64,000 bases of DNA from Idiomarina aquatica (GTDB lineage Bacteria > Pseudomonadota > Gammaproteobacteria > Enterobacterales > Alteromonadaceae), in contig NZ_SNXI01000001.1 in NCBI RefSeq assembly GCF_004362895.1, positions 248,001 through 312,000 of the forward strand. Direction: 5' to 3'. A program made the translations under genes and the position numbers. Under the pieces are notes generated by a model. The model had not been told where the DNA came from. It did no database searches and was given only the letters and a program-made list of their open reading frames with translations. Below are positions 1-64,000 of this stretch, one piece after another. Position 1 is the stretch's first letter, and the number at the start of each line of letters is the position of its first letter.

Positions 1-2
1 CG

Positions 3-1322
3 GCCCAGCTGGTCTGGCCGGAATTAAACTTCAACACGCCCTGGCTTACGTACTCTCGGCTGCGTCCGTTGCATACCAATGCAGTAATATTCGCATTTGG
101 TACCAGCGCCCTTTTTGCTACCTCTTACTACGTGGTACAAAAAACCTGTCGCACACGTCTATTTTCGGACAAATTAGCCTCGTTTACCTTCTGGGGTTGG
201 CAGGCTGTTATCGTCGCAGCAGTCATTACGTTACCCTTAGGTCTGACCAGCACTAAAGAATACGCTGAGTTAGAGTGGCCTATCGATATTTTGATTGCGG
301 TGACCTGGATCGCCTACGCCATTGTTTTCTTTGGCACGCTGGCTATTCGCAAAACGTCTCACATCTACGTAGCGAACTGGTTCTATGGTGGCTTTATCGT
401 GGTTATCGCGATGCTGCACATTGTTAACAGCATGGCCGTGCCAGTAACTTTTACCAAGTCATACTCGATGTACTCCGGTGCCGTCGATGCGATGATTCAA
501 TGGTGGTATGGTCACAACGCGGTTGGCTTCCTGCTGACAGCTGGGTTCCTGGGTATGATGTATTACTTTGTACCGAAACAAGCTGAGCGTCCGGTCTATT
601 CTTACCGTCTATCAGTGGTGCATTTCTGGGCGTTGATTTCGCTCTACATCTGGGCTGGTCCTCACCATCTACACTACACTGCTCTGCCTGACTGGACTCA
701 GTCACTGGGTATGGTGATGTCAGTTATCTTGTTTGTTCCTTCATGGGGCGGCATGATCAACGGTATCATGACGCTGTCTGGTGCTTGGCATAAACTGCGC
801 ACCGACCCGATTCTGCGCTTCCTGATTGTGTCGCTGTCGTTCTACGGTATGTCGACCTTCGAAGGTCCGATGATGGCAATCAAATCGGTTAACGCGCTTT
901 CGCACTACACCGACTGGACTGTGGGTCACGTTCACTCTGGCGCATTAGGTTGGGTTGCGATGATCACCATTGGTTCGATGTACTATCTAGTACCGCGTTT
1001 GTTCAACCAAAAACAGATCCACAGCGTTAAACTCGTCAACGTGCACTTCTGGTTGCACACCATTGGCGTGGTTTTCTATATCGTCTCAATGTGGATTTCG
1101 GGTGTTATGCAAGGTTTGATGTGGCGTGCAACCAACGCCGACGGTACGCTCACGTACAGTTTTGTCGAGAGTGTACAGGCTTCTTACCCGTTTTGGGCAG
1201 GACGCTTCGTCGGTGGTGTATTCATCGTGGTTGGTATGTTGCTTATGGCGTACAACTGTTATCAAACTATTCAGGCGGGTCGTCGCGAGACTGCTGCCGG
1301 TAACGTCATTCAAACGGCCTAA
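3..1322 (+). CDS. ccoN: cbb3-type cytochrome c oxidase subunit I (5' end outside window)
   Basis: Catalytic subunit of the inner-membrane cbb3 oxidase, a high-affinity terminal oxidase that reduces O2 and pumps protons. The frame is already open at base 3, and the TTG at 69 is an internal leucine codon rather than a start, so the gene begins before the window. Heme and CuB ligand motifs are visible: W-W-Y-G-H-N (about 501-518), A-G-P-H-H-L-H (about 651-675) and V-G-H-V-H-S (about 921-938), among many hydrophobic helices. The stop is 12 bp before ccoO, and the order ccoN-O-Q-P is canonical. Identity is secure; only the N-terminus is missing. Confidence 0.97.
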
Positions 1323-1334
1323 GGAGACTAACAG

Positions 1335-1946
1335 ATGAAACACGAATTTGTCGAAAAGCACCTGGGTTGGTTGTCTGTTTTGATGATTTTGGCGGTATCC
1401 ATCGGTGGTATCGTACAAATCACGCCGCTGCTGTTCCAAAGCCAGGTTCAGGAGCCGATTAAGGGTCTTGAGCCTTATACAGCACTCGAACTGGAAGGTC
1501 GTGATATTTACATCCGCGAAGGCTGTGTACAGTGCCATAGTCAAATGATTCGTCCTTTCCGGGCAGAAACCGAGCGTTATGGTCATTACTCGTTAGCTGG
1601 TGAGCACGTTTGGGAATTCCCGTTCCTTTGGGGGTCTAAGCGCACCGGACCTGATTTGGCTCGTGTTGGCGGTCGTTATAGTGACGAATGGCATTACGTA
1701 CACTTAATGAACCCGCGTAACGTGGTGCCGGAATCAAATATGCCGGCCTTTCCGTGGTTAGCGGAAAACACGCTAACCGGTGAAGATACTGCTAAAAAGA
1801 TTCAAGTGATGAAACGACTTGGTGTTCCTTACACTGAAGAAGACATTGCTGGCGCTAAACAGGCAGTACAAGGCAAAACTGAAATGGAAGCGCTCATTGC
1901 TTACCTGCAATCATTAGGTACTGCGTTATCAAAGGCTGATAAGTAA
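1335..1946 (+). CDS. ccoO: cbb3-type cytochrome c oxidase subunit II (mono-heme)
   Basis: Membrane-anchored mono-heme cytochrome c subunit that passes electrons to CcoN. The 203-residue length is normal for the family. There is one N-terminal membrane helix (about residues 11-34), and the heme-binding C-V-Q-C-H is at residues 64-68, followed by the family-typical S-Q-M-I-R-P. A GGAG ribosome-binding site precedes the ATG. The stop codon overlaps the start of ccoQ (TAATG), which implies translational coupling inside the ccoNOQP operon. Confidence 0.97.
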
Positions 1947-2140
1947 TGGGTTTTGGTGAATGGCACGGCATTTGGACGGTTATCATACTGGTCTTATTTT
2001 TGGCCATTGTAGGATGGTCGTTCTTTAGCCGCCGCGCAAAAAAACAATTTGATGAAGCTGCTAATTCAATATTTGAAGAAGAAAACGCAGAATCATCAGT
2101 AAAGGACAGCGACAAACCGGAGTCGAAGAAAGATGAGTAG
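1946..2140 (+). CDS. ccoQ: cbb3-type oxidase subunit CcoQ
   Basis: Small single-span membrane protein of 64 residues, encoded between ccoO and ccoP as in canonical operons. One hydrophobic helix (about residues 9-27) is followed by R-R-A-K-K and a very acidic tail, the usual CcoQ layout. The family stabilises CcoP in the complex. It overlaps ccoO by one base and ccoP by eight bases. Sequence conservation in this family is low, so the call rests on position, size and topology. Confidence 0.9.
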   Translation: MGFGEWHGIWTVIILVLFLAIVGWSFFSRRAKKQFDEAANSIFEEENAESSVKDSDKPESKKDE

Positions 2141-3083
2141 CTTCTGGAGTGCATGGATAATCGTTCTGACATTAGCAACCCTGGTCGTATTGATCTGGTT
2201 GTTACGCTGGAACATGAAGAACTACACCCACATCGAAGAAGGTCAGGAAATGGACCATGAATTCGATGGAATTGTAGAGATTAATAACCCATTACCTAAG
2301 TGGTGGACCTATTTATTCTGGGCTTGCTTTGCCTGGGGCTTTCTGTATTTAGCGCTCTACCCTGGCTTAGGTAATTTTCAAGGCTTGTTGGGCTGGAAGA
2401 GCTCTAACCAGGACGTGCGCTCACTGGAAGAGTCTCGTCAGGCGATGCAGCAAGCGCATGAAGACGGCATGCTGGTCGAATACGACCGTGCGGTCCGCGA
2501 TGCAGAAGAAAAGTACGGACCTATCTTTGAAGCTTTTGCGGAGCAACCAATTCCACAACTGGCTAAAAACGAAGATGCACTAGACGTAGGTCAGCGTTTA
2601 TTCCTGCAAAACTGTGCTCAGTGTCATGGCTCTAATGCCATGGGTGGTCCGGGCTTCCCTAACCTGACCGACGATGATTGGTTATATGGTGGTGAACCCA
2701 ACGATATCAAAACGAGTCTGTTGCAGGGCCGTCAAGGTGCTATGCCGGCGTTTGGCGAGCAATTCACTGATCAGCAAATCACCGAGTTAGCACACTACGT
2801 AGCTAGCTTGAGTGGTCGCAACGTGGATCCTGCACTTGCTGAAGCCGGACAACAGAACTATGCCGTATGTGCGGCATGCCATGGTCAGAATGGTAAAGGT
2901 AACCAACAATTGGGCGCACCAAACCTTACCGATAATATCTGGTTGTATGGTGGTTCAATTAATAAAATTGAAGAAACTCTGCAGCATGGTCGAAATGGCG
3001 TGATGCCGGCATGGAAAGATATTCTCGGAGAGGATAAAATCCATGTGGTATCGGCTTACATTTACAGCTTGTCAAACGACTAA
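2133..3083 (+). CDS. ccoP: cbb3-type cytochrome c oxidase subunit III (di-heme)
   Basis: Di-heme cytochrome c subunit, the electron entry point of the cbb3 oxidase. Its 316 residues comprise two N-terminal membrane helices (about 5-25 and 57-78), a linker, and two cytochrome c domains with C-A-Q-C-H at 161-165 and C-A-A-C-H at 246-250. Each domain has a downstream M-P-A motif supplying the likely axial Met. It is translationally coupled to ccoQ by an 8-bp overlap. A strong intrinsic terminator follows 17 bp after the stop and separates the structural operon from the assembly genes. Confidence 0.97.
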   Translation: MSSFWSAWIIVLTLATLVVLIWLLRWNMKNYTHIEEGQEMDHEFDGIVEINNPLPKWWTYLFWACFAWGFLYLALYPGLGNFQGLLGWKSSNQDVRSLEESRQAMQQAHEDGMLVEYDRAVRDAEEKYGPIFEAFAEQPIPQLAKNEDALDVGQRLFLQNCAQCHGSNAMGGPGFPNLTDDDWLYGGEPNDIKTSLLQGRQGAMPAFGEQFTDQQITELAHYVASLSGRNVDPALAEAGQQNYAVCAACHGQNGKGNQQLGAPNLTDNIWLYGGSINKIEETLQHGRNGVMPAWKDILGEDKIHVVSAYIYSLSND

Positions 3084-3100
3084 CTGTTCATTGTTGTGTA

Positions 3101-3125
3101 AACCCCGCTACGGCGGGGTTTTTTG
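3101..3125 (+). terminator. intrinsic terminator after ccoNOQP
   Basis: An 8-bp perfect stem (AACCCCGC / GCGGGGTT) with a 4-nt loop is followed by a T run. It lies between ccoP and fixH, so the oxidase structural genes and the assembly genes are probably separate transcription units, or joined only by readthrough. Confidence 0.9.
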
Positions 3126-3140
3126 TATGAGGTAGTTATT

Positions 3141-3638
3141 ATGGTGAAGCCTTGGTATAAGCAGTTTTGGCCGTGGTTTTTAATATCAGTGCCGGTGGTA
3201 GTAATGATTGTATGCGCGATCATCATTTACCTGGCGGTGACGCAAGGCAACTTCTCGATGGTTGTTGACGATTACTATAAAAAGGGTAAAACCATTAACG
3301 CCGTTATTGAGCACGTTGAGCGAGCTCAGGAACTGAATATTTCGTTTGAATTTAAAGCTGATGATGAGCAACTGGCACTGCGTTATAAAAGTGGTGCACC
3401 CGAGCAGTTAGCAGCACTTAGTGTTAAATTCGTGCACGCAACAGATGCTGCAAAAGATTTTAGTCGACGGGTTACGGTAGCGGCGGACGGCATTTATCGT
3501 ACCGATATTCCGGCCAACATCGATGGTCGTTGGACGGTTACAATTGAACCTTTCGACAGACAATGGAAAGTGAGCCAGAAGTATACCTTACCGGCGATAG
3601 ACTGGACGCTGGTAGAACCCCTCCTGTATGGCGTTTAA
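3141..3638 (+). CDS. ccoH: FixH/CcoH family cbb3 oxidase assembly protein
   Basis: Membrane-anchored periplasmic assembly factor for cbb3 oxidase. I chose the ATG at 3141 (protein begins M-V-K-P-W) over an upstream TTG at 3123, because a GAGG ribosome-binding site at 3129-3132 serves the ATG and the TTG falls in the terminator. The product is about 165 residues, with an N-terminal helix (about 9-32) and a soluble beta-rich domain containing D-D-Y-Y-K-K-G-K, a FixH family hallmark. No ccoG lies between ccoP and this gene, although that position is common in other genomes. ccoI follows 18 bp later. Confidence 0.92.
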   Translation: MVKPWYKQFWPWFLISVPVVVMIVCAIIIYLAVTQGNFSMVVDDYYKKGKTINAVIEHVERAQELNISFEFKADDEQLALRYKSGAPEQLAALSVKFVHATDAAKDFSRRVTVAADGIYRTDIPANIDGRWTVTIEPFDRQWKVSQKYTLPAIDWTLVEPLLYGV

Positions 3639-3656
3639 TAAGGTTCGGTTGTACTA

Positions 3657-6059
3657 ATGCAGGAACTCCCTAAAGACGCATGTTTTCATTGTCTGCAGCC
3701 CATTCCGCGTGGCGTCGAGCTAACCGTTGATTATGAGCAGCAGCCCCGGCGGGTATGCTGCGCTGGCTGTCAGGCCGTTGCCGAAACGATTATTGAACAT
3801 GGCCTGAGCGCTTATTACAAACACCGTGATCTGGATAAGCCACAGCAAACACCGATACTCCCGGATGAACTGAACAACCTTGATGTTTATGATCACCCCG
3901 ATGTACAACGTGAGTTTGTGCGGGTACTCGACGGTGACATGCAACAGGCCGCGCTTACCGTATCCAATATCACCTGCTCAGCTTGTGCCTGGCTGATTGA
4001 ACGAGAGTTACAGGCAATTACCGGTGTTGATAAAGCGGTAGTTAATTTATCCAGCCAACGGCTACAGGTCACCTGGGACCCGAATCAGGTATCGGTGAGC
4101 GAAATGATCAAGCGCCTGGCCGGGATCGGATATCAGGCGTTACCCTTTCAGCCAAACCAGCAAGAACAACAGTTTAGCCGCCAGCGCAAAGGTTTTATTC
4201 GACGCCTTGGTTTAGCCGGCCTGGCGACGATGCAAGTTATGATGCTGGCATTTGCGCTCTATTTTGGCGTGGTCAGTGACTTAGACGAAACGACCCGCGA
4301 TTATATCTGGGCGGTAAGCCTGGTATTTGCAACACCGGTAATTTTATACAGTGCCCAGCCTTTTTATATGGGGGCATTGCGTGCACTGCAGGCCAAGCAG
4401 CTGAATATGGACGTGCCGGTGAGCATTGCCCTGCTTGGCGCATATACCGCCAGCGTTTATGCGGTATTTAAGGGTACCGGCGAGGTATACTTTGAATCCA
4501 TATCGATGTTTACGTTTTTCCTGCTTTCAGGTCGCTACCTTGAGCTGTTAGCAAAAGAACGGGCACTGCGTTTTGCCACCAACCGACTTACCTTAATGCC
4601 GCAGTTAGCAACGCGTGAAACCGAGCAAGGTAACGAATCAATTGCTGTTAAGCAGTTACAGCAAGGCGATGTTATTGTCGTTAATCCGGGTGAAACGATC
4701 GCAGCGGACGGCGAACTATTGTCCGCAGAAGCCTGGGTTGACGAGAGTCTGCTAAGTGGTGAAAGTCTGCCTAACCGGCGCATAAAAGGCCAGACCGTGG
4801 TTGCCGGTAGTATCAATCAACAATCAGCAATTCGAATAAGAGTAACTGCGGCGGCACAACAAACGGTACTTGCCGGCATCGTTGCCATGCAGGACTCAGC
4901 ACTGGCCGAAAAGCCTCAGGTGCAACAAGTCATTGATAAAGTCGCTGGTTACTTTGTCAGTGGTATCTTAGTTATTGCCACCCTCACCTTTTTAAGTTGG
5001 TGGTGGATTCAACCCGAACACGCGCTTTGGGTAACCTTGGCGGTGTTGGTTGCGACCTGCCCTTGTGCACTGTCACTGGCTGCGCCGACGGCGATTACCG
5101 GCACCATACATCGGCTTAATCGTCAGGGTATTTTGGTAAAAGGCGCGCAGGTGCTTGAATCGGTTAAATCACTGGATGTAGTTTGCTTTGATAAAACCGG
5201 TACCTTAACCGAGGGCAAGTTCAAATTGGTTGATCGCATTGATGTTGCTGATATTGAATACACCAACGCGTTGATCTCGGGCATGGAGGCATTTTCTGAA
5301 CACCCTCTGGCGTTACCGCTTAAACATCTTAGTGACCGGCCCTACGGTTTTGAGCAGCAAATACAACTGGTAGCCGGAATGGGATTGGAAGCAGTCACCA
5401 ATAAAGGTGAACATTTACGCTTGGGTAGCGCCGAGTTTATCCGACAGTGGTTGCCTGAGGCTGACATTGAGCCCGGCTATAATGTTATTTTAGCGAGCCA
5501 GTCGCAGGTACTGGCACAACTTAAAGTTGAAGATGAATTACGCGAAGATGCGGCCGCGACCATTAACAAGCTTCATCGGCTTGGCGTTCAAACTCAATTG
5601 ATTAGCGGCGACGATATGTCGCGGGTCAAACTGGTTGCTGAACAACTCGGAATACACGAGTATTACGGGCAACAAAAGCCCGACGACAAGCTGACTTTAA
5701 TCAAGCAGTTGCAGCAACAAGGCAAAACCGTGTGGATGGTTGGTGATGGCTTAAATGATGGTCCGGTGCTGGCCCAGGCACATTTGTCGATGACCTTTGC
5801 CAACGCCTCTGATTTAGCGAAAACCGCCGCCGATGTGGTCATACTGTCCAATAAACTGGGTAGCGTTTACGATGTCATTGAAAGTGCGCAAAAGTCTCGT
5901 GTTATCATGCGGCAAAATTTTAGTTGGGCGTTACTTTACAATGTATCGGTTTTGCCGGTCGCCGCATTAGGTCTAATCGCGCCCTGGGCTGCAGCATTAG
6001 GCATGTCATTAAGTTCGCTGTTGGTCATTGCTAACTCGTTGAGGTTATATCGCGAATGA
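3657..6059 (+). CDS. ccoI: Cu(+)-translocating P1B-ATPase for cbb3 oxidase assembly
   Basis: Inner-membrane P-type ATPase that exports Cu(I) for insertion into the CcoN binuclear centre (CcoI/FixI/CopA2 type). Of its 800 residues, the N-terminus has the CcoI-type Cys-rich segment (C9, C12, C34, C35, C38) and a heavy-metal-associated domain with C-S-A-C at 107-110. The ion site C-P-C is at 468-470, the phosphorylated Asp D512 is in D-K-T-G-T-L-T, an S-E-H-P motif follows, and G-D-G-L-N-D is near 696. About eight membrane helices are present. Its stop overlaps ccoS by 4 bp. The extra N-terminal cysteines distinguish it from detoxifying CopA. Confidence 0.96.
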   Translation: MQELPKDACFHCLQPIPRGVELTVDYEQQPRRVCCAGCQAVAETIIEHGLSAYYKHRDLDKPQQTPILPDELNNLDVYDHPDVQREFVRVLDGDMQQAALTVSNITCSACAWLIERELQAITGVDKAVVNLSSQRLQVTWDPNQVSVSEMIKRLAGIGYQALPFQPNQQEQQFSRQRKGFIRRLGLAGLATMQVMMLAFALYFGVVSDLDETTRDYIWAVSLVFATPVILYSAQPFYMGALRALQAKQLNMDVPVSIALLGAYTASVYAVFKGTGEVYFESISMFTFFLLSGRYLELLAKERALRFATNRLTLMPQLATRETEQGNESIAVKQLQQGDVIVVNPGETIAADGELLSAEAWVDESLLSGESLPNRRIKGQTVVAGSINQQSAIRIRVTAAAQQTVLAGIVAMQDSALAEKPQVQQVIDKVAGYFVSGILVIATLTFLSWWWIQPEHALWVTLAVLVATCPCALSLAAPTAITGTIHRLNRQGILVKGAQVLESVKSLDVVCFDKTGTLTEGKFKLVDRIDVADIEYTNALISGMEAFSEHPLALPLKHLSDRPYGFEQQIQLVAGMGLEAVTNKGEHLRLGSAEFIRQWLPEADIEPGYNVILASQSQVLAQLKVEDELREDAAATINKLHRLGVQTQLISGDDMSRVKLVAEQLGIHEYYGQQKPDDKLTLIKQLQQQGKTVWMVGDGLNDGPVLAQAHLSMTFANASDLAKTAADVVILSNKLGSVYDVIESAQKSRVIMRQNFSWALLYNVSVLPVAALGLIAPWAAALGMSLSSLLVIANSLRLYRE

Positions 6060-6259
6060 GTGTAATTTACGCATTAATTCCGGTTGCAATTCTATTTGTG
6101 ATTCTGGCCGTCGTTATTTTCTTTTGGGCGGTCAAGTCCAATCAATTCGAAGATATTGAGCGCGAAGGCATGCGCATTCTGCTCGATGACGACGAAGAAC
6201 AAACTCAGCAACAGCAACAATCAGCTAATAAAAAAGCGGATGATGAATCAAAACATTGA
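6056..6259 (+). CDS. ccoS: cbb3-type oxidase assembly protein CcoS
   Basis: Short membrane protein of 67 residues needed for cofactor insertion into cbb3 oxidase. One N-terminal helix (about 4-26) is followed by the CcoS hallmark W-A-V-K-S-N-Q-F-E-D, an acidic run and a Gln-rich tail. The start overlaps the ccoI stop (ATGA), and the next gene starts inside the ccoS 3' end. Order and motif make the call secure. Confidence 0.93.
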   Translation: MSVIYALIPVAILFVILAVVIFFWAVKSNQFEDIEREGMRILLDDDEEQTQQQQQSANKKADDESKH

Positions 6260-6893
6260 CGTAATAACTGCCTTTATTATGGGATTGGCGGGAGCCGGCC
6301 ACTGTTTGGCAATGTGCGGCGGTATTGCCAGTGCCATTGGTGTGCAGCAGCGCGGGCTTAATATTGTGCTGTATAACCTCGGCCGCATGTCATCCTATAT
6401 TCTGTTGGGCGTGATTGTCGGTGGTGCGATTGCATTAATAGCCCCGGACTCACCGCATACTACAATCATCCTGCGCTGGCTTGCGGTCGCGTTTTTGTTC
6501 GCGCTGGGGCTTTACTTTACCGGTTGGTGGCCGGTATTAAGCCAACTGGAGCGCGCAGCAAAACCCCTTTGGCAAGTCATTAAAAAACTAGCACCGCAGC
6601 AGCGCGGCGGCACCCTGAGCGTATTTTTTGCCGGCGCGGTATGGGGCTGGTTACCGTGCGGACTGGTTTATAGTGCATTAAGTTATGCCGCGGTTAGTGG
6701 TAGCGCTGTGCAGGGAGGCTTGTTGATGGCCGCTTTTGCTATTGGTACCTTCCCCGCTATGATCGGTGCCGGTTATTTTAGCCACTCATTACGCACGATA
6801 CTGCAAGCTCAGGGTTTTCGTACGGCTATTGGTGTCTTATTGTTGATTTACGCGCTGTGGACCGCGCTTACACTAATCCGACCTCATTTTTAA
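6243..6893 (+). CDS. TauE/SafE-type exporter-family membrane protein linked to cbb3 genes
   Basis: Polytopic membrane protein of the COG2836 (sulfite exporter TauE/SafE-like) group, often found directly after ccoS. I take a start near 6243 (M-N-Q-N-I-D; an adjacent ATG lies at 6240), giving about 216 residues. The longer upstream frame only shadows ccoS. Motifs include G-A-G-H-C-L-A-M-C-G-G near the N-terminus and W-G-W-L-P-C-G-L-V-Y in the second half, two inverted repeats typical of the group. About six helices are visible. The Cys/His motifs fit a metal or redox role in oxidase maturation, but the substrate is not established. Confidence 0.85.
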   Translation: MNQNIDVITAFIMGLAGAGHCLAMCGGIASAIGVQQRGLNIVLYNLGRMSSYILLGVIVGGAIALIAPDSPHTTIILRWLAVAFLFALGLYFTGWWPVLSQLERAAKPLWQVIKKLAPQQRGGTLSVFFAGAVWGWLPCGLVYSALSYAAVSGSAVQGGLLMAAFAIGTFPAMIGAGYFSHSLRTILQAQGFRTAIGVLLLIYALWTALTLIRPHF

Positions 6894-6978
6894 CGATTTT
6901 TTGTCGGCGATCACTAGGTAGTCCGCATTATCTAAGCTAATCTTTAGGTTAGACTCTTAATCGTAAAAGGTAACCGTT

Positions 6979-7905
6979 ATGGATGCTTTCCGTCATATTC
7001 TGGTGGTTGTTGATCCCGCTGATGAGCAACACAAAGCCATTAATCGTGCGCTGCATATGGCGCGCCTGAGTGATGCGCGGCTGACCTTGTTTTTATCGAT
7101 TTACGATTTCTCTTACGAAATGACAACCATGCTGTCACGGGAGGAGCGCGATACCATGCGCGCTAATCTTATCGCAGACCGAAAAGCCTGGCTCACCGAT
7201 GTGCTTGCTGACTACGATACCACTGAAGTGAGAATGGACATTGAAGTGGTCTGGCATAATCGTCCATTCGAAGCCATTATAGAAACCGTCATAAGACACG
7301 GTCACGACCTTATCATTAAAGCGTCGCAAGTTAAGTCCAGTCTACAAAATTTGTTATTTACACCCACGGACTGGCATCTATTACGCAAAGCGCCCTGTGC
7401 AGTATTACTGGTAAAAGAGCATGCCTGGCCCCAGCATGGTCAGATTATTGCTGCGGTACACAGCGGCTCTGACGAAGTTCATCACGAAAGTTTGAACCAA
7501 CGTGTTATCGAACATGCAGAAGCCATGAGTCACGTATTAAAGGCCAGCGTGCATTTGGTCAACGCCTATCCGGGCGCGCCCGTTAACGTGGCAGTCGAAA
7601 TCCCCGAATTCGACGTTACCCAATATACCGAAGAGCTACAGCATCACCATCAACATAAAATGCGTGAGCTGGGGCGCCGTTATCAAATCGGCGAAAAGCA
7701 ACAACATGTCGCGCAGGGCCTGCCGGAGCAAGTTATTCCGGAGTTCTCGGAAAAGCTGGATGCAGAACTGGTTGTTATGGGAACCATTGGACGCACCGGC
7801 ATTAGCGCCGCACTGCTGGGCAATACCGCCGAGCACGTATTAGAGCAATTAAATTGCGATGTGCTGGCCGTTAAGCCGGAAGATTTTGTTAGTCCGCTAG
7901 CCTAA
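6979..7905 (+). CDS. uspE: universal stress protein UspE (tandem Usp domains)
   Basis: Cytoplasmic tandem universal stress protein of 308 residues, the normal UspE length. Two Usp domains are visible (about 1-150 and 155-305). The second ends with V-M-G-T-I-G-R-T-G and G-N-T-A-E-H-V-L, the nucleotide-binding type signature. In many gammaproteobacteria an fnr/etrA gene sits next to uspE and ttcA; here none lies between the exporter gene and uspE. A GGTAACC ribosome-binding region precedes the ATG. Precise function in this organism is unknown. Confidence 0.92.
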   Translation: MDAFRHILVVVDPADEQHKAINRALHMARLSDARLTLFLSIYDFSYEMTTMLSREERDTMRANLIADRKAWLTDVLADYDTTEVRMDIEVVWHNRPFEAIIETVIRHGHDLIIKASQVKSSLQNLLFTPTDWHLLRKAPCAVLLVKEHAWPQHGQIIAAVHSGSDEVHHESLNQRVIEHAEAMSHVLKASVHLVNAYPGAPVNVAVEIPEFDVTQYTEELQHHHQHKMRELGRRYQIGEKQQHVAQGLPEQVIPEFSEKLDAELVVMGTIGRTGISAALLGNTAEHVLEQLNCDVLAVKPEDFVSPLA

Positions 7906-7974
7906 GCTGCTTGCTGTCAGGTATAATCCCGCGCTGTTTTATAGGTGAGTAACAATTAGCAAACGAATGGGTTA

Positions 7975-8883
7975 ATGATGGCGGCAACGGCAGAGCAAAA
8001 ATACGCATTTAATAAACTGCAAAAACGTATTCGACGGGAGACCGGCAAAGCGATAGAGCAGTTTGGCATGATTGAAGCCGGTGACAAAATCATGGTTTGT
8101 TTGTCCGGCGGCAAAGATAGCTACACGCTGCTCGATACCCTCCTCTATTTGCAACGCGTTGCGCCAATTCAATTTGAGCTGGTGGCGGTTAATCTTGATC
8201 AAAAACAGCCTGGCTTTCCGGAACACGTGTTACCGGAATACTTAAAGGACTTAGGTGTAGCCTACGAAATCGTTGAGGAAGACACCTACAGCATTGTTAA
8301 GGACAAAATCCCGGAAGGCAAAACCACCTGTTCGTTGTGTTCGCGATTGCGTCGCGGGATCCTATACAAAACCGCGAAACGCTTAGGCGCAACCAAGATA
8401 GCACTAGGCCATCACCGGGATGACATGATCGAAACACTGTTTTTAAATATGTTTCATGGTGGCAAGCTCAAGTCGATGCCACCGAAATTAGTTAGTGACA
8501 ATGGCGAACACGTGGTGATTCGACCACTGGCGTTTTGCCGGGAAAAAGACATTGCTCGCTATGCCGATGCCATGGCCTTTCCGATTATTCCCTGCAACCT
8601 CTGTGGTTCACAGGAAAATTTACAGCGCAAACACATCAAGCAAATGTTGAATGACTGGGACAAGCGTTTTCCCGGTCGCATCGAAAGCCTGTTTACAGCG
8701 ATGCAAAACGTGACTCCATCACATCTAGCCGATGCCTCGCTATTTGACTTTAAAGCAGTGGAAGCAACCGGCGTGGCGGATGAGAATGGAGATACGGCGT
8801 TTGATGCGCCGCCATTTACTGAAACAAAAAAAGGGCCGCAAAGCGACCCCGTTAATACCATTAAGATTACGCAAATCGCCTAG
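7975..8883 (+). CDS. ttcA: tRNA-cytidine(32) 2-sulfurtransferase TtcA
   Basis: Fe-S dependent PP-loop enzyme that thiolates C32 in certain tRNAs. Of its 302 residues, the PP-loop S-G-G-K-D-S is at 44-49, and cysteines C119/C122 and C207/C210 sit in the family's cluster and thiolation positions. Two adjacent ATGs (7975, 7978) could serve as start. The final 60 bp also carry the terminator of the convergent Bax-like gene, and the two stop codons overlap (8880-8883). Confidence 0.96.
8826..8850 (-). terminator. intrinsic terminator of the Bax-like gene, inside ttcA
   Basis: Read on the minus strand, GGGTCGC-TTT-GCGGCCC forms a 7-bp stem (one G-U pair in RNA) followed by seven T residues. It lies downstream of the minus-strand stop at 8880 and within the plus-strand ttcA reading frame, so it terminates the convergent transcript while encoding TtcA C-terminal residues. 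Confidence 0.8.
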
Positions 8884-9719
8884 TTGGCGGTTTGCTCCTG
8901 GCTTTGTTTTACCGCGTTAACGATGGGTCGGTTAACACGGATCATTGCCTGTAGTTCGTCAATGTATTCGTCACCGCGCTCAGAGTAACTGCCCAAGCCT
9001 TCAACCAGTTCAATCGCTCTTAGCTCTTGATCGCGAAGTCGCTTACGCTCGCGTAATAGACGCAGGTCAGCGTAAGGCGGATGGGTGTTAATGTTACGCA
9101 TGTAGCTGCGCACTGACTGATTTACCGAGTCAAACTTTGCTACTTCATAAATTTGGTCTTCCGGTCGTTGAGCAGGAATAATCCCACAGCCTTCGCGGTA
9201 GCACCATTGGCCAAACAAATTTAATCCTTGTTGGGCGAAGCGTGACGTTCCCCAGGCAGACTCATTGGCTGCCTGCACTAACACCATCATTTCTGGCACA
9301 ATATCGACACGGCGTTTAAGCAACGCAAACTGTTCCTCGGCCGGCAAGCTCGGGTCAACTTCGTAGTAGCCCACCATTTGCGCCAACTGCGCACGATCAG
9401 CGTCCGAGATCATATTTGCCTTGTAGTTCTCTTCGATTTCAAACAGCTTTGCGCGCATGTGTAAAATGCGTAGGTTTTCCGCCTCTATCAGCGGCAATAA
9501 ATAGCCGAAGAATTCCGATTTTTTCTGTTGCACGTCGGTGTATTGCGAAAAGTCCGGTAGCTCGTCATAGACGCCCAGCTTTGGCACGGGCGGTAGTCCT
9601 TCAACCCTAATTTGCCCGGCTTCAGGTCGTTCGAACTCTGTTGTAAATGGCAGAAGTAAAGCGAGCAAGCTTACAATGATAAAAAATACAATAAATGCAA
9701 TGCGCATAGTCAGCCTCAA
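8880..9719 (-). CDS. Bax-like glucosaminidase-domain protein
   Basis: Probable inner-membrane-anchored peptidoglycan glucosaminidase of the Bax family, 279 residues. It has an N-terminal membrane segment (about 5-25), an alpha-helical middle, then a Glucosaminidase domain (about 140-270). The putative catalytic Glu is E153 in [11 protein letters not shown], followed by N-L-F-G-Q-W-C. It is preceded by a membrane-protein gene 2 bp upstream on the same strand, probably one operon. Physiological substrate is inferred from the domain only. Confidence 0.88.
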
Positions 9720-9721
9720 TA

Positions 9722-10528
9722 TTATGCAGACCAGGGAGTTTGATCATCGTCGAGAGATTGCGTTTTGTCGAGTTTTATTGTCACCCCGACAACCTCTTTG
9801 TAAACGACGCCCACCAGGTTAAAGATCAGTGGTACGACAATGATCAACGGCAAAAAGAAGGCAAACGAACTAATGATAATCAGCCCTGTAACCACGAATA
9901 ACAAGATCACAAATAGCGGTAATTTGTAGTGAACGATCCGCACTGAGTAATAAATAGCATTAAGCGGCGTAATAGCGCGTTCGATAACTAAGGGTAATGC
10001 AAATGCAAAAATAACGCTAAAGTAGATTTGCGCTAGCACGCTGATAAGCCAATGTATCTGCCCGGTAAGCAATAATGCCAGTTGGGTGATAACACTGGTC
10101 GTCAGCAGCGTTACAATTAAAGCACCTGCTCGCGAAAAGCCATCAAAAACGTCAGCCGCTTTGGTGGGAATATCAACACTATGACGAATTCCCATAAGCA
10201 CTAAGCCACCCCAGAACGGGGCTCCAACCGCTGAACCTATCAATGATAAAACTAATAGTCCGTTTTGCCCGACCTGCGGGTTGGATTCAGTCGGTATAAC
10301 CTGATTGACCCAGGCTTCCGGCAGTAGGTTGAATGCGACTAATGTCAGAATCAATAAAATGCCAAAAAATGCTAAAAACCCCAAAAACAAGGGTGCCCAA
10401 TGACTCTTGGTGACAGTAAATGTTTGTTTAAAGACCTCGCCTAAACTTAAATGATATTTGCCAGCCAGCGCCTCTGTTAGGTTTCCGCCAATAATCATTG
10501 GTTGTTGTTCGTCATTATGTTCTTGCAT
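9722..10528 (-). CDS. polytopic membrane protein, function unknown
   Basis: Membrane protein of 268 residues. Hydrophobic segments lie roughly at 45-68, 92-120, 135-160, 165-190 and 212-250, between a polar N-terminus and an acidic C-terminus. It ends 2 bp before the Bax-like gene and is probably cotranscribed with it. I do not recognise a named domain. The arrangement resembles several DUF-level bacterial inner-membrane families, but no motif allows a choice. Confidence 0.7.
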   Translation of the reverse strand: MQEHNDEQQPMIIGGNLTEALAGKYHLSLGEVFKQTFTVTKSHWAPLFLGFLAFFGILLILTLVAFNLLPEAWVNQVIPTESNPQVGQNGLLVLSLIGSAVGAPFWGGLVLMGIRHSVDIPTKAADVFDGFSRAGALIVTLLTTSVITQLALLLTGQIHWLISVLAQIYFSVIFAFALPLVIERAITPLNAIYYSVRIVHYKLPLFVILLFVVTGLIIISSFAFFLPLIIVVPLIFNLVGVVYKEVVGVTIKLDKTQSLDDDQTPWSA

Positions 10529-10606
10529 GAGTTACCATAGGCTTAAAACGATAGCGCTATATAGTAGAGGATCTGCCCCCTGCTTAACAATCAAAAGGAC
10601 GTATTC

Positions 10607-11200
10607 ATGCAGCGAAAACGTAAAAATCACAGTTCGCGGCCCCGCCCGGCAAATCCCAAGCTGGTGTTACTAAACAAGCCTTTTGGGGTTCTGTCTCAGT
10701 TTACGGGCGAGCCCGGTGACGCCACACTAAAAGACTGGGTGCCTTTTAACGATGTTTATCCTGCCGGCCGCCTGGACAAAGACAGCGAGGGTTTAATGCT
10801 ACTGACCAACGATGGCGTTTATCAGGCGCGACTGTCTAACCCTAAATATAAGGTATGGAAAACCTACTGGGCTCAAGTCGAGGGAGAGCCAACCAGCGAG
10901 CAATTAACGCAACTTCAGCAAGGCGTCGAACTTAATGATGGCATGACGCGCCCCGCTGAAGCTTTTGTGATGGCCGAACCAATGAACCTGTGGCCCCGTA
11001 ACCCACCGGTACGAGAACGCAAATCAGTACCTGACACCTGGCTGTGCATTAAGATCCGGGAGGGAAAAAATCGTCAGGTGCGGCGTATGACCGCACACGT
11101 AGGTTTACCAACATTGCGTTTAATCCGGGCTCAAATTGGTCCCTACAAACTGGCCCGATTACAGCCGGGAGAATGGCGCGAAGAGCCACCGGTGTGGTAG
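10607..11200 (+). CDS. rluE: 23S rRNA pseudouridine(2457) synthase RluE
   Basis: Pseudouridine synthase of the RsuA/RluB/E/F group, 197 residues. A basic N-terminus precedes L-N-K-P-F-G-V-L. The catalytic Asp D57 is in G-R-L-D-K-D-S-E-G, followed by L-L-T-N-D-G and later K-N-R-Q-V-R-R-M-T. There is no S4 domain, which separates RluE from RsuA/RluB. mnmA follows 45 bp downstream on the same strand. Confidence 0.93.
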   Translation: MQRKRKNHSSRPRPANPKLVLLNKPFGVLSQFTGEPGDATLKDWVPFNDVYPAGRLDKDSEGLMLLTNDGVYQARLSNPKYKVWKTYWAQVEGEPTSEQLTQLQQGVELNDGMTRPAEAFVMAEPMNLWPRNPPVRERKSVPDTWLCIKIREGKNRQVRRMTAHVGLPTLRLIRAQIGPYKLARLQPGEWREEPPVW

Positions 11201-11245
11201 AATACGCGCCAATTTAATGATGTAATTAACTTATGCGGTGTTTTG

Positions 11246-12373
11246 ATGACAGACGTAACAGCCAACGCCAATAAAAAAGTCATTGTCGGTATGTCCGGCG
11301 GTGTAGATTCCTCAGTTTCTGCTTACCTGCTGCTTCAGCAAGGCTACCAGGTCGAGGGTCTGTTTATGAAAAACTGGGAAGAAGATGACTCTGACGAGTA
11401 TTGTGCGGCCGCTGATGACTTAGCGGATGCTGAAAAAGTTTGTCAGACACTGGGTATTGAGCTGCACACAGTCAATTTCGCAGCCGAGTACTGGGATAAC
11501 GTATTTGAACACTTCCTGGAAGAATACAAGGCGGGCCGCACCCCTAACCCTGACATCATGTGCAACAAAGAAATTAAATTTAAGGCGTTTCTTGAGTTTG
11601 CAGCAGATGCGTTAGGTGCAGACTATATCGCCACCGGGCATTATGTGCGACGGGCTTATGATGGCAAACACTGGCAGTTATTGCGCGGTGTAGATAATAA
11701 CAAGGATCAAAGTTATTTCCTCTATACACTAAGCCATGAACACGTCGCGCAGACATTGTTTCCGGTTGGTGAACTAGAAAAGCCTGAGGTGCGCCGGATT
11801 GCTGAAGAGCAAGGTTTAGTGACTGCCGATAAAAAAGATTCAACCGGCATCTGTTTTATCGGCGAACGTAAATTTAAAGACTTTTTGCAGCAGTACTTAC
11901 CGGCTCAGCCGGGTCCCATCGAATCAGTAGACGGCGATGCGCTGGGTCAACACGAAGGTTTGATGTATCACACCATTGGCCAGCGTAAGGGCCTGCATAT
12001 CGGTGGCCTGGCTGAAGCCAGCGATGAGCCCTGGTATGTGGTCGATAAAGACACTGAACGTAACGTATTGATTGTTGCGCAGGGCAAAAAACATCCGCGC
12101 CTCTTTTCGAACGGCTTAATTGCCGGTCAATTACACTGGGTTAATCGGCAATCACTGGCTGAGCCTTTGCGTTGCACGGTTAAAACGCGTTATCGGCAAC
12201 AGGACATTCCGTGTCTGCTAACGCCTCGTAACGACGGTAGCGTAGAGGTTACCTTTGATAATCCTGTCGCAGCAGTAACCCCGGGCCAGTCAGCGGTCTT
12301 TTATCTGGATGAAGTTTGTCTGGGTGGCGGCATTATCGAACAACGACTTACCGACTTTGAGGTTAAACTATGA
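11246..12373 (+). CDS. mnmA: tRNA-specific 2-thiouridylase MnmA
   Basis: ATP-dependent enzyme that makes s2U34 in tRNA for Lys, Glu and Gln. The ATG at 11246 is preferred over the TTG just before it, giving 375 residues. The PP-loop S-G-G-V-D-S-S is at 17-23, one catalytic Cys is C106 in D-I-M-C-N-K, and the second is in S-T-G-I-C-F-I-G. The stop overlaps hflD by 4 bp (ATGA-type coupling). The mnmA-hflD-purB order is the enterobacterial one. Confidence 0.97.
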
Positions 12374-12990
12374 ACGACTGGCAGCAGCGCGTCGTAGCGC
12401 TTGCCGGTATGGCGCTGAGCGCGGCCGCAGTGCAACAACTGGCGCGTTCTGGTCAGGTACTGCACGATACCGTTACCGAAACCCTGCTTAATAGCACACT
12501 AAATTTAACCCCCGACTCGACCCTTGCGGTATATGGTTCGATTGATGAGGTTCGTCCCGGGCTACGTACGCTGATCCAACAAATGGGCAGTAGCCGCCAA
12601 AAAGATTTAGAGTTGACGCGCTATATGGTGGGCATGATCCACCTCTCGCGACGGTTATTGGCTAATGATGACGCCATGAACACGTTAGGACAACGTCTTG
12701 AACAGGTCAGCAGGCAATATCACGAGTTCGGTTTTGAACGCTACCGTATTTTAGAGAGCCTTGCCGGCATCTATCGCGAGGTTATCAGTCCGTTAGGCCA
12801 ACCTATTAAGGTCAACGGCAATCCCGTACATTTAAAAATAGAATCTAACCAACACCATATTCGCGCACTGTTGCTTGCCGGAGTGCGCAGTGCTGTGCTG
12901 TGGCAGCAGGTTGGCGGCAAACGTCGCCACTTTTTGCTATCGCGTAAGCGGATGCTGGAGACTGCTCAGCAATTGGTAAAACTAAGCTAA
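12370..12990 (+). CDS. hflD: HflD family protein
   Basis: Peripheral membrane protein homologous to E. coli HflD, which modulates lambda lysogenisation through CII. Its 206 residues match the family length. It is translationally coupled to mnmA by ATGA and followed by purB, the conserved neighbourhood. It is alpha-helical with conserved R-P-G-L-R-T-L and R-R-L-L segments. The role outside phage biology is unknown. Confidence 0.9.
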
Positions 12991-12994
12991 TTAA

Positions 12995-15561
<2,567 letters not shown>

Positions 15562-15563
15562 CA

Positions 15564-15582
15564 GTTTACGTCAACTGTAAAC
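15564..15582. promoter_or_regulatory. dyad upstream of leucine dehydrogenase gene (candidate operator)
   Basis: GTTTAC and GTAAAC half-sites are separated by seven bases, just after roxA and about 120 bp before the leucine dehydrogenase start. It loosely resembles operators of MerR-type LiuR regulators that control branched-chain amino acid catabolism in related bacteria. The assignment is inference; the dyad could also be a weak hairpin. Confidence 0.3.
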
Positions 15583-15698
15583 CCAAGTTGCTAAACACCC
15601 GTTTGAAATCCTGATTTTAATTATGCAAGACAGTAGCGCGCCCCAAACCATAGTGGTAATGTGCGCGCAATTTCGAGAACCAATGAGGAAGGAAATTC

Positions 15699-16733
15699 AT
15701 GTCTCTGTTCGAGCATCCTGAATTTGATCATCACGAAGAAGTCGTATTTTGCCATGATGAAGAGTCCGGTCTAAAGGCTATCATCGCCGTTCATGACACT
15801 ACCTTAGGCCCGAGCCTGGGCGGCACCCGATTGTGGAATTACAGCTCTTCGGCCGAGGCGCTGACTGACGTACTGCGTTTATCCCGCGGTATGACCTATA
15901 AGAGTGCAATGGCAGGCCTGCCGCTCGGTGGTGGTAAAGCGGTTATCATTGGTGATGCTAAGAGCATCAAAAGCGATGCCCTGTTCCGTGCTTATGGTCG
16001 CTTCATTAATAGCCTGGGCGGTAAATATATTACTGCCGAAGACGTTAATATTCGCACCTCAGATATCGACATCGTTGCGCAGGAAACACGTCACGTTGCA
16101 GGAACCGCAGACAAAGCCGGCGACCCTTCTCCACATACTGCGTTAGGCACTTACTTAGGTGTTAAAGCCGCAGCTAAACATCGCTTAGGCAGCGAAGATC
16201 TTAGCGGTGTTAAAATTGCTGTGCAGGGTCTGGGCGCTGTGGGTTACGCTTTCGCCAAATATTGCCGTGACGATGGCGCTGAACTCATCGTTACTGATAT
16301 CAATGAAGAAACGCTGGAGCGGGCAAAATCAGAGCTTGATGCAACGGTTGTCGGTTTAGACGAAATCTATGGCGTTGACGCTGACATCTATGCACCCTGT
16401 GCACTGGGCGCTACCATTAACGATGAGACCTTGAAACAACTTAAATGCAAGATCATAGCGGGTAGTGCCAATAACCAGTTGGCCAATCCTAAGCATGACA
16501 AAGTGGTTAAGGATATGGGCATTTTGTATGCACCAGATTACGTGATAAACGCCGGTGGTGTTATTCACGTTTGTTCAGAAGCCGCTGATATGTCGCTCGA
16601 AGAGACCGACAAGCGTGTTCGTGATATCTATAACACCCTGGACAAGCTCTTTGCCCGCGCCAAGGAAGAAGACCGGCCGACCGGTGAACTGGCCGACCAA
16701 ATGGCTCGTGAGATTATCGCTAACGCTAAATAA
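15699..16733 (+). CDS. ldh: leucine dehydrogenase (Glu/Leu/Phe/Val dehydrogenase family)
   Basis: NAD-dependent oxidative deaminase of branched-chain amino acids, first step of their catabolism. Of its 344 residues, substrate/catalytic lysines are K68 and K80 (in P-L-G-G-G-K), and the Rossmann motif G-L-G-A-V-G lies in the C-terminal half. An AGGAAGG ribosome-binding site precedes the ATG. Monocistronic: its terminator lies beyond the stop, inside the end of the convergent gene. Phenylalanine or valine dehydrogenase activity cannot be excluded from sequence. Confidence 0.9.
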   Translation: MSLFEHPEFDHHEEVVFCHDEESGLKAIIAVHDTTLGPSLGGTRLWNYSSSAEALTDVLRLSRGMTYKSAMAGLPLGGGKAVIIGDAKSIKSDALFRAYGRFINSLGGKYITAEDVNIRTSDIDIVAQETRHVAGTADKAGDPSPHTALGTYLGVKAAAKHRLGSEDLSGVKIAVQGLGAVGYAFAKYCRDDGAELIVTDINEETLERAKSELDATVVGLDEIYGVDADIYAPCALGATINDETLKQLKCKIIAGSANNQLANPKHDKVVKDMGILYAPDYVINAGGVIHVCSEAADMSLEETDKRVRDIYNTLDKLFARAKEEDRPTGELADQMAREIIANAK

Positions 16734-16737
16734 GCGA

Positions 16738-19700
16738 TTAACTCAAGCAGGCAAGAATAACTTCAAGCGGGTGTCTCACCCGCTTTTTTTCCATCCGTTT
16801 TATTTGCGAACGGCAGGAAAAACCTGTCGCAACAATGCCCATATTGCCATAGGCATCGACAGCTTGTTCCCAACCCATTTTGTACAGTGCTTTACTGTCT
16901 TGCTGATTATTCTTCTCATGACCAAAGGTCCCGGCCATACCACAGCAACCAACACTGACAACATCCAGCTTTAAACCGAAGGCACTGAATAGCCGTTGCC
17001 AATGTTTTGCGGACTCAGGAATAAAGCTTTGCTCAGTACAATGCAGCAATAAGCCATAGGTTCGGTTAGATATTTCTGCCATCGGTGACAAAGGCTTGCC
17101 ATCAAACCACTCTACTACCGTTTTGACGCATAACTGCGCGGCATCACTGCCCAGTACTTGTTGATATTCGTCGCGAAATACCAGTGCCGTAGAGCTGTCA
17201 ACGCCAACCAAATCAACACTCGCCTCATGCAAAGGCAATAATTGCTCCGCAACCCGTCGCGCTGTTTGTTCAAAGGCCTGCAAATAGCCTTTAACGTGTT
17301 GCGCTTTGCCGTGCCCTTTAAACGGCAATAATACCGGAGTATAGCCCAGGCGCTTAACCACATGGGCGAATGCCTCGACGACCTCGGCTTCGTAAAAACT
17401 GGTAAAAGGATCCTGTACGATAACCACATAATTTGAGCGTTGCTGTGCATCTGCTGCAAGAATTTGTTCCGTCGTCAGCTGCAGATAGCCGGCTTTCGAC
17501 CAGCGGCTGCTCAGGTTGGGAGCAGAAAAACTGGGCGTATCCACATAACCTACCGCGTTAGCTAACACAGACTTTGTTATCGGGTTATTGACCAACAGGT
17601 TACTAAAACGCGGTAGCTTAGCCCCCCACTTTGCTGTGGTTTCGACCGTTTTAACTAAGTTGTCCTTAAGCGGGCGACTGTAGCGACTGTAGTAGTGCTC
17701 TAAAAACCTTGCTTTAAATGTAGGCACATCAACGCTAACCGGGCATTGATTAGTACAGGCTTTACAGGCCAGGCACTTATCCATCGACTGCTTAACTTCG
17801 GCGCTAAAATCGTCGCCGCTGCTAAAACTATTTAGCCAGCGCTTAAACCACGGCAGTGGTGTCGCTGTTTGCGTGGCATCATAACCCGCGTTGCTGTTAA
17901 GGCGCAGCCACTCCCGCATCAGCGACGAACGTCCCTTAGGCGAATAACGTCGGTCGCCGGTAACTTTGTAGCTTGGACACATAACCGCTGCGGCATCGTA
18001 ATTAAAACACAAGCCATTACCATTACAGTCCATGGCGTTGCGATAACTGTCGCGGGTGGTTACCGGGATTTGACGATCGTAATAGCCACGCTTAGTCGCA
18101 TCCACCGAGACTAAATTATGATCGCCCTGCAGCGGCGTACAAATTTTCCCGGGGTTTAACTGGTTGTATGGATCAACGGCAGTTTTTATCTTCCGTAACT
18201 CGGTAAATAGTTGTTCACCAAAAAATGCCGGTGCATATTCGGAACGATAGCCTTTACCATGTTCGCCCCACATTAAACCGCCATACTTTTCGGTCAACGC
18301 AGCTACCTTGTCGCTAATTTGGCGCAACAGTGTTTCGTCTTCCGGCTCGGTTAAGTCTAATGCCGGACGGACGTGCAGAACACCGGCATCAGCATGGCCA
18401 AACATGCCGTAATGCAGTTGCGCTTCATCCAGAATAGCTCGGAACTCCATAATGAAGTCGGCTAGTTTTTCCGGCGGCACGGCGGTGTCTTCGGCAAAGG
18501 CAACGGGTTTGCGGCGTCCCTTGGTTGCGCCTAACAGCCCAACCGACTTTTTACGCATGGCGTAAATCGTCTGAATGCTGGCAAGGTCATCGCAAATTTG
18601 ATACCCGATCACCCCTTGGTTATCTTTGCTCTTAATTAACTGATCAAGTCGCTTGCACAGCGCATCGATTTTAGTCTGGTTGTCCTGCTCGTCGGTGCTG
18701 GCAAATTCGACCATGTTAATACCATCCATGGTCTGGCCTTCGACATCGGTAAGCAAGGGTTCAACGCTGTGCCAGATAATATCTTGTCGGGCAAGGTTCA
18801 GCACTTTACTGTCGATGGTTTCGACCGATGTGGCATTTGCCTGCACTAAAAAAGGCGCATTCCGCAATGCCGCCTGAAAGTCACTGTACTTGACGTTAAT
18901 CAGGGTACGGTACTTGGGGATTGGGGTGATGTTAAGTTTAGCTTCGGCAACGAAGCCTAGGGTTCCTTCCGAGCCCGCAATTAGCCGCGACAGATCAAGG
19001 GTATTATGCTCGGGATCATAACAGTGCTTTAAATCATAGCCGGTTAAAAAGCGATTCAATGGCGGGAACTTGGCTTCAATCTCATCACGATAACCAATAC
19101 AGGTATCTAACGCCTGTCTGTAAAGTCTCCCACGAGCATTGTCCTGTTCGCTTAAGGTCTGTGCCTGCTGTAGCGAAACCGGACCGCTATCCAGCCGTTC
19201 ACCGCCAACAAGGATGGTAGATAACGCTAAAATATGGTCACTGGTTTTACCATAAACCAATGAACCCTGCCCTGACGCATCAGTATTGATCATACCGCCA
19301 AGGGTTGCGCGGTTACTGGTCGACAGATCCGGCGAGAAGAAATACCCCAGCGGACGCAAGGCATCATTCAGCTGATCTTTTATTACGCCGGCCTGAACTC
19401 TGACCCAGCCCTGCTCTGGATCGATTTCTAACACCTGGTTCATGTGCCGACTCATATCGACGACTAAGCCCGGTGTCAAAGACTGGCCGTTGGTGCCGGT
19501 GCCACCGCCACGCGGAGAGAACTGAATCTCATTATACTGGGACTGACCGGCAAGTTTTAAAATAACCTCTAGGTCAGCTGCACTGCGTGGGTATAGAACC
19601 CCTTGCGGGATTTGTTGGTAAACGCTGTTATCGGTGGCGGCAATCAGCCGCCCCGAGTAACTCACATCCACATCTCCGCTGTAACTGCTGTCGCTAAGCT

Positions 19701-19767
19701 CACGTAAAAAATCGCGCGTCACTTGCGGTAGGCCGCTTTCGGCGACCAGTTTAGGGAGTTGTGTCAT
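16738..19767 (-). CDS. ydiJ: YdiJ-type FAD/Fe-S 2-hydroxyacid dehydrogenase
   Basis: Large membrane-associated flavoprotein of 1009 residues, matching E. coli YdiJ (reported as D-2-hydroxyglutarate dehydrogenase). The N-terminal half is an FAD-binding PCMH/FAD-linked oxidase domain (G-G-G-T-G-T-N-G motif, about residue 88; G-S-E-G-T-L-G-F). The C-terminal half has ferredoxin-type clusters (C-L-A-C-K-A-C-T-N-Q-C-P and C-N-G-N-G-L-C) and CCG-like Cys motifs. It is divergent from nothing close; ppsA ends 41 bp upstream on the same strand. Substrate is inferred; D-lactate-type substrates remain possible. Confidence 0.87.
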   Translation of the reverse strand: MTQLPKLVAESGLPQVTRDFLRELSDSSYSGDVDVSYSGRLIAATDNSVYQQIPQGVLYPRSAADLEVILKLAGQSQYNEIQFSPRGGGTGTNGQSLTPGLVVDMSRHMNQVLEIDPEQGWVRVQAGVIKDQLNDALRPLGYFFSPDLSTSNRATLGGMINTDASGQGSLVYGKTSDHILALSTILVGGERLDSGPVSLQQAQTLSEQDNARGRLYRQALDTCIGYRDEIEAKFPPLNRFLTGYDLKHCYDPEHNTLDLSRLIAGSEGTLGFVAEAKLNITPIPKYRTLINVKYSDFQAALRNAPFLVQANATSVETIDSKVLNLARQDIIWHSVEPLLTDVEGQTMDGINMVEFASTDEQDNQTKIDALCKRLDQLIKSKDNQGVIGYQICDDLASIQTIYAMRKKSVGLLGATKGRRKPVAFAEDTAVPPEKLADFIMEFRAILDEAQLHYGMFGHADAGVLHVRPALDLTEPEDETLLRQISDKVAALTEKYGGLMWGEHGKGYRSEYAPAFFGEQLFTELRKIKTAVDPYNQLNPGKICTPLQGDHNLVSVDATKRGYYDRQIPVTTRDSYRNAMDCNGNGLCFNYDAAAVMCPSYKVTGDRRYSPKGRSSLMREWLRLNSNAGYDATQTATPLPWFKRWLNSFSSGDDFSAEVKQSMDKCLACKACTNQCPVSVDVPTFKARFLEHYYSRYSRPLKDNLVKTVETTAKWGAKLPRFSNLLVNNPITKSVLANAVGYVDTPSFSAPNLSSRWSKAGYLQLTTEQILAADAQQRSNYVVIVQDPFTSFYEAEVVEAFAHVVKRLGYTPVLLPFKGHGKAQHVKGYLQAFEQTARRVAEQLLPLHEASVDLVGVDSSTALVFRDEYQQVLGSDAAQLCVKTVVEWFDGKPLSPMAEISNRTYGLLLHCTEQSFIPESAKHWQRLFSAFGLKLDVVSVGCCGMAGTFGHEKNNQQDSKALYKMGWEQAVDAYGNMGIVATGFSCRSQIKRMEKKRVRHPLEVILACLS
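16765..16790 (+). terminator. intrinsic terminator of leucine dehydrogenase gene, inside the convergent gene
   Basis: Perfect 9-bp stem AAGCGGGTG / CACCCGCTT with a 3-nt loop and a seven-T tract on the plus strand. It lies within the last 16 codons of the minus-strand YdiJ-type gene, where it encodes the K-K-R-V-R-H-P region. Confidence 0.88.
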
Positions 19768-19808
19768 GTTGGTTTACCGCTCCTTACTTATTGTATAAAA
19801 AGGCGTTA

Positions 19809-22175
19809 TTACAGGTTATCGGCAAGATACATCCAGGTTTCCACAACGGTATCCGGGTTCAGCGATACTGAGTCGATACCGTGCTCGACTAACCATGCGG
19901 CAAAGTCCGGATGGTCGGAGGGCCCCTGCCCACAAATTCCGACATATTTGCCACGCTTTTTGGCCGTTGTAATAGCCATCGCTAACAACCGTTTAACCGC
20001 TTCGTTACGCTCATCAAACAAGTGTGCGATAACACCCGAATCGCGGTCCAGACCCAGGGTCAATTGGGTTAAATCATTAGAGCCAATAGAAAAGCCGTCA
20101 AAAATATCAAGGAATTCGTCAGCCAAAACAGCGTTCGACGGGAGCTCACACATCATAATCACGCGCAGGCCTTGTTCGCCCTGTTTTAGCCCCTGTTCTT
20201 CCAGCAGCTCTATAACTTTGCGGCCTTCTTCTAAAGTACGTACGAATGGGATCATAATTTCGACGTTGGTCAGCCCCATATCGTTACGTACCCGCTTGAT
20301 CGCCTCACACTCCAGCGCAAAGCAATCACGAAACTCTTCCGAGATATAACGCGAAGCACCACGGAAGCCTAACATGGGGTTCTCTTCATCAGGCTCGTAC
20401 TGGCTGCCGCCGATTAAGTTAGCGTACTCGTTAGATTTAAAATCACTCATGCGTACGATCACGCGTTCCGGCGAGAAGGCAGCGCCCAGCGTTGCAATAC
20501 CTTCGGCTAATTTAGCGATATAATATTCACGTGGGCTTGAATAGCCGGCAATCATGCCGCGAATGGTAGCCTGTAATTCCTCACTTTGCTCGTCAAAATT
20601 AAGCAAGGCTTTGGGATGCACGCCAATCATCCGGTTAATGATGAACTCCAGCCGCGCCAGGCCAATACCTGCATGTGGTAAGCTGGCGAAATCGAAGGCT
20701 CGGTCAGGATTACCCACATTCATCATGATCTTCATCGGCAAAGGCGGCATCTTGTCTACCGCGGTTGAGGTGACGTCATAGTCCAATTCGCCATCATAAA
20801 TATAACCGGTATCGCCTTCTGCACACGAGACAGTCACTTTACGACCGTTACTAATAAGCTCGTCAGCATTGCCACAGCCAACCACGGCAGGGATACCCAG
20901 TTCACGCGCAATGATAGCTGCGTGACAGGTACGTCCACCACGATTGGTGACAATAGCGGCAGCCCGCTTCATGATGGGTTCCCAGTCGGGGTCGGTCATA
21001 TCGGTGACGAGCACATCGCCGGGCTGGACTTTATCCATTTCGCTAATGTCATTAAGCACTTTAGCAACTCCTGCACCGATACGCTGGCCAATCGCCCGGC
21101 CTTCGCAGATAACGTCGCTTTTGTCTTTTAATGCAAAGCGCTCAATGGCTTGACCTTTTTGATTAGAGCGGACGGTTTCCGGGCGTGCCTGCACTATGTA
21201 CAATTTGCCATCAATACCGTCTTTGGCCCATTCGATATCCATCGGGCGGCCGTAATGCTTTTCGATAATAACTGCCTGGCGAGCGAGCTCTTCAACTTCG
21301 TCGTCGGCTACCGAAAAGGTCATTGATTTCGCCGGATCAATGTCTTCGATCAATGTCTGTTTACCGTGTGCACGGTCTTCAGAGAACACCATCTGTATCT
21401 GTTTACTACCGATATTACGGCGTAATACTGCAGGACGACCTGCCGCCAACGTAGGCTTGTGGACATAGAATTCGTCGGGATTGACTGCGCCCTGCACGAC
21501 CATTTCGCCTAAGCCATAAGACGAGGTCACAAACACCACATCTTCGAAGCCAGATTCGGTATCGATGGTAAACATCACACCTGAAGACGCGATATCACTG
21601 CGCACCATCCGTTGTACACCGGCTGACAGGGCAACACCACGATGGTCATACCCCTGGTGAACCCGGTAAGAAATAGCACGGTCGTTAAATAGCGAGGCAA
21701 ATACGTGCTTTATTGCCTCCATTACAGCATCTAAACCACGTACGTTCAGGAAGGTCTCTTGTTGCCCGGCGAAAGATGCGTCCGGCATATCTTCGGCTGT
21801 TGCAGAGCTACGCACTGCAAAACTGAACTCGTCATTGTCTTCGCTGAGTTCTGAAAACGCCGCTTTGATGGCTTGTTCAAATTCAGGCTGAAACGGGGTG
21901 TCGATTATCCATTGGCGAATTTTCTGGCCCGCCTTAGCCAGCTCACTCACATCGTCAACATCAAGGCTATCAAGTAAGTCGTGAATCTTATCGTTCAGAC
22001 CGCTTTGCTCCAGGAACTGGTTGTAAGCATCTGCGGTGGTGGCAAATCCGCCGGGCACTTCGACGCCGGCGCCGGCCAGGTTGCTTATCATTTCGCCTAA
22101 GGAGGCGTTTTTACCCCCTACTCGATTGACGTCCTGCATTCCTAATTGCTGATACCACAATACGTATTCTTGCAC
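19809..22175 (-). CDS. ppsA: phosphoenolpyruvate synthase
   Basis: Makes PEP from pyruvate and ATP for gluconeogenesis. The 788 residues carry, in order, an ATP-grasp-like PPDK N-terminal domain, the phosphohistidine domain with H418 in G-G-R-T-C-H-A-A-I, and a C-terminal PEP-utilising TIM barrel. It is divergent from ppsR, the regulator of this enzyme, with about 110 bp between starts. Confidence 0.97.
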
Positions 22176-22286
22176 GTCACTATCCTCAAAGTTGTGTCGA
22201 TGGAGGTGAAAGTGCTCAGTATTTTACACTTTGGCGGTCAACAAGTTAATATCTGTGGAGATATTATTAAAATAAGAACTGTAAAT

Positions 22287-23096
22287 ATGCGCACCGCCTT
22301 TTATATATCCGACGGCACCGCCCTGACTGCTGAAGCCTTCGGTCATGCATTGTTATCGATGTTTCCGGTCGAATTAAACCACAAAACATTGCCTTTTATT
22401 GATACCCAGGAAAAAGCCGAAAATGTTTGCCGTCAAATCAAACAGGCGCTTAACGACGATGGCGAGCCGCCGCTAATATTTCATACTTTTGTTAACGAAA
22501 AGCTTAAGTCCAAAATTGTTAATTGCGGCGGTATTGGTTATGACTTTTTAGAACAGTTTAAAGGTTCAGTAGAACAACAGCTGCAGGTTAAGGCTCAGCC
22601 AAAAACGCACCGTACGCATGGCGCACATAAAAATTATAATTTCCGCGTTGATGCAATTAATTACGCATTGGACAACGATGATGGTAAAAAACTCAATCAG
22701 CTGGATGATGCGGATATTATTTTGGTTGGCGTGTCGCGAACCGGTAAAACCCCCACCAGCCTGTATTTGGCGCTACAGTACGGTATAAAAGCGGCCAATT
22801 ACCCGATCACTGATGACGATGACTTTGAACACCTGGACTTACCCCGCGAGTTAAAATTGCAACGGCACAAATTGTTTGGGTTAACGCTTAACGTACAACG
22901 CCTGCATGAAATCCGCAGTGGCAGACGCCAGGGCAGTCACTATGCATCGATGCAACAATGCCGGTTTGAATTGCAGGAAGTTGAAAAGCTTTATCGGCGC
23001 GAAGCCATTCCGTTTATTAATTCGACGCACTTTTCAGTTGAGGAAATTGCAGCCAAAATCTTGGCTAAAACAAACCTGCAGCGACGCCGGTTCTAA
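22287..23096 (+). CDS. ppsR: PEP synthase regulatory kinase/pyrophosphorylase
   Basis: Bifunctional DUF299 protein that inactivates PpsA by ADP-dependent phosphorylation and reactivates it by Pi-dependent phosphorolysis. I chose ATG 22287 ([11 protein letters not shown]), which gives the family-typical N-terminus and 269 residues; the frame extends upstream into the ppsA 5' region without similarity. The P-loop G-V-S-R-T-G-K-T is at 148-155. Divergent from its target ppsA. Confidence 0.95.
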
Positions 23097-23111
23097 CCGA
23101 CGTCGCTGCAG
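23076..23111. terminator. hairpin across the ppsR stop codon
   Basis: Perfect 11-bp inverted repeat CTGCAGCGACG / CGTCGCTGCAG with a 14-nt loop containing the ppsR stop. It lies between the convergent ppsR and DUF1338 genes. No clear T tract follows on either strand, so it may be a bidirectional barrier or a 3'-end stabiliser rather than a classical terminator. Confidence 0.5.
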
Positions 23112-23118
23112 TTAAGTG

Positions 23119-23916
23119 TTAGGATGCGTTAGTGCTTTCAAATATCTTGTCGGCAGAGGCGGCAACAAAGCCCGTGTAAAGTTTACCGTCTTCTAGTTCA
23201 TAACGCTTTGCAAACTCATAGAAGCAGGATGGAATCTCTACAGTTTGGTCGGCAAATTCAACCGGCACACGATTGGCCATCGTTGACGATTGTTCCAGAT
23301 AAACTTCGGGCGAACCTTTGATTTCGCCACCCGATGTATTCAAGGTGAAACCAGACTGTTTAAGTGTTTCATTGACCTGCTCTAACGAATCAAAGCCCGG
23401 TAAATAATTAACACTCACGGTAAAGTGGTTGGCACAAAAACCGAACGCCGCCATCCACGCTGCATACTCGCTTTCTTCCAGCAACTCAAGGTAGTCAGCA
23501 TGGCTAACCTGCCAGTGTGTGCCGGAATACAGGAAGTTATCAGCTTTAACCGCAGCTGCGTCGACTTGTGCAACCATCGCCTTAACTTTCTGTTGCAGCG
23601 AATCACTAAACTCTTCCGTCATTAATTCGCTGATAAACACCTTCGGTAGCGTCGGATCATCGTGCTCGAAGTGTTTAGCGCGTAATTTTTTCGCTTCAAA
23701 ATGATAATCACCGCCTTCTTTGTAACCTAGCGCTAAAAAGTGCTCGGCCAGTGCTTCTAAGCGCACCGGGGCGATATCAAAAGTACGAAACGCCACGTGG
23801 TCATTAACAATGTCGTGACCTTTACCTAATACGTCGTGAACCTTAGGTGCTGATGGCGTACGCGAAATGTAATCTTGCCATAAACGCTCAAATAACTGCT
23901 CAACTTGCTGAGACAT
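23119..23916 (-). CDS. DUF1338 protein (2-oxoadipate dioxygenase/decarboxylase-like)
   Basis: Member of the DUF1338/HglS (YdcJ) family, 265 residues, of which some members convert 2-oxoadipate to D-2-hydroxyglutarate in lysine catabolism. Motifs include N-D-H-V-A-F-R-T-F near residue 40, K-L-R-A-K-H-F and P-K-V-F-I-S-E-L, consistent with an Fe(II) site of His and Glu. A YdiJ-type D-2-hydroxyglutarate dehydrogenase is encoded about 3.4 kb away, which would fit a short pathway, but this pairing is inference. It lies 38 bp downstream of the DAHP synthase gene on the same strand. Confidence 0.85.
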   Translation of the reverse strand: MSQQVEQLFERLWQDYISRTPSAPKVHDVLGKGHDIVNDHVAFRTFDIAPVRLEALAEHFLALGYKEGGDYHFEAKKLRAKHFEHDDPTLPKVFISELMTEEFSDSLQQKVKAMVAQVDAAAVKADNFLYSGTHWQVSHADYLELLEESEYAAWMAAFGFCANHFTVSVNYLPGFDSLEQVNETLKQSGFTLNTSGGEIKGSPEVYLEQSSTMANRVPVEFADQTVEIPSCFYEFAKRYELEDGKLYTGFVAASADKIFESTNAS

Positions 23917-23954
23917 GACAATAAAATCCTTTACTGCATAGTAATGAGAAAATG

Positions 23955-25313
23955 TTAGCCGTGTCCGTTACGCGCTGAACGTAATGACTCAGCCACCAAA
24001 AACGCCAATTCTAACACTTGATCAGCATTAAGTCTTGGGTCGCATTGCGTGCGGTAACGGCTGGATAAATCAGCTTCGCTTATCTGATACGCGCCACCAG
24101 TACACTCAGTAACGTCTTCGCCGGTCATTTCTAAGTGAATACCGCCGGCATAGGTTCCCTCTGCCTGGTGTACGGCAAAGAATTGACGTAGCTCTTTATG
24201 GATGGCGTCGAAATTACGGGTCTTTAAGCCGTTGTCAGCCTTAGTGGTATTGCCGTGCATCGGATCGCTGGACCACACCACGTGCCGCCCTTCCGCTTTA
24301 ACCCGACGTGCCAATTTAGGCAGGTTCTTAGCCAGGTTATCAGCGCCCATTCTCGAGATTAAGGTGATACGACCCGCTTCATTATCCGGGTTAAGCACAT
24401 CCAGTAACTGAATAAGCTCGTCTTCCGGCATCGTTGGCCCAACCTTAACGCCGATGGGGTTGTGAATGCCCCGCATAAACTCTACATGCGCGTGGTCAAG
24501 TTGACGGGTGCGCTCGCCAATCCAGATCATGTGAGCTGAACAATCGTAAGGTAACCCCGTTAACGTGTCAGTACGCGTCAGTGCTTGTTCATAAGGCAGT
24601 AGCAACGCTTCGTGTGAGGTGAACAGCTGCGTTTCATGCAGGGTCGCATTATTGTCTGCATTAATACCCAGCACTTCCATAAACTGCAGAGCCGACTGGA
24701 TTTGTTCGGCAATCTGTTGGTAGCGGTCTTTTAGCGGATTAGCTGCCAAAAAGCCAAGGTTCCATTTATGCACTTTGTGCAGGTTAGCTAAACCACCTTG
24801 CGCAAATGCCCGCAGCAAATTAAGCGTTGCCGCCGAATGGTGGTAAGCCTTTAACATCCTTTGCGGATCCGGTTGCCGCGCGGCGTCGGTAAAATCAATA
24901 CCGTTAATAATATCGCCACGGTAACTTGGCAGACTGACATCATTGATGGTTTCTATGTCGCTTGAGCGTGGCTTAGCATATTGCCCCGCCATACGCGCGA
25001 CCTTGGTTACCGGGCAGTTGCCGGCAAAGGTCATGACAATCGCCATTTGCAAAATAACTTTGAAGGTGTCACGGATCTTCGGCGCATTGAAGTCACTGAA
25101 TGACTCGGCGCAATCACCGCCCTGAAGTAAAAAGCCGTTGCCATGGCAAACGTCGGTAAGTTGCGAACGTAAGGCCCGTATTTCTTCGGCAAAAACTAAC
25201 GGCGGGTATTGGCCGAGTTCCTGTTCAACCAGTTTAAGTTGTTCAGGATCGGTGTAATTCGGTTGTTGTTGGATGGGCTTATCGCGCCAACTACGTGCAT
25301 GCCACTGGCTCAT
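23955..25313 (-). CDS. aroF: class II 3-deoxy-7-phosphoheptulonate synthase
   Basis: First enzyme of aromatic amino acid synthesis, of the plant/mycobacterial class II type rather than the AroF/G/H class I type. I place the start at ATG 25313 (M-S-Q-W-H-A-R-S-W), matching the family N-terminus, giving 452 residues; the frame extends upstream to a TTG without a ribosome-binding site. Motifs: [19 protein letters not shown] and [10 protein letters not shown]. The gene symbol is by function only. Confidence 0.93.
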
Positions 25314-25409
25314 AACTGCATACCCAGATGTTGAATGATTAGGAACACTCAAATCTAACGGGGATAGTCGCTAAAAGCAACGCCATCCCCGGTTTTTCTT
25401 AGCAATTAA

Positions 25410-26288
25410 TTAACGGCGCTGACGCAACGCATGGATACGTTCATCCAATGGCGGGTGTGACATAAACAGTTTACTGAAACCGCTACGCTTGTCGTTAATG
25501 CCGAAGGCTAGCATCGAACCCTCTAATTTCGACTCCTGAGCACGTTTTAGTCGCTCCAGCGCTGCAATCATTTTTTGTGGTCCGACTAATGACGCAGAGC
25601 CCGCATCGGCACGAAATTCGCGCTGCCGCGAGAACCACATAACAATAATGCTGGCAAAGATGCCGAATATTACCTCTAACACCATCACTACGCCGTAATA
25701 AGCAAATAGACCCAGGCCCCCGCCCTGTTGATTATTGCCGCGCAGCGCATTGTTAATGATCGACGCTATAATTCGGGCAAAGAACATCACAAAGGTGTTT
25801 ACCACGCCCTGGATCAGCGTCATCGTAATCATGTCACCATTAGCAATATGGCTAACCTCGTGAGCCAATACAGCCTCGACTTCTTCCTGACTCATGGCGT
25901 CCATCAATCCGGTCGAAACCGCAACCAGCGACTGCTTTTTACTCCGTCCGGTAGCAAATGCATTAGGTTCAGGTGACGCATAAATAGCGACTTGAGGCAT
26001 AGGCAGCCCTGCTCTTTGCGCCTGTTGTTTTACGGTCTGTAATAGCCATTGTTCGGTGCTGTTGCGCGGCTGTTCAATGACACGGGCGCCCGTTGCGCGC
26101 AATGCCATCCAACGAGATATCCATAACGACACCAGGGCGCCACCAAAACCAAACAAGGCACAAAAAATTAATAATCCACCGGCATTTTGCAAACTAACGC
26201 CGGTGGCGCGGCTAATAATGTTATAGACAAAACTAACCACCAGTAAAATAGCGAGGTTAGTGGCTAAAAATAATGCGATGCGTTGCAT
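25410..26288 (-). CDS. htpX: membrane zinc metalloprotease HtpX
   Basis: Heat-shock-type inner-membrane M48 protease in membrane-protein quality control. 292 residues: two N-terminal helices (about 5-25 and 35-57), zinc motif H-E-V-S-H at 143-147, two further hydrophobic segments (about 155-175 and 190-215), and a downstream E-F-R-A-D-A-G-S third-ligand motif. Single gene between the DAHP synthase gene and bioD. Confidence 0.96.
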
Positions 26289-26353
26289 ACAACCCTCATC
26301 AAGTTAACTAACTGACCCTTATATGCCCTCTTGGCGCTCAGTTTACAAGTGAT

Positions 26354-27031
26354 TTACCGACAAAAGTCATTGATATAGGTAGACAGATCACGACCTCGCC
26401 AATCAGGCGTGTATGGCAGAATACCCAGGCACGGTGAGGTCAAGCGGCGAGTTAAGGTCGCAATATTCTGCTCTCGATACGGCATTTCACGAGACTGCGT
26501 ATCGACGGCTACCCAGCCGGCTACCCGCATACCGTCGGCGCGAATAGCCCGTTCTGTTATCACCGCATGGTTTAAACAGCCCAGTTTTAGGCCAACCACC
26601 AGCACAACCTCAGCATTGGTTTGTTTAACAAAGGCAGGCATGCTCAGGGTATCTGAGAGCGGTAATTCCCAGCCACCAGCACCTTCGATAACTACGACAT
26701 CGGGTTTCAAGGCACGCACATCATTAAAAGCCCCGACTAACACCTGCTCGGTTATTTCGATATTTTCTTCGGTTGCTGCGATATGTGGTGCGATGGCCTG
26801 TTCAAACGAATAAGGATTGGTTAACGAGTAATCGCAATCCATTGTCATGGCTTCGCGCAAAGCTAACGCATCGTCATTAACCCAACGCCCCTGCTGGTTA
26901 AAGCATCCTGACGCAACGGGTTTCATTGCCAGGGTACTGAGTCGTTCCCCGGCAAAATAGTCCAATAATGCTTTTGCCGCGACAGTTTTGCCTGCGTCAG
27001 TATCCGTTCCGGTTACAAAAAAAGATTTCAT
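26354..27031 (-). CDS. bioD: dethiobiotin synthetase
   Basis: ATP-dependent carboxylation of DAPA to dethiobiotin. 225 residues; P-loop G-T-D-T-D-A-G-K-T at 7-15 and E-G-A-G-G-W near residue 115. Last gene of the minus-strand bioBFCD operon, 21 bp after bioC. Confidence 0.96.
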   Translation of the reverse strand: MKSFFVTGTDTDAGKTVAAKALLDYFAGERLSTLAMKPVASGCFNQQGRWVNDDALALREAMTMDCDYSLTNPYSFEQAIAPHIAATEENIEITEQVLVGAFNDVRALKPDVVVIEGAGGWELPLSDTLSMPAFVKQTNAEVVLVVGLKLGCLNHAVITERAIRADGMRVAGWVAVDTQSREMPYREQNIATLTRRLTSPCLGILPYTPDWRGRDLSTYINDFCR

Positions 27032-27052
27032 AAGGTTAATTCACATTAATTT

Positions 27053-27847
27053 TTAGTTAATTTTACTTAGAAAATAGAACTGCCCAACTTGCCAGGTTAA
27101 TGGTAATCCGTTTTCTGTTCGGTATTGCTCGTAGTTCTCAGAAAGCCGTGCGAATCGCCGCGGCGTCATTAAGCCCGGATTATTATCGCGGCCAACGAAG
27201 TTAGCGCCGACGCCCTTAATGCTGCGCATCAGCGACTTTAAATCGGCAAACCACTGAGTATGTTCGATAACTGCGTAGTGATAACCGGTAATGCCTGCCT
27301 GTTCGATCTGACTTAATACCGTGTTGAGTGATTTAAACGGTTGGGTATGTGGCATATCGTCGAGTTGCCGCCAACTTTGTTGTAACTCGTTAAAGCTTCC
27401 CTCAAGAGGCAGGTTAAACGCAGCCTGCCCTTGGGGTGTCAACACGCGCTTCATCTCGGTTATTGCCTGGATCAGGTTTGCGCACCATTGCAGGCTCATA
27501 TTGGCAAAACAGACGTCAACGCAGGCTGTTTGCAATGGTAGCGATTCTGCATCGGCTAATAACACAGTATCCGTTCTCTGTAACTTGCGACGTGCAACCG
27601 CGACCATTTCTGTCGCCACATCAATGCCGACATAATGATCGCCTAATGCTCTTAACGGCTGATACAGAGACGCCGGACCACAACCAATATCAGCGATGCG
27701 TCCGCTAGGTTCTGATAAATACTGCATCAAACGCTGCCCAAGAATCTGTTGGATCTCGTCGTGGCTGGTGTAGGCATGCGCTGCACGAGAAAAATGACGG
27801 GCAATTTGGTGGCGCCGCTGCGCGCTTAGATTATTAGCCTCCATCAT
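27053..27847 (-). CDS. bioC: malonyl-ACP O-methyltransferase BioC
   Basis: SAM-dependent methyltransferase that primes pimeloyl synthesis by methylating malonyl-ACP. 264 residues; SAM motif I D-I-G-C-G-P-A near residue 52 and the helical N-terminus typical of BioC (F-S-R-A-A-H-A-Y). The start overlaps bioF by 4 bp. BioH is not encoded in this window. Confidence 0.93.
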   Translation of the reverse strand: MMEANNLSAQRRHQIARHFSRAAHAYTSHDEIQQILGQRLMQYLSEPSGRIADIGCGPASLYQPLRALGDHYVGIDVATEMVAVARRKLQRTDTVLLADAESLPLQTACVDVCFANMSLQWCANLIQAITEMKRVLTPQGQAAFNLPLEGSFNELQQSWRQLDDMPHTQPFKSLNTVLSQIEQAGITGYHYAVIEHTQWFADLKSLMRSIKGVGANFVGRDNNPGLMTPRRFARLSENYEQYRTENGLPLTWQVGQFYFLSKIN

Positions 27848-28968
27848 GACAACTTATCCAGTTGTTGGCACAGCGCGTCAATGTGCTGAGGTTGATGTTG
27901 CGCTTGCAGGCTAAAGCGTATCCGGGCACTGCCCTCAGGCACAGTCGGCGGGCGCACTGCACTAACAGCAAAGCCAGCCTGCTGTAATTGTTGTTTAAGC
28001 AACATCACCAGCTGATCATCGCCGACAACCCAGGATTGAATGGGTGAATCTGATGCAATCAGGTTTAACTGCCGCTGTTGTAGCTGACCTTTAAAGTTAT
28101 CAATGTTGTGCGCTAACCGAGCTCGTAGTTCGGCGCCTTCATCGCTACGGATAACGGTTAGAGCTGCCTGGATTGCAGCTGCTTGCGCGGGCGGAAACGC
28201 AGTGGAGTAAATGTATTCGCGACAAAACTGAATTAACTCTTCAATATCGTCGCCTGAGCCGGCAACAAACGCCCCACTGGCGCCAAATGCTTTCCCGAAG
28301 GTGCCGGTCAGCAAACGGATATTGTCGCGTAATGCCCCATAACTTGCCAGCCCCTGCTCGCCCCAAACGCCCAAGCCATGGGCATCATCCAGCAAAACAG
28401 ATACCTTGCTGTGCTGCTGAAGTTCGCGTAGCTCCTGCTCCGGAATACGGTCGCCATCCATACTAAAGGTACCTTCAGAAACAACCCAGTCTTCTGCTGT
28501 CGGGGTCAATTCAGCAGACAAGTCAGCAATACGATTATGCTCAAAGCGCTTAAAGCGTCGTTTGGTAGACCGTATGCCATCAATCAGCGAGGCATGACTG
28601 AGCCGATCAAAGTAAATAGTCCCGGTCTGAATGAGTGTGCTGATGGTGCCATGGTTAGCAGCAAAGCCGCTGTTAAACAGCACCACAGCCTCGACATCCA
28701 GCCACTCGGCCAGCGCTTCTTCCAGCTCACGGTGTGCGTTGCTGTAACCGCTTAACAATGGCGAACCGCCACTACCGAACCCCCAACGATCCAGCGCATC
28801 CTTAGCTGCTTTTAGCACGTGCGGATGCTGACTTAACGAGAGGTAGTCATTACTGGCAAATTGTTGTTCTATGGCAGTCGCTGTACGCGTTTGACGACGA
28901 CGGAAACGTGACGATTCACGCCGCTCGTCAAGACGCGTCATAAAACCGTGCCGGTTGCTGCTGTTCAT
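27844..28968 (-). CDS. bioF: 8-amino-7-oxononanoate synthase
   Basis: PLP enzyme that condenses pimeloyl-ACP and alanine. Two starts are possible: ATG 28968 (374 residues) or ATG 28941 (365 residues, M-T-R-L-D-E-R-R), the latter closest to family length. Both overlap the bioB 3' end, so the operon is coupled. Motifs: [15 protein letters not shown] and PLP-lysine motif T-G-T-F-G-K-A-F. Family and context are certain; only the start is open. Confidence 0.95.
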
Positions 28969-29965
28969 GTATGGCGTCTTCGATAACGGCACTATGAACT
29001 TCGTCGTCGTAGCCTTGATGGGGTTCAGGTTCAATGCCCAGGCGCTGAAATAAACGTAAGTCCTTATCCGCCTGCGGATTAGCCGTGGTCAGCAGCTTTT
29101 CGCCATAAAATATTGAGTTTGCACCAGCAAAAAAGCACATTGCCTGCATTTCGTCACTCATATCCTCGCGACCTGCCGACAAACGGACATGCGATTGCGG
29201 CATTAAAATTCGAGCGACAGCAATAGTGCGCACAAATTCTATTGGGTCTAAATCTTCTAGTTGTTCAAAGGGTGTCCCTTTTACTTTTACCAGCATATTA
29301 ATAGGTACACTTTCAGGGTGCTTAGGCAGGTTAGCTAGCTGTACCAGCAAGGATGCGCGGTCATTAACCGATTCGCCCATGCCAACGATGCCGCCAGCGC
29401 ACACTTTCATACCGGCATCCCGAACATTTTTTAGTGTCTGCAGCCGATCCTGGTAGGTTCGCGTGGTGATAATGTCACCATAAAATTCCGGCGATGTGTC
29501 CAGGTTATGATTGTAATAATCGAGACCCGATTGTTGTAACAACTTAGCCTGTGCGTCACTCAGCATGCCCAGTGTCATACAGGTTTCTAAGCCCAATGCT
29601 TTTACCCCTTGAATCATTTCGATTAAGTAAGGCATGTCGCGATCTTTAGGATTACGCCAGGCAGCGCCCATACAAAAACGACTCGCGCCTTTTTGTTTTG
29701 CTGCTTCGGCTTCGGCGAGCACTTTTTGTACTTCCATCAGTCGTTCGCGATCCAGACCGGTATGATAGTGTGCACTTTGTGGACAATATTTACAGTCTTC
29801 CGGACAAGCTCCGGTTTTTATCGACAGCAAAGTGCTAACTTGTACATGGTTGGGATTAAAGTGTTGCCGATGTACCTGCTGCGCTTCGAACAGTAAGTCA
29901 TTCAGTGGTTTTTTAAGTAACGAGACAACCTCGTCGATACTCCAATCAGTTCTTATTGATGTCAT
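28928..29965 (-). CDS. bioB: biotin synthase
   Basis: Radical SAM enzyme inserting sulfur into dethiobiotin. 345 residues; the radical-SAM cluster C54-x3-C58-x2-C61 is in [12 protein letters not shown], with later R-L-S-A-G-R-E. First gene of bioBFCD, divergent from bioA across a 156-bp region holding a candidate BirA operator. Confidence 0.97.
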
Positions 29966-30062
29966 ATTTTGCCCTGGGTGTTAATTACTAGCGTGTTGTT
30001 GCCGCTAATGCGCCATGAGTCGCCATTAGTGCGCCACAAATATCGACTAGCCTAATTCAGAC

Positions 30063-30096
30063 AGGTAAACTGTCAATTAATTTGACGGGTTTATAC
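30063..30096. promoter_or_regulatory. bioO: candidate BirA (biotin repressor) operator between bioB and bioA
   Basis: Half-sites AGGTAAACT and GGTTTATAC, separated by 16 bp, resemble the BirA consensus TTGTAAACC/GGTTTACAA (6 and 7 of 9 matches), with spacing like the E. coli operator as I recall it. A near-palindrome GTCAATTAATTTGAC fills the spacer. It sits between divergent bioB and bioA, where BirA represses both in E. coli. Sequence match is moderate; position makes it likely. Confidence 0.65.
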
Positions 30097-30121
30097 TTTA
30101 CTAATGGTTAAATATTAATCT

Positions 30122-31426
30122 ATGACATCCACTGACAGCGCACAACCTTTATGGCAACAACAACTGGACTTTGATCAGCAGCACATATGGCATCCATACA
30201 CGTCAATGACACACCCGCTGCCCTGCTATCACGTAAAATCAGCTGCCGGGGTATCAATAGAATTATCCAGCGGAGAATATCTCATCGATGGGATGTCGTC
30301 CTGGTGGGCAGCTATTCATGGCTACAATCATCCTCGCCTGAACGCTGCTGCCCATCAGCAAATCGATAAAGTCGCTCACGTGATGTTCGGGGGCTTAACT
30401 CACGAACCAGCTGTAACGCTGGCTCAGCAGCTGGTTGAATTAACGCCGGGGCCGTTAAATCGTGTTTTTATTGCTGACTCGGGGTCAGTAAGTGTAGAAG
30501 TCGCGATTAAAATGGCGTTGCAATATTGGGTTGGCCACGAACTGCCGCAAAAAAATCAGCTACTGACGGTTCGCGGTGGTTACCACGGCGATACGTTTGC
30601 GGCGATGTCGGTGTGTGATCCGGTAAACGGTATGCATCATTTGTTCAAGCATGCATTGTGCAACCAGCGCTTTGTCGAGCGCCCGGCGTTGAGTTATTGG
30701 GATGACTGGCGCGATGACGCGGTCGATAGCTTGCGTGACGCATTTGAGCAACATCACACGCAGCTTGCCGCTGTTATCATAGAGCCGGTTGTGCAAGGTG
30801 CTGGTGGCATGCGTATGTATCACCCTAATTACTTGCGCGAATTACGCCGTCTATGCGATGCCTATGGGGTGTTGTTAATTTGTGATGAAATTGCCACGGG
30901 ATTTGGTCGTTCCGGTAAATTATTTGCCTCAGAGCACGCCGATGTATGCCCTGATATTATGTGTTTGGGCAAGGCATTAACCGGTGGCTATATGACATTA
31001 GCGGCGGCGGTGACAACAACCGAAGTGGCCGAGGGCGTCAGCAGTGAGAACGCCGGCGGAGCACTTATGCACGGCCCCACCTTTATGGGCAACCCACTCG
31101 CCTGTGCGGTTGCCACGGAGTCATTGCGGCTGGTCGCTGAAAATCACTGGCCGGCTCAGGTTGCCGCAATTGAGGCACAGTTAAAAACGCAGTTACTGCC
31201 GCTGGCGCAGCATCAAAAAGTCGCTGATGTGCGGGTGTTGGGCGCCATTGGCGTGGTGGAAATGAGGCAGCCGATTAATGTCGCCGAAGCACAACAATTA
31301 TTTATTGCGCACGGAGTTTGGATCCGCCCGTTCGGCAAGCTGCTGTATATTATGCCACCTTATATTATTGAGCCTGAGCAACTAACGCAGTTAACCACAG
31401 CGATTAGCGCGTATGTGCATGGTTAA
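30122..31426 (+). CDS. bioA: adenosylmethionine-8-amino-7-oxononanoate aminotransferase
   Basis: PLP aminotransferase making DAPA, using SAM as amino donor. 434 residues; motifs H-P-Y-T-S-M near residue 24, [21 protein letters not shown] and the PLP lysine K284 in [10 protein letters not shown]. Divergent from the bioBFCD operon and probably co-regulated with it. Confidence 0.97.
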
Positions 31427-31435
31427 CGTGCCGAT

Positions 31436-31795
31436 TTAAAAGGCAAAGAAGTATATGGCCAAACCACCCAGGAAGGTGCATATCAGGATCATTGTGTTAA
31501 TCCAGAGGTGCTGCCGGTGTTGGCTAAATAACACGATATTAATGGTAAAGGTGACTAGGCTGATTAACAGGCCAAGCATTAATAGCAAAACAAATAAGTC
31601 GCCCAGTGTGATATGCCAATGCTGGCGTACTGAAATACCAAAAATTTCTGTTAGAATGGTGTCATGTTCGGGGCGTGCGTAATGATATACAATTAGCGCA
31701 GCAATAAAAACAGCCCAGCCGATAATCGAGAGCCAGCCTAAAACCCGGCTCCAGAACGACAGCTGTTTGAGTTCCTGTAAGCTACCAACGCGCAT
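31436..31795 (-). CDS. small polytopic membrane protein, function unknown
   Basis: 119 residues with three to four hydrophobic segments (about 17-37, 60-85, 95-117) and short charged loops. Convergent with bioA (10 bp between stops) and divergent from asnS. I recognise no family. Codon pattern and base composition match the core genome, so it is likely a resident gene. Confidence 0.7.
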   Translation of the reverse strand: MRVGSLQELKQLSFWSRVLGWLSIIGWAVFIAALIVYHYARPEHDTILTEIFGISVRQHWHITLGDLFVLLLMLGLLISLVTFTINIVLFSQHRQHLWINTMILICTFLGGLAIYFFAF

Positions 31796-31909
31796 ATCAG
31801 CCCCTTTTAAGATCAGGTTGTTCTTGAGTCTGCGCCAAAGCGCGGTAACATAGCAACCTTTATCGCCAAATTTGTATCATAAAATTCGTATTTCGGAGAA
31901 TAGTAGCTC

Positions 31910-33310
31910 ATGTCGTACGCTTCTGTAGTTGACGTTTTAGCAGGCAAAGTTGCGGTGGATGATACCGTAACCGTTCGTGGTTGGGTGCGCACCCGCCGCG
32001 ACTCAAAAGCAGGTATTTCGTTTATTAACCTGCACGATGGTTCATGTTTTGACGCCATTCAGGCGGTGGTCCCTGCTGAACTGCCCAATTACACTGATGA
32101 AGTGCTGAAGTTAACAACCGGTTGTTCGGTTGCTATCACCGGCGTTGTGGTCGAATCACAGGGTAAAGGCCAGTCCTACGAACTGCAGGCCACTGGTGTA
32201 AAAGTGTATGGCTGGGTTGATGATCCGGATACTTACCCAATGGCGCCGAAGCGTCACAGCATGGAATATCTGCGTGAATACGCGCACCTGCGCCCGCGCA
32301 CTAATGTAACCGGCGCGGTGATGCGGGTTCGCAACACCCTGTCGCAGGCTATTCATCGGTTTTTCCATGAAAATGGTTATCTTTGGGTCAGCACACCTAT
32401 CATCACTACCTCTGATTGCGAAGGCGCGGGTGAAATGTTCCGCGTATCAACCTTAGACATGCTTAACGTGCCGAAAACAGAGCAAGGTGAGGTTGATTTT
32501 AGTCAGGACTTTTTCGGCAAAGAAGCGTTTTTGACCGTATCAGGGCAGCTGAACGTTGAATCTTATGCTTGCTCGTTAAGCAAGGTGTATACCTTTGGCC
32601 CGACTTTCCGTGCCGAAAACTCAAATACCAGCCGTCACCTGTCTGAATTCTGGATGGTTGAACCCGAGCTTGCATTTGCCGACCTCAATGATATCGCTCA
32701 TTTAGCCGAAGACATGCTGAAGTACGTGTTTAAAGCGGTATTGGCAGAGCGTCCTGACGACATGGCATTTTTTGAACAACGCATTAACGCTGACGTGGTT
32801 AAACGCATGGAACAGATGGTTGATGCTGACTTCGTGCATATGGATTACACCGACGCTATTGAGATCCTTAAAAACTGTGGTAAGAAGTTTGAGTACCCGG
32901 TTGAATGGGGAGTTGACTTGCAGTCAGAGCATGAACGTTACCTGGCCGAGGAACACGTTGGCGCACCCATTATTCTGAAGAACTACCCGCGTGATATTAA
33001 AGCGTTCTACATGCGCCAAAATGAAGACGGTAAAACTGTCGCCGCAATGGACGTATTAGCGCCGGGTATTGGCGAAATTATTGGCGGTAGTGCACGTGAG
33101 GAGCGCCTGGACGTACTTGATAAGCGCATTGCCGAAATGGATCTGCCAGAAGAGGAATACGGCTTTTACCGTGACTTACGTCGCTATGGTACCGTCCCTC
33201 ATGCCGGCTTTGGTCTGGGCTTTGAACGCCTGGTAGCATATGTAACGGGAATGCAAAATATTCGTGATGTCATTCCGTTCCCGCGAGCACCTAAATCTGC
33301 ACAGTTCTAA
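31910..33310 (+). CDS. asnS: asparaginyl-tRNA synthetase
   Basis: Class IIb aminoacyl-tRNA synthetase, 466 residues, family-typical length. An N-terminal OB-fold anticodon-binding domain (about 15-100) is followed by the catalytic domain with motif 2 [11 protein letters not shown] and motif 3 G-F-G-L-G-F-E-R. Ends in a strong intrinsic terminator. Confidence 0.98.
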
Positions 33311-33329
33311 CAGCACGGGTTTTCGCTAT

Positions 33330-33357
33330 AAGCCGGCAACTACGCCGGCTTTTTTTG
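33330..33357 (+). terminator. intrinsic terminator after asnS
   Basis: Perfect 8-bp stem AAGCCGGC / GCCGGCTT, short loop, then seven T residues. It lies between asnS and the convergent broken nitroreductase gene, whose stop begins at 33361. Confidence 0.92.
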
Positions 33358-33360
33358 TAC

Positions 33361-33752
33361 CTATTCGCTGCGTACGATATCAGCGCCATTAATAAAAAAC
33401 GGTTCGGCTTGCTGCTCTGGCTTGACCGGCGTTGGCACAGCTGGCGTGCCAACATATAAAAAGCCAACCACCTCGTCATCGACACCACAGCCAAGTTGTT
33501 CCCGCACATAGTCATCTTCAGCCAACCAGCCGGTGCGCCAAATTGCACCCAGTCCCATCGCGAAACATGCCTGCTGCATTGCCATGGTGGCACAGGCAAC
33601 AGTCGCATATTGTTCATGACGGGGTACTTTTTCGTTATCGACATAACGTAGACAAGTGGCGATAATCATTGGCGCGCGAAACGGAATTTGTCCGGCCTGC
33701 TCGACCCGTTCACTGGAAAAGTTATTAAGTCTTGCTGCCTGTTGATAAATAT
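33361..33752 (-). pseudogene. ydjA: YdjA-type nitroreductase, 3' part (split by transposon)
   Basis: C-terminal about 128 residues of a small FMN-dependent nitroreductase: F-R-A-P-M-I-I, K-V-P-R-H-E-Q, G-A-I-W-R-T-G and G-F-L-Y-V-G-T-P are YdjA-family motifs. The N-terminal 61 residues are encoded 22.9 kb away at 56625-56807 on the same strand. The open frame continues upstream into the transposon end (to about 33786), but those residues are transposon-derived. Joining the two parts at the duplicated AATAT gives an uninterrupted protein of about 189 residues. The flavin-binding N-terminus is missing here, so the fragment should be inactive. Confidence 0.95.
33748..33752. repeat. target-site duplication, left copy (AATAT)
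   Basis: AATAT immediately outside the left terminal inverted repeat; the identical five bases flank the right end at 56625-56629. Five bp is the Tn3-family duplication length. Confidence 0.95.
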
Positions 33753-33785
33753 GAGGGTAAGCCGGGATTTGTACAGAATTCGCCA
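33753..33785 (+). repeat. left terminal inverted repeat
   Basis: Begins GAGGGTAAGCCGGGAT and continues through TGTACAG and ATTCGCCA. Compared with the right end read inward, it differs only at positions 7, 17 and 25. Tn3-family ends usually begin GGGG, so GAGGG is slightly divergent. Confidence 0.93.
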
Positions 33786-33887
33786 AATCCAGCTTAATTA
33801 ATTGTTAATTAAAGAGTTTATACTTTATAAGGTGTGTTCTTGGAAATTAGTCGATCTCAAATGGAATTAGCCGGGAATTTTAAGACA

Positions 33888-33917
33888 CTTTGCGATGCTT
33901 TGCGATGCTTTGCGATG
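33888..33917. repeat. three tandem copies of CTTTGCGATG
   Basis: Three perfect head-to-tail 10-bp copies, about 100 bp inside the left transposon end and just before the GNAT gene stop. Ten-bp spacing is one helical turn. Function unknown; could be a protein-binding array or slippage product. Confidence 0.85.
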
Positions 33918-33939
33918 AAAGCGGTAGATACGGCCTAAT

Positions 33940-34311
33940 CTAACTTTCATCGGCGTCAACAAAATGCAATCTAAATGGCAATTGTCCATGGTTATTGGGA
34001 GCTTCATCAAAGTGGAAACCAAACTGCTCATAAAATTTGCGTAGTCTGGCGTTGTCTCTATCAGCAAGCCCACAGACCTCATGCACTCCTTTCAAATCAG
34101 CTAGATTAAGCAGAGTCTCTACCAGGTCACTCCCAATTCCGTATTGACGGTGAGCTTCATTAATAAATAAATCATCAATGTGCATAACCCCGTCTTCAAT
34201 CGTCCAGTTTAGGTACCCGAGCCTGATTGATGGTCCGTGCGCGCTGATAGTTTGTACATTAAAGCGACCGTGAAGGTCTGAAAACTCTCGATGTTTTACA
34301 ATGTATTGCAT
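33940..34311 (-). CDS. GNAT-family N-acetyltransferase
   Basis: 123-residue acetyltransferase-like protein. The acetyl-CoA loop region R-Q-Y-G-I-G-S-D-L matches the Q/R-x-x-G-x-G/A motif, followed by D-R-D-N-A-R-L-R-K-F-Y-E-Q-F-G-F, the typical C-terminal GNAT motif. It is compact compared with most GNATs (about 140-170 residues). First cargo gene inside the transposon's left end. Substrate cannot be read from sequence. Confidence 0.8.
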   Translation of the reverse strand: MQYIVKHREFSDLHGRFNVQTISAHGPSIRLGYLNWTIEDGVMHIDDLFINEAHRQYGIGSDLVETLLNLADLKGVHEVCGLADRDNARLRKFYEQFGFHFDEAPNNHGQLPFRLHFVDADES

Positions 34312-34645
34312 GCAATCAGCCTGTATTTTTTGTTAACAGCTAAAATTCACTTAGTAACGAATATACCATATGGTTTGCCGCAGTAACTATAAAGCGAACT
34401 GATCACCCAAGAACCGTGCTCTGATTCGTTAATCTGACAAACACGTTGGCTATAGATCGTGTTGCATTATCTTTGTCTTTGGCTTATAAATAAAAGGTTG
34501 CTCTTGGTAGGAGCCAGCCGCTCGTCGTTGCAAAGCTTATGAAGCACTACTTTATTTTTACTGTTACCACATTAGCTCAATATTTTATATCGGGCTTGTT
34601 GAGCGGTTGACGAGCGACGCTAGTAGACAAGCCGGGAGATAGAAA
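34312..34645. other. intergenic region, no gene seen
   Basis: 334 bp between the divergent GNAT and DUF5623 genes. It holds the promoters of both and an inverted pair CGCTCGTC (about 34521) and GACGAGCG (about 34610). The GGGAG before the ATG at 34646 is a good ribosome-binding site. I see no RNA gene or other coding region. Confidence 0.5.
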
Positions 34646-35366
34646 ATGTTGAACGAAACTATTCGCCCATCAACCATTGGTGGCATCAAGCGTCTTGCCA
34701 AGCAAATAAAAAAAGCGAAAAGCGTACCTCATCACGAAGCATTAGATATTGCTGCTCGAAATGCTTTTTTTGAAAACTTTGCACATGCACGTAACCAGCT
34801 CGAAAGCTCATCGACTCTCAAGTCGGGCTACCCATTATTTTTTACTAGCTATTGGTATGATCGGCAACGCCGCAAAACGGGTCGAGAAGTATTAGAAATT
34901 GAGCTTTCAATACCTTTACTCGAATTAGCCACTAAAAATGAATTGAAAATTGCCAATTCGCTGGGAAGGTTTAGGCTGGCTACGCCGGATCTTTTTGTCC
35001 ATGACGATGTTTGCTCCTCACAAGACGAAGCAATAGAGCTGATTTGTAAAGCGGTCAGAGTGTTAAGGTTTATCGAAGCCACGGGGTTAAAACCGAGCAG
35101 GGATCACACCGCGGCTTACCCGGATAGAGAGCATAACAACCGACTGCCTCAATCTGATCACGCCTCTCATTGGTATGATCCTGCTCTCGGGCAGTTTATC
35201 CTGGTTGATGAGCCTTATATTGATGCAATCGTTGATGGTAAACGAGCCGCATGGGCTAAAGAGCATAATTGGTACCTAAAGGCCTCAAAGTGGTCAGGTA
35301 TGTATTATGGGTATACGGATTTAATGGTTGATGGGGCACCTTCACCCCACCAACCTGATACCTCCC
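34646..35366 (+). pseudogene. DUF5623-like protein, 5' part (interrupted by ISL3 element)
   Basis: N-terminal about 240 residues of a protein I assign to DUF5623 (starts M-L-N-E-T-I-R-P-S-T-I-G-G-I-K-R-L-A-K), a family frequent on plasmids and integrative elements and of unknown function. The frame runs 32 bp into the ISL3 element and stops at 35398, and the sequence changes abruptly in base composition there. The C-terminal part resumes beyond the element (about 38190-38902). The family name is from memory and moderately certain; the split is clear. Confidence 0.65.
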
Positions 35367-36653
35367 TCAGATGGTTGATAGATCGACCCCGTAGTTGAGT
35401 TCCTCTGCGAAGTCCGGCAGTCCGTAACCGATGGTTTTCTTGTAGAACGGAGAGACCTTCGCAGTCGGGGCCTTCTTCTTGTGCTTCGTGGTGTAGAGCA
35501 TTCGTGCCCGCATCACCTCAAAGGAATAACCACGCCCTTCACGGTTCTTGTCCTTGGCCAATCGGTTGATGGACTCCGTGTAAGCGTTGGTGACGGGAAT
35601 ATCCGTCTCGAAGTAGATCATGATCTCTTCGCGCCAGTTACACACCGCCCTGACCAGATCGCTCCAGACTTCCTTCTGGCCCTTCGGGATGGTGGCTATC
35701 CATTCGTCCAGGGCGGCTTCTGCCTGGGGCCGTGTGGTAGCATTCCAGATGCCGTAGAAGCGCTCCTTGTGCTCGTAGGCGGCCAGCAGTTGCGGGAATG
35801 CGCCTGTCCAGGTCTCCATGATGAGGCGCTCCCGGTCTGAGACTTCGTGAGCGCGTTTCAGCAGGATTTTCCGGTCTCCCTTAAGGGTTCGGCTCTGTGA
35901 GGGCTTCAGCTCCTTTCTGAGGCCCTTGCGCACCTTCTCCAGCGCATCGTTGGCCATACGCACCACATGGAACTTATCGACCACGATGCGGGCCTGTGGC
36001 AGCACCGCCTTGACCGCTGCCCGGTAGGGGTTCCACATGTCCATGCTGACGATCTCGACCTTCTGCCGGTCTTTGAGCTTCATCAGGTAGTTGGTCACCG
36101 CGTCCTGACGGCGGGTGGCCAGCAGGTCGAGCAGGGTTCGCTCCTCGATGTTGGTCAGGATGCAGCGGTAGCGCTTGTTCAGGTACAGCTCATCGATGCC
36201 CAGAATGCGAGGCGTCTCGAAGCGGTGCCAGCGCCCCAGGAACTCGACGCGGGCGTTAAAGATATCGCGTACCGTCTTCTCGTCCAAGCCGGTCTGCGCC
36301 GCCACGAAGGTGTAGGGGTGGTTGAAGGATTCCTTCTCCACGTACTCATGCAGCCGCAGCGTCATGCGGAAGCCATCCACCATCTCCGGTAGCTGGGGCC
36401 TGAAGGTGGTCTTGCAGGCCCGGCAGGTGTACCGACGGCGGACCACCCAAAGGGTGACCCGCTTGCCGTGAATGGGCAGATCCCGATAAGGAACATCACG
36501 CTTACCGAACCGCACGAGCTCACCCATCACGCCGCAGTCCTCGCAGGCGATTGGATCAGGCGCGTCCACTTGGAAGTGCATGTCTTCGTCGGTGTGTCGG
36601 CAGTCCAGTACTTGGTATGTTGACAAGTGGATTATGTTGGCAGAACCGATCAC
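35367..36653 (-). CDS. ISL3-family transposase
   Basis: 428 residues. The N-terminal zinc-ribbon-like Cys pairs (C-E-D-C-G and Y-T-C-R-A-C), a helix-turn-helix, then the DDE domain: G-I-D-E-L near residue 161, D-K-F-H-V-V-R near 238, and N-A-Y-T-E-S-I-N-R near 368. Length and motifs match full-length ISL3 transposases, so it is probably functional. High G+C suggests an origin such as Pseudomonas relatives. A TetR gene ends 6 bp upstream. Confidence 0.93.
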   Translation of the reverse strand: MIGSANIIHLSTYQVLDCRHTDEDMHFQVDAPDPIACEDCGVMGELVRFGKRDVPYRDLPIHGKRVTLWVVRRRYTCRACKTTFRPQLPEMVDGFRMTLRLHEYVEKESFNHPYTFVAAQTGLDEKTVRDIFNARVEFLGRWHRFETPRILGIDELYLNKRYRCILTNIEERTLLDLLATRRQDAVTNYLMKLKDRQKVEIVSMDMWNPYRAAVKAVLPQARIVVDKFHVVRMANDALEKVRKGLRKELKPSQSRTLKGDRKILLKRAHEVSDRERLIMETWTGAFPQLLAAYEHKERFYGIWNATTRPQAEAALDEWIATIPKGQKEVWSDLVRAVCNWREEIMIYFETDIPVTNAYTESINRLAKDKNREGRGYSFEVMRARMLYTTKHKKKAPTAKVSPFYKKTIGYGLPDFAEELNYGVDLSTI

Positions 36654-36659
36654 AATCAG

Positions 36660-37220
36660 TCAGCCCCTCTTGCGCGTAGCATCGAGCAGACTTTCTCGTA
36701 TCTTTCCTATATTTGGAAGATTTATATCAGACAATGTTGCCATCCATAATCCATCAACAGTTAATCTTGTTATAGCTAAGTGATCATCCCCATCTGTCTG
36801 AAAATGTTTTCTTTGCATCTTGTTGAACCAGCTTGCCCAAATCGAACGAAGTTCTGATTCACCAATAGAAAGTACTGCTAAAGCCGTCCTTCTGTCATGC
36901 ATTCCATCCCACGCTGAAGCCATTGAAAATTCAATATATGCACGTGTAAATGATCCGTACTCTTCAGGATCCTCAGCCATGTGTTGCTCTAAGTCTCTTT
37001 CAACTGAAAAAAGTAAATCATTGAACATTGCCAGTATTAAATCTTTTTTACAGGGGAAGTGATGCAAGAACCCGCCCTTTGTAACCCCAGCCATTTCAGA
37101 TACACCCTGGACTGTCACTGCGGCCAAACCACGCTTGAGCGCAATAGAAACCCCTGCTTCTATAAGTTGCTTTTTTACAAGTTCTGGCTGTTTTTTCCTG
37201 CGATAGGATTCCATTGGCAC
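36660..37220 (-). CDS. TetR-family transcriptional regulator
   Basis: 186 residues. N-terminal TetR helix-turn-helix (about 15-60: I-E-A-G-V-S-I-A-L-K-R-G ... M-A-G-V-T-K-G-G-F-L-H-H-F), then a helical ligand-binding domain. It sits between the transposase gene and the DUF3817/export passenger genes on the same strand. It probably controls the export gene through the dyad at 38144-38161; that link is inference. Ligand unknown. Confidence 0.9.
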   Translation of the reverse strand: MPMESYRRKKQPELVKKQLIEAGVSIALKRGLAAVTVQGVSEMAGVTKGGFLHHFPCKKDLILAMFNDLLFSVERDLEQHMAEDPEEYGSFTRAYIEFSMASAWDGMHDRRTALAVLSIGESELRSIWASWFNKMQRKHFQTDGDDHLAITRLTVDGLWMATLSDINLPNIGKIRESLLDATRKRG

Positions 37221-37318
37221 CTCTTGGTATCTGTTAACTTTTTCTTCTTAATACGAAAATTAACGAAAATGTGGAGAGCTCGTGCCCCGTCCGCTGGTTA
37301 AACATGGGGATCGCTTGC

Positions 37319-37567
37319 CTACACAGTTTGCTGCGGCAGTCTATGCAGCAGGCGTCGGGTAGAAAGGATTGCAATAACTACGTAGAACAGGAATGCGGCG
37401 CCATGCAAACGCCCGAATAGCCATACACCGAGCTCGGTGGTCGCAGTTGCGTACTTTAGGAACATTCCGATCAGCAGGCCTGCCTATGTCAATCCTTCAA
37501 ACAGGCAAACGATAGCGAAAAGCCGTCCTATCCCTTCTAGCTTCTTTATTCGATGACATGATTTCAT
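37319..37567 (-). pseudogene. DUF3817 membrane protein with internal stop
   Basis: From ATG 37567 to TAG 37319 there are 83 codons in one frame, with a single internal TAG at codon 28 (37484-37486). The translation has R-L-F-A-I-V-C-L-F-E-G-L before the stop, then L-K-Y-A-T and G-R-L-H-G-A-A-F-L-F-Y-V-V after it, the DUF3817 pattern of two helices with a conserved W/R-x-H-G. The stop falls where the family has an aromatic residue. The gene is thus broken by one nonsense change, or suppressed. It is absent from simple open-frame scans because of the stop. Confidence 0.75.
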
Positions 37568-37626
37568 TTGTGATTTACCTATACTTCTGGCTTAAACTTT
37601 GGGTTAAAAAAATCAAAAACTTCGTG

Positions 37627-38112
37627 TCAACTCACAAACGGCAATGCTCGACCTTCGACGAAACTTGCAAGCCCCAAGTTAGCTAATATGGCAAATACAA
37701 GCGAGCATATTAATATCGAAGCCGAAAACCAGATAACAACATTTCTTCTATTAGCTCCCGAAGCTATAGCAAAAGCCGAAGCAGCGTGAACTCCAATCAA
37801 GAACGGCCCAAGGAAAGCTAAACCAGGCACGCCGAATCGCTCAAAAATCACTCGCTTTCGAGATTTTTCATCCGCGACATCATCAACACCCTCAGATGGT
37901 GCTTTTTTGCGCCAGCGCTTAATCCAGGATTTTATTTTCTCTCCAGCATAAATCACTGGCAACAAGGTAATAAGGTTGCCCGCAAAGCCAACTAACGCCG
38001 CAGGCAACCAAGGTAAGCCAGCTAATACACCCAACGGGACGGCTAGCCATACTTCAAGTACAGGTGTCGCAGCTCCTATGAATACGCCCAAGTACAGCAT
38101 TAACTCATTCAT
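37627..38112 (-). CDS. small multidrug export protein family (PF06695-type) membrane protein
   Basis: 161 residues with about four hydrophobic segments. V-L-E-V-W-L-A-V-P-L-G near residue 20, G-N-L-I-T-L-L-P-V near 46, a charged cytoplasmic loop (about 65-90), and G-V-P-G-L-A-F-L-G-P-F-L-I-G near 93 match the Sm_multidrug_ex family. Actual export activity of this family is poorly documented. First gene after the TetR-type dyad; probably regulated by the TetR protein encoded downstream. Confidence 0.8.
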   Translation of the reverse strand: MNELMLYLGVFIGAATPVLEVWLAVPLGVLAGLPWLPAALVGFAGNLITLLPVIYAGEKIKSWIKRWRKKAPSEGVDDVADEKSRKRVIFERFGVPGLAFLGPFLIGVHAASAFAIASGANRRNVVIWFSASILICSLVFAILANLGLASFVEGRALPFVS

Positions 38113-38143
38113 ATTTGATCTTTCTCGTCAAAAAAAACGAACA

Positions 38144-38161
38144 ATACCGTACGGACGGTAT
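38144..38161. promoter_or_regulatory. TetR-type operator dyad
   Basis: ATACCGT-ACGG-ACGGTAT: 7-bp perfect arms with a 4-bp centre, 32 bp upstream of the export gene start. Sequence and symmetry are typical of TetR operators. Confidence 0.7.
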
Positions 38162-38189
38162 GTTTGCAAGAGGAAATCCTTTCAAGCAA

Positions 38190-38902
38190 TCAGTTCTTCC
38201 GGTGTGGAGCAAGATCGAGCCGCGATGCACCTGACAAATCAACCAGATATTCCGGTTACCCTGTATTATCCAGGTATGTCGAGCCTGTTTATCGCAACAG
38301 ATGCATCGACAGGCTACGATATTAGTGCCTTAATGGCGAAAATTGACAACATCCCCTCTCCACTAACGAAAGACAATTGGGACGGTACATCCGCCAACGG
38401 CCATGAGACCTTTTTCAGCCCCCTTTGTATTACCCCTCAGGATAAGAAAAGAGCCGTCGCGAAAGGTACCATATACCGAGCGTCAGGGAGTAAAACGCGA
38501 CCCATGGTAAGTTGGGGCTCGTCGCATAACGAACGACGACCAAACGCCGTTATGCCGATTGAGTCTCATCAGTTTGTTGCACGACTGATAAAGGCTATTG
38601 AGCAGTCTGCTGCAAAGCCCATTGATGTTAATCGCCGGCTGTCATCGATCAAAAGTAAATTGGAAGATTGGTTCTTTTCTGAATATGAACAAGATATAAC
38701 TGATACGTTTGAGCTGTTCTACTATAGTGGTATCGATGACGATGATCCGCTTGTTTTGCAAGCCTCTTCGTCGAAAGGGGTTATTCACCTGCTGCAAGCG
38801 TTGAAAATAAGGTTATCGGAGTCTTATGTTGATTGCGAGCCGTTACGAAAAATGATGGGGAAAATTGACACGTCCATTAAGCTCACCTCCAGTCTTCAAT
38901 AA
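38190..38902 (+). pseudogene. DUF5623-like protein, 3' part
   Basis: C-terminal about 235 residues of the same protein as 34646-35366: L-F-I-A-T-D-A-S-T-G-Y-D-I, P-L-T-K-D-N-W-D-G and a helical C-terminus. The frame is open back to 37976, but residues before about 38190 are antisense to the export gene and have no similarity. Together with the 5' part it would make a protein of roughly 470-480 residues. The exact junction is uncertain by tens of bases. Confidence 0.6.
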
Positions 38903-39005
38903 CGATTATCGACAGAACGGTTTAGTTAAAGGCCGCTCACAACCAAACGTGGGTGGCGCTCTATCTACGAAGACAACTCACAACAATATTGTTCCAAAAC
39001 CCGGG

Positions 39006-40019
39006 CTATGACGGGCGCGGTTTTTGCGGCGTCTTGGTATTGAACCACTGTTCAATCATTGCTTTTTGCGTCTCGATAACCGCGTTAAGTTGCACTGACT
39101 CATGCTTTAATGCCTGTTTTTCTTTTGTGAGCTCCGTGAGCGACGTTTGTAAGCTCTCCTGTTTGTCGTGGGCACCTTGTAGTTCGCTCGTTACGCCTGC
39201 AAACCGGGCTTCCAGTCGGTCGTACTGTTGTTTTAACTCGGATAGCCGAGCTTCCGAACTTCGACTTTCCTGGTATACGGCATCGTAGTGTCTCTTAAGC
39301 TCCGCCAATTGAGTTTCGAGTTGAGTATTGCGTTGCGTCAGCTCTGAATAACTGTGCTGCCGTGCAGTCAAGGTTTGCTCCAGCTCAGCGACCTCACTTT
39401 GCAGCCCCTGAACGTCTCGCTCGTAGCGCCGCTGCTCGTGCTCTCGTTGCTCACGGACCGAATCGCGATAGTGATTTAATGCTTCCCGGGCTTGTGTGTG
39501 TTTTTCTTCCAGAGACGCAATACGATCATCTTTTTCAGACAGGCGTTGTTTCTGTGAGGACAGATCGGATTGGAGTCGCTCATTCTCAACTTCCAGCTGA
39601 TGGTTTATCTCTCGAAGTTGCTGCTGGTGCTGCTCGGCTTGTTGCAACGTTTGCATTAGCTCCTCAACATGCGTTTGCGTGGCCAGGAGCTCCTGACTTT
39701 GTTGCTCGAATCGCTCCTGCCAGGCATTCACCTGCTCGCTGTGCCGCTCCTCTTGCGCTTCCAGTGTCTGATTCGCCTCGGCTTTAAGGCGACTGGAGAG
39801 TTGGTTGACCAACGCGATAAGTTCATCACTCAACGACGCTGAGAGTGCCGTTTTGTCGTCATCGGTTTCCAACTCTTTTAAGTAACGGTGGATCGTTGTT
39901 TTTGAGCCGGTGTTGCCGAGTTCAATACGTACCGCATCAATCGACACTGATTCGCCCCGGGCGATTAACGCATTGCGCGCCTGCTCTACTGACTTTTTCG
40001 TAATACCGCCTCTGGCCAT
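39006..40019 (-). CDS. tnpT: TnpT-like cointegrate resolution protein (KfrA-type DNA-binding coiled coil)
   Basis: 337 residues. The N-terminal about 60 residues form a KfrA_N-type helix-turn-helix (M-A-R-G-G-I-T-K-K-S-V ... G-S-K-T-T-I-H-R-Y-L-K). Residues about 70-320 are an almost continuous Gln/Glu/Leu-rich coiled coil. In Tn4651-type transposons TnpT assists the tyrosine recombinase TnpS at the rst site and is divergent from it, exactly the layout here. KfrA-like plasmid proteins share this architecture, but context decides for TnpT. Confidence 0.87.
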   Translation of the reverse strand: MARGGITKKSVEQARNALIARGESVSIDAVRIELGNTGSKTTIHRYLKELETDDDKTALSASLSDELIALVNQLSSRLKAEANQTLEAQEERHSEQVNAWQERFEQQSQELLATQTHVEELMQTLQQAEQHQQQLREINHQLEVENERLQSDLSSQKQRLSEKDDRIASLEEKHTQAREALNHYRDSVREQREHEQRRYERDVQGLQSEVAELEQTLTARQHSYSELTQRNTQLETQLAELKRHYDAVYQESRSSEARLSELKQQYDRLEARFAGVTSELQGAHDKQESLQTSLTELTKEKQALKHESVQLNAVIETQKAMIEQWFNTKTPQKPRPS

Positions 40020-40039
40020 TATAGTTTCCCCGCAATTTC

Positions 40040-40075
40040 ATACTGTAGTATGTACTATGTATTTACATACTAAAC
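40040..40075. promoter_or_regulatory. repeated CATAC/GTATG dyads upstream of tnpT (candidate TnpT sites)
   Basis: Between tnpT and tnpS the sequence has CATAC-TGTA-GTATG followed by further TACTATG and ACATACTA elements, giving overlapping inverted repeats just upstream of the tnpT start. This fits an autoregulatory or accessory site for the KfrA-like protein; binding is inferred. Confidence 0.5.
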
Positions 40076-40162
40076 GATATTTTTATTTTGTCTAATTTTA
40101 AGTGTTTTTAAGAATAGATAATCTGAAATTATGATGGGTTAGACTGTTTCTTATTGATTTAT

Positions 40163-40197
40163 CGGCTATTCTGATACGTAATAAACGAGAATAAGCG
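40163..40197. other. candidate rst recombination core between tnpT and tnpS
   Basis: Inverted arms GGCTATTCT / AGAATAAGC flank a 15-bp AT-rich spacer. It lies in the 244-bp divergent region between the recombinase and its helper, where Tn4651-type elements keep their resolution site. The arrangement fits a tyrosine-recombinase crossover site, though spacers are commonly 6-8 bp, so the exact crossover may be smaller. Confidence 0.45.
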
Positions 40198-40263
40198 ACT
40201 AAGCAGTACAGAGCACCGATGGTCAAACTGAGCCGTCAACTGTACTGAGCGAATGAGGACGCC

Positions 40264-41508
40264 ATGAGTAATTTGGATCGCTATCTGCACGCTGCAACCC
40301 GGGAGAATACCCGGCGCAGTTATCAGTCGGCCATAGAGCACTTCGAGGCGCACTGGGGTGGTCGGCTGCCGGCGACGAGCGACCAAATCGCCCGATATCT
40401 GTCGGATCATGCCGGTGTGTTGGCGCACAATACGCTGAAGTTACGGCTGGCCGCGCTGGGACAATGGCATCAGTCTCAGGGATTTGTCGATCCCACCAAG
40501 TCGCCGTTGGTTCGTAAGGTGTTAAAAGGGATCCGCGAATTGCATCCGGCTCGTGTTAAGCAGGCTCGGCCCATGCAACTCGAAGCCCTGGAGCAAACCT
40601 GTGATTGGTTAGACCGTTGTCGCCAGGCAGTATCAACCATCAATGCCACGGCTCTCCGGGCCAGCCGGGATAAAGCGCTGCTGCTCATTGGATTTTGGCG
40701 AGGTTTCCGCAGTGATGAGATCGTCCGATTACGTATAGAGAACATTGATTTGGCGCCGGGTGAAGGCTTGTCGATCTACTTACCCCGCAGTAAATCCGAC
40801 AGAAACAATCAGGGTCAGGCCTACCGTACACCGGCGTTGTCGAAACTCTGTCCAGTTCAAGCCTATCAGGATTGGTTAAACGATGCGGAGATCACTGAAG
40901 GCCCTGTGTTTCGGGGGATCAATCGATGGGGGCAAATGGCTTCGTTGCCCTTGAGTCCGACAAGTGTCTTACCCGTATTACGGCAACGCCTAAAAGAAGC
41001 GGGTGTGTTAGAGGCCGAGCAGTACAGCAGCCATTCTCTGCGACGCGGATTTGCCAACTGGGCGACCCAGCAAGGTTGGTCGCTGAATGAGTTGATGGAG
41101 TATGTCGGGTGGCGTGATATTCAGTCAGCCGTGCGGTATTTGGAGGCCTCTACTCCCTTTGAAACCATGCCATCCAATGCTGAAATTGTGCACCAGAATA
41201 TGAGACTGACCGAAGCCACTCCCATTGTACTTACAGTTGAACTGCGCTTATTAAAACTTGATCACAAAACACGAGCAGAGCGAACCGTTCAAAAACGTCT
41301 CGAGCGGTTCGGCTTAAAGGCCTTCAGTGAGAACGTGGAGCAGATAGAGCCGCATGGTTATCGATTACAGTTGGCACCCGGGCATCAATCGGAGCTCGAT
41401 ACGGTGGTCGAAGAGCTACTGGATCGGCTGCATAGCATTGCCAGTGACGAGCGTTATTATCTGGAAGCGATGATCCGCGAGCCGGAAACGCAGCGCCAAT
41501 GGGAATAA
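40264..41508 (+). CDS. tnpS: TnpS-like tyrosine recombinase with C-terminal extension
   Basis: 414 residues. An N-terminal SAM-like core-binding domain (about 1-100), then the catalytic domain with R149 in F-W-R-G-F-R-S-D-E-I, K177, H257-S-L-R260, W283 in G-W-R-D (replacing the usual His) and nucleophile Y292 in A-V-R-Y-L-E. Residues about 314-414 form an extra basic/acidic domain beyond the usual end of such recombinases. It resolves Tn3-type cointegrates at a site upstream of the gene in the Tn4651 group. Divergent from tnpT and 24 bp before tnpA. Confidence 0.9.
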   Translation: MSNLDRYLHAATRENTRRSYQSAIEHFEAHWGGRLPATSDQIARYLSDHAGVLAHNTLKLRLAALGQWHQSQGFVDPTKSPLVRKVLKGIRELHPARVKQARPMQLEALEQTCDWLDRCRQAVSTINATALRASRDKALLLIGFWRGFRSDEIVRLRIENIDLAPGEGLSIYLPRSKSDRNNQGQAYRTPALSKLCPVQAYQDWLNDAEITEGPVFRGINRWGQMASLPLSPTSVLPVLRQRLKEAGVLEAEQYSSHSLRRGFANWATQQGWSLNELMEYVGWRDIQSAVRYLEASTPFETMPSNAEIVHQNMRLTEATPIVLTVELRLLKLDHKTRAERTVQKRLERFGLKAFSENVEQIEPHGYRLQLAPGHQSELDTVVEELLDRLHSIASDERYYLEAMIREPETQRQWE

Positions 41509-41532
41509 CACAATGACAGGCGATACCGTTCC

Positions 41533-44500
41533 ATGACACAACGACAGCAAACCGCATATCCGAAGCTGGAGGCGCACTTTACCTACGCCATCTTATCGAC
41601 CCGGTATCACCCGACGGAAAATGAACGCCAATGGGCGGCGAGCATTTCACAGCCCATCGCCCGTTTAGGGTTCCTGGTGCAACTGAAACTGGTACAACGA
41701 CTCGGTTACTTTCTGTCACCCTCGGAGGCACCCAGCCCCATCATTGAGCACATCCGAAAAGTCGCCGACATTCACGTAAAGCCCACTTCTAAGCAGTGGG
41801 CTAATTACCAGCGCTCGGGTACCCGGCAACGCCACATTACCCAGATCCGCCAACATCATGGGATCCGACGGTTTACCCAACATGAGCATGACTGGTTACG
41901 TCAGATTGCCGAAACCGCCGCGTTTACGAAAGAAGCCGTTACCGACATTGTCAACGTGATGCTCGAAGAGCTGGTTCATCACCGTTTTGAGTTACCCGGG
42001 CTCAGTGTCCTTGAGCGACAGGCACAGCAGAGTCGTCATCAGGTGAATGATCAGTTGTATACGGGGATAACGATAAAACTGAACACCGCGGCCAAAAAGC
42101 AGTTAGATCAGTTGCTATCGACGCAAGCCTCCTCAGGTACCTATAGTGACTGGCAACGACTTAAACGAGAGCCTAAAAAGCCCACCAACAAAGCCATCCG
42201 GAGTTATTTACATCACGTGAAATGGCTGCGGGCGCTGGAAACCCAAATGCCAACTTTGTCATTACCTACCGCCAAGTACCGGCAATTTATGTTGGAAGCC
42301 CGGGCATTAGACGCCAAAGAAATGCGCGACTTAAGGCCCAACAAACGATACGCGCTGGCCGTGATCTTGATCCGCAGTCAACACGGGCAGGCGCTGGATG
42401 ATGTAGCTGAGCTATTTATTAAGCTTATACGAGGGCTGGAGAGACAGGCCCAAGACAACTTGCAAAGTTACATCTTGCAGCAACAGGCACAGACGAACGA
42501 GCTGATTGGTACCCTGCGCGATATGCTACTGGAAATGGATACGCCCGGCAGCGCCGCAGAGCGCCTTAAACGTCTCGATGACCGCGCGGGCCCGGATAAA
42601 GAAGCGCTGGTGGCAAAATGCGATGAGCACTTGGCTTACTCCGGCAATAATTACTACCCCTTTCTTTTGCGACCCTATCGTACTAAGCGGTCGCTGTTAT
42701 TCAATTGCCTGTCCATACTGACGTTACGCAGCACCTCCAGCGACAAAACCACCGAACGTCTGATACGTTGCTTGTTATCGTTGCGCGATGTCCGTCAGGA
42801 GCACATTGATAAGCGCTATGTACTGGATGCCTTTGATGGTATCAAAGGCAGTAAATGGTTATCGACCGCTTGGCAAAAGCTGGTACTGGGGCCACCGAAG
42901 CGGGAAGACGATTTTATTACATTTCACCGCAAATATCTGGAGCTGTGTATTTTGCTCCACATTAAACAGGAACTGGCGTCTGTGGATCTGTATGTGGTCA
43001 ACAGTGAGCAATACAAGGACTATCGCGAGGGGCTGGTTGATGATGCGACCTACGCCCGTGAATTACCACGCTATGCGCAGCAGGTCGAATTACCGCTGGA
43101 GAAACCCGGCGAACTCATTCAGCATTTGAAATCTAAGCTGGAGCGTCTGGCACAGCGAGTGGATGAGCGTTTTCCGGAGAATACCTACGCTCAGATCAAA
43201 GAGGGCCGGATCAGTTTAAAGCGATTATCAACACAGCGACCCGGAGCGGCCATTCAACGCGTGGACGATGCCATCAGTCAGCAACTGGAGCCGACCAGTA
43301 TCGTCGACATCCTGGTGGACAGCGAACGTTGGTTAAACCTCAGCGACCTATTTTATCCTTTGTCCGGCCAACAAAGTAAAGTGGACGATCCGGCCAGACG
43401 TTTCGTTACCACACTGTTTTGTTACGGATGCAACTTAGGCCCCACACAAACAGCGCGCTCTATCAAGGGGATCAGCCCGAAGCAGGTTGCCTGGTTGAAC
43501 TTAAAGCAAGTGACGGATGTTCGTCTGGATAAAGCCATTGCCAACGTCATCAATGCCTACAATCAATTCGATCTGCCGAGGTTCTGGGGCAGCGGACAAC
43601 ACGCATCAGTGGACGGAACGAAGTGGGAGCTCTATGAGCAGAACCTGATGTCCGAGTACCATATTCGCTATGGTGGCTACGGGGGAATCGGCTATTACCA
43701 CGTATCCGATACCTACATCGCGTTATACAGTCACTTCCTGTCCTGCGGAGCTTACGAGGGCAACTACTTAATTGATGGTCTGCTGAAGAACCAATCCGAG
43801 ATCCAGCCAGAATTTTTACATGGCGATACTCAGTCGCAAAGTTATCCAGTTTTCGGACTCTCGTACTTGTTGGGTATTCAATTGATGCCGCGGATCCGAA
43901 ACATCCATGATTTAAATTTATTTCGCCCCGACAAAACCTGCCGCTATGAGCACATCGATCAACTGTTCTCCGGTAGCATTGATTTTGCGTTGATTGAGCA
44001 GCTGCTTCCCGACATGCTGAAAATCATTTTATCCATCAAACTGGGACGGATGCCTGCATCATCGTTGTTACGCCGGCTCGGCACATACAGTCGGAAGAAT
44101 AAACTGTACTTTGCCTTCCGCGAGCTGGGTAAAGTGGTCCGAACGCTGTTTCTCCTGAATTACATTGATAATGTCGACTTACGGCAAGTTATACAGTCCG
44201 AGACCAACAAATCCGAAGAGTTTAATGGTTTTATAAAATGGTTGTTCTTCGGTGGTGACGGTGTGATCGCGCAAAACATTCGTCATGAGCAGAGCAAAAT
44301 AGTGAAATACAATCATCTGGTGGCCAACATGGTCGTACTCTACAACACGGAGCGTATGACGCGAATTCTGAAGCAGCTCATGGAGGACGGTACAGAAATT
44401 ACTGCGGACATTATTGCCGGGCTATCGCCTTACCGGACCGCACACATTAATCGTTTTGGTGATTACATACTGGATATGAGTCGGCAAGCACTGCGCCCGG

Positions 44501-44544
44501 ATTATCGTATTGAGGTACTGACTAAGCCAAAAGATCACGAATAG
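41533..44544 (+). CDS. tnpA: Tn3-family transposase TnpA
   Basis: 1003 residues, full length for Tn3 family. The N-terminal DUF4158-type DNA-binding region is followed by the DDE_Tnp_Tn3 domain. Catalytic residues fit D694 (S-V-D-G-T-K), D765 (H-G-D-T-Q-S-Q) and E895 (N-K-S-E-E-F-N). No frameshift seen, so likely active. The last 10 bp overlap the convergent ParE-like toxin gene. It presumably acts on the terminal repeats at 33753 and 56624. Confidence 0.95.
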   Translation: MTQRQQTAYPKLEAHFTYAILSTRYHPTENERQWAASISQPIARLGFLVQLKLVQRLGYFLSPSEAPSPIIEHIRKVADIHVKPTSKQWANYQRSGTRQRHITQIRQHHGIRRFTQHEHDWLRQIAETAAFTKEAVTDIVNVMLEELVHHRFELPGLSVLERQAQQSRHQVNDQLYTGITIKLNTAAKKQLDQLLSTQASSGTYSDWQRLKREPKKPTNKAIRSYLHHVKWLRALETQMPTLSLPTAKYRQFMLEARALDAKEMRDLRPNKRYALAVILIRSQHGQALDDVAELFIKLIRGLERQAQDNLQSYILQQQAQTNELIGTLRDMLLEMDTPGSAAERLKRLDDRAGPDKEALVAKCDEHLAYSGNNYYPFLLRPYRTKRSLLFNCLSILTLRSTSSDKTTERLIRCLLSLRDVRQEHIDKRYVLDAFDGIKGSKWLSTAWQKLVLGPPKREDDFITFHRKYLELCILLHIKQELASVDLYVVNSEQYKDYREGLVDDATYARELPRYAQQVELPLEKPGELIQHLKSKLERLAQRVDERFPENTYAQIKEGRISLKRLSTQRPGAAIQRVDDAISQQLEPTSIVDILVDSERWLNLSDLFYPLSGQQSKVDDPARRFVTTLFCYGCNLGPTQTARSIKGISPKQVAWLNLKQVTDVRLDKAIANVINAYNQFDLPRFWGSGQHASVDGTKWELYEQNLMSEYHIRYGGYGGIGYYHVSDTYIALYSHFLSCGAYEGNYLIDGLLKNQSEIQPEFLHGDTQSQSYPVFGLSYLLGIQLMPRIRNIHDLNLFRPDKTCRYEHIDQLFSGSIDFALIEQLLPDMLKIILSIKLGRMPASSLLRRLGTYSRKNKLYFAFRELGKVVRTLFLLNYIDNVDLRQVIQSETNKSEEFNGFIKWLFFGGDGVIAQNIRHEQSKIVKYNHLVANMVVLYNTERMTRILKQLMEDGTEITADIIAGLSPYRTAHINRFGDYILDMSRQALRPDYRIEVLTKPKDHE

Positions 44545-44828
44545 CCAACTTGCTTTTGATGTCGCACTGCAAGGATGATCGCTTTAACGCCATCGTAACG
44601 GTAGAGTGCGACATAACCGCTTTGGCCAAAATCAATGAGCCATTCTCTGAATTCAATGGGCATATCATCCAGCGGGCGGCCAATTTCGGGTTGGCCAGCC
44701 AAAATAAGGACGTTCTGGCGAATGCTTTTGACGGCCTCACGGGCCACTATCGGATCTTTATCTCGCAAAAAATCATGCAGACGTTGCACATCCGCTAAAG
44801 CGGCCGGGGACCAAATTACTTGTGACAC
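44535..44828 (-). CDS. ParE/RelE-superfamily toxin
   Basis: 97 residues. S-P-A-A-L-A-D-V-Q-R-L, G-R-P-L-D-D-M-P and V-A-L-Y-R-Y-D-G-V-K-A-I-I-L-A-V-R-H-Q motifs are typical of ParE/RelE-like toxins. ParE members poison gyrase and RelE members cleave mRNA; sequence alone does not decide. It overlaps the antitoxin gene by 13 bp and the tnpA 3' end by 10 bp. Toxin-antitoxin pairs are recurrent passengers of Tn3 transposition modules. Confidence 0.88.
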   Translation of the reverse strand: MSQVIWSPAALADVQRLHDFLRDKDPIVAREAVKSIRQNVLILAGQPEIGRPLDDMPIEFREWLIDFGQSGYVALYRYDGVKAIILAVRHQKQVGYS

Positions 44829-45088
44829 GTCGGCAACTCAGCATTGTCACCCAATTCAAGTTTGGCTAACCATTCATCGGCTTCCGCTGCCGTCAAATGC
44901 AAACCATTACGTTGGTATTCTTCCCAGGCACGACGCGCATCTTGCTTAAACACTTCACGTTTTTCTTCACGTTCAACATAATCCTGGATCGCCTGCCGCA
45001 TGATCCAATGCGCTGAGCGATGACGAGCATCGGCTAGGTGCTGCACGCGTTTTTTCATATCGTCATTGAGTTTTACGGATGTTGCCAT
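44816..45088 (-). CDS. ribbon-helix-helix antitoxin
   Basis: 90 residues. The N-terminal M-A-T-S-V-K-L-N-D-D-M-K-K-R-V-Q-H-L-A is a CopG/ParD-type ribbon-helix-helix, followed by R-S-A-H-W-I-M-R-Q-A-I and an acidic toxin-binding C-terminus. First gene of the pair, with three regularly spaced TAATACT repeats upstream that probably form its autoregulatory operator. Confidence 0.88.
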   Translation of the reverse strand: MATSVKLNDDMKKRVQHLADARHRSAHWIMRQAIQDYVEREEKREVFKQDARRAWEEYQRNGLHLTAAEADEWLAKLELGDNAELPTCHK

Positions 45089-45104
45089 TTCTGACCTCTC
45101 GAAG

Positions 45105-45131
45105 TAATACTGGGTAATACTTTTTAATACT
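45105..45131. promoter_or_regulatory. three TAATACT iterons upstream of antitoxin gene
   Basis: TAATACT occurs at 45105, 45115 and 45125, exactly 10 bp apart, 17 bp upstream of the antitoxin start. One repeat per helical turn is what cooperative ribbon-helix-helix binding needs. Confidence 0.75.
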
Positions 45132-45248
45132 ATACCAAAAATATCGAGCTAACCAGTAAATTTGAGCAATAACAAATCCATTTACTTGTGTCAATGGCCC
45201 GCTACCGCTATCGCGTATATAAGGCGCCTATATTTTCGTTATGCGATG

Positions 45249-46244
45249 TCACCCAAATGTTGCTACTCCAAATCCTACAACAAGCAATAGCACAAATAAT
45301 ATGGCCGCCAAACCAAACGCTTGAAGACCTCCTTGTTTGATTACACTAATGTGAGTAAGCATACCCAAAGCAGCCATCGCCACACATAGCAAATACGTTG
45401 CCACGCTTGATAAAATATCGATGAATGATGACGGTAATATTTCAAGCGAATTAATTACAATGACGCCAATGAATAAAAACGCGAACCAAGGAACCGTTAT
45501 CCGTTTCTCAACAGCAGATACGTTCGAGCCTTGAAAACGAGACTTTGACCAGATAGCAACAATCAGTAGTACGGGGACCAGCAATACGACGCGGAACATC
45601 TTTTCTAAAACAGCAATATGTGCTGCTGATTCACTTATTGCATCTCCTGCAACAACCACTTGAGCGACCTCATGAATGGATACGCCAGCCCAAAGACCAT
45701 ACTGGTGATGCGTCAACGGCGCTAATTCCAACAACATTGGAAGCAGAAGCATTGATAGTGTGCCAAAGACGACCACTGTGCTAATGGCTGTCAAAACTTT
45801 GTGCGGCTTTGCATTAATGATCGGTTCGAATGCGGCGACAGCTGCCGCACCACAAATGGCACTTCCAGCTGCAACCAATAAGGATTGCTCGGTATCCAAA
45901 CCAAACAGTCGTCTTCCGAGCCACACACCTACACATAGAATCGTTGCTACCATGATGACCGCACTGAGTACACCATATAATCCAATATCGGCAAACGCTT
46001 GAAACGTAATATTAAAGCCGTATAAGACGATCGCAGTTCGCAAGATAGTGCCTTTTGCTACGTTCAACCCAGACGTTAACCGAGATTTCCAAACGTTGGG
46101 TAAAGCGTGGCTTATCACTATGCCTAACGCAATACTTATTAGAAGCGGAGATATCGTTTCTAAAAAGAAAACTTGATGCTTTCCCCATAATACAGTGGCG
46201 GCTATGCCCATTGATGCGAGTAGCCCGGGAATTATATTTTTCAT
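45249..46244 (-). CDS. yeiH: YeiH/UPF0324 family putative exporter
   Basis: 331 residues with about ten hydrophobic helices. Signature segments include G-I-V-I-S-H-A-L-P-N, G-T-I-L-R-T-A-I-V-L-Y-G-F, G-S-A-I-C-G-A-A-A-V-A-A and W-A-G-V-S-I-H-E-V-A-Q-V-V-V-A-G. The family is annotated as a sulfate/sulfonate-type exporter but the substrate is not firmly known. Divergent from a LysR regulator with a 95-bp AT-rich gap, the same arrangement as yeiH-yeiE in E. coli. Confidence 0.88.
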   Translation of the reverse strand: MKNIIPGLLASMGIAATVLWGKHQVFFLETISPLLISIALGIVISHALPNVWKSRLTSGLNVAKGTILRTAIVLYGFNITFQAFADIGLYGVLSAVIMVATILCVGVWLGRRLFGLDTEQSLLVAAGSAICGAAAVAAFEPIINAKPHKVLTAISTVVVFGTLSMLLLPMLLELAPLTHHQYGLWAGVSIHEVAQVVVAGDAISESAAHIAVLEKMFRVVLLVPVLLIVAIWSKSRFQGSNVSAVEKRITVPWFAFLFIGVIVINSLEILPSSFIDILSSVATYLLCVAMAALGMLTHISVIKQGGLQAFGLAAILFVLLLVVGFGVATFG

Positions 46245-46339
46245 GCGATCCTCATCATTATTTTTTCCTAGTATTAAAATTATATTTCAAATAATATTGA
46301 ATAAAACAAATTATTAATCGATAAAGATAAGTATTATTT

Positions 46340-47197
46340 ATGATTAATTTGAGGCAACTATACATTTTTTCGGTGGTCGCAGAGTCTAATAGCCTGGCGT
46401 CAGCCAGTGAGCAATTGAATATGACGGCTGCAGCCGTCTCGTTAAGTCTAAAGGGGTTAGAGCATCAACTGAATACTCGTCTACTTCAGCGAGCGCCGGG
46501 CAGAAAGAGTACAGACAAAACTATCTTGTTGACATCAGAAGGAGTCTGGTTGAAGCAAAGAGCGCAAGATATCTTAGCGCTTGAAAAAAGCACTCAAATG
46601 TATTTTAAACAGCGACAGCAAACGGAGCCGACAGTGCTGAACATTGGCGCGAGTCAGACCGTTGGAAATTATTGGCTGCCCCGTTATATTCGGGACATCA
46701 AGCAACGCTATCCATGCTGCCAAATCAACGTTTTTATCGGTAACACTGATGAGGCTTTAGACCGTGTACAAACATTTCGTGACGATATTGCCCTAGTGGA
46801 AGGTCCAAATCACCATAGTGCATTGAAGAGCCGATGCTTTAAAAAAGATAGTCTCGTGCTTATCGCGCCATCAGACAACGAATTTGAGTCACTGCAAACT
46901 GCGCCTTGGCTGATCCGGGAACGAGGCTCTGCAACGCGAAAATATACCGAACAACTATGGGCTGAATTAGTCATCGAACCAAAAGATGTGACACAATTCA
47001 ATACCAATGAAAGCATCATCCATTCTGTGGCATCAGGTGTCGGTATCGCTTATGTTCCTCGGATCACGACACCTCTTCTATTGGAGGCCGCTCTGGTAAA
47101 GGAGATACCTATAAATAACAATTGTTATCGCTCTTTGTTTATTGTGAAGCATAAGGAGCGGCACTCCGAGTTGGCTTGGATCGACAGAATAGTTTAG
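46340..47197 (+). CDS. LysR-family transcriptional regulator (YeiE-like by context)
   Basis: 285 residues. The N-terminal helix-turn-helix (about 1-60: L-R-Q-L-Y-I-F-S-V-V-A-E-S-N-S-L-A-S-A) is followed by a periplasmic-binding-protein-like effector domain. Divergent transcription from yeiH suggests it controls that gene. E. coli/Cronobacter YeiE senses sulfite; the same role here is inference. Confidence 0.88.
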   Translation: MINLRQLYIFSVVAESNSLASASEQLNMTAAAVSLSLKGLEHQLNTRLLQRAPGRKSTDKTILLTSEGVWLKQRAQDILALEKSTQMYFKQRQQTEPTVLNIGASQTVGNYWLPRYIRDIKQRYPCCQINVFIGNTDEALDRVQTFRDDIALVEGPNHHSALKSRCFKKDSLVLIAPSDNEFESLQTAPWLIRERGSATRKYTEQLWAELVIEPKDVTQFNTNESIIHSVASGVGIAYVPRITTPLLLEAALVKEIPINNNCYRSLFIVKHKERHSELAWIDRIV

Positions 47198-47276
47198 TCT
47201 GGTAATTACTACAAATCTAGCTATAAGCAATCTGAATAACTGCATTATGGAAGTAGAACGCTTCAGTTTGGCATAT

Positions 47277-47290
47277 ACTTCTCGAGAAGT
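47277..47290. promoter_or_regulatory. 14-bp perfect palindrome ACTTCTCGAGAAGT
   Basis: Lies about 95 bp upstream of the cytochrome c-propeller gene, after the LysR gene. A TTACTCAA/TTGAGTAGTAA inverted pair also spans 47292-47353. Candidate operator; the protein is unknown. Confidence 0.45.
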
Positions 47291-47383
47291 GTTACTCAAC
47301 TGAGAATCCTTTTTAATGGCGTTCTCTCGACTATATCATTCATTTGAGTAGTAACCACGTTTGCATCATTAAGGAATAAAAAA

Positions 47384-48850
47384 ATGTGCTACCAAAAACC
47401 GACTATTTTTTTGAAGCCGTTAGCCATTGCCATTGCCATTCTGTTGGGTTTGCAGGCAAATGTAACGCATGCTGAGCAAGATAATAGTCAAAATTTCGAC
47501 GACGGAGCGCAAGTTTATAAAAGTTATTGCGCAGCCTGTCATCAAATGGATGGATCAGGTGTTCCGGGTTCATTTCCTCCCCAAAAGGGTCATGCTGTCG
47601 AAATGTTTAATTTAGAAACAGGTATCACAGGAAGACAATATTTAGTCAAAGTTGTCAATTATGGATTGACTGGCTCGATTGAGGTAAATGGCATAGACTA
47701 CAGTGGTAACATGCCGGCTTGGAAAGGAGCATTAAGCGATCAGCAAATTGCCGATGTGTTAAATTTTATTGTCACGTCGTTTGGAAATGATAACCAACTT
47801 CAAAAACCGTTCTTGCCGTATACTGCTAATGAAATCAACGCAATAGCAAACGAAGACATATCAGGAACTGATGTTTACAGGCTACGATTAAGTATGATCG
47901 GGCAAAAACCACCGAACCCCGCTAATAAAGTTTCTGATAAATCCGATGCACTAACGTTAGATGAAGCGCTGTCATCACCCATCTACATAGCAGCTCAAAA
48001 CAGTAGCCAAATAGAAAGACTCCCATCACTACAAGTATGGGAGGGAGTGAAAGGCGCACATTATGATGCGATCACGCCCGATGGAAGTCGTCTATTAGTC
48101 TCGGGTTTTAAGACAGGTCAAGTTTATATAGTTGATACTGGTTCTGGTAAAATCTTGGCCAATCTGGCAGCAGGAGATATAGCACAAGGTGTTAAAATTT
48201 CACCAAATGGAAAACTAGGGTTTGCGGTTGTTCCTAAAAAGCATTCTGTAACAGTGATTGATATGGAAAAAATGACGGTTATAAAACAAATAAAAGTTGG
48301 CAAGGAGCCTCACAACACAGTTTTCAACGCTGATGGGAGCAAGGCTTTCGTTACTCTGCAGGGAGCGGGGGCTATTGCTGTCATTAATATGCAACACTTA
48401 ATAAAAGAAAATGAGATATCGACACCTGGTATAAAAACACCGCATAACATTGATATAAGCCGAGATGATAAAAGGTTGTGGCTTAGAGATTTTACAGGAA
48501 AGGTTGGTGTATTAGATATCGCATCAGAGAAAATGCTTAAAGTATTCAAAGTCGGTACAGGACATGGAGGGATTGACGTAATTCCAAATAGCCACTTAGT
48601 AGTAACTGGGGCAATTTCAGATTCTATTATATCGATAATTGATACAGAGAAACTTAAACTGGTTAATACGATAGAAGTTGGTGCGGGACCACATGGTGTG
48701 AGAGCAAGCGCTGATGGTCGATTTATTTTTGTATCAGTAACTGGCGAAAACAAGATCACGATTATCGACAGCACAACCTTAACCGTAGTGCGAGAGCAGC
48801 CAATAAATGGTCGTTTCCCATTTTGGATAGCTGTGCAAGGAAACCCGTGA
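47384..48850 (+). CDS. secreted cytochrome c fused to a YVTN-type beta-propeller
   Basis: 488 residues. A signal peptide (about 1-30, ending T-H-A) precedes a class I cytochrome c domain with C-A-A-C-H at 49-53 and a later G-N-M-P-A-W axial-Met motif. From about residue 215 the protein is a beta-propeller of about 40-residue repeats with I-V-D-T-G-S-G-K, V-I-D-M-E-K-M and I-I-D-S-T-T-L type blades (YVTN family). Nitrite-reductase-like cytochrome cd1/NirN proteins share this layout, but I see no clear heme d1 ligands. Periplasmic redox role likely, substrate unknown. Confidence 0.82.
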   Translation: MCYQKPTIFLKPLAIAIAILLGLQANVTHAEQDNSQNFDDGAQVYKSYCAACHQMDGSGVPGSFPPQKGHAVEMFNLETGITGRQYLVKVVNYGLTGSIEVNGIDYSGNMPAWKGALSDQQIADVLNFIVTSFGNDNQLQKPFLPYTANEINAIANEDISGTDVYRLRLSMIGQKPPNPANKVSDKSDALTLDEALSSPIYIAAQNSSQIERLPSLQVWEGVKGAHYDAITPDGSRLLVSGFKTGQVYIVDTGSGKILANLAAGDIAQGVKISPNGKLGFAVVPKKHSVTVIDMEKMTVIKQIKVGKEPHNTVFNADGSKAFVTLQGAGAIAVINMQHLIKENEISTPGIKTPHNIDISRDDKRLWLRDFTGKVGVLDIASEKMLKVFKVGTGHGGIDVIPNSHLVVTGAISDSIISIIDTEKLKLVNTIEVGAGPHGVRASADGRFIFVSVTGENKITIIDSTTLTVVREQPINGRFPFWIAVQGNP

Positions 48851-48964
48851 TTTGGGGGGGGGGGTGACGGCTCCCCACGAAAAAAATCCACAAGACCGAT
48901 GAGTTTGGATCTGTCATATAATTGAAATTTCATCGATAAAATTGTGTTAGTTCAAGGAAAAAGT
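48851..48964. other. G11 homopolymer and spacer after cytochrome gene
   Basis: The stop of the cytochrome c-propeller gene is followed at 48854-48864 by eleven consecutive G residues. The rest is AT-rich without an ORF. Such tracts vary by slippage; here it is outside coding sequence. Confidence 0.6.
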
Positions 48965-49045
48965 CAATTTGCCGACATTATTGCCCAGCTATCGCCTTAC
49001 TGGGCTGCTCCCCGATTATCATCTTAAGTTACTGATGGCTGAGCC
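48965..49045 (+). pseudogene. degenerate tnpA 3' end, copy 1
   Basis: Encodes A-D-I-I-A-Q-L-S-P-Y, then resumes with P-D-Y-H-L-K-L-L, matching the last 45 residues of the intact TnpA with an internal deletion of about 50-60 bp. Same orientation as the intact gene. It lies directly beyond the arsJ stop and marks an older Tn3 copy or end. Confidence 0.7.
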
Positions 49046-49073
49046 TAGACTAAGCGAGTAGACTCTCAATTAT

Positions 49074-50288
49074 CTAAGAATTCCTCCCCATATTTCGTTC
49101 GGGTAGCTTACTGATAGCGGCAGTGGATAATAGCAACAACAACGTTGATATCATTAAACACGCAATGAGTCCCCATTGCTGATACACCCAGCCGGATAAA
49201 ATGGTGCCCAAGAGACGTCCTGCGGCATTGGCCATGTAGTAAAAACCAACGTCCAAAGACACACCATCGGCGCGTGAGTATGAGACGATAAGATAGCTGT
49301 GCAACGATGAATTAATGGCAAATAGAATGCCAAACAGTCCCAAGCCAATCATAATGCTCTGGGCAACCGGTAAGTTTTGCCATAGTGCCAGCCCTAGCGC
49401 AAGCGGACTCAGGGTCAATAATGCATTCCATATTACGGTTTGAGTTTTAGGAACTTCCTTGCTACTTCTGGTGAGCTTTGGCGCAATGCTCTGCACAACC
49501 CCGTAGCCAATAACCCACAGGGCTAAAAAGCTGCCGATTTGCCACTGATTCCAGTCCAGTTGGCTGGCCAAAAATACGGGTAACGCCACCACAAACCAGA
49601 CATCGCGAGCGCCGAAGAGTAGAAAGCGTGCGCCCGATAAAATATTAATCGGGCGGCTTTTGGACAACATGTAGCTAAATTTCGGCTTGAACTTTGCCTT
49701 GCCCGATTCCTTGTTCAGGAAAACCAAACTGGCGACCCAAACCACGAACAGCATGACTGCCATCGCCAACACTGCGCCCTGAAAGCCGATTAACGTTAGC
49801 AACAAACCACCGAGAAAGAAACCAACGCCTTTTAGTGTGTTTTTCGATCCGGTGAGTATCGCAACCCACTTATACAGCTGACTTTGCTGGTCGTCTGGTA
49901 CCAGTAACTTAATCGTGCTTTTGGCGCTCATTTTATTGAGATCTTTAGCAATACCGGATAATGCCTGAGCTGCCATGACCCAAATGACGGTGAGCATTGA
50001 CGCCGGCACCAGCAGCATGGCGAGCGCCACAATTTGGATGCCCAGCCCAATGTTCATCGTGCGGTTTAAACCCCAACGGGCGCCTAGCCAACCACCAAAG
50101 AGGTTAGTGACAATGCCGAAAAACTCGTAGAACAAGAACAACATTGCCACTTCCAGCGCACTGTAACCGAGCTGGTGGAAGTGCAGCACCACCAGCATAC
50201 GTAGTGCACCGTCAGTCAGGGTAAACGCCCAATAATTGCCTGTAACAATGAGGTACTGGCGGATCGCAGGCGATAGATTACTGAGCAT
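49074..50288 (-). CDS. arsJ: organoarsenical effux MFS transporter ArsJ
   Basis: 404-residue major facilitator with about 12 helices. ArsJ exports 1-arseno-3-phosphoglycerate made by the neighbouring GAPDH, thereby removing arsenate. Assignment rests on the family's pairing with an arsenic-operon GAPDH (start overlapping the GAPDH stop by one base) and on N-terminal features such as F-T-L-T-D-G-A-L-R-M-L-V-V-L-H-F. Last gene of the ars operon. Confidence 0.9.
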   Translation of the reverse strand: MLSNLSPAIRQYLIVTGNYWAFTLTDGALRMLVVLHFHQLGYSALEVAMLFLFYEFFGIVTNLFGGWLGARWGLNRTMNIGLGIQIVALAMLLVPASMLTVIWVMAAQALSGIAKDLNKMSAKSTIKLLVPDDQQSQLYKWVAILTGSKNTLKGVGFFLGGLLLTLIGFQGAVLAMAVMLFVVWVASLVFLNKESGKAKFKPKFSYMLSKSRPINILSGARFLLFGARDVWFVVALPVFLASQLDWNQWQIGSFLALWVIGYGVVQSIAPKLTRSSKEVPKTQTVIWNALLTLSPLALGLALWQNLPVAQSIMIGLGLFGILFAINSSLHSYLIVSYSRADGVSLDVGFYYMANAAGRLLGTILSGWVYQQWGLIACLMISTLLLLLSTAAISKLPERNMGRNS

Positions 50289-51283
50289 TAGCCGACCTTC
50301 TTGACCAGTTCGACCGCCCGGTTAGCATAGCCCCACTCGTTGTCGTACCACGCATAAATTTTTACATGCGTGCCATTAATAACCTTGGTCGACATCGCAT
50401 CAACAATACTCGAGCGCGGGTCAGTTTTATAATCGATGGATACCAACGGACGCTCTTCGTAACCAAGAATGCCCGCCAAATAACCCTCTGCGGCATCTCG
50501 CAGCCAGCCATTAATTTCATCAACCGATGTCGCATTCTCGACCTCAAAGGCACAGTCAGTTAATGATGCATTGGCAAGCGGTACACGCACAGCGTGGCCG
50601 TCAATTTTGTCCTTAAGTTCCGGGAAGATTTCGACAATAGCTGTCGCTGAGCCAGTGGACGTTGGGATTAAGCTCATGCCACAGGCGCGCGCCCGGCGTA
50701 AATCCTTGTGCGGTGTATCCAAAATACTCTGGGTATTGGTTAAGTCATGAATGGTCGTGATCGATGCGTGTTTGATGCCTATTTTGTCCTGTAACACTTT
50801 CACCACCGGAGCCAGACAGTTAGTGGTGCAGGAGGCGGCTGTGACGATTTGATGCTTGTTCGGGTCATAGAGATGATCGTTAACGCCCATGACTATGTTT
50901 AAAGCACCGGATTCTTTAACCGGTGCCGATACGACGACACGTTTTACACCCTGTGCCAGATAGTCATTGAGCACCTTTACGGTTTTCATTTTACCGGAAG
51001 CTTCTAACACCACGTCACACCCGCTCCAATCAGTTTCTGCAATGGCTTTGTGCTGACTGAATACAATGCGTTCATCACCAATTTGAATAGCATGTTCTGT
51101 GCCCTCGGCCTCATAGCCCCAGCGACCATGCACAGAGTCAAAATTCAGCAAGTGCGCAAATGTAGCCGCATCGGCACCGGGATCATTGACCTGAACAACC
51201 GTCAGTTCAGGATTATCCCACGCCGCACGTAACGCTAAACGTCCAATACGTCCTAACCCATTAATTCCAACTTTAATCGTCAT
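50288..51283 (-). CDS. arsenic-operon glyceraldehyde-3-phosphate dehydrogenase
   Basis: 331 residues, type I GAPDH. Rossmann [10 protein letters not shown] at the N-terminus and catalytic C152 in A-A-S-C-T-T-N-C. I chose ATG 51283 because AAGGAG precedes it; the frame extends upstream into acr3. In ars operons this enzyme makes 1-arseno-3-phosphoglycerate from arsenate and G3P for ArsJ to export. Confidence 0.93.
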
Positions 51284-51293
51284 AAATGACTCC

Positions 51294-52343
51294 TTAATTT
51301 TGACTGAACCAGTGGCGTGTGCGGTTAGCAAACCAAACTAACGAGAGCATCACCGGCACTTCGACTAACACCCCCACCACTGTGGCTAATGCGGCGCCGG
51401 ATTGCAGTCCAAACAGAGAAATGGCTACGGCAACAGCCAGCTCGAAGAAGTTCGAGGTACCAATTAAACAGGCTGGTGCCGCGATGCGGTGAGGTAATTT
51501 AATCAACAACGCAATGAGAAACGTAACGGCAAAAATGCCATAAGTTTGTATCAGCAACGGCGTTGCTATCATGGCGATGTCTAAGGGACGCGTTAGTAAC
51601 ACTTCTGCCTGAAAGCCAAACAACAACACCACGGTGAGCAGTAACCCGACAATGGACCAAGGCTTCAAGCGAGCATCAAAGGCCTGTAGTGCCGATTCGA
51701 CATTATGCTGCTGCCTCGTGGCTTTGCGTTTAAGCTTTTTGCGCGTTAACAACCCGGCAACAAGGGGCGCAACGACGTATAGGGCAACACTTAACAGCAG
51801 AGTTTGCCAGGGTACGACAATGTCGGTAATGCCAAGTAGCAGCGCCGCAATGGGAGCGAAGGCGAAAATCATAATGACATCGTTGACCGACACTTGTACC
51901 AGTGTATAACTGGCATCGCCTTTGGTCAGCTGGCTCCAGATAAACACCATGGCTGTACAGGGCGCAACCCCCAGTAAAATCACACCCGCCAGATACTCAT
52001 TGGCAGTTTCGGGATGGATAAAATCGGCAAAAACTCCCTTGAAAAACAGCCAACCAACCAGCGCCATAGTAAAGGGTTTTACCAACCAGTTAATGGCGAC
52101 CGTTAGAATAAGTCCTTTGGGCTCTTTGGCTATTTGTGTAATTGACTCGAAATTTACCTGCACCATAACCGGATAAATCATCAGCCATATTAGTACCGCT
52201 ATTATCAGGTTAACTTGTGCAAACTCGATACCTGACATGACTTCAAAAATTGACGGGAATACATTGCCTAGTAGCGTTCCTGCAATAATTGCCAAGGCCA
52301 CCCAGACGGATAAGAAACGTTCAAACACACCCATTATCGACAT
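51294..52343 (-). CDS. acr3: arsenite efflux transporter ACR3
   Basis: 349-residue ten-helix arsenite permease of the ACR3 (bile/arsenite/riboflavin transporter) family. The conserved functional Cys is in [13 protein letters not shown]. The start (52343; a second ATG at 52334) overlaps the arsC-arsR stop by 23 bp, showing coupling. It exports As(III) made by the ArsC domain encoded upstream. Confidence 0.94.
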
Positions 52344-53076
52344 CCTTAACCTGTTGAGGAATTAACGACGCGTGGTAAGTTGCTGTGGTTTTAATGATAG
52401 TTGCCATCCAGTCCTGCAAGGCAGGATTAATTCGATAGTACACCCAGCGCTGATTTTTTCGATCGGCCAGCAGCCCGTATTCTCGCAATTGCGCTAGATG
52501 CCGCGAAACCTTAGGTTGCGACATCTCGGTGGCATCGACAAACTGACAAACACATAATTCGCCATAGTGTTGCAACATCAAAATCATTTGTAGTCGCAGT
52601 GGGTCAGCCATAATTTTGAAGAACTCGTGAGGTGCATCAAACAGCTGCGGGCGGTCACTTTTCTTGCGTAAAATAAGTAACAGCATCTTTATACGCTCAC
52701 TTAATTCATGCGCCGTTTTTCTAAATGCATCGGTTTTTTTGCTGGTTACCGGATCAGGAAAGTCCCAGGCAATGAAATGCTGGTCACCGCACAGCGTCTG
52801 ACACTCTGTACGGGCGCGATCACAGAGGCTGATCACGTAGTCGTAGTTATTGAACTCAATGTCACTAATTGCTTTTGAACGCAGTCCCTCAGTTGCGACG
52901 CCCAGCTGCTTTAGGGCTGCTAAAGCAGCTGGCTCAGGTTGGGTAGGCTCAGTGCCGGCACTGGCAACCGCAAAGTCGGCCCCGGCAAACTGGCGAAAAA
53001 TCGATTCAGCCATTAACGAACGGGCAGAATTCGCTGTACAAAGAAACAAAACCGATATTGATGAATTGCTTATCAT
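52321..53076 (-). CDS. arsCR: fused arsenate reductase-ArsR repressor
   Basis: 251 residues from ATG 53076, chosen because GGAG precedes it with good spacing; an in-frame ATG at 53091 lies inside the operator. Residues about 7-135 are a low-molecular-weight phosphatase-type ArsC with C13-x5-R19 (C-T-A-N-S-A-R). Residues about 150-240 are an ArsR winged helix with E-L-C-V-C-Q metal-binding Cys pair and S-Q-P-K-V-S-R-H-L recognition helix. One protein thus reduces arsenate and senses its product. First gene of the operon. Confidence 0.93.
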
Positions 53077-53087
53077 CTCAGCTCCAT

Positions 53088-53108
53088 ACATATGAATCTA
53101 CATATATA
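53088..53108. promoter_or_regulatory. ArsR operator
   Basis: ATATG-AATCTA-CATAT dyad (53090-53105) directly upstream of the arsC-arsR start, inside an alternating AT tract. ArsR operators are typically ATATG/CATAT-like dyads near the promoter, so the fusion protein probably autoregulates here. Confidence 0.7.
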
Positions 53109-53274
53109 TGATAGATCGAATATTTTATTCTTACAACCCCAACTAAGACTCCTTAATACACGCTCAATATTGAAGCTATAAACGTGGAAGATAACGGCCT
53201 TTCATTCGGTTTCTCCTAAAAATCGAGTGCTAGGCAGCGATTCCCGGGCCGCGACCGCCGTCAACCAAAACACA

Positions 53275-53655
53275 TTACACATTACGAATCCAGCCGAGTG
53301 TTAACATACCCAAGATCGTCATGAGCAGTGAGCCCAGCATGTGGATGGATACGGCACCGATTGCTAAGGCAAACCGCCTCTGTTGCAGTAACGTGACGAC
53401 CTCAGCGGAAAATGTTGAGAACGTGGTAAATCCACCGAGAAACCCGGTAATGACTATCAGCCGCCACTCCGTTGCCACCGCAGCCTGTGTGCTGAAAAAA
53501 TTCAAAGCCATGCCGATAAAAAAGCCACCCAACAGATTTGCGGCAAGGGTGCCTAGAGGTATGGTGGAAGACATGGCATTGAGTTGTAGGCCAAGCAACC
53601 AGGGGAATAAGGCACCGGCCGAGGCTCCGGCGCAGATTGCAAGGATTGAGTACAT
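53275..53655 (-). CDS. crcB: fluoride channel CrcB/Fluc
   Basis: 126 residues from ATG 53655. Four hydrophobic helices and the hallmark G-G-F-T-T-F-S-T-F-S motif with N-L-L-G-G-F of the Fluc family; works as a dual-topology dimer exporting F-. The frame extends to 53715, but that part is the riboswitch leader. Its expression is very probably controlled by the fluoride aptamer upstream. Confidence 0.94.
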   Translation of the reverse strand: MYSILAICAGASAGALFPWLLGLQLNAMSSTIPLGTLAANLLGGFFIGMALNFFSTQAAVATEWRLIVITGFLGGFTTFSTFSAEVVTLLQQRRFALAIGAVSIHMLGSLLMTILGMLTLGWIRNV

Positions 53656-53718
53656 TAGTGCGATCCCGACCTGAAGTATTACATGGAATGAATACCCGGA
53701 CTGGCGAAAGGGCAATAA

Positions 53719-53750
53719 CCTACGCGCTCGAACTGGGTTACCCGCGTAGG
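53719..53750 (-). promoter_or_regulatory. expression-platform hairpin below the fluoride aptamer
   Basis: CCTACGCG and CGCGTAGG arms form an 8-bp stem that reuses the aptamer's 3' CCTACGC segment. Mutually exclusive pairing with the aptamer is the usual riboswitch logic. The run of T residues after it is weak, so control could be transcriptional or translational. Confidence 0.6.
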
Positions 53751-53806
53751 CATCATCAGCTACTGCGAATATGCAGTGGCGGTTAAAGGAGGTATGTCAT
53801 CTCCTA
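53744..53806 (-). ncRNA. fluoride riboswitch (crcB RNA motif)
   Basis: On the minus strand the leader reads GGAGATG ... CCTCCTTTAACCGCC, then a variable hairpin (ACTGC-ATATTC-GCAGT), then GCTGATGATGCCTAC. These are the conserved blocks of the crcB motif as I know them. It lies 90 bp upstream of crcB on the same strand. Confidence 0.92.
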
Positions 53807-54242
53807 GTCACAGCTATCATACCGAACGTTGGCAACCCGGACAATGCCGTTGACTATTGCCACCAAGACAACATGCATCGAGCACATTATCAGTGCCATT
53901 TCTACAATGCCGTGGTGTCGTCCTTAGCGTACGTTTTCGTTAGGTTGGACTTCAAACTCCAGTAACTTCACTCGGCCAACCATGTAAAGAATTCATCGCG
54001 GAAATCGCCGAGATGGCAATAAATCCACCAAAAAATAATGCCAAACAAGTATATTTAGAAAGCATGAAAAACGTTACAATCTGATCTGTTACCAACAGTA
54101 TACATGTCATTGTGTGACCCGGCTAAATTCTCCATTATTTATCGTGCATATAGCCAACAGCCCAGTTATCAACGTCGCCATTGAAGATTGTGATAAGCGC
54201 TGCAAGTATATCAAACGGACAGTGGACGCCCAGCGGTCAGAA
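53807..54242. other. non-coding stretch in island; possible 37-codon ORF
   Basis: No recognised gene. On the minus strand 54065-53952 encodes a possible 37-residue peptide with one hydrophobic segment (L-A-L-F-F-G-G-F-I-A-I-S-A), but no good ribosome-binding site precedes it. The remainder looks like eroded sequence before the tnpA remnant at 54243. Confidence 0.35.
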
Positions 54243-54390
54243 GACCGTACCGAAATTACTGCCGACATTGTCTCCAGGCTATCGCCTTACCGGACTGCAC
54301 ACATTAATCGTTTTAGTGACTATATACTCGATATAGATCGGCAAACGTTGAGACCCGATTTCCACATCACTGCTTTATCTAAACGCAGGG
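54243..54390 (+). pseudogene. degenerate tnpA 3' end, copy 2
   Basis: Encodes T-E-I-T-A-D-I-V-S-R-L-S-P-Y-R-T-A-H and continues collinearly to L-R-P-D-F-H-I-T-A-L, matching the last 45-50 residues of the intact TnpA. Same orientation, diverged at the DNA level, no start. Together with copy 1 it brackets the arsenic and fluoride genes. Confidence 0.85.
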
Positions 54391-54467
54391 AGGGCTCAGG
54401 AAGTGACGATATTAACTTTGCAAGTGCCGATCGCAAAGAGCCCGTCGGTCGGCTATAAGATTTCCAG

Positions 54468-55634
54468 TCAAGCGATTGCGGCTAAAAGCACGAGTCCGAA
54501 GCAACTCAAGAGCCCAAGAATAGAGACCCATTTAGGTATGAACCGCTGTGCTGGAGGGACTTTCAATGCCGCGATATTGGTTATTCCGTAATATATCAAT
54601 ACCGTGAACGCACTCAATGTCCAAGCGGTTTTAACACCGCCAAGCGTCGCGATCAATGACATTACAACGAACGTTATCCATGTAGCAGTTGGTGCAGACT
54701 TACGGTCACTACTCAACACCGCTATCCGATTAGGTAAGTCGCCTCGACGAGCCATGGCAAGAATAACCCTTGATACGCCTAGTATTAGATTTAAAACAAC
54801 GCTGCTCATTGCGACCACGCCTCCAATAATCACGACCCAGCGCCAATTTGAGTCAGCGATTAGGTGCGCGATATTGAAGTTACTTTGTTCAAAAGATGAG
54901 ATCCCACCCAAATGCAAGATCGTCAGGCCAACCGAAATATAAATCGCACTAATAAAGGCAAGCGTAATAATCACGGCCTTGGGGATATTTTGACGAGGCG
55001 CTCTGATTTCCTCACCCATGGTCGCAATTCGCCCGTACCCTGTGAAAGCAACAAACATCAAAGCAGCCGCATGAAATAGTGATAGTGGTGACGATACGCT
55101 CACGACTATTTCTTGTGCGTCACGCTCGCTAAAGCCCGCAGCAATAAATGTTACTAAACCCAGCAAGCTTACTAAGACCAATAATGAATTGAGCCAGTTC
55201 GTCCGACGTACACCAGCTAACACAAGGACCGTGAACATGAGCAAAAGACCGACAGCGATAAAGTTAACGACCCAGAAGGGCACGCTGATACTTAGACTGA
55301 TATACCAGGCAACCGCGAGCGCTGCGGTCGCTGCAGATGCGCTTTTAGCTACGACAAAAAGTATGCCGGCAATACGGCCACTTAACGGATTCAAGAACTG
55401 GTAGCCGTATTCGTACGTTCCACCGCTGACGGGGTGAGCAGCGGCAAGCTGTGCCGATGATAGACCGTTCATTAATGCCGTCGCCGCGGCTATTAAGATT
55501 GCGAACACTATACCTGAGCCAGCAATTTCAGCACTCAGTCCCACGCTTACATAGGCACCTGTACCAATGATTGAACCCAGCCCGATGACAAGTGCGCCAG
55601 ATAAACCTGTTTCCCTAACTAACTTGTTCGACAC
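54468..55634 (-). CDS. APC-family amino acid/polyamine permease
   Basis: 388 residues with about 11-12 helices. The N-terminal G-L-G-S-I-I-G-T-G-A-Y and A-A-H-P-V-S-G-G-T-Y-E-Y-G-Y motifs are those of the amino acid-polyamine-organocation superfamily. Somewhat shorter than typical members (430-500). It follows the cytochrome c'-like gene by 17 bp on the same strand, so the two are probably cotranscribed. Substrate unknown. Confidence 0.85.
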   Translation of the reverse strand: MSNKLVRETGLSGALVIGLGSIIGTGAYVSVGLSAEIAGSGIVFAILIAAATALMNGLSSAQLAAAHPVSGGTYEYGYQFLNPLSGRIAGILFVVAKSASAATAALAVAWYISLSISVPFWVVNFIAVGLLLMFTVLVLAGVRRTNWLNSLLVLVSLLGLVTFIAAGFSERDAQEIVVSVSSPLSLFHAAALMFVAFTGYGRIATMGEEIRAPRQNIPKAVIITLAFISAIYISVGLTILHLGGISSFEQSNFNIAHLIADSNWRWVVIIGGVVAMSSVVLNLILGVSRVILAMARRGDLPNRIAVLSSDRKSAPTATWITFVVMSLIATLGGVKTAWTLSAFTVLIYYGITNIAALKVPPAQRFIPKWVSILGLLSCFGLVLLAAIA

Positions 55635-55651
55635 GTCAGTAACTCCTCGTT

Positions 55652-56128
55652 TTACTTAAGTTCAAATAACGATTGATCGTTCATATAGCCGACGCCTTCG
55701 GCTCGATGGCAGGCCATGCATGCACCTTTTCCTTCTTCGAAGGCTTTCCATGCCTTCTTTTTATCAGCGCTGTCAAACGCTTCTTTTACGCTTTTCCAAG
55801 TACCATTGAAGAAAATGCTATCCGCATTAGGCTGACGTTTAGGGCGCTTTAAGTATCCATTTTGGATGGTGGTCTTTATTTTTCGCCAGTGATAACCGGC
55901 AAGTTTATAATTCTCTCGCGTCAAAGCTTCATAAACCTTTTCGTACCGCTCTCCAACTTCCCACATGGGTTGGTCAAAGCCACGTAAATAACCTTGAATA
56001 AGTTGAAAACGTTCTTCATTAGACTCCGCATTTAAAATCCAGCCTTTCGGGTTTTCTGCTTGTGCTAAACTCACCGTACTAAACATTAGTGCATAAGCCA
56101 CAAGCAAAGGGCGTGATAAATTTCTCAT
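55652..56128 (-). CDS. secreted c'-like cytochrome
   Basis: 158 residues with a signal peptide (cleavage after A-Q-A, about residue 24), a helical body, and one heme site C-M-A-C-H at 137-141 near the C-terminus, the layout of cytochrome c'/c556 proteins. A GGAGAG ribosome-binding site precedes the ATG. First gene of a probable operon with the APC permease and divergent from a PadR regulator. Ligand or partner unknown. Confidence 0.8.
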   Translation of the reverse strand: MRNLSRPLLVAYALMFSTVSLAQAENPKGWILNAESNEERFQLIQGYLRGFDQPMWEVGERYEKVYEALTRENYKLAGYHWRKIKTTIQNGYLKRPKRQPNADSIFFNGTWKSVKEAFDSADKKKAWKAFEEGKGACMACHRAEGVGYMNDQSLFELK

Positions 56129-56172
56129 GCTCTCTCCTTGAATAATAAAGGTTTGGCGTTTTTAATAATTTA

Positions 56173-56202
56173 ATATCGATTTTCGATATCGATTTTCGAT
56201 AA
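56173..56202. promoter_or_regulatory. tandem overlapping dyads between cytochrome c' and padR
   Basis: ATATCGA-TTT-TCGATAT (56173-56189) overlaps a second copy ATATCGA-TTT-TCGATA (56186-56201). Two 13-bp-spaced operators in the divergent promoter region are the expected target of the PadR protein, controlling both itself and the cytochrome/permease genes. Confidence 0.72.
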
Positions 56203-56224
56203 CAATAGTATTGCCGAGGATATA

Positions 56225-56527
56225 ATGCAAGATAGAGATTTGTTTTCTGGTTTTATTAAGTTACATATATTGCATCATGCCGCCCATGAGGACATATTCG
56301 GCACAGGGATGATTGAAGAGCTCGGTAATCACGGATATAAACTCAGTCCAGGAACTATCTATCCAATACTCCATAAGATGGAAGTGAATGGATACCTAGT
56401 GAGCGAAAAGCGTGAGGTCAATGGAAAAATACGCAAATACTATCGCAGTACTGCAGATGGACGACGAGCACTTAGCTTAGCTAAAGAGAAGGCACGTGAG
56501 TTGTTTGGCGAGCTGTTAGCGCCCTAA
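56225..56527 (+). CDS. PadR-family transcriptional regulator
   Basis: 100 residues, the short PadR type. Winged-helix core with G-T-G-M-I-E-E-L, L-S-P-G-T-I-Y-P-I-L-H-K-M-E and Y-L-V-S-E-K-R-E-V-N-G-K-I-R-K-Y-Y, all PadR hallmarks. GAGGATATA precedes the ATG. Divergent from the cytochrome c' gene with tandem dyads between them. Last gene before the right transposon end. Confidence 0.92.
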   Translation: MQDRDLFSGFIKLHILHHAAHEDIFGTGMIEELGNHGYKLSPGTIYPILHKMEVNGYLVSEKREVNGKIRKYYRSTADGRRALSLAKEKARELFGELLAP

Positions 56528-56591
56528 ATAAATCGACAAGAGATTACCGCCCTTGATTAAAGTTATATATTTCAATGATATAACTGTATTC

Positions 56592-56624
56592 TGGCGAATC
56601 CTGTACAGATCCCGGCTAACCCTC
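56592..56624 (-). repeat. right terminal inverted repeat
   Basis: Inverted copy of 33753-33785, 30 of 33 bases identical. Read inward it begins GAGGGTTAGCCGGGAT. It ends exactly where the AATAT duplication starts. Confidence 0.93.
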
Positions 56625-56629
56625 AATAT
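56625..56629. repeat. target-site duplication, right copy (AATAT)
   Basis: Identical to 33748-33752, immediately outside the right terminal repeat. Confidence 0.95.
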
Positions 56630-56807
56630 CAGCCAATAGCTGGCGGTCGCGGCCAAGGAACTCGACGAACCGAAACGGCGACAAGTTCATGTGATCAGGC
56701 ACCCGAATGGCTGCTTTTCGGATCATTTGCAGCTGTTGCGGCGTTGGCGCAGGCTCAATTAAACGCGGCATCGAAGAGCGCGTTGTCAGTAATTCTAATG
56801 CGTCCAT
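56625..56807 (-). pseudogene. ydjA: YdjA-type nitroreductase, 5' part (split by transposon)
   Basis: First 61 residues (M-D-A-L-E-L-L-T-T-R-S-S ... L-L-A-D-I) of the nitroreductase whose remainder is at 33361-33752. The R-S-S and R-V-P-D-H segments are the FMN-binding N-terminus of the family. After the duplicated target the frame reads E-G-stop inside the transposon repeat. Adjacent to and divergent from sppA, as ydjA is next to sppA/ansA in E. coli. Confidence 0.95.
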
Positions 56808-56920
56808 GTCAGTCCTTAAAATTCTTATACATTTGTCACGCTTCGTTACATTATTACGATGGTACTGATAAGATGGATTGTATAAGCTAAAACATAATAA
56901 ATAGTAAAAAGCGAGATGTT

Positions 56921-58783
56921 ATGCGGTTTCTAGGCTCAATGTTCCGGTATTTGTGGCGTTTTATCAACGCTATTCGGGTTATTTTACTCAATATTGTCTT
57001 TTTTGCGTTGTTAATCGGTTTTATCGCCGTACTTATGCAAGAGGAAGATCCTGTAGAGGTACCGGATAACGGCATTTTGGTACTTAACCCGCAGGGTATT
57101 CTGGTTGAAGAAAAAACCTATATCGACCCTGTTGATCAGTTTTTCAATAAAGCTTTTGGCGCAGAGGATCCTGTTCCTGAAGTGCTCCTGAGTGATGTCG
57201 TTGATGCGCTTGAAAAAGCCAAGACTGACGAGCGTATTGGTGCTGTTTTTCTTGATGTTTCGGGTCTGTTCCCCAGCGGTATCAATAAATTACAACGGGT
57301 TGCTACAGCGCTGGAAGAGTTTAAAACTACTAATAAACCAGTCATCGCTGCTGCCGATTACTATGCGCAATATCAATATTTCCTGGCATCACACGCGGAT
57401 ACGGTTTACCTGAATCCACTGGGTTCAGTCGCGTTTGACGGCTTTGAATATGGTGGCATCTACTTTAATGACATGCTGACTAAGCTCAAACTAAAGCCAC
57501 ATGTATTTAAAGTCGGCTCTTATAAATCTGCCGTTGAGCCATTTATTCGTAATAGTATGTCTGACGAAGCACGCGAAGCGAATGCATTTTTATACGATGA
57601 ATTGTGGCAGCAATTTAAACAAACGGTGGTCAACCAGCGCGATATCGATAATGCCGTTATTGACGGTAAACTCGACCCTTACATGGCTGCATTTGAAGCT
57701 GCCGATGCCAATATGGCTAGAATGGCATTGGATGTCAATTTCGTTGATGCATTAAAAACTCGCGCCGAGGTGCGTAACGAGCTGATCAATTTAGCAGGGC
57801 TTGACGTAGACAAAGACACCTATCGCCATGTCGCTTTTGCTAACTATGTTCGCGAAGGTAATGGTGAACAGTCTGCTTCAATGCCGGGTAAGGATAAACC
57901 GCAGGTAGCGGTTGTCGTGGCACGTGGGCAAATCGTCAATGGTAGCCGCCAAGCGGGAATGATTGGTGGTGACAGTACCGCTGAACTCATTCGCAAAGCG
58001 CGCGAAGACGAGAACACCAAAGCTATCGTGTTGCGTATCGATAGCCCCGGTGGTAGCGGCTTTGCTTCAGAAATTATCCGCCAGGAAGTGTTACAGGCTA
58101 AAGCTCAAGGCCTTCCGGTCATCGCCTCTATGAGCAGTGTTGCTGCTTCTGGTGGTTACTGGATAGCCGCGGACGCGGATCAAATTTGGGCCGCGCCCAG
58201 CACCATTACCGGCTCTATCGGCGTATTTGGTCTAATGGTGACAGCTGAGGATAGCGCAGAAGCACTCGGTATCTATAGTGATTCGTTTAGTACCACGGAG
58301 CTGCCGTCAATTAATGCGCTGGAAGGCATTACTGACGCGCAAAAAGATTTACTTCAGCGCTCCACCGAGCAATTCTATGATTATTTCCTTGAGGTTGTTG
58401 CCAATGCGCGTGACATGACCAAGGATCAAGTCGATGCTGTCGCACAAGGTCGTATCTGGACCGGAACTCAGGCACAGCAGCGTGGCTTAGTCGACTTTTT
58501 GGGCAATTTCGACGATGCCGTGACAGCCGCCGCAGAAGCTGCCGGTTTAGAAAGTTACGAAGTGAATACGGTAAAACAATCGCTGAGTCCGCAACAGCAG
58601 TTCTTTGCTGAACTCATGGGCGATGCTACCGTTGGTGCGCTGTTAAGCAGTTCTTCACCAGAGCCACAGCACTGGCTAATGGGTACGGTTAATACGGTAT
58701 TGCAGCAAAGTAAAGCATTGCAGAACTTTAACGATCCTAAAAATATCTATTCCTACTGTGCACTCTGCGTTCAACCGCGATAA
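56921..58783 (+). CDS. sppA: signal peptide peptidase SppA (protease IV), 67K type
   Basis: Inner-membrane Ser-Lys protease degrading cleaved signal peptides. 620 residues with an N-terminal membrane anchor (about 17-40) and two tandem S49 domains. The Lys is in K-V-G-S-Y-K-S-A in the first half and the nucleophile Ser in S-S-V-A-A-S-G-G-Y-W in the second. ansA follows, the E. coli order ydjA-sppA-ansA. Confidence 0.96.
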   Translation: MRFLGSMFRYLWRFINAIRVILLNIVFFALLIGFIAVLMQEEDPVEVPDNGILVLNPQGILVEEKTYIDPVDQFFNKAFGAEDPVPEVLLSDVVDALEKAKTDERIGAVFLDVSGLFPSGINKLQRVATALEEFKTTNKPVIAAADYYAQYQYFLASHADTVYLNPLGSVAFDGFEYGGIYFNDMLTKLKLKPHVFKVGSYKSAVEPFIRNSMSDEAREANAFLYDELWQQFKQTVVNQRDIDNAVIDGKLDPYMAAFEAADANMARMALDVNFVDALKTRAEVRNELINLAGLDVDKDTYRHVAFANYVREGNGEQSASMPGKDKPQVAVVVARGQIVNGSRQAGMIGGDSTAELIRKAREDENTKAIVLRIDSPGGSGFASEIIRQEVLQAKAQGLPVIASMSSVAASGGYWIAADADQIWAAPSTITGSIGVFGLMVTAEDSAEALGIYSDSFSTTELPSINALEGITDAQKDLLQRSTEQFYDYFLEVVANARDMTKDQVDAVAQGRIWTGTQAQQRGLVDFLGNFDDAVTAAAEAAGLESYEVNTVKQSLSPQQQFFAELMGDATVGALLSSSSPEPQHWLMGTVNTVLQQSKALQNFNDPKNIYSYCALCVQPR

Positions 58784-58819
58784 AATAACGGCCATCACCT
58801 ACTCAATTTTGGATATTTG

Positions 58820-59839
58820 ATGGCCGTAAAGCGTAAAAGAATCTACGTCGCCTACACTGGCGGTACTATTGGTATGCAAAAATCAGCTCAGGGGTATGTT
58901 CCGGTCGCGGGACACCTGAGCCAATGCGTCGAGCGCATGCCTGAATTCTATCGCGAAGAAATGCCCGAATTTCAGATTCATGAATATCAGCCGTTGATGG
59001 ACTCGTCGGATATGACCCCATCGGACTGGGTGACCATAGCCCGTGATATCGAAGCCAACTATAACGACTATGATGGTTTCGTTATTTTGCACGGCACCGA
59101 TACCATGGCCTATACCGCATCGGCATTGTCTTTTATGCTGCAAAACTTGGCTAAACCTGTCATCGTAACCGGTTCGCAAATTCCTTTGTCAGCGCTGCGC
59201 AGCGATGGTCAGACAAACCTACTCAATGCTCTGTATATTGCCGCAAACTACCCTATTCATGAAGTTGGCCTGTTTTTTAACAACACGCTGTTTCGTGGCA
59301 ATCGCTCAACCAAAGCCGACGCTAATGGTTTTAATGCGTTTGCCTCGCCTAACTACCCGTCTTTACTCGAGGCTGGTATTCAGATTAGCCTGAATGCAGG
59401 TAAACTGCGTGAAGTAAAAGACAACGAGTTACACGTGGTCGAAATGACACCGCAGCCGATTGGCGTAGTAATGCTTTACCCCGGTATTTCGGCCCAATTG
59501 ATTGATAATCTGTTACAACAACCCGTTAAAGCAATGATTATCCAAAGTTACGGGGTCGGCAATGCACCTCAGGATCCTGCCTTGCTGGCGAGCTTTAAAC
59601 GCGGTATCGAACAAGGTATTACGATTGTAAATTGTACCCAATGTTTCCGCGGCCGCGTTAACATGGGTGGCTATGCTACCGGTAATGCGTTGGCCGAAAT
59701 CGGCGTTGTTTCAGGCTCAGACATGACGATTGAAGCGGCATTAACCAAATTACACTATTTACTTTCGCAAGATCTGTCCAACGAAGTTATTGCGGAACGT
59801 TTAACCGATAACTTGCGCGGCGAACTGACCACCGCGTAA
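58820..59839 (+). CDS. ansA: cytoplasmic L-asparaginase I
   Basis: Hydrolyses asparagine to aspartate. 339 residues from ATG 58820 (a TTG one codon earlier is less likely). Catalytic Thr motifs Y-T-G-G-T-I-G-M near the N-terminus and H-G-T-D-T-M-A-Y-T near residue 92; no signal peptide, so type I. It follows sppA by 36 bp. Confidence 0.95.
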   Translation: MAVKRKRIYVAYTGGTIGMQKSAQGYVPVAGHLSQCVERMPEFYREEMPEFQIHEYQPLMDSSDMTPSDWVTIARDIEANYNDYDGFVILHGTDTMAYTASALSFMLQNLAKPVIVTGSQIPLSALRSDGQTNLLNALYIAANYPIHEVGLFFNNTLFRGNRSTKADANGFNAFASPNYPSLLEAGIQISLNAGKLREVKDNELHVVEMTPQPIGVVMLYPGISAQLIDNLLQQPVKAMIIQSYGVGNAPQDPALLASFKRGIEQGITIVNCTQCFRGRVNMGGYATGNALAEIGVVSGSDMTIEAALTKLHYLLSQDLSNEVIAERLTDNLRGELTTA

Positions 59840-59888
59840 AATCGTTAGACAATCGATAATTTATAATAATAAAGATAATGACAACCTT

Positions 59889-61232
59889 ATGACAACACGT
59901 TCACCCGCTTTTGCTTCACGCTTAGGGTTTATTTTAGCCGCTGCCGGTTCCGCCGTCGGAGTTGGCAATATTTGGGGTTTTCCAACACAAGCTGCCAGTA
60001 ACGGCGGCGGTGCTTTTCTGCTTGTTTATCTTATTATGATAGCGCTGCTGGCCTATCCCATGTTGGTAGCAGAGATAACTATTGGTCGTATTCGTCGGCA
60101 GAACCCCATCGAAGCGTTGCGAAATATGTCAGAGCGCCCTTTTTGGCGTGGCTTTGGTCTGTTAAGCGGTATTGTCGGACTGGTCGTGTTAAGTCTCATT
60201 CTTAGCTTTTATGCGATCGTATCGGGCTGGTTAATTGCCTACATGCTGGCGCCTTTAATGGAGCTTTTGGGGCTGGCAAGTACCGCAGAATGGCTATTGA
60301 CGTTTTCGTTAGAGCGCAACCTGATTACGATGTTGTTCTTTATGCTGTTAACCATCTACGTCGTGCGCTCCGGCGTCAACGATGGTATCGAACGGTGGTC
60401 ACGGCGGTTAATGCCATTGTTATTTGTTTTGCTGATTGCCATGGCTGCTTACATCCTGACGCTGGATGGTGCGATTGACGGATTAAAAATGTATTTAGTG
60501 CCGGACTTTTCAGCGATTTCCGATCCCAACTTGATTGTGCGAGCCATGGGCCAGGCGTTTTTCTCATTGTCACTCGGTGTCTGCGTAATGATGACTTATG
60601 GCGCGTACCTGTCTGAGAAAGAAAATATTCCAAAAACTGCAGCCTGGGTGGCGGGCATAGACACTTCTGTCGCTTTCTTAGCAGGCCTTTTAATTCTGCC
60701 GGCTATGTTCGTAGCTCAGAACAATGGCGTGGCTATATATGCTGATGACGGCTCGCTACTATCTGCTGATACCCTGGTGTTCACGGTTCTACCGGCGATG
60801 TTTGATACGCTGGGCAGTGTCGGCCCGTTCGTGGCTATCGGCTTTTTCCTGCTGATGGTCATTGCCGCTATTACCTCGTCCATCTCCATGCTGGAAGCAC
60901 CGGTTAATGCGTTACGTGAAGAAACGGCCTGCAACCGCCATAGCGGCGTGTGGTTGGTAGCATTTGTAGTGACTATACTTTCAACCATTATCATTTACCA
61001 CTTTGAGACCTTATTCAGCTTTGTGATTACCCTAAGTACGGTCTATATGCAGCCGATAATGGCGCTCATCTTTGGTGTTATGTTGACCTGGGTGCTACGC
61101 CAGCATCGTTTGCTTAAAGCACTGCAACAAGGTTCACCGCAAATTAGTCAGAGCCTGTTCTGGAAAATCTGGCCATGGTACGTCAAGTTTATTTGCCCGG
61201 TGTTAATACTGCTGGTGATCTGGCGCGGTTAA
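59889..61232 (+). CDS. sodium-dependent transporter (neurotransmitter:sodium symporter family)
   Basis: 447 residues with 11-12 helices. S-R-L-G-F-I-L-A-A-A-G-S-A-V-G-V-G-N-I-W-G-F-P in helix 1 is the family signature with the unwound Na+-site region. Bacterial members move amino acids such as tryptophan, tyrosine or alanine; substrate not readable. It follows ansA by 49 bp. Convergent with prpD. Confidence 0.92.
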   Translation: MTTRSPAFASRLGFILAAAGSAVGVGNIWGFPTQAASNGGGAFLLVYLIMIALLAYPMLVAEITIGRIRRQNPIEALRNMSERPFWRGFGLLSGIVGLVVLSLILSFYAIVSGWLIAYMLAPLMELLGLASTAEWLLTFSLERNLITMLFFMLLTIYVVRSGVNDGIERWSRRLMPLLFVLLIAMAAYILTLDGAIDGLKMYLVPDFSAISDPNLIVRAMGQAFFSLSLGVCVMMTYGAYLSEKENIPKTAAWVAGIDTSVAFLAGLLILPAMFVAQNNGVAIYADDGSLLSADTLVFTVLPAMFDTLGSVGPFVAIGFFLLMVIAAITSSISMLEAPVNALREETACNRHSGVWLVAFVVTILSTIIIYHFETLFSFVITLSTVYMQPIMALIFGVMLTWVLRQHRLLKALQQGSPQISQSLFWKIWPWYVKFICPVLILLVIWRG

Positions 61233-61284
61233 CTCAGCAGTTAAGCTGATAGGTACCACGCCAAATCAAGTGTGGTTACGTTAC

Positions 61285-62766
61285 TCAGGTGACCAATAAG
61301 TCCATAAACTGGTTAACCGGCGTGTTAACCAGTTGCTGAGGGTCGCGATACAAACGCATAATCTGCTCCACCCGCTGACGCGCAAAACGCGTACGAAGAT
61401 TGTTTTCAAACTTCTGCTCCAGCACCTTGAAGCCCTCTTCACGGCGACGGCGATGCCCGATTGGATATTCAACCTCAACCTTATCGGTTGCGCTGCCATC
61501 ATTAAAAAACACTTGTACCGCATTAGCGATAGAGCGTTTGTCCGGTTGGTGGTACTCCTCGCTGTAACGTTTGTCTTCACTGACAACCATTTTTTCACGC
61601 AATGTATCGATTAACGGATTAGCCTGGTGGAACTCATCTTCATAGTGATCAGCGGTCAGCTCACCGAAGATCAACGGTACTGCCGTCATATACTGTAAAC
61701 AGTGATCGCGATCAGCGGGGTTAGCCAGCTCTCCCTGCTTAGAGATAATACGAATGGCGGACTCGTGGGTTGTTATTTCGATACGTTCAATCTGGTCTAG
61801 TTTATCCTTAACCTGCGGGTGTAATGTAACCGCAGCTTCGCACGCCGTTTGGGCATGAAACTCAGCAGGAAATGACAGCTTAAACAAAATGTTTTCCATC
61901 ACGTAGCTGCCGTACTCTCGTTGAAATGAAAATTTTTGTTCGGATTCTGGCTTAATTTGCTGATCTTTATTTGTTTTACTGAACAGCACATCATAAAAGC
62001 CCCATTGCGGTGCGCTCAGTGCACCGGGGATGCCCATTTCTCCGCGCAGGCTAATATCCGCCAGGCGCACTGCACGAGAGGTTGCATCACCAGCGGCCCA
62101 TGATTTGCGTGAGCCCGCATTTGGCGCATGCCGATAGGTCCGTAGTGACTGTCCATCAACCCAGGCTTGCGAAACAGCTGCCATCACCTGCTCACGGTTA
62201 CCTCCCCACAGCCAGGTAGCGACGGCGGTAGAGGCTACTTTAACCAGCACAACGTGATCCAGGCCGACTCGATTAAAGCTATTCTCTAGGGCCAGGTTTC
62301 CCTGTATCTCATGAGCCTTAATCATCCCTTCCAGTACATCCTTAATGGTAAGCGGTTTATCCCCTCTTGCGACGCGCTGTTGCGAGATGAAATCAGCTAG
62401 CGCCAGAATCGCACCTAAGTTGTCCGATGGGTGACCCCACTCGGCTGCCAGCCAGGTGTCGTTAAAATCAAGCCAACGTACAATACAACCGATATCCCAT
62501 GCCGCTTTAACCGGATCCAGGCAATACGACGTGCCGGGCACACGCGCTCCGTTCGGCACCTGCGTATTGGCAACAAGCGGCCCTAAATGTTTGGTACATT
62601 CCGGAAAACGTAATGCCAGAATGCCGCAGCCGATGGTGTCAGCCAGGCAATGTCGCGCGGTTTCCCACGCTTGTTCCGAGGTGACCTGATAGTTAATCAC
62701 GTAATCGGCTATACGCTGTATCTCTGCATCATAATCAGGACGGTCTGTCCGCTCTGCAATAGTCAT
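61285..62766 (-). CDS. prpD: 2-methylcitrate dehydratase PrpD
   Basis: MmgE/PrpD family dehydratase of the propionate methylcitrate cycle. I chose ATG 62766 (M-T-I-A-E-R-T), preceded by AGAGG, giving 493 residues; the frame runs farther upstream into a terminator. Motifs: [25 protein letters not shown] and G-D-A-T-S-R-A-V-R. No prpB, prpC or acnD neighbour is present in this window. Confidence 0.92.
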
Positions 62767-62840
62767 AGTATCCTCTCGAACGATTGGAATAACTGTTGTT
62801 AGTATAGCTACGCAGAATCGACAGGAAGCGATCGACAGAT

Positions 62841-62876
62841 AAAAAAAACCCGGAACCAATCCAGATTGTTCCGGGT
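62841..62876 (-). terminator. intrinsic terminator downstream of tatD
   Basis: On the minus strand ACCCGGAACAATC pairs with GATTGGTTCCGGGT (one mismatch/bulge), followed by eight T residues. It ends the tatD transcript before prpD begins. Confidence 0.88.
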
Positions 62877-63036
62877 ATAGGGGAATGGCTCATGGGATGA
62901 GCCGTGCGCTAACTCTAAAAAAAGCGGTTAATTTTTAGTCTAGCCAAATTTTAGAGAAATACATAATTTTTTTTAAAATTTTTAAGTTAATAAATTATAA
63001 ACGCTTTATTACCCCTATGCCCAGCTTATCCACAGC

Positions 63037-63828
63037 TTACGCAACGTCTTTAAACAGCTTATAAAAGTTGGACGTTGTGGTTTCTGCAACCTCATTAAGC
63101 GTCAGTCCTTTAACATCAGCGACGCATTTTGCAACGTCTACCACATAGGCAGGTTGGTTTTGTTTGCCCCGATGCGGCACTGGCGCGAGCCATGGGCTGT
63201 CCGTTTCGATAAGTAACCGTTCCAACGGCAACGCCTTGACTACCTCGCGTAACGATTTAGCGTTAGCAAACGACGCGATACCCGATATCGAGATATAGAA
63301 ATCCAGTTCATCGATAGCTTGCTTTGCCATCTCCAAAGACTCTGTAAAGCAGTGCAGTACCCCGCCCGATTTCTCAGCGCCGCCCTCTTTTAGTAAGCTA
63401 ATAGTATCTTCACGTGCATCGCGGGTATGAATGATCAGCGGTTTGTCCAGCTCTTGTGCTACCTCAATATGGGCGGCGAAGTTCTGTTGCTGCAGCTGTT
63501 TGCTTTCGGGATGATAGAAATAGTCGAGGCCAGTTTCACCGATAGCGACGACTCGACTATCGCTAGCCAGCTGCCGCAAGGACGATGCGACTTCATCAAC
63601 GGGGGTCTGACTGTCTTGGACGTACAACGGATGTACGCCGCACGAAACCGAGACATCAGCATATTCCGCTACGGCGGCCTGCATGGCAGCGTAGTCTTCT
63701 AAGGTTACACAGACACACAGCATGTGCTGCACGTCATTATTACGCGCATTTTCGATAATCTGAGGTAGTTCCAGGCCAATTTTTTGCGGATCTATTTTAT
63801 CTAAATGACAATGCGAATCGACGTACAT
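63037..63828 (-). CDS. TatD-family metal-dependent hydrolase (YcfH-like)
   Basis: 263-residue TIM-barrel deoxyribonuclease-type hydrolase. Metal ligands are in D-S-H-C-H-L-D at the N-terminus, G-E-T-G-L-D-Y near residue 98, H-T-R-D-A near 133 and E-T-D-S-P-W near 205. AGGAG precedes the ATG. YcfH-type rather than TatD proper is likely from its size and lack of tat genes. Confidence 0.92.
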   Translation of the reverse strand: MYVDSHCHLDKIDPQKIGLELPQIIENARNNDVQHMLCVCVTLEDYAAMQAAVAEYADVSVSCGVHPLYVQDSQTPVDEVASSLRQLASDSRVVAIGETGLDYFYHPESKQLQQQNFAAHIEVAQELDKPLIIHTRDAREDTISLLKEGGAEKSGGVLHCFTESLEMAKQAIDELDFYISISGIASFANAKSLREVVKALPLERLLIETDSPWLAPVPHRGKQNQPAYVVDVAKCVADVKGLTLNEVAETTTSNFYKLFKDVA

Positions 63829-63839
63829 TAAAACTCCTG

Positions 63840-63998
63840 CTAAGCATATATTTTTGCGATCAGTCTACCATATTCATGGCTTAACGTGTGTGTCAGGCGC
63901 CGTATTCGTTGCTCAATGTCGGTATCCTGATCGTCGACAATAGCCAGCCCAATCCAACAGCTGCCGCCCGGTTGGCGCAACATGCACGTAACACTAGC
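63840..63998 (-). CDS. 3' end of an unidentified gene (cut by window edge)
   Basis: On the minus strand an open frame runs from the window edge to TAG at 63840, giving 52 residues that include C-M-L-R-Q-P-G-G-S-C-W-I-G and a basic helical end. It stops 11 bp before tatD, so it is probably the upstream operon partner. It does not look like HolB, Tmk or PilZ, the common neighbours; I cannot name it. Confidence 0.5.
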   Translation of the reverse strand, partial: ASVTCMLRQPGGSCWIGLAIVDDQDTDIEQRIRRLTHTLSHEYGRLIAKIYA

Positions 63999-64000
63999 AG

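Follow-up and report, generated by a model that had tools for sequence, protein, structure and literature searches.

A gene coding for a PadR-family regulator stands divergent from a cytochrome/permease pair in Idiomarina aquatica (contig NZ_SNXI01000001.1), a pairing of permease and cytochrome for which the initial annotation saw no evident function. The analysis covered a stretch of 64,000 nucleotides, here called the window. The open reading frames of padR and of the oppositely oriented pair were present as originally described, and between them lay the two overlapping dyads reported there, TATCGATTTTCGATA at 56174-56188 and 56187-56201, the copies starting 13 bp apart (56174 and 56187). 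The locus comprises:

54468..55634, minus strand: APC-superfamily amino acid permease, 388 aa, GTG start (PF13520)
55652..56128, minus strand: exported mono-heme cytochrome, 158 aa, CMACH motif, predicted c'-like four-helix fold (signal sequence by eye)
56174..56201, no strand: predicted PadR operator, two overlapping 15-bp dyads TATCGATTTTCGATA, with similar sites at 23 further PadR loci
56225..56527, plus strand: PadR-family regulator, 100 aa, without cysteine, of the kind adjoining ChrA/TauE (PF03551)

When up to two mismatches were allowed, TATCGANNTTCGATA occurred at 5 places in the window, counted as 8 matches over both strands; shuffled sequences had a mean of 1.03, and none of 100 shuffles equalled the count of 8. 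Genome-wide, an exact TATCGANNNTCGATA was found at these two intergenic dyads only. A regulon beyond the locus was considered and rejected, as 13 further places in the genome with one mismatch compare with 6 for the reversed control pattern; a site at 48630 was likewise discarded as a regulon member, being within a coding region. A promoter over the dyads was also set aside: the single nearby sigma-70-like match (56199-56226, plus strand) overlaps the start codon of padR, and with three such matches the region did not rise above shuffles (mean 4.4).

The regulator matched PF03551 with 65.1 bits (cut-off 27) and is a member of that family. Among solved structures, Rv3488 of M. tuberculosis (5zhc) matched the PadR profile best (112 bits), but the window PadR, with 101.9 bits, fell below the cut-off of 140 of the corresponding equivalog model, NF053635. 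When a profile of six PadR sequences was searched against 398 sampled genomes of the phylum (E<=1e-20), nine genomes were matched, including the genome itself and G529, the latter taken to be the same as locus L021. All seven remaining strong matches were located by ChrA (four, L077-L080) or TauE/SafE (three, L076, L081 and L082); six of them adjoin these genes and in L082 TauE/SafE is one gene away. Among plasmids, 1882 records matched the window PadR at 1e-5, the most frequent genera being Klebsiella (708) and Escherichia (692). Eleven plasmid loci, a non-random choice from the 30 best matches listed, were examined, and ChrA linkage was counted for these alone: six carried ChrA, one an APC permease with DoxX and one ArsC, while three had no recognised neighbour. 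Since this PadR is of the kind that adjoins ChrA or TauE, the verdict of no evident function can be improved upon. ChrA itself was absent from all 19 genomes of the genus, the window genome included, and chromate export by ChrA is therefore no part of the window version; the ChrI-type pairing of padR beside chrA was missing from the window genome and present among the kin of its PadR. An attempt to assign the window PadR to a clade was abandoned because resolution of the tree was poor, with 4 of 23 inner branches starred.

Searching genome contigs for the cytochrome yielded 29 loci from methanotrophs, Hyphomicrobium, Roseomonas, Shewanella, Microbulbifer and others, and their neighbours were searched with small profiles built from these loci themselves. 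PadR was found no further than about 1 kb from the cytochrome in at least five of the 29 (L006, L014, L021, L026 and L028) and DoxX, a profile that names a domain and not a function, beside it in at least eight (L006, L007, L013, L020, L021, L026, L028 and L030, of which L013, L020 and L030 are near kin), both counts being lower bounds because several contigs are short. The other 24 loci had no PadR in the available DNA, so the cytochrome is not bound to the PadR switch. ChrA was close to the cytochrome in L014, L026 and L028 and TauE in L014 and L026, some of these assignments being made with family models; hemerythrin-like and rhodanese genes were seen by eye in L026. The Hyphomicrobium locus L006, with PadR divergent from cytochrome, DoxX and permease, has the arrangement of the window with DoxX added. 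Mere random co-occurrence, which by the initial annotation would refute its reading, was not upheld, and the PadR/cytochrome/permease combination is not random, because PadR occurs with the cytochrome in five further loci and with the permease type in two.

The dyad was compared across 24 PadR loci, namely the window, the five cytochrome loci with PadR, the seven loci from sampled genomes and the eleven plasmid loci; L047 and L051, taken as duplicates of L021 on account of identical scores, were counted once with it. The window, as the source of the motif, was left out of the count, which refers to 23 loci with segments of up to 4 kb and 300 shuffles each. In all but one of the 23 loci, 22 in number, the best TATCGANNNTCGATA match lay ahead of PadR or of the operon containing it (tied in L026, L076 and L079), and in L110 the site upstream of PadR was second best, the best match lying elsewhere in the segment. 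In 13 loci the site was both best-placed upstream and reached by fewer than 5% of the 300 shuffles. At nine loci (L028, L076, L078, L079, L080, L082, L105, L107 and L112) more than 5% of shuffles reached the dyad, and the dyads of L028, L079 and L080 are on their own no better than chance. A second site with at most three mismatches was found 13 bp off in 12 of the 23, and likewise in L014 and L110.

Among the loci that combine PadR and cytochrome, L006 and L021 carried an exact TATCGANNNTCGATA, L014 had three sites with a single mismatch, of which two form a 13-bp tandem (7024/7037), and L026 and L028 matched with two and three mismatches, respectively. Sites ahead of DoxX were present in L006 (a second site, one mismatch) and in L026, where the tied site at 8414 is at the end of the cytochrome gene. 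The chrA-linked plasmid loci L103, L104, L106, L109, L111 and L112 showed TATCGA-N3-TCGATA-like upstream sites with one or two mismatches, reached by fewer than 5% of shuffles in each except L112, and the chrA-linked L079 and L080 had weaker sites with three mismatches. The predicted window operator is of the kind found at these chrA-linked PadR genes. Four other PadR genes of the genus gave nothing below three mismatches, a level reached by 142-194 of 300 shuffles. At 21 of the 24 cytochrome loci without PadR, the 400 bp upstream held nothing below two mismatches, with two in one locus (L029). PadR control through the dyads, as proposed in the initial annotation, is thus strongly supported by comparison, a similar dyad with 0-3 mismatches occurring at 23 further loci, and judged from sequence the dyad is very probably the PadR operator. 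The case is thus strong for regulator and operator, whereas what the effectors do is inferred. In the open-licence literature, covered mostly by title and abstract, no operator was found described for the chrA-linked PadR group; titles and abstracts likewise yielded no paper that treats the present system by connecting PadR with methanotroph cytochromes, DoxX, hemerythrin or TauE.

The permease belongs to the APC superfamily (PF13520, 100 bits, cut-off 27) and matched the solved transporter 5oqt with 76.9 bits. Two plasmid records matched it at 1e-40, the better one, from Salinimonas, being 76% identical. The window genome carries a second, chromosomal copy, 75-76% identical, with no dyad site below three mismatches within 16 kb; by eye, this copy adjoins a lysyl-tRNA synthetase-like gene. 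At E<=1e-60 the permease was present in 13 of the 19 genomes of the genus, and the sole copy of the relative G014 is of the transposon type (97% identical). A 44% identical relative in Sphingopyxis follows an ars operon, with no PadR annotated there. Growth on amines, named as a check in the initial annotation, found no support among these results.

The cytochrome had been called c'-like. Alignment of 21 members (the window and 20 of the 29 loci, nine being dropped as masked, broken, partial or near-duplicate) revealed that RGFDQPM-EVG-R, KRP-R and CxxCH are invariant. Neither Pfam nor NCBIfam models matched the window protein at E<=0.001; it falls outside PF01322 (cytochrome c'), which gave no match to it and 14.4-18 bits for two family members and one distant homologue, below the cut-off of 26.5. 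Around the window genome the cytochrome is rare: of 60 genomes two matched, namely this genome itself and G014, which retains a 3' remnant. Ten of 369 evenly sampled genomes of the class matched (its own and nine distant homologues, 50-74 bits), and five of 398 of the phylum (its own, G529 and three weak partial matches). A plasmid origin of the cytochrome was rejected, PLSDB having no match at 1e-5, and neurotrophin entries, the only PDB sequence matches (E 0.03), were taken as chance.

The predicted model (pLDDT 83) is a helical bundle with CMACH at 137-141 near the C-terminus, and on this model the protein would have the four-helix bundle and C-terminal CxxCH of class II c-type cytochromes. 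Foldseek placed cytochrome c' on top with E 0.13, with none at E<=0.001; in a second structural comparison anammox, b562 and c' cytochromes scored Z 9.7-11.2 (the Shewanella c' entries 9.7-9.8), and helical bundles of unrelated proteins were interspersed among them. Because Z values of about 10 are common among helical bundles, the kinship with cytochrome c' is moderate evidence only: the c'-like label keeps moderate support from the predicted fold, but no family model agrees with it. Compared with c', c556 and b562, the window cytochrome appears alike in predicted fold, in the heme motif near the C-terminus and, as in b562, in a methionine of the first bundle helix, and differs in having no Pfam match over the cut-off and motifs of its own, RGFDQPMxEVGxR and KRPxR.

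Met55 and His141 were identical in all 21 members and in all nine distant homologues, while the residues just around Met55 mostly vary among homologues. In the model the pair would align with Met7 and His102 of cytochrome b562, as judged from alignment end points; Met7, an axial ligand, and His102 bind the heme of that protein. We propose Met55 and His141 as the heme ligands; with Met55 invariant and falling on Met7, the distal heme site would probably be filled. Since the two residues are conserved and appear to fall on Met7 and His102, the cytochrome is expected to be a six-coordinate electron carrier and not an NO-binding c'.

The cassette lies at the right end of an element of 22,872 bp between the split halves of a nitroreductase gene, which we take to be ydjA-like and which is intact beside sppA in the two relatives examined (L084 and L085). 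The features of the element and its borders are:

33373..33750, minus strand: split nitroreductase, C-terminal part, residues 61-186
33748..33752, no strand: target-site duplication AATAT, left
33753..33790, plus strand: left terminal inverted repeat, 31/38 identical to the right end
39006..40019, minus strand: KfrA_N coiled-coil protein, TnpT-like (PF11740)
40264..41508, plus strand: tyrosine recombinase, TnpS-like (PF00589)
41533..44544, plus strand: Tn3 transposase TnpA, 1003 aa (PF01526, 474.7 bits)
45249..48850, no strand: cargo common to G014, comprising a PF03601 membrane protein, a LysR-like regulator (by eye) and a cytochrome c/beta-propeller protein
49074..53091, minus strand: arsenic block with ArsC-ArsR fusion, ACR3, GAPDH (by eye) and ArsJ
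53275..53715, minus strand: crcB fluoride exporter
54114..54458, plus strand: transposon remnant beside the permease, an ORF like the C-terminus of a Tn3 transposase (translations by eye)
56587..56624, minus strand: right terminal inverted repeat, about 60 bp past padR
56625..56629, no strand: target-site duplication AATAT, right
56625..56807, minus strand: split nitroreductase, N-terminal part, residues 1-61

A DDE_Tnp_Tn3 transposase, inverted repeats identical at 31 of 38 bp and AATAT on both sides identify a Tn3-family transposon. The Tn4651-type subgroup carries a tyrosine recombinase, TnpS, with a coiled-coil partner, TnpT, and here the PF00589 and KfrA_N genes are divergent and located beside TnpA, so that the element may belong to this subgroup. 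G014 shares about 45412-49000 and 54260-55809 at 94-95% identity, and the stretch of G014 that matches the ORF at 54114..54458 also matches TnpA residues 958-1003. The shared blocks abut in G014, with no ars-crcB block between them. As PadR and most of the cytochrome were lost from G014 and the permease was kept, the parts are separable. In L026, too, the PadR-cytochrome operon adjoins genes for a Tn3 transposase (40% identical) and a recombinase (55% identical).

According to the accessible parts of PMC2936356 (He et al. 2010), chrI, a PadR gene in Bacillus cereus SJ1, shares a transcript with chrA1 and rises 16-fold after Cr(VI); an arsenic cluster is close to the two genes, and many genera have PadR genes adjoining chrA. 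No operator at chrI-chrA1 was found in those parts. In gene size and setting the window appears similar, having a PadR of about 100 aa by a transporter gene in a mobile region with an ars cluster near. It differs in its effectors, a cytochrome and an APC permease, whereas that of chrI-chrA1 is ChrA with a Cr(VI) response shown by RT-PCR. The accessible parts of PMC12191737 and PMC6305713 mention chrA-padR or chrA in integrons, and no operator was found there.

In the class 1 integron locus L103 (E. coli, sul1-chrA-padR-IS6100) PadR is 54% identical to the window PadR, and tandem sites 13 bp apart, at 2218 (one mismatch) and 2231 (two), stand just before chrA as they do between the window genes; unlike the window, chrA and then padR run in one direction and no cytochrome or permease is annotated. 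The Salinimonas iocasae plasmid operon L102, permease-DoxX-PadR, gave the best plasmid matches (permease 76%, PadR 64%) and shares the tandem upstream sites (one and three mismatches), but DoxX replaces the cytochrome and the genes run in one direction with padR last.

The reading we favour, and consider fairly probable, is a ChrI-like PadR switch with its target operon for oxyanion or oxidant (perhaps sulfur-species) stress, both being cargo of a metal(loid)-resistance transposon of the Tn3 family. One PadR dimer would probably sit on each of the two dyads, spaced by 13 bp, in the intergenic region, and bound PadR would shut off padR as well as the cytochrome-permease operon. The inducer that releases PadR would most likely be chromate, some other toxic oxyanion, or the oxidant or sulfur-species stress that such a compound causes; an oxyanion-type inducer is proposed because of the published ChrI and because ChrA, TauE, DoxX and rhodanese are neighbours of PadR kin. 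The derepressed operon would then supply a periplasmic one-heme cytochrome (His141/Met55) that may pass electrons in the envelope, together with an extra copy of the chromosomal amino-acid permease, and cytochrome, DoxX, ChrA, TauE and APC permease would be interchangeable effector modules of one switch. A broader proposal is made tentatively: one PadR subfamily, spread on transposons and class 1 integrons and acting at a single tandem operator that is conserved throughout, may govern a modular redox response of the envelope, in which the RGFDQPM cytochrome and DoxX would form a periplasmic electron-transfer pair detoxifying oxyanions or reactive sulfur species, with ChrA, TauE and the APC permease as exchangeable transport partners.

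The main rival partly overlaps this explanation and is possible, though appreciably less probable: the native inducer would be sulfite, thiosulfate or reactive sulfur species, cytochrome and DoxX would oxidise and TauE, ChrA or the permease would move sulfur compounds, and chromate would act only as a sulfate mimic. TauE/SafE and DoxX (by models and profiles) and rhodanese (annotated in L111, by eye in L026) neighbour the PadR subfamily or the cytochrome, O-acetylhomoserine sulfhydrylase-like genes were seen by eye near the cytochrome in L006 and L019, and the transposon that carries the cassette also encodes a PF03601 membrane protein. Family names, however, give no substrates, no TauE or rhodanese was seen in the window cassette, and chromate is the sole published inducer found for such a PadR in the accessible parts of PMC2936356.

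The transposon may instead have assembled PadR, cytochrome and permease without joint function, padR autoregulation alone being real. The position of the trio at the transposon end by a transposase remnant, the separate loss of parts in G014 and the Sphingopyxis permease relative by ars genes without annotated PadR all agree with such chance cargo, which is nevertheless unlikely, for the combination recurs in Hyphomicrobium (L006) and Salinimonas (L102) with the dyad before the permease operon. Defence against nitric oxide by a five-coordinate cytochrome c' binding NO, hinted at in the initial annotation, could draw on the resemblance of fold (best E 0.13; Z 9.7-9.8 for Shewanella c'), but the conserved Met/His pair argues against it, invariant Met55 probably filling the distal site. 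Within the cassette we noticed no gene specific to NO, though a hemerythrin-like gene (by eye) does occur in the L026 operon, and we hold this explanation to be very improbable. Taken as a whole, the initial interpretation is partly supported.

Plasmids commonly carry relatives of the window PadR, and its switch, as the loci compared here suggest, can apparently be rewired to quite different effectors. For a cytochrome family without Pfam or NCBIfam match, the cassette points to a place within a stress response. The shared dyad, often a 13-bp tandem, makes the binding site directly testable and through it the inducer as well.

The nitroreductase gene, which we take to be ydjA-like, was found to be interrupted by a Tn3-family transposon whose cargo includes ars genes and crcB as well as genes for a PF03601 protein and for a cytochrome c/beta-propeller protein. 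The features concerned are:

33753-56624, Tn3-family transposon of 22.9 kb (inverted repeats 31/38, target duplication AATAT)
35367-36653, ISL3-family transposase, inside the transposon
47384-48850, fusion of cytochrome c with a YncE-like beta-propeller
52321-53091, ArsC (LMWP-type)-ArsR fusion, a single protein of 256 aa

A TetR-like gene (36660-37220) immediately adjoins the ISL3-family transposase, and the arsC-arsR fusion gene adjoins ACR3, a GAPDH-like gene and ArsJ. The cytochrome c/beta-propeller protein also scored 46 bits against PF02239, the cytochrome D1 heme domain; its gene is neighboured by a LysR-like gene and that of the PF03601 membrane protein, and this region showed ~95% identity to the related genome G014. 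Of the PadR cassette, G014 retains the permease (97%) and only a 3' remnant of the cytochrome (both in L061:6607-7910); a PadR of this kind is absent from that genome.

In the PadR-cytochrome operon locus L026, a second dyad-like site with two mismatches (8414-8428) lies where the cytochrome gene ends, upstream of DoxX, and matches in placement the 8541 site of the Hyphomicrobium locus L006; it could be an internal operator or a chance occurrence. In Acetoanaerobium (L108:3001-5722), a PadR of this subfamily is flanked by genes that were identified by eye as an EamA-like transporter on one side and an ABC ATPase/membrane pair on the other. An exact dyad occurs at position 3932, in the gap immediately upstream of this PadR, and the flanking genes perhaps represent another effector type.
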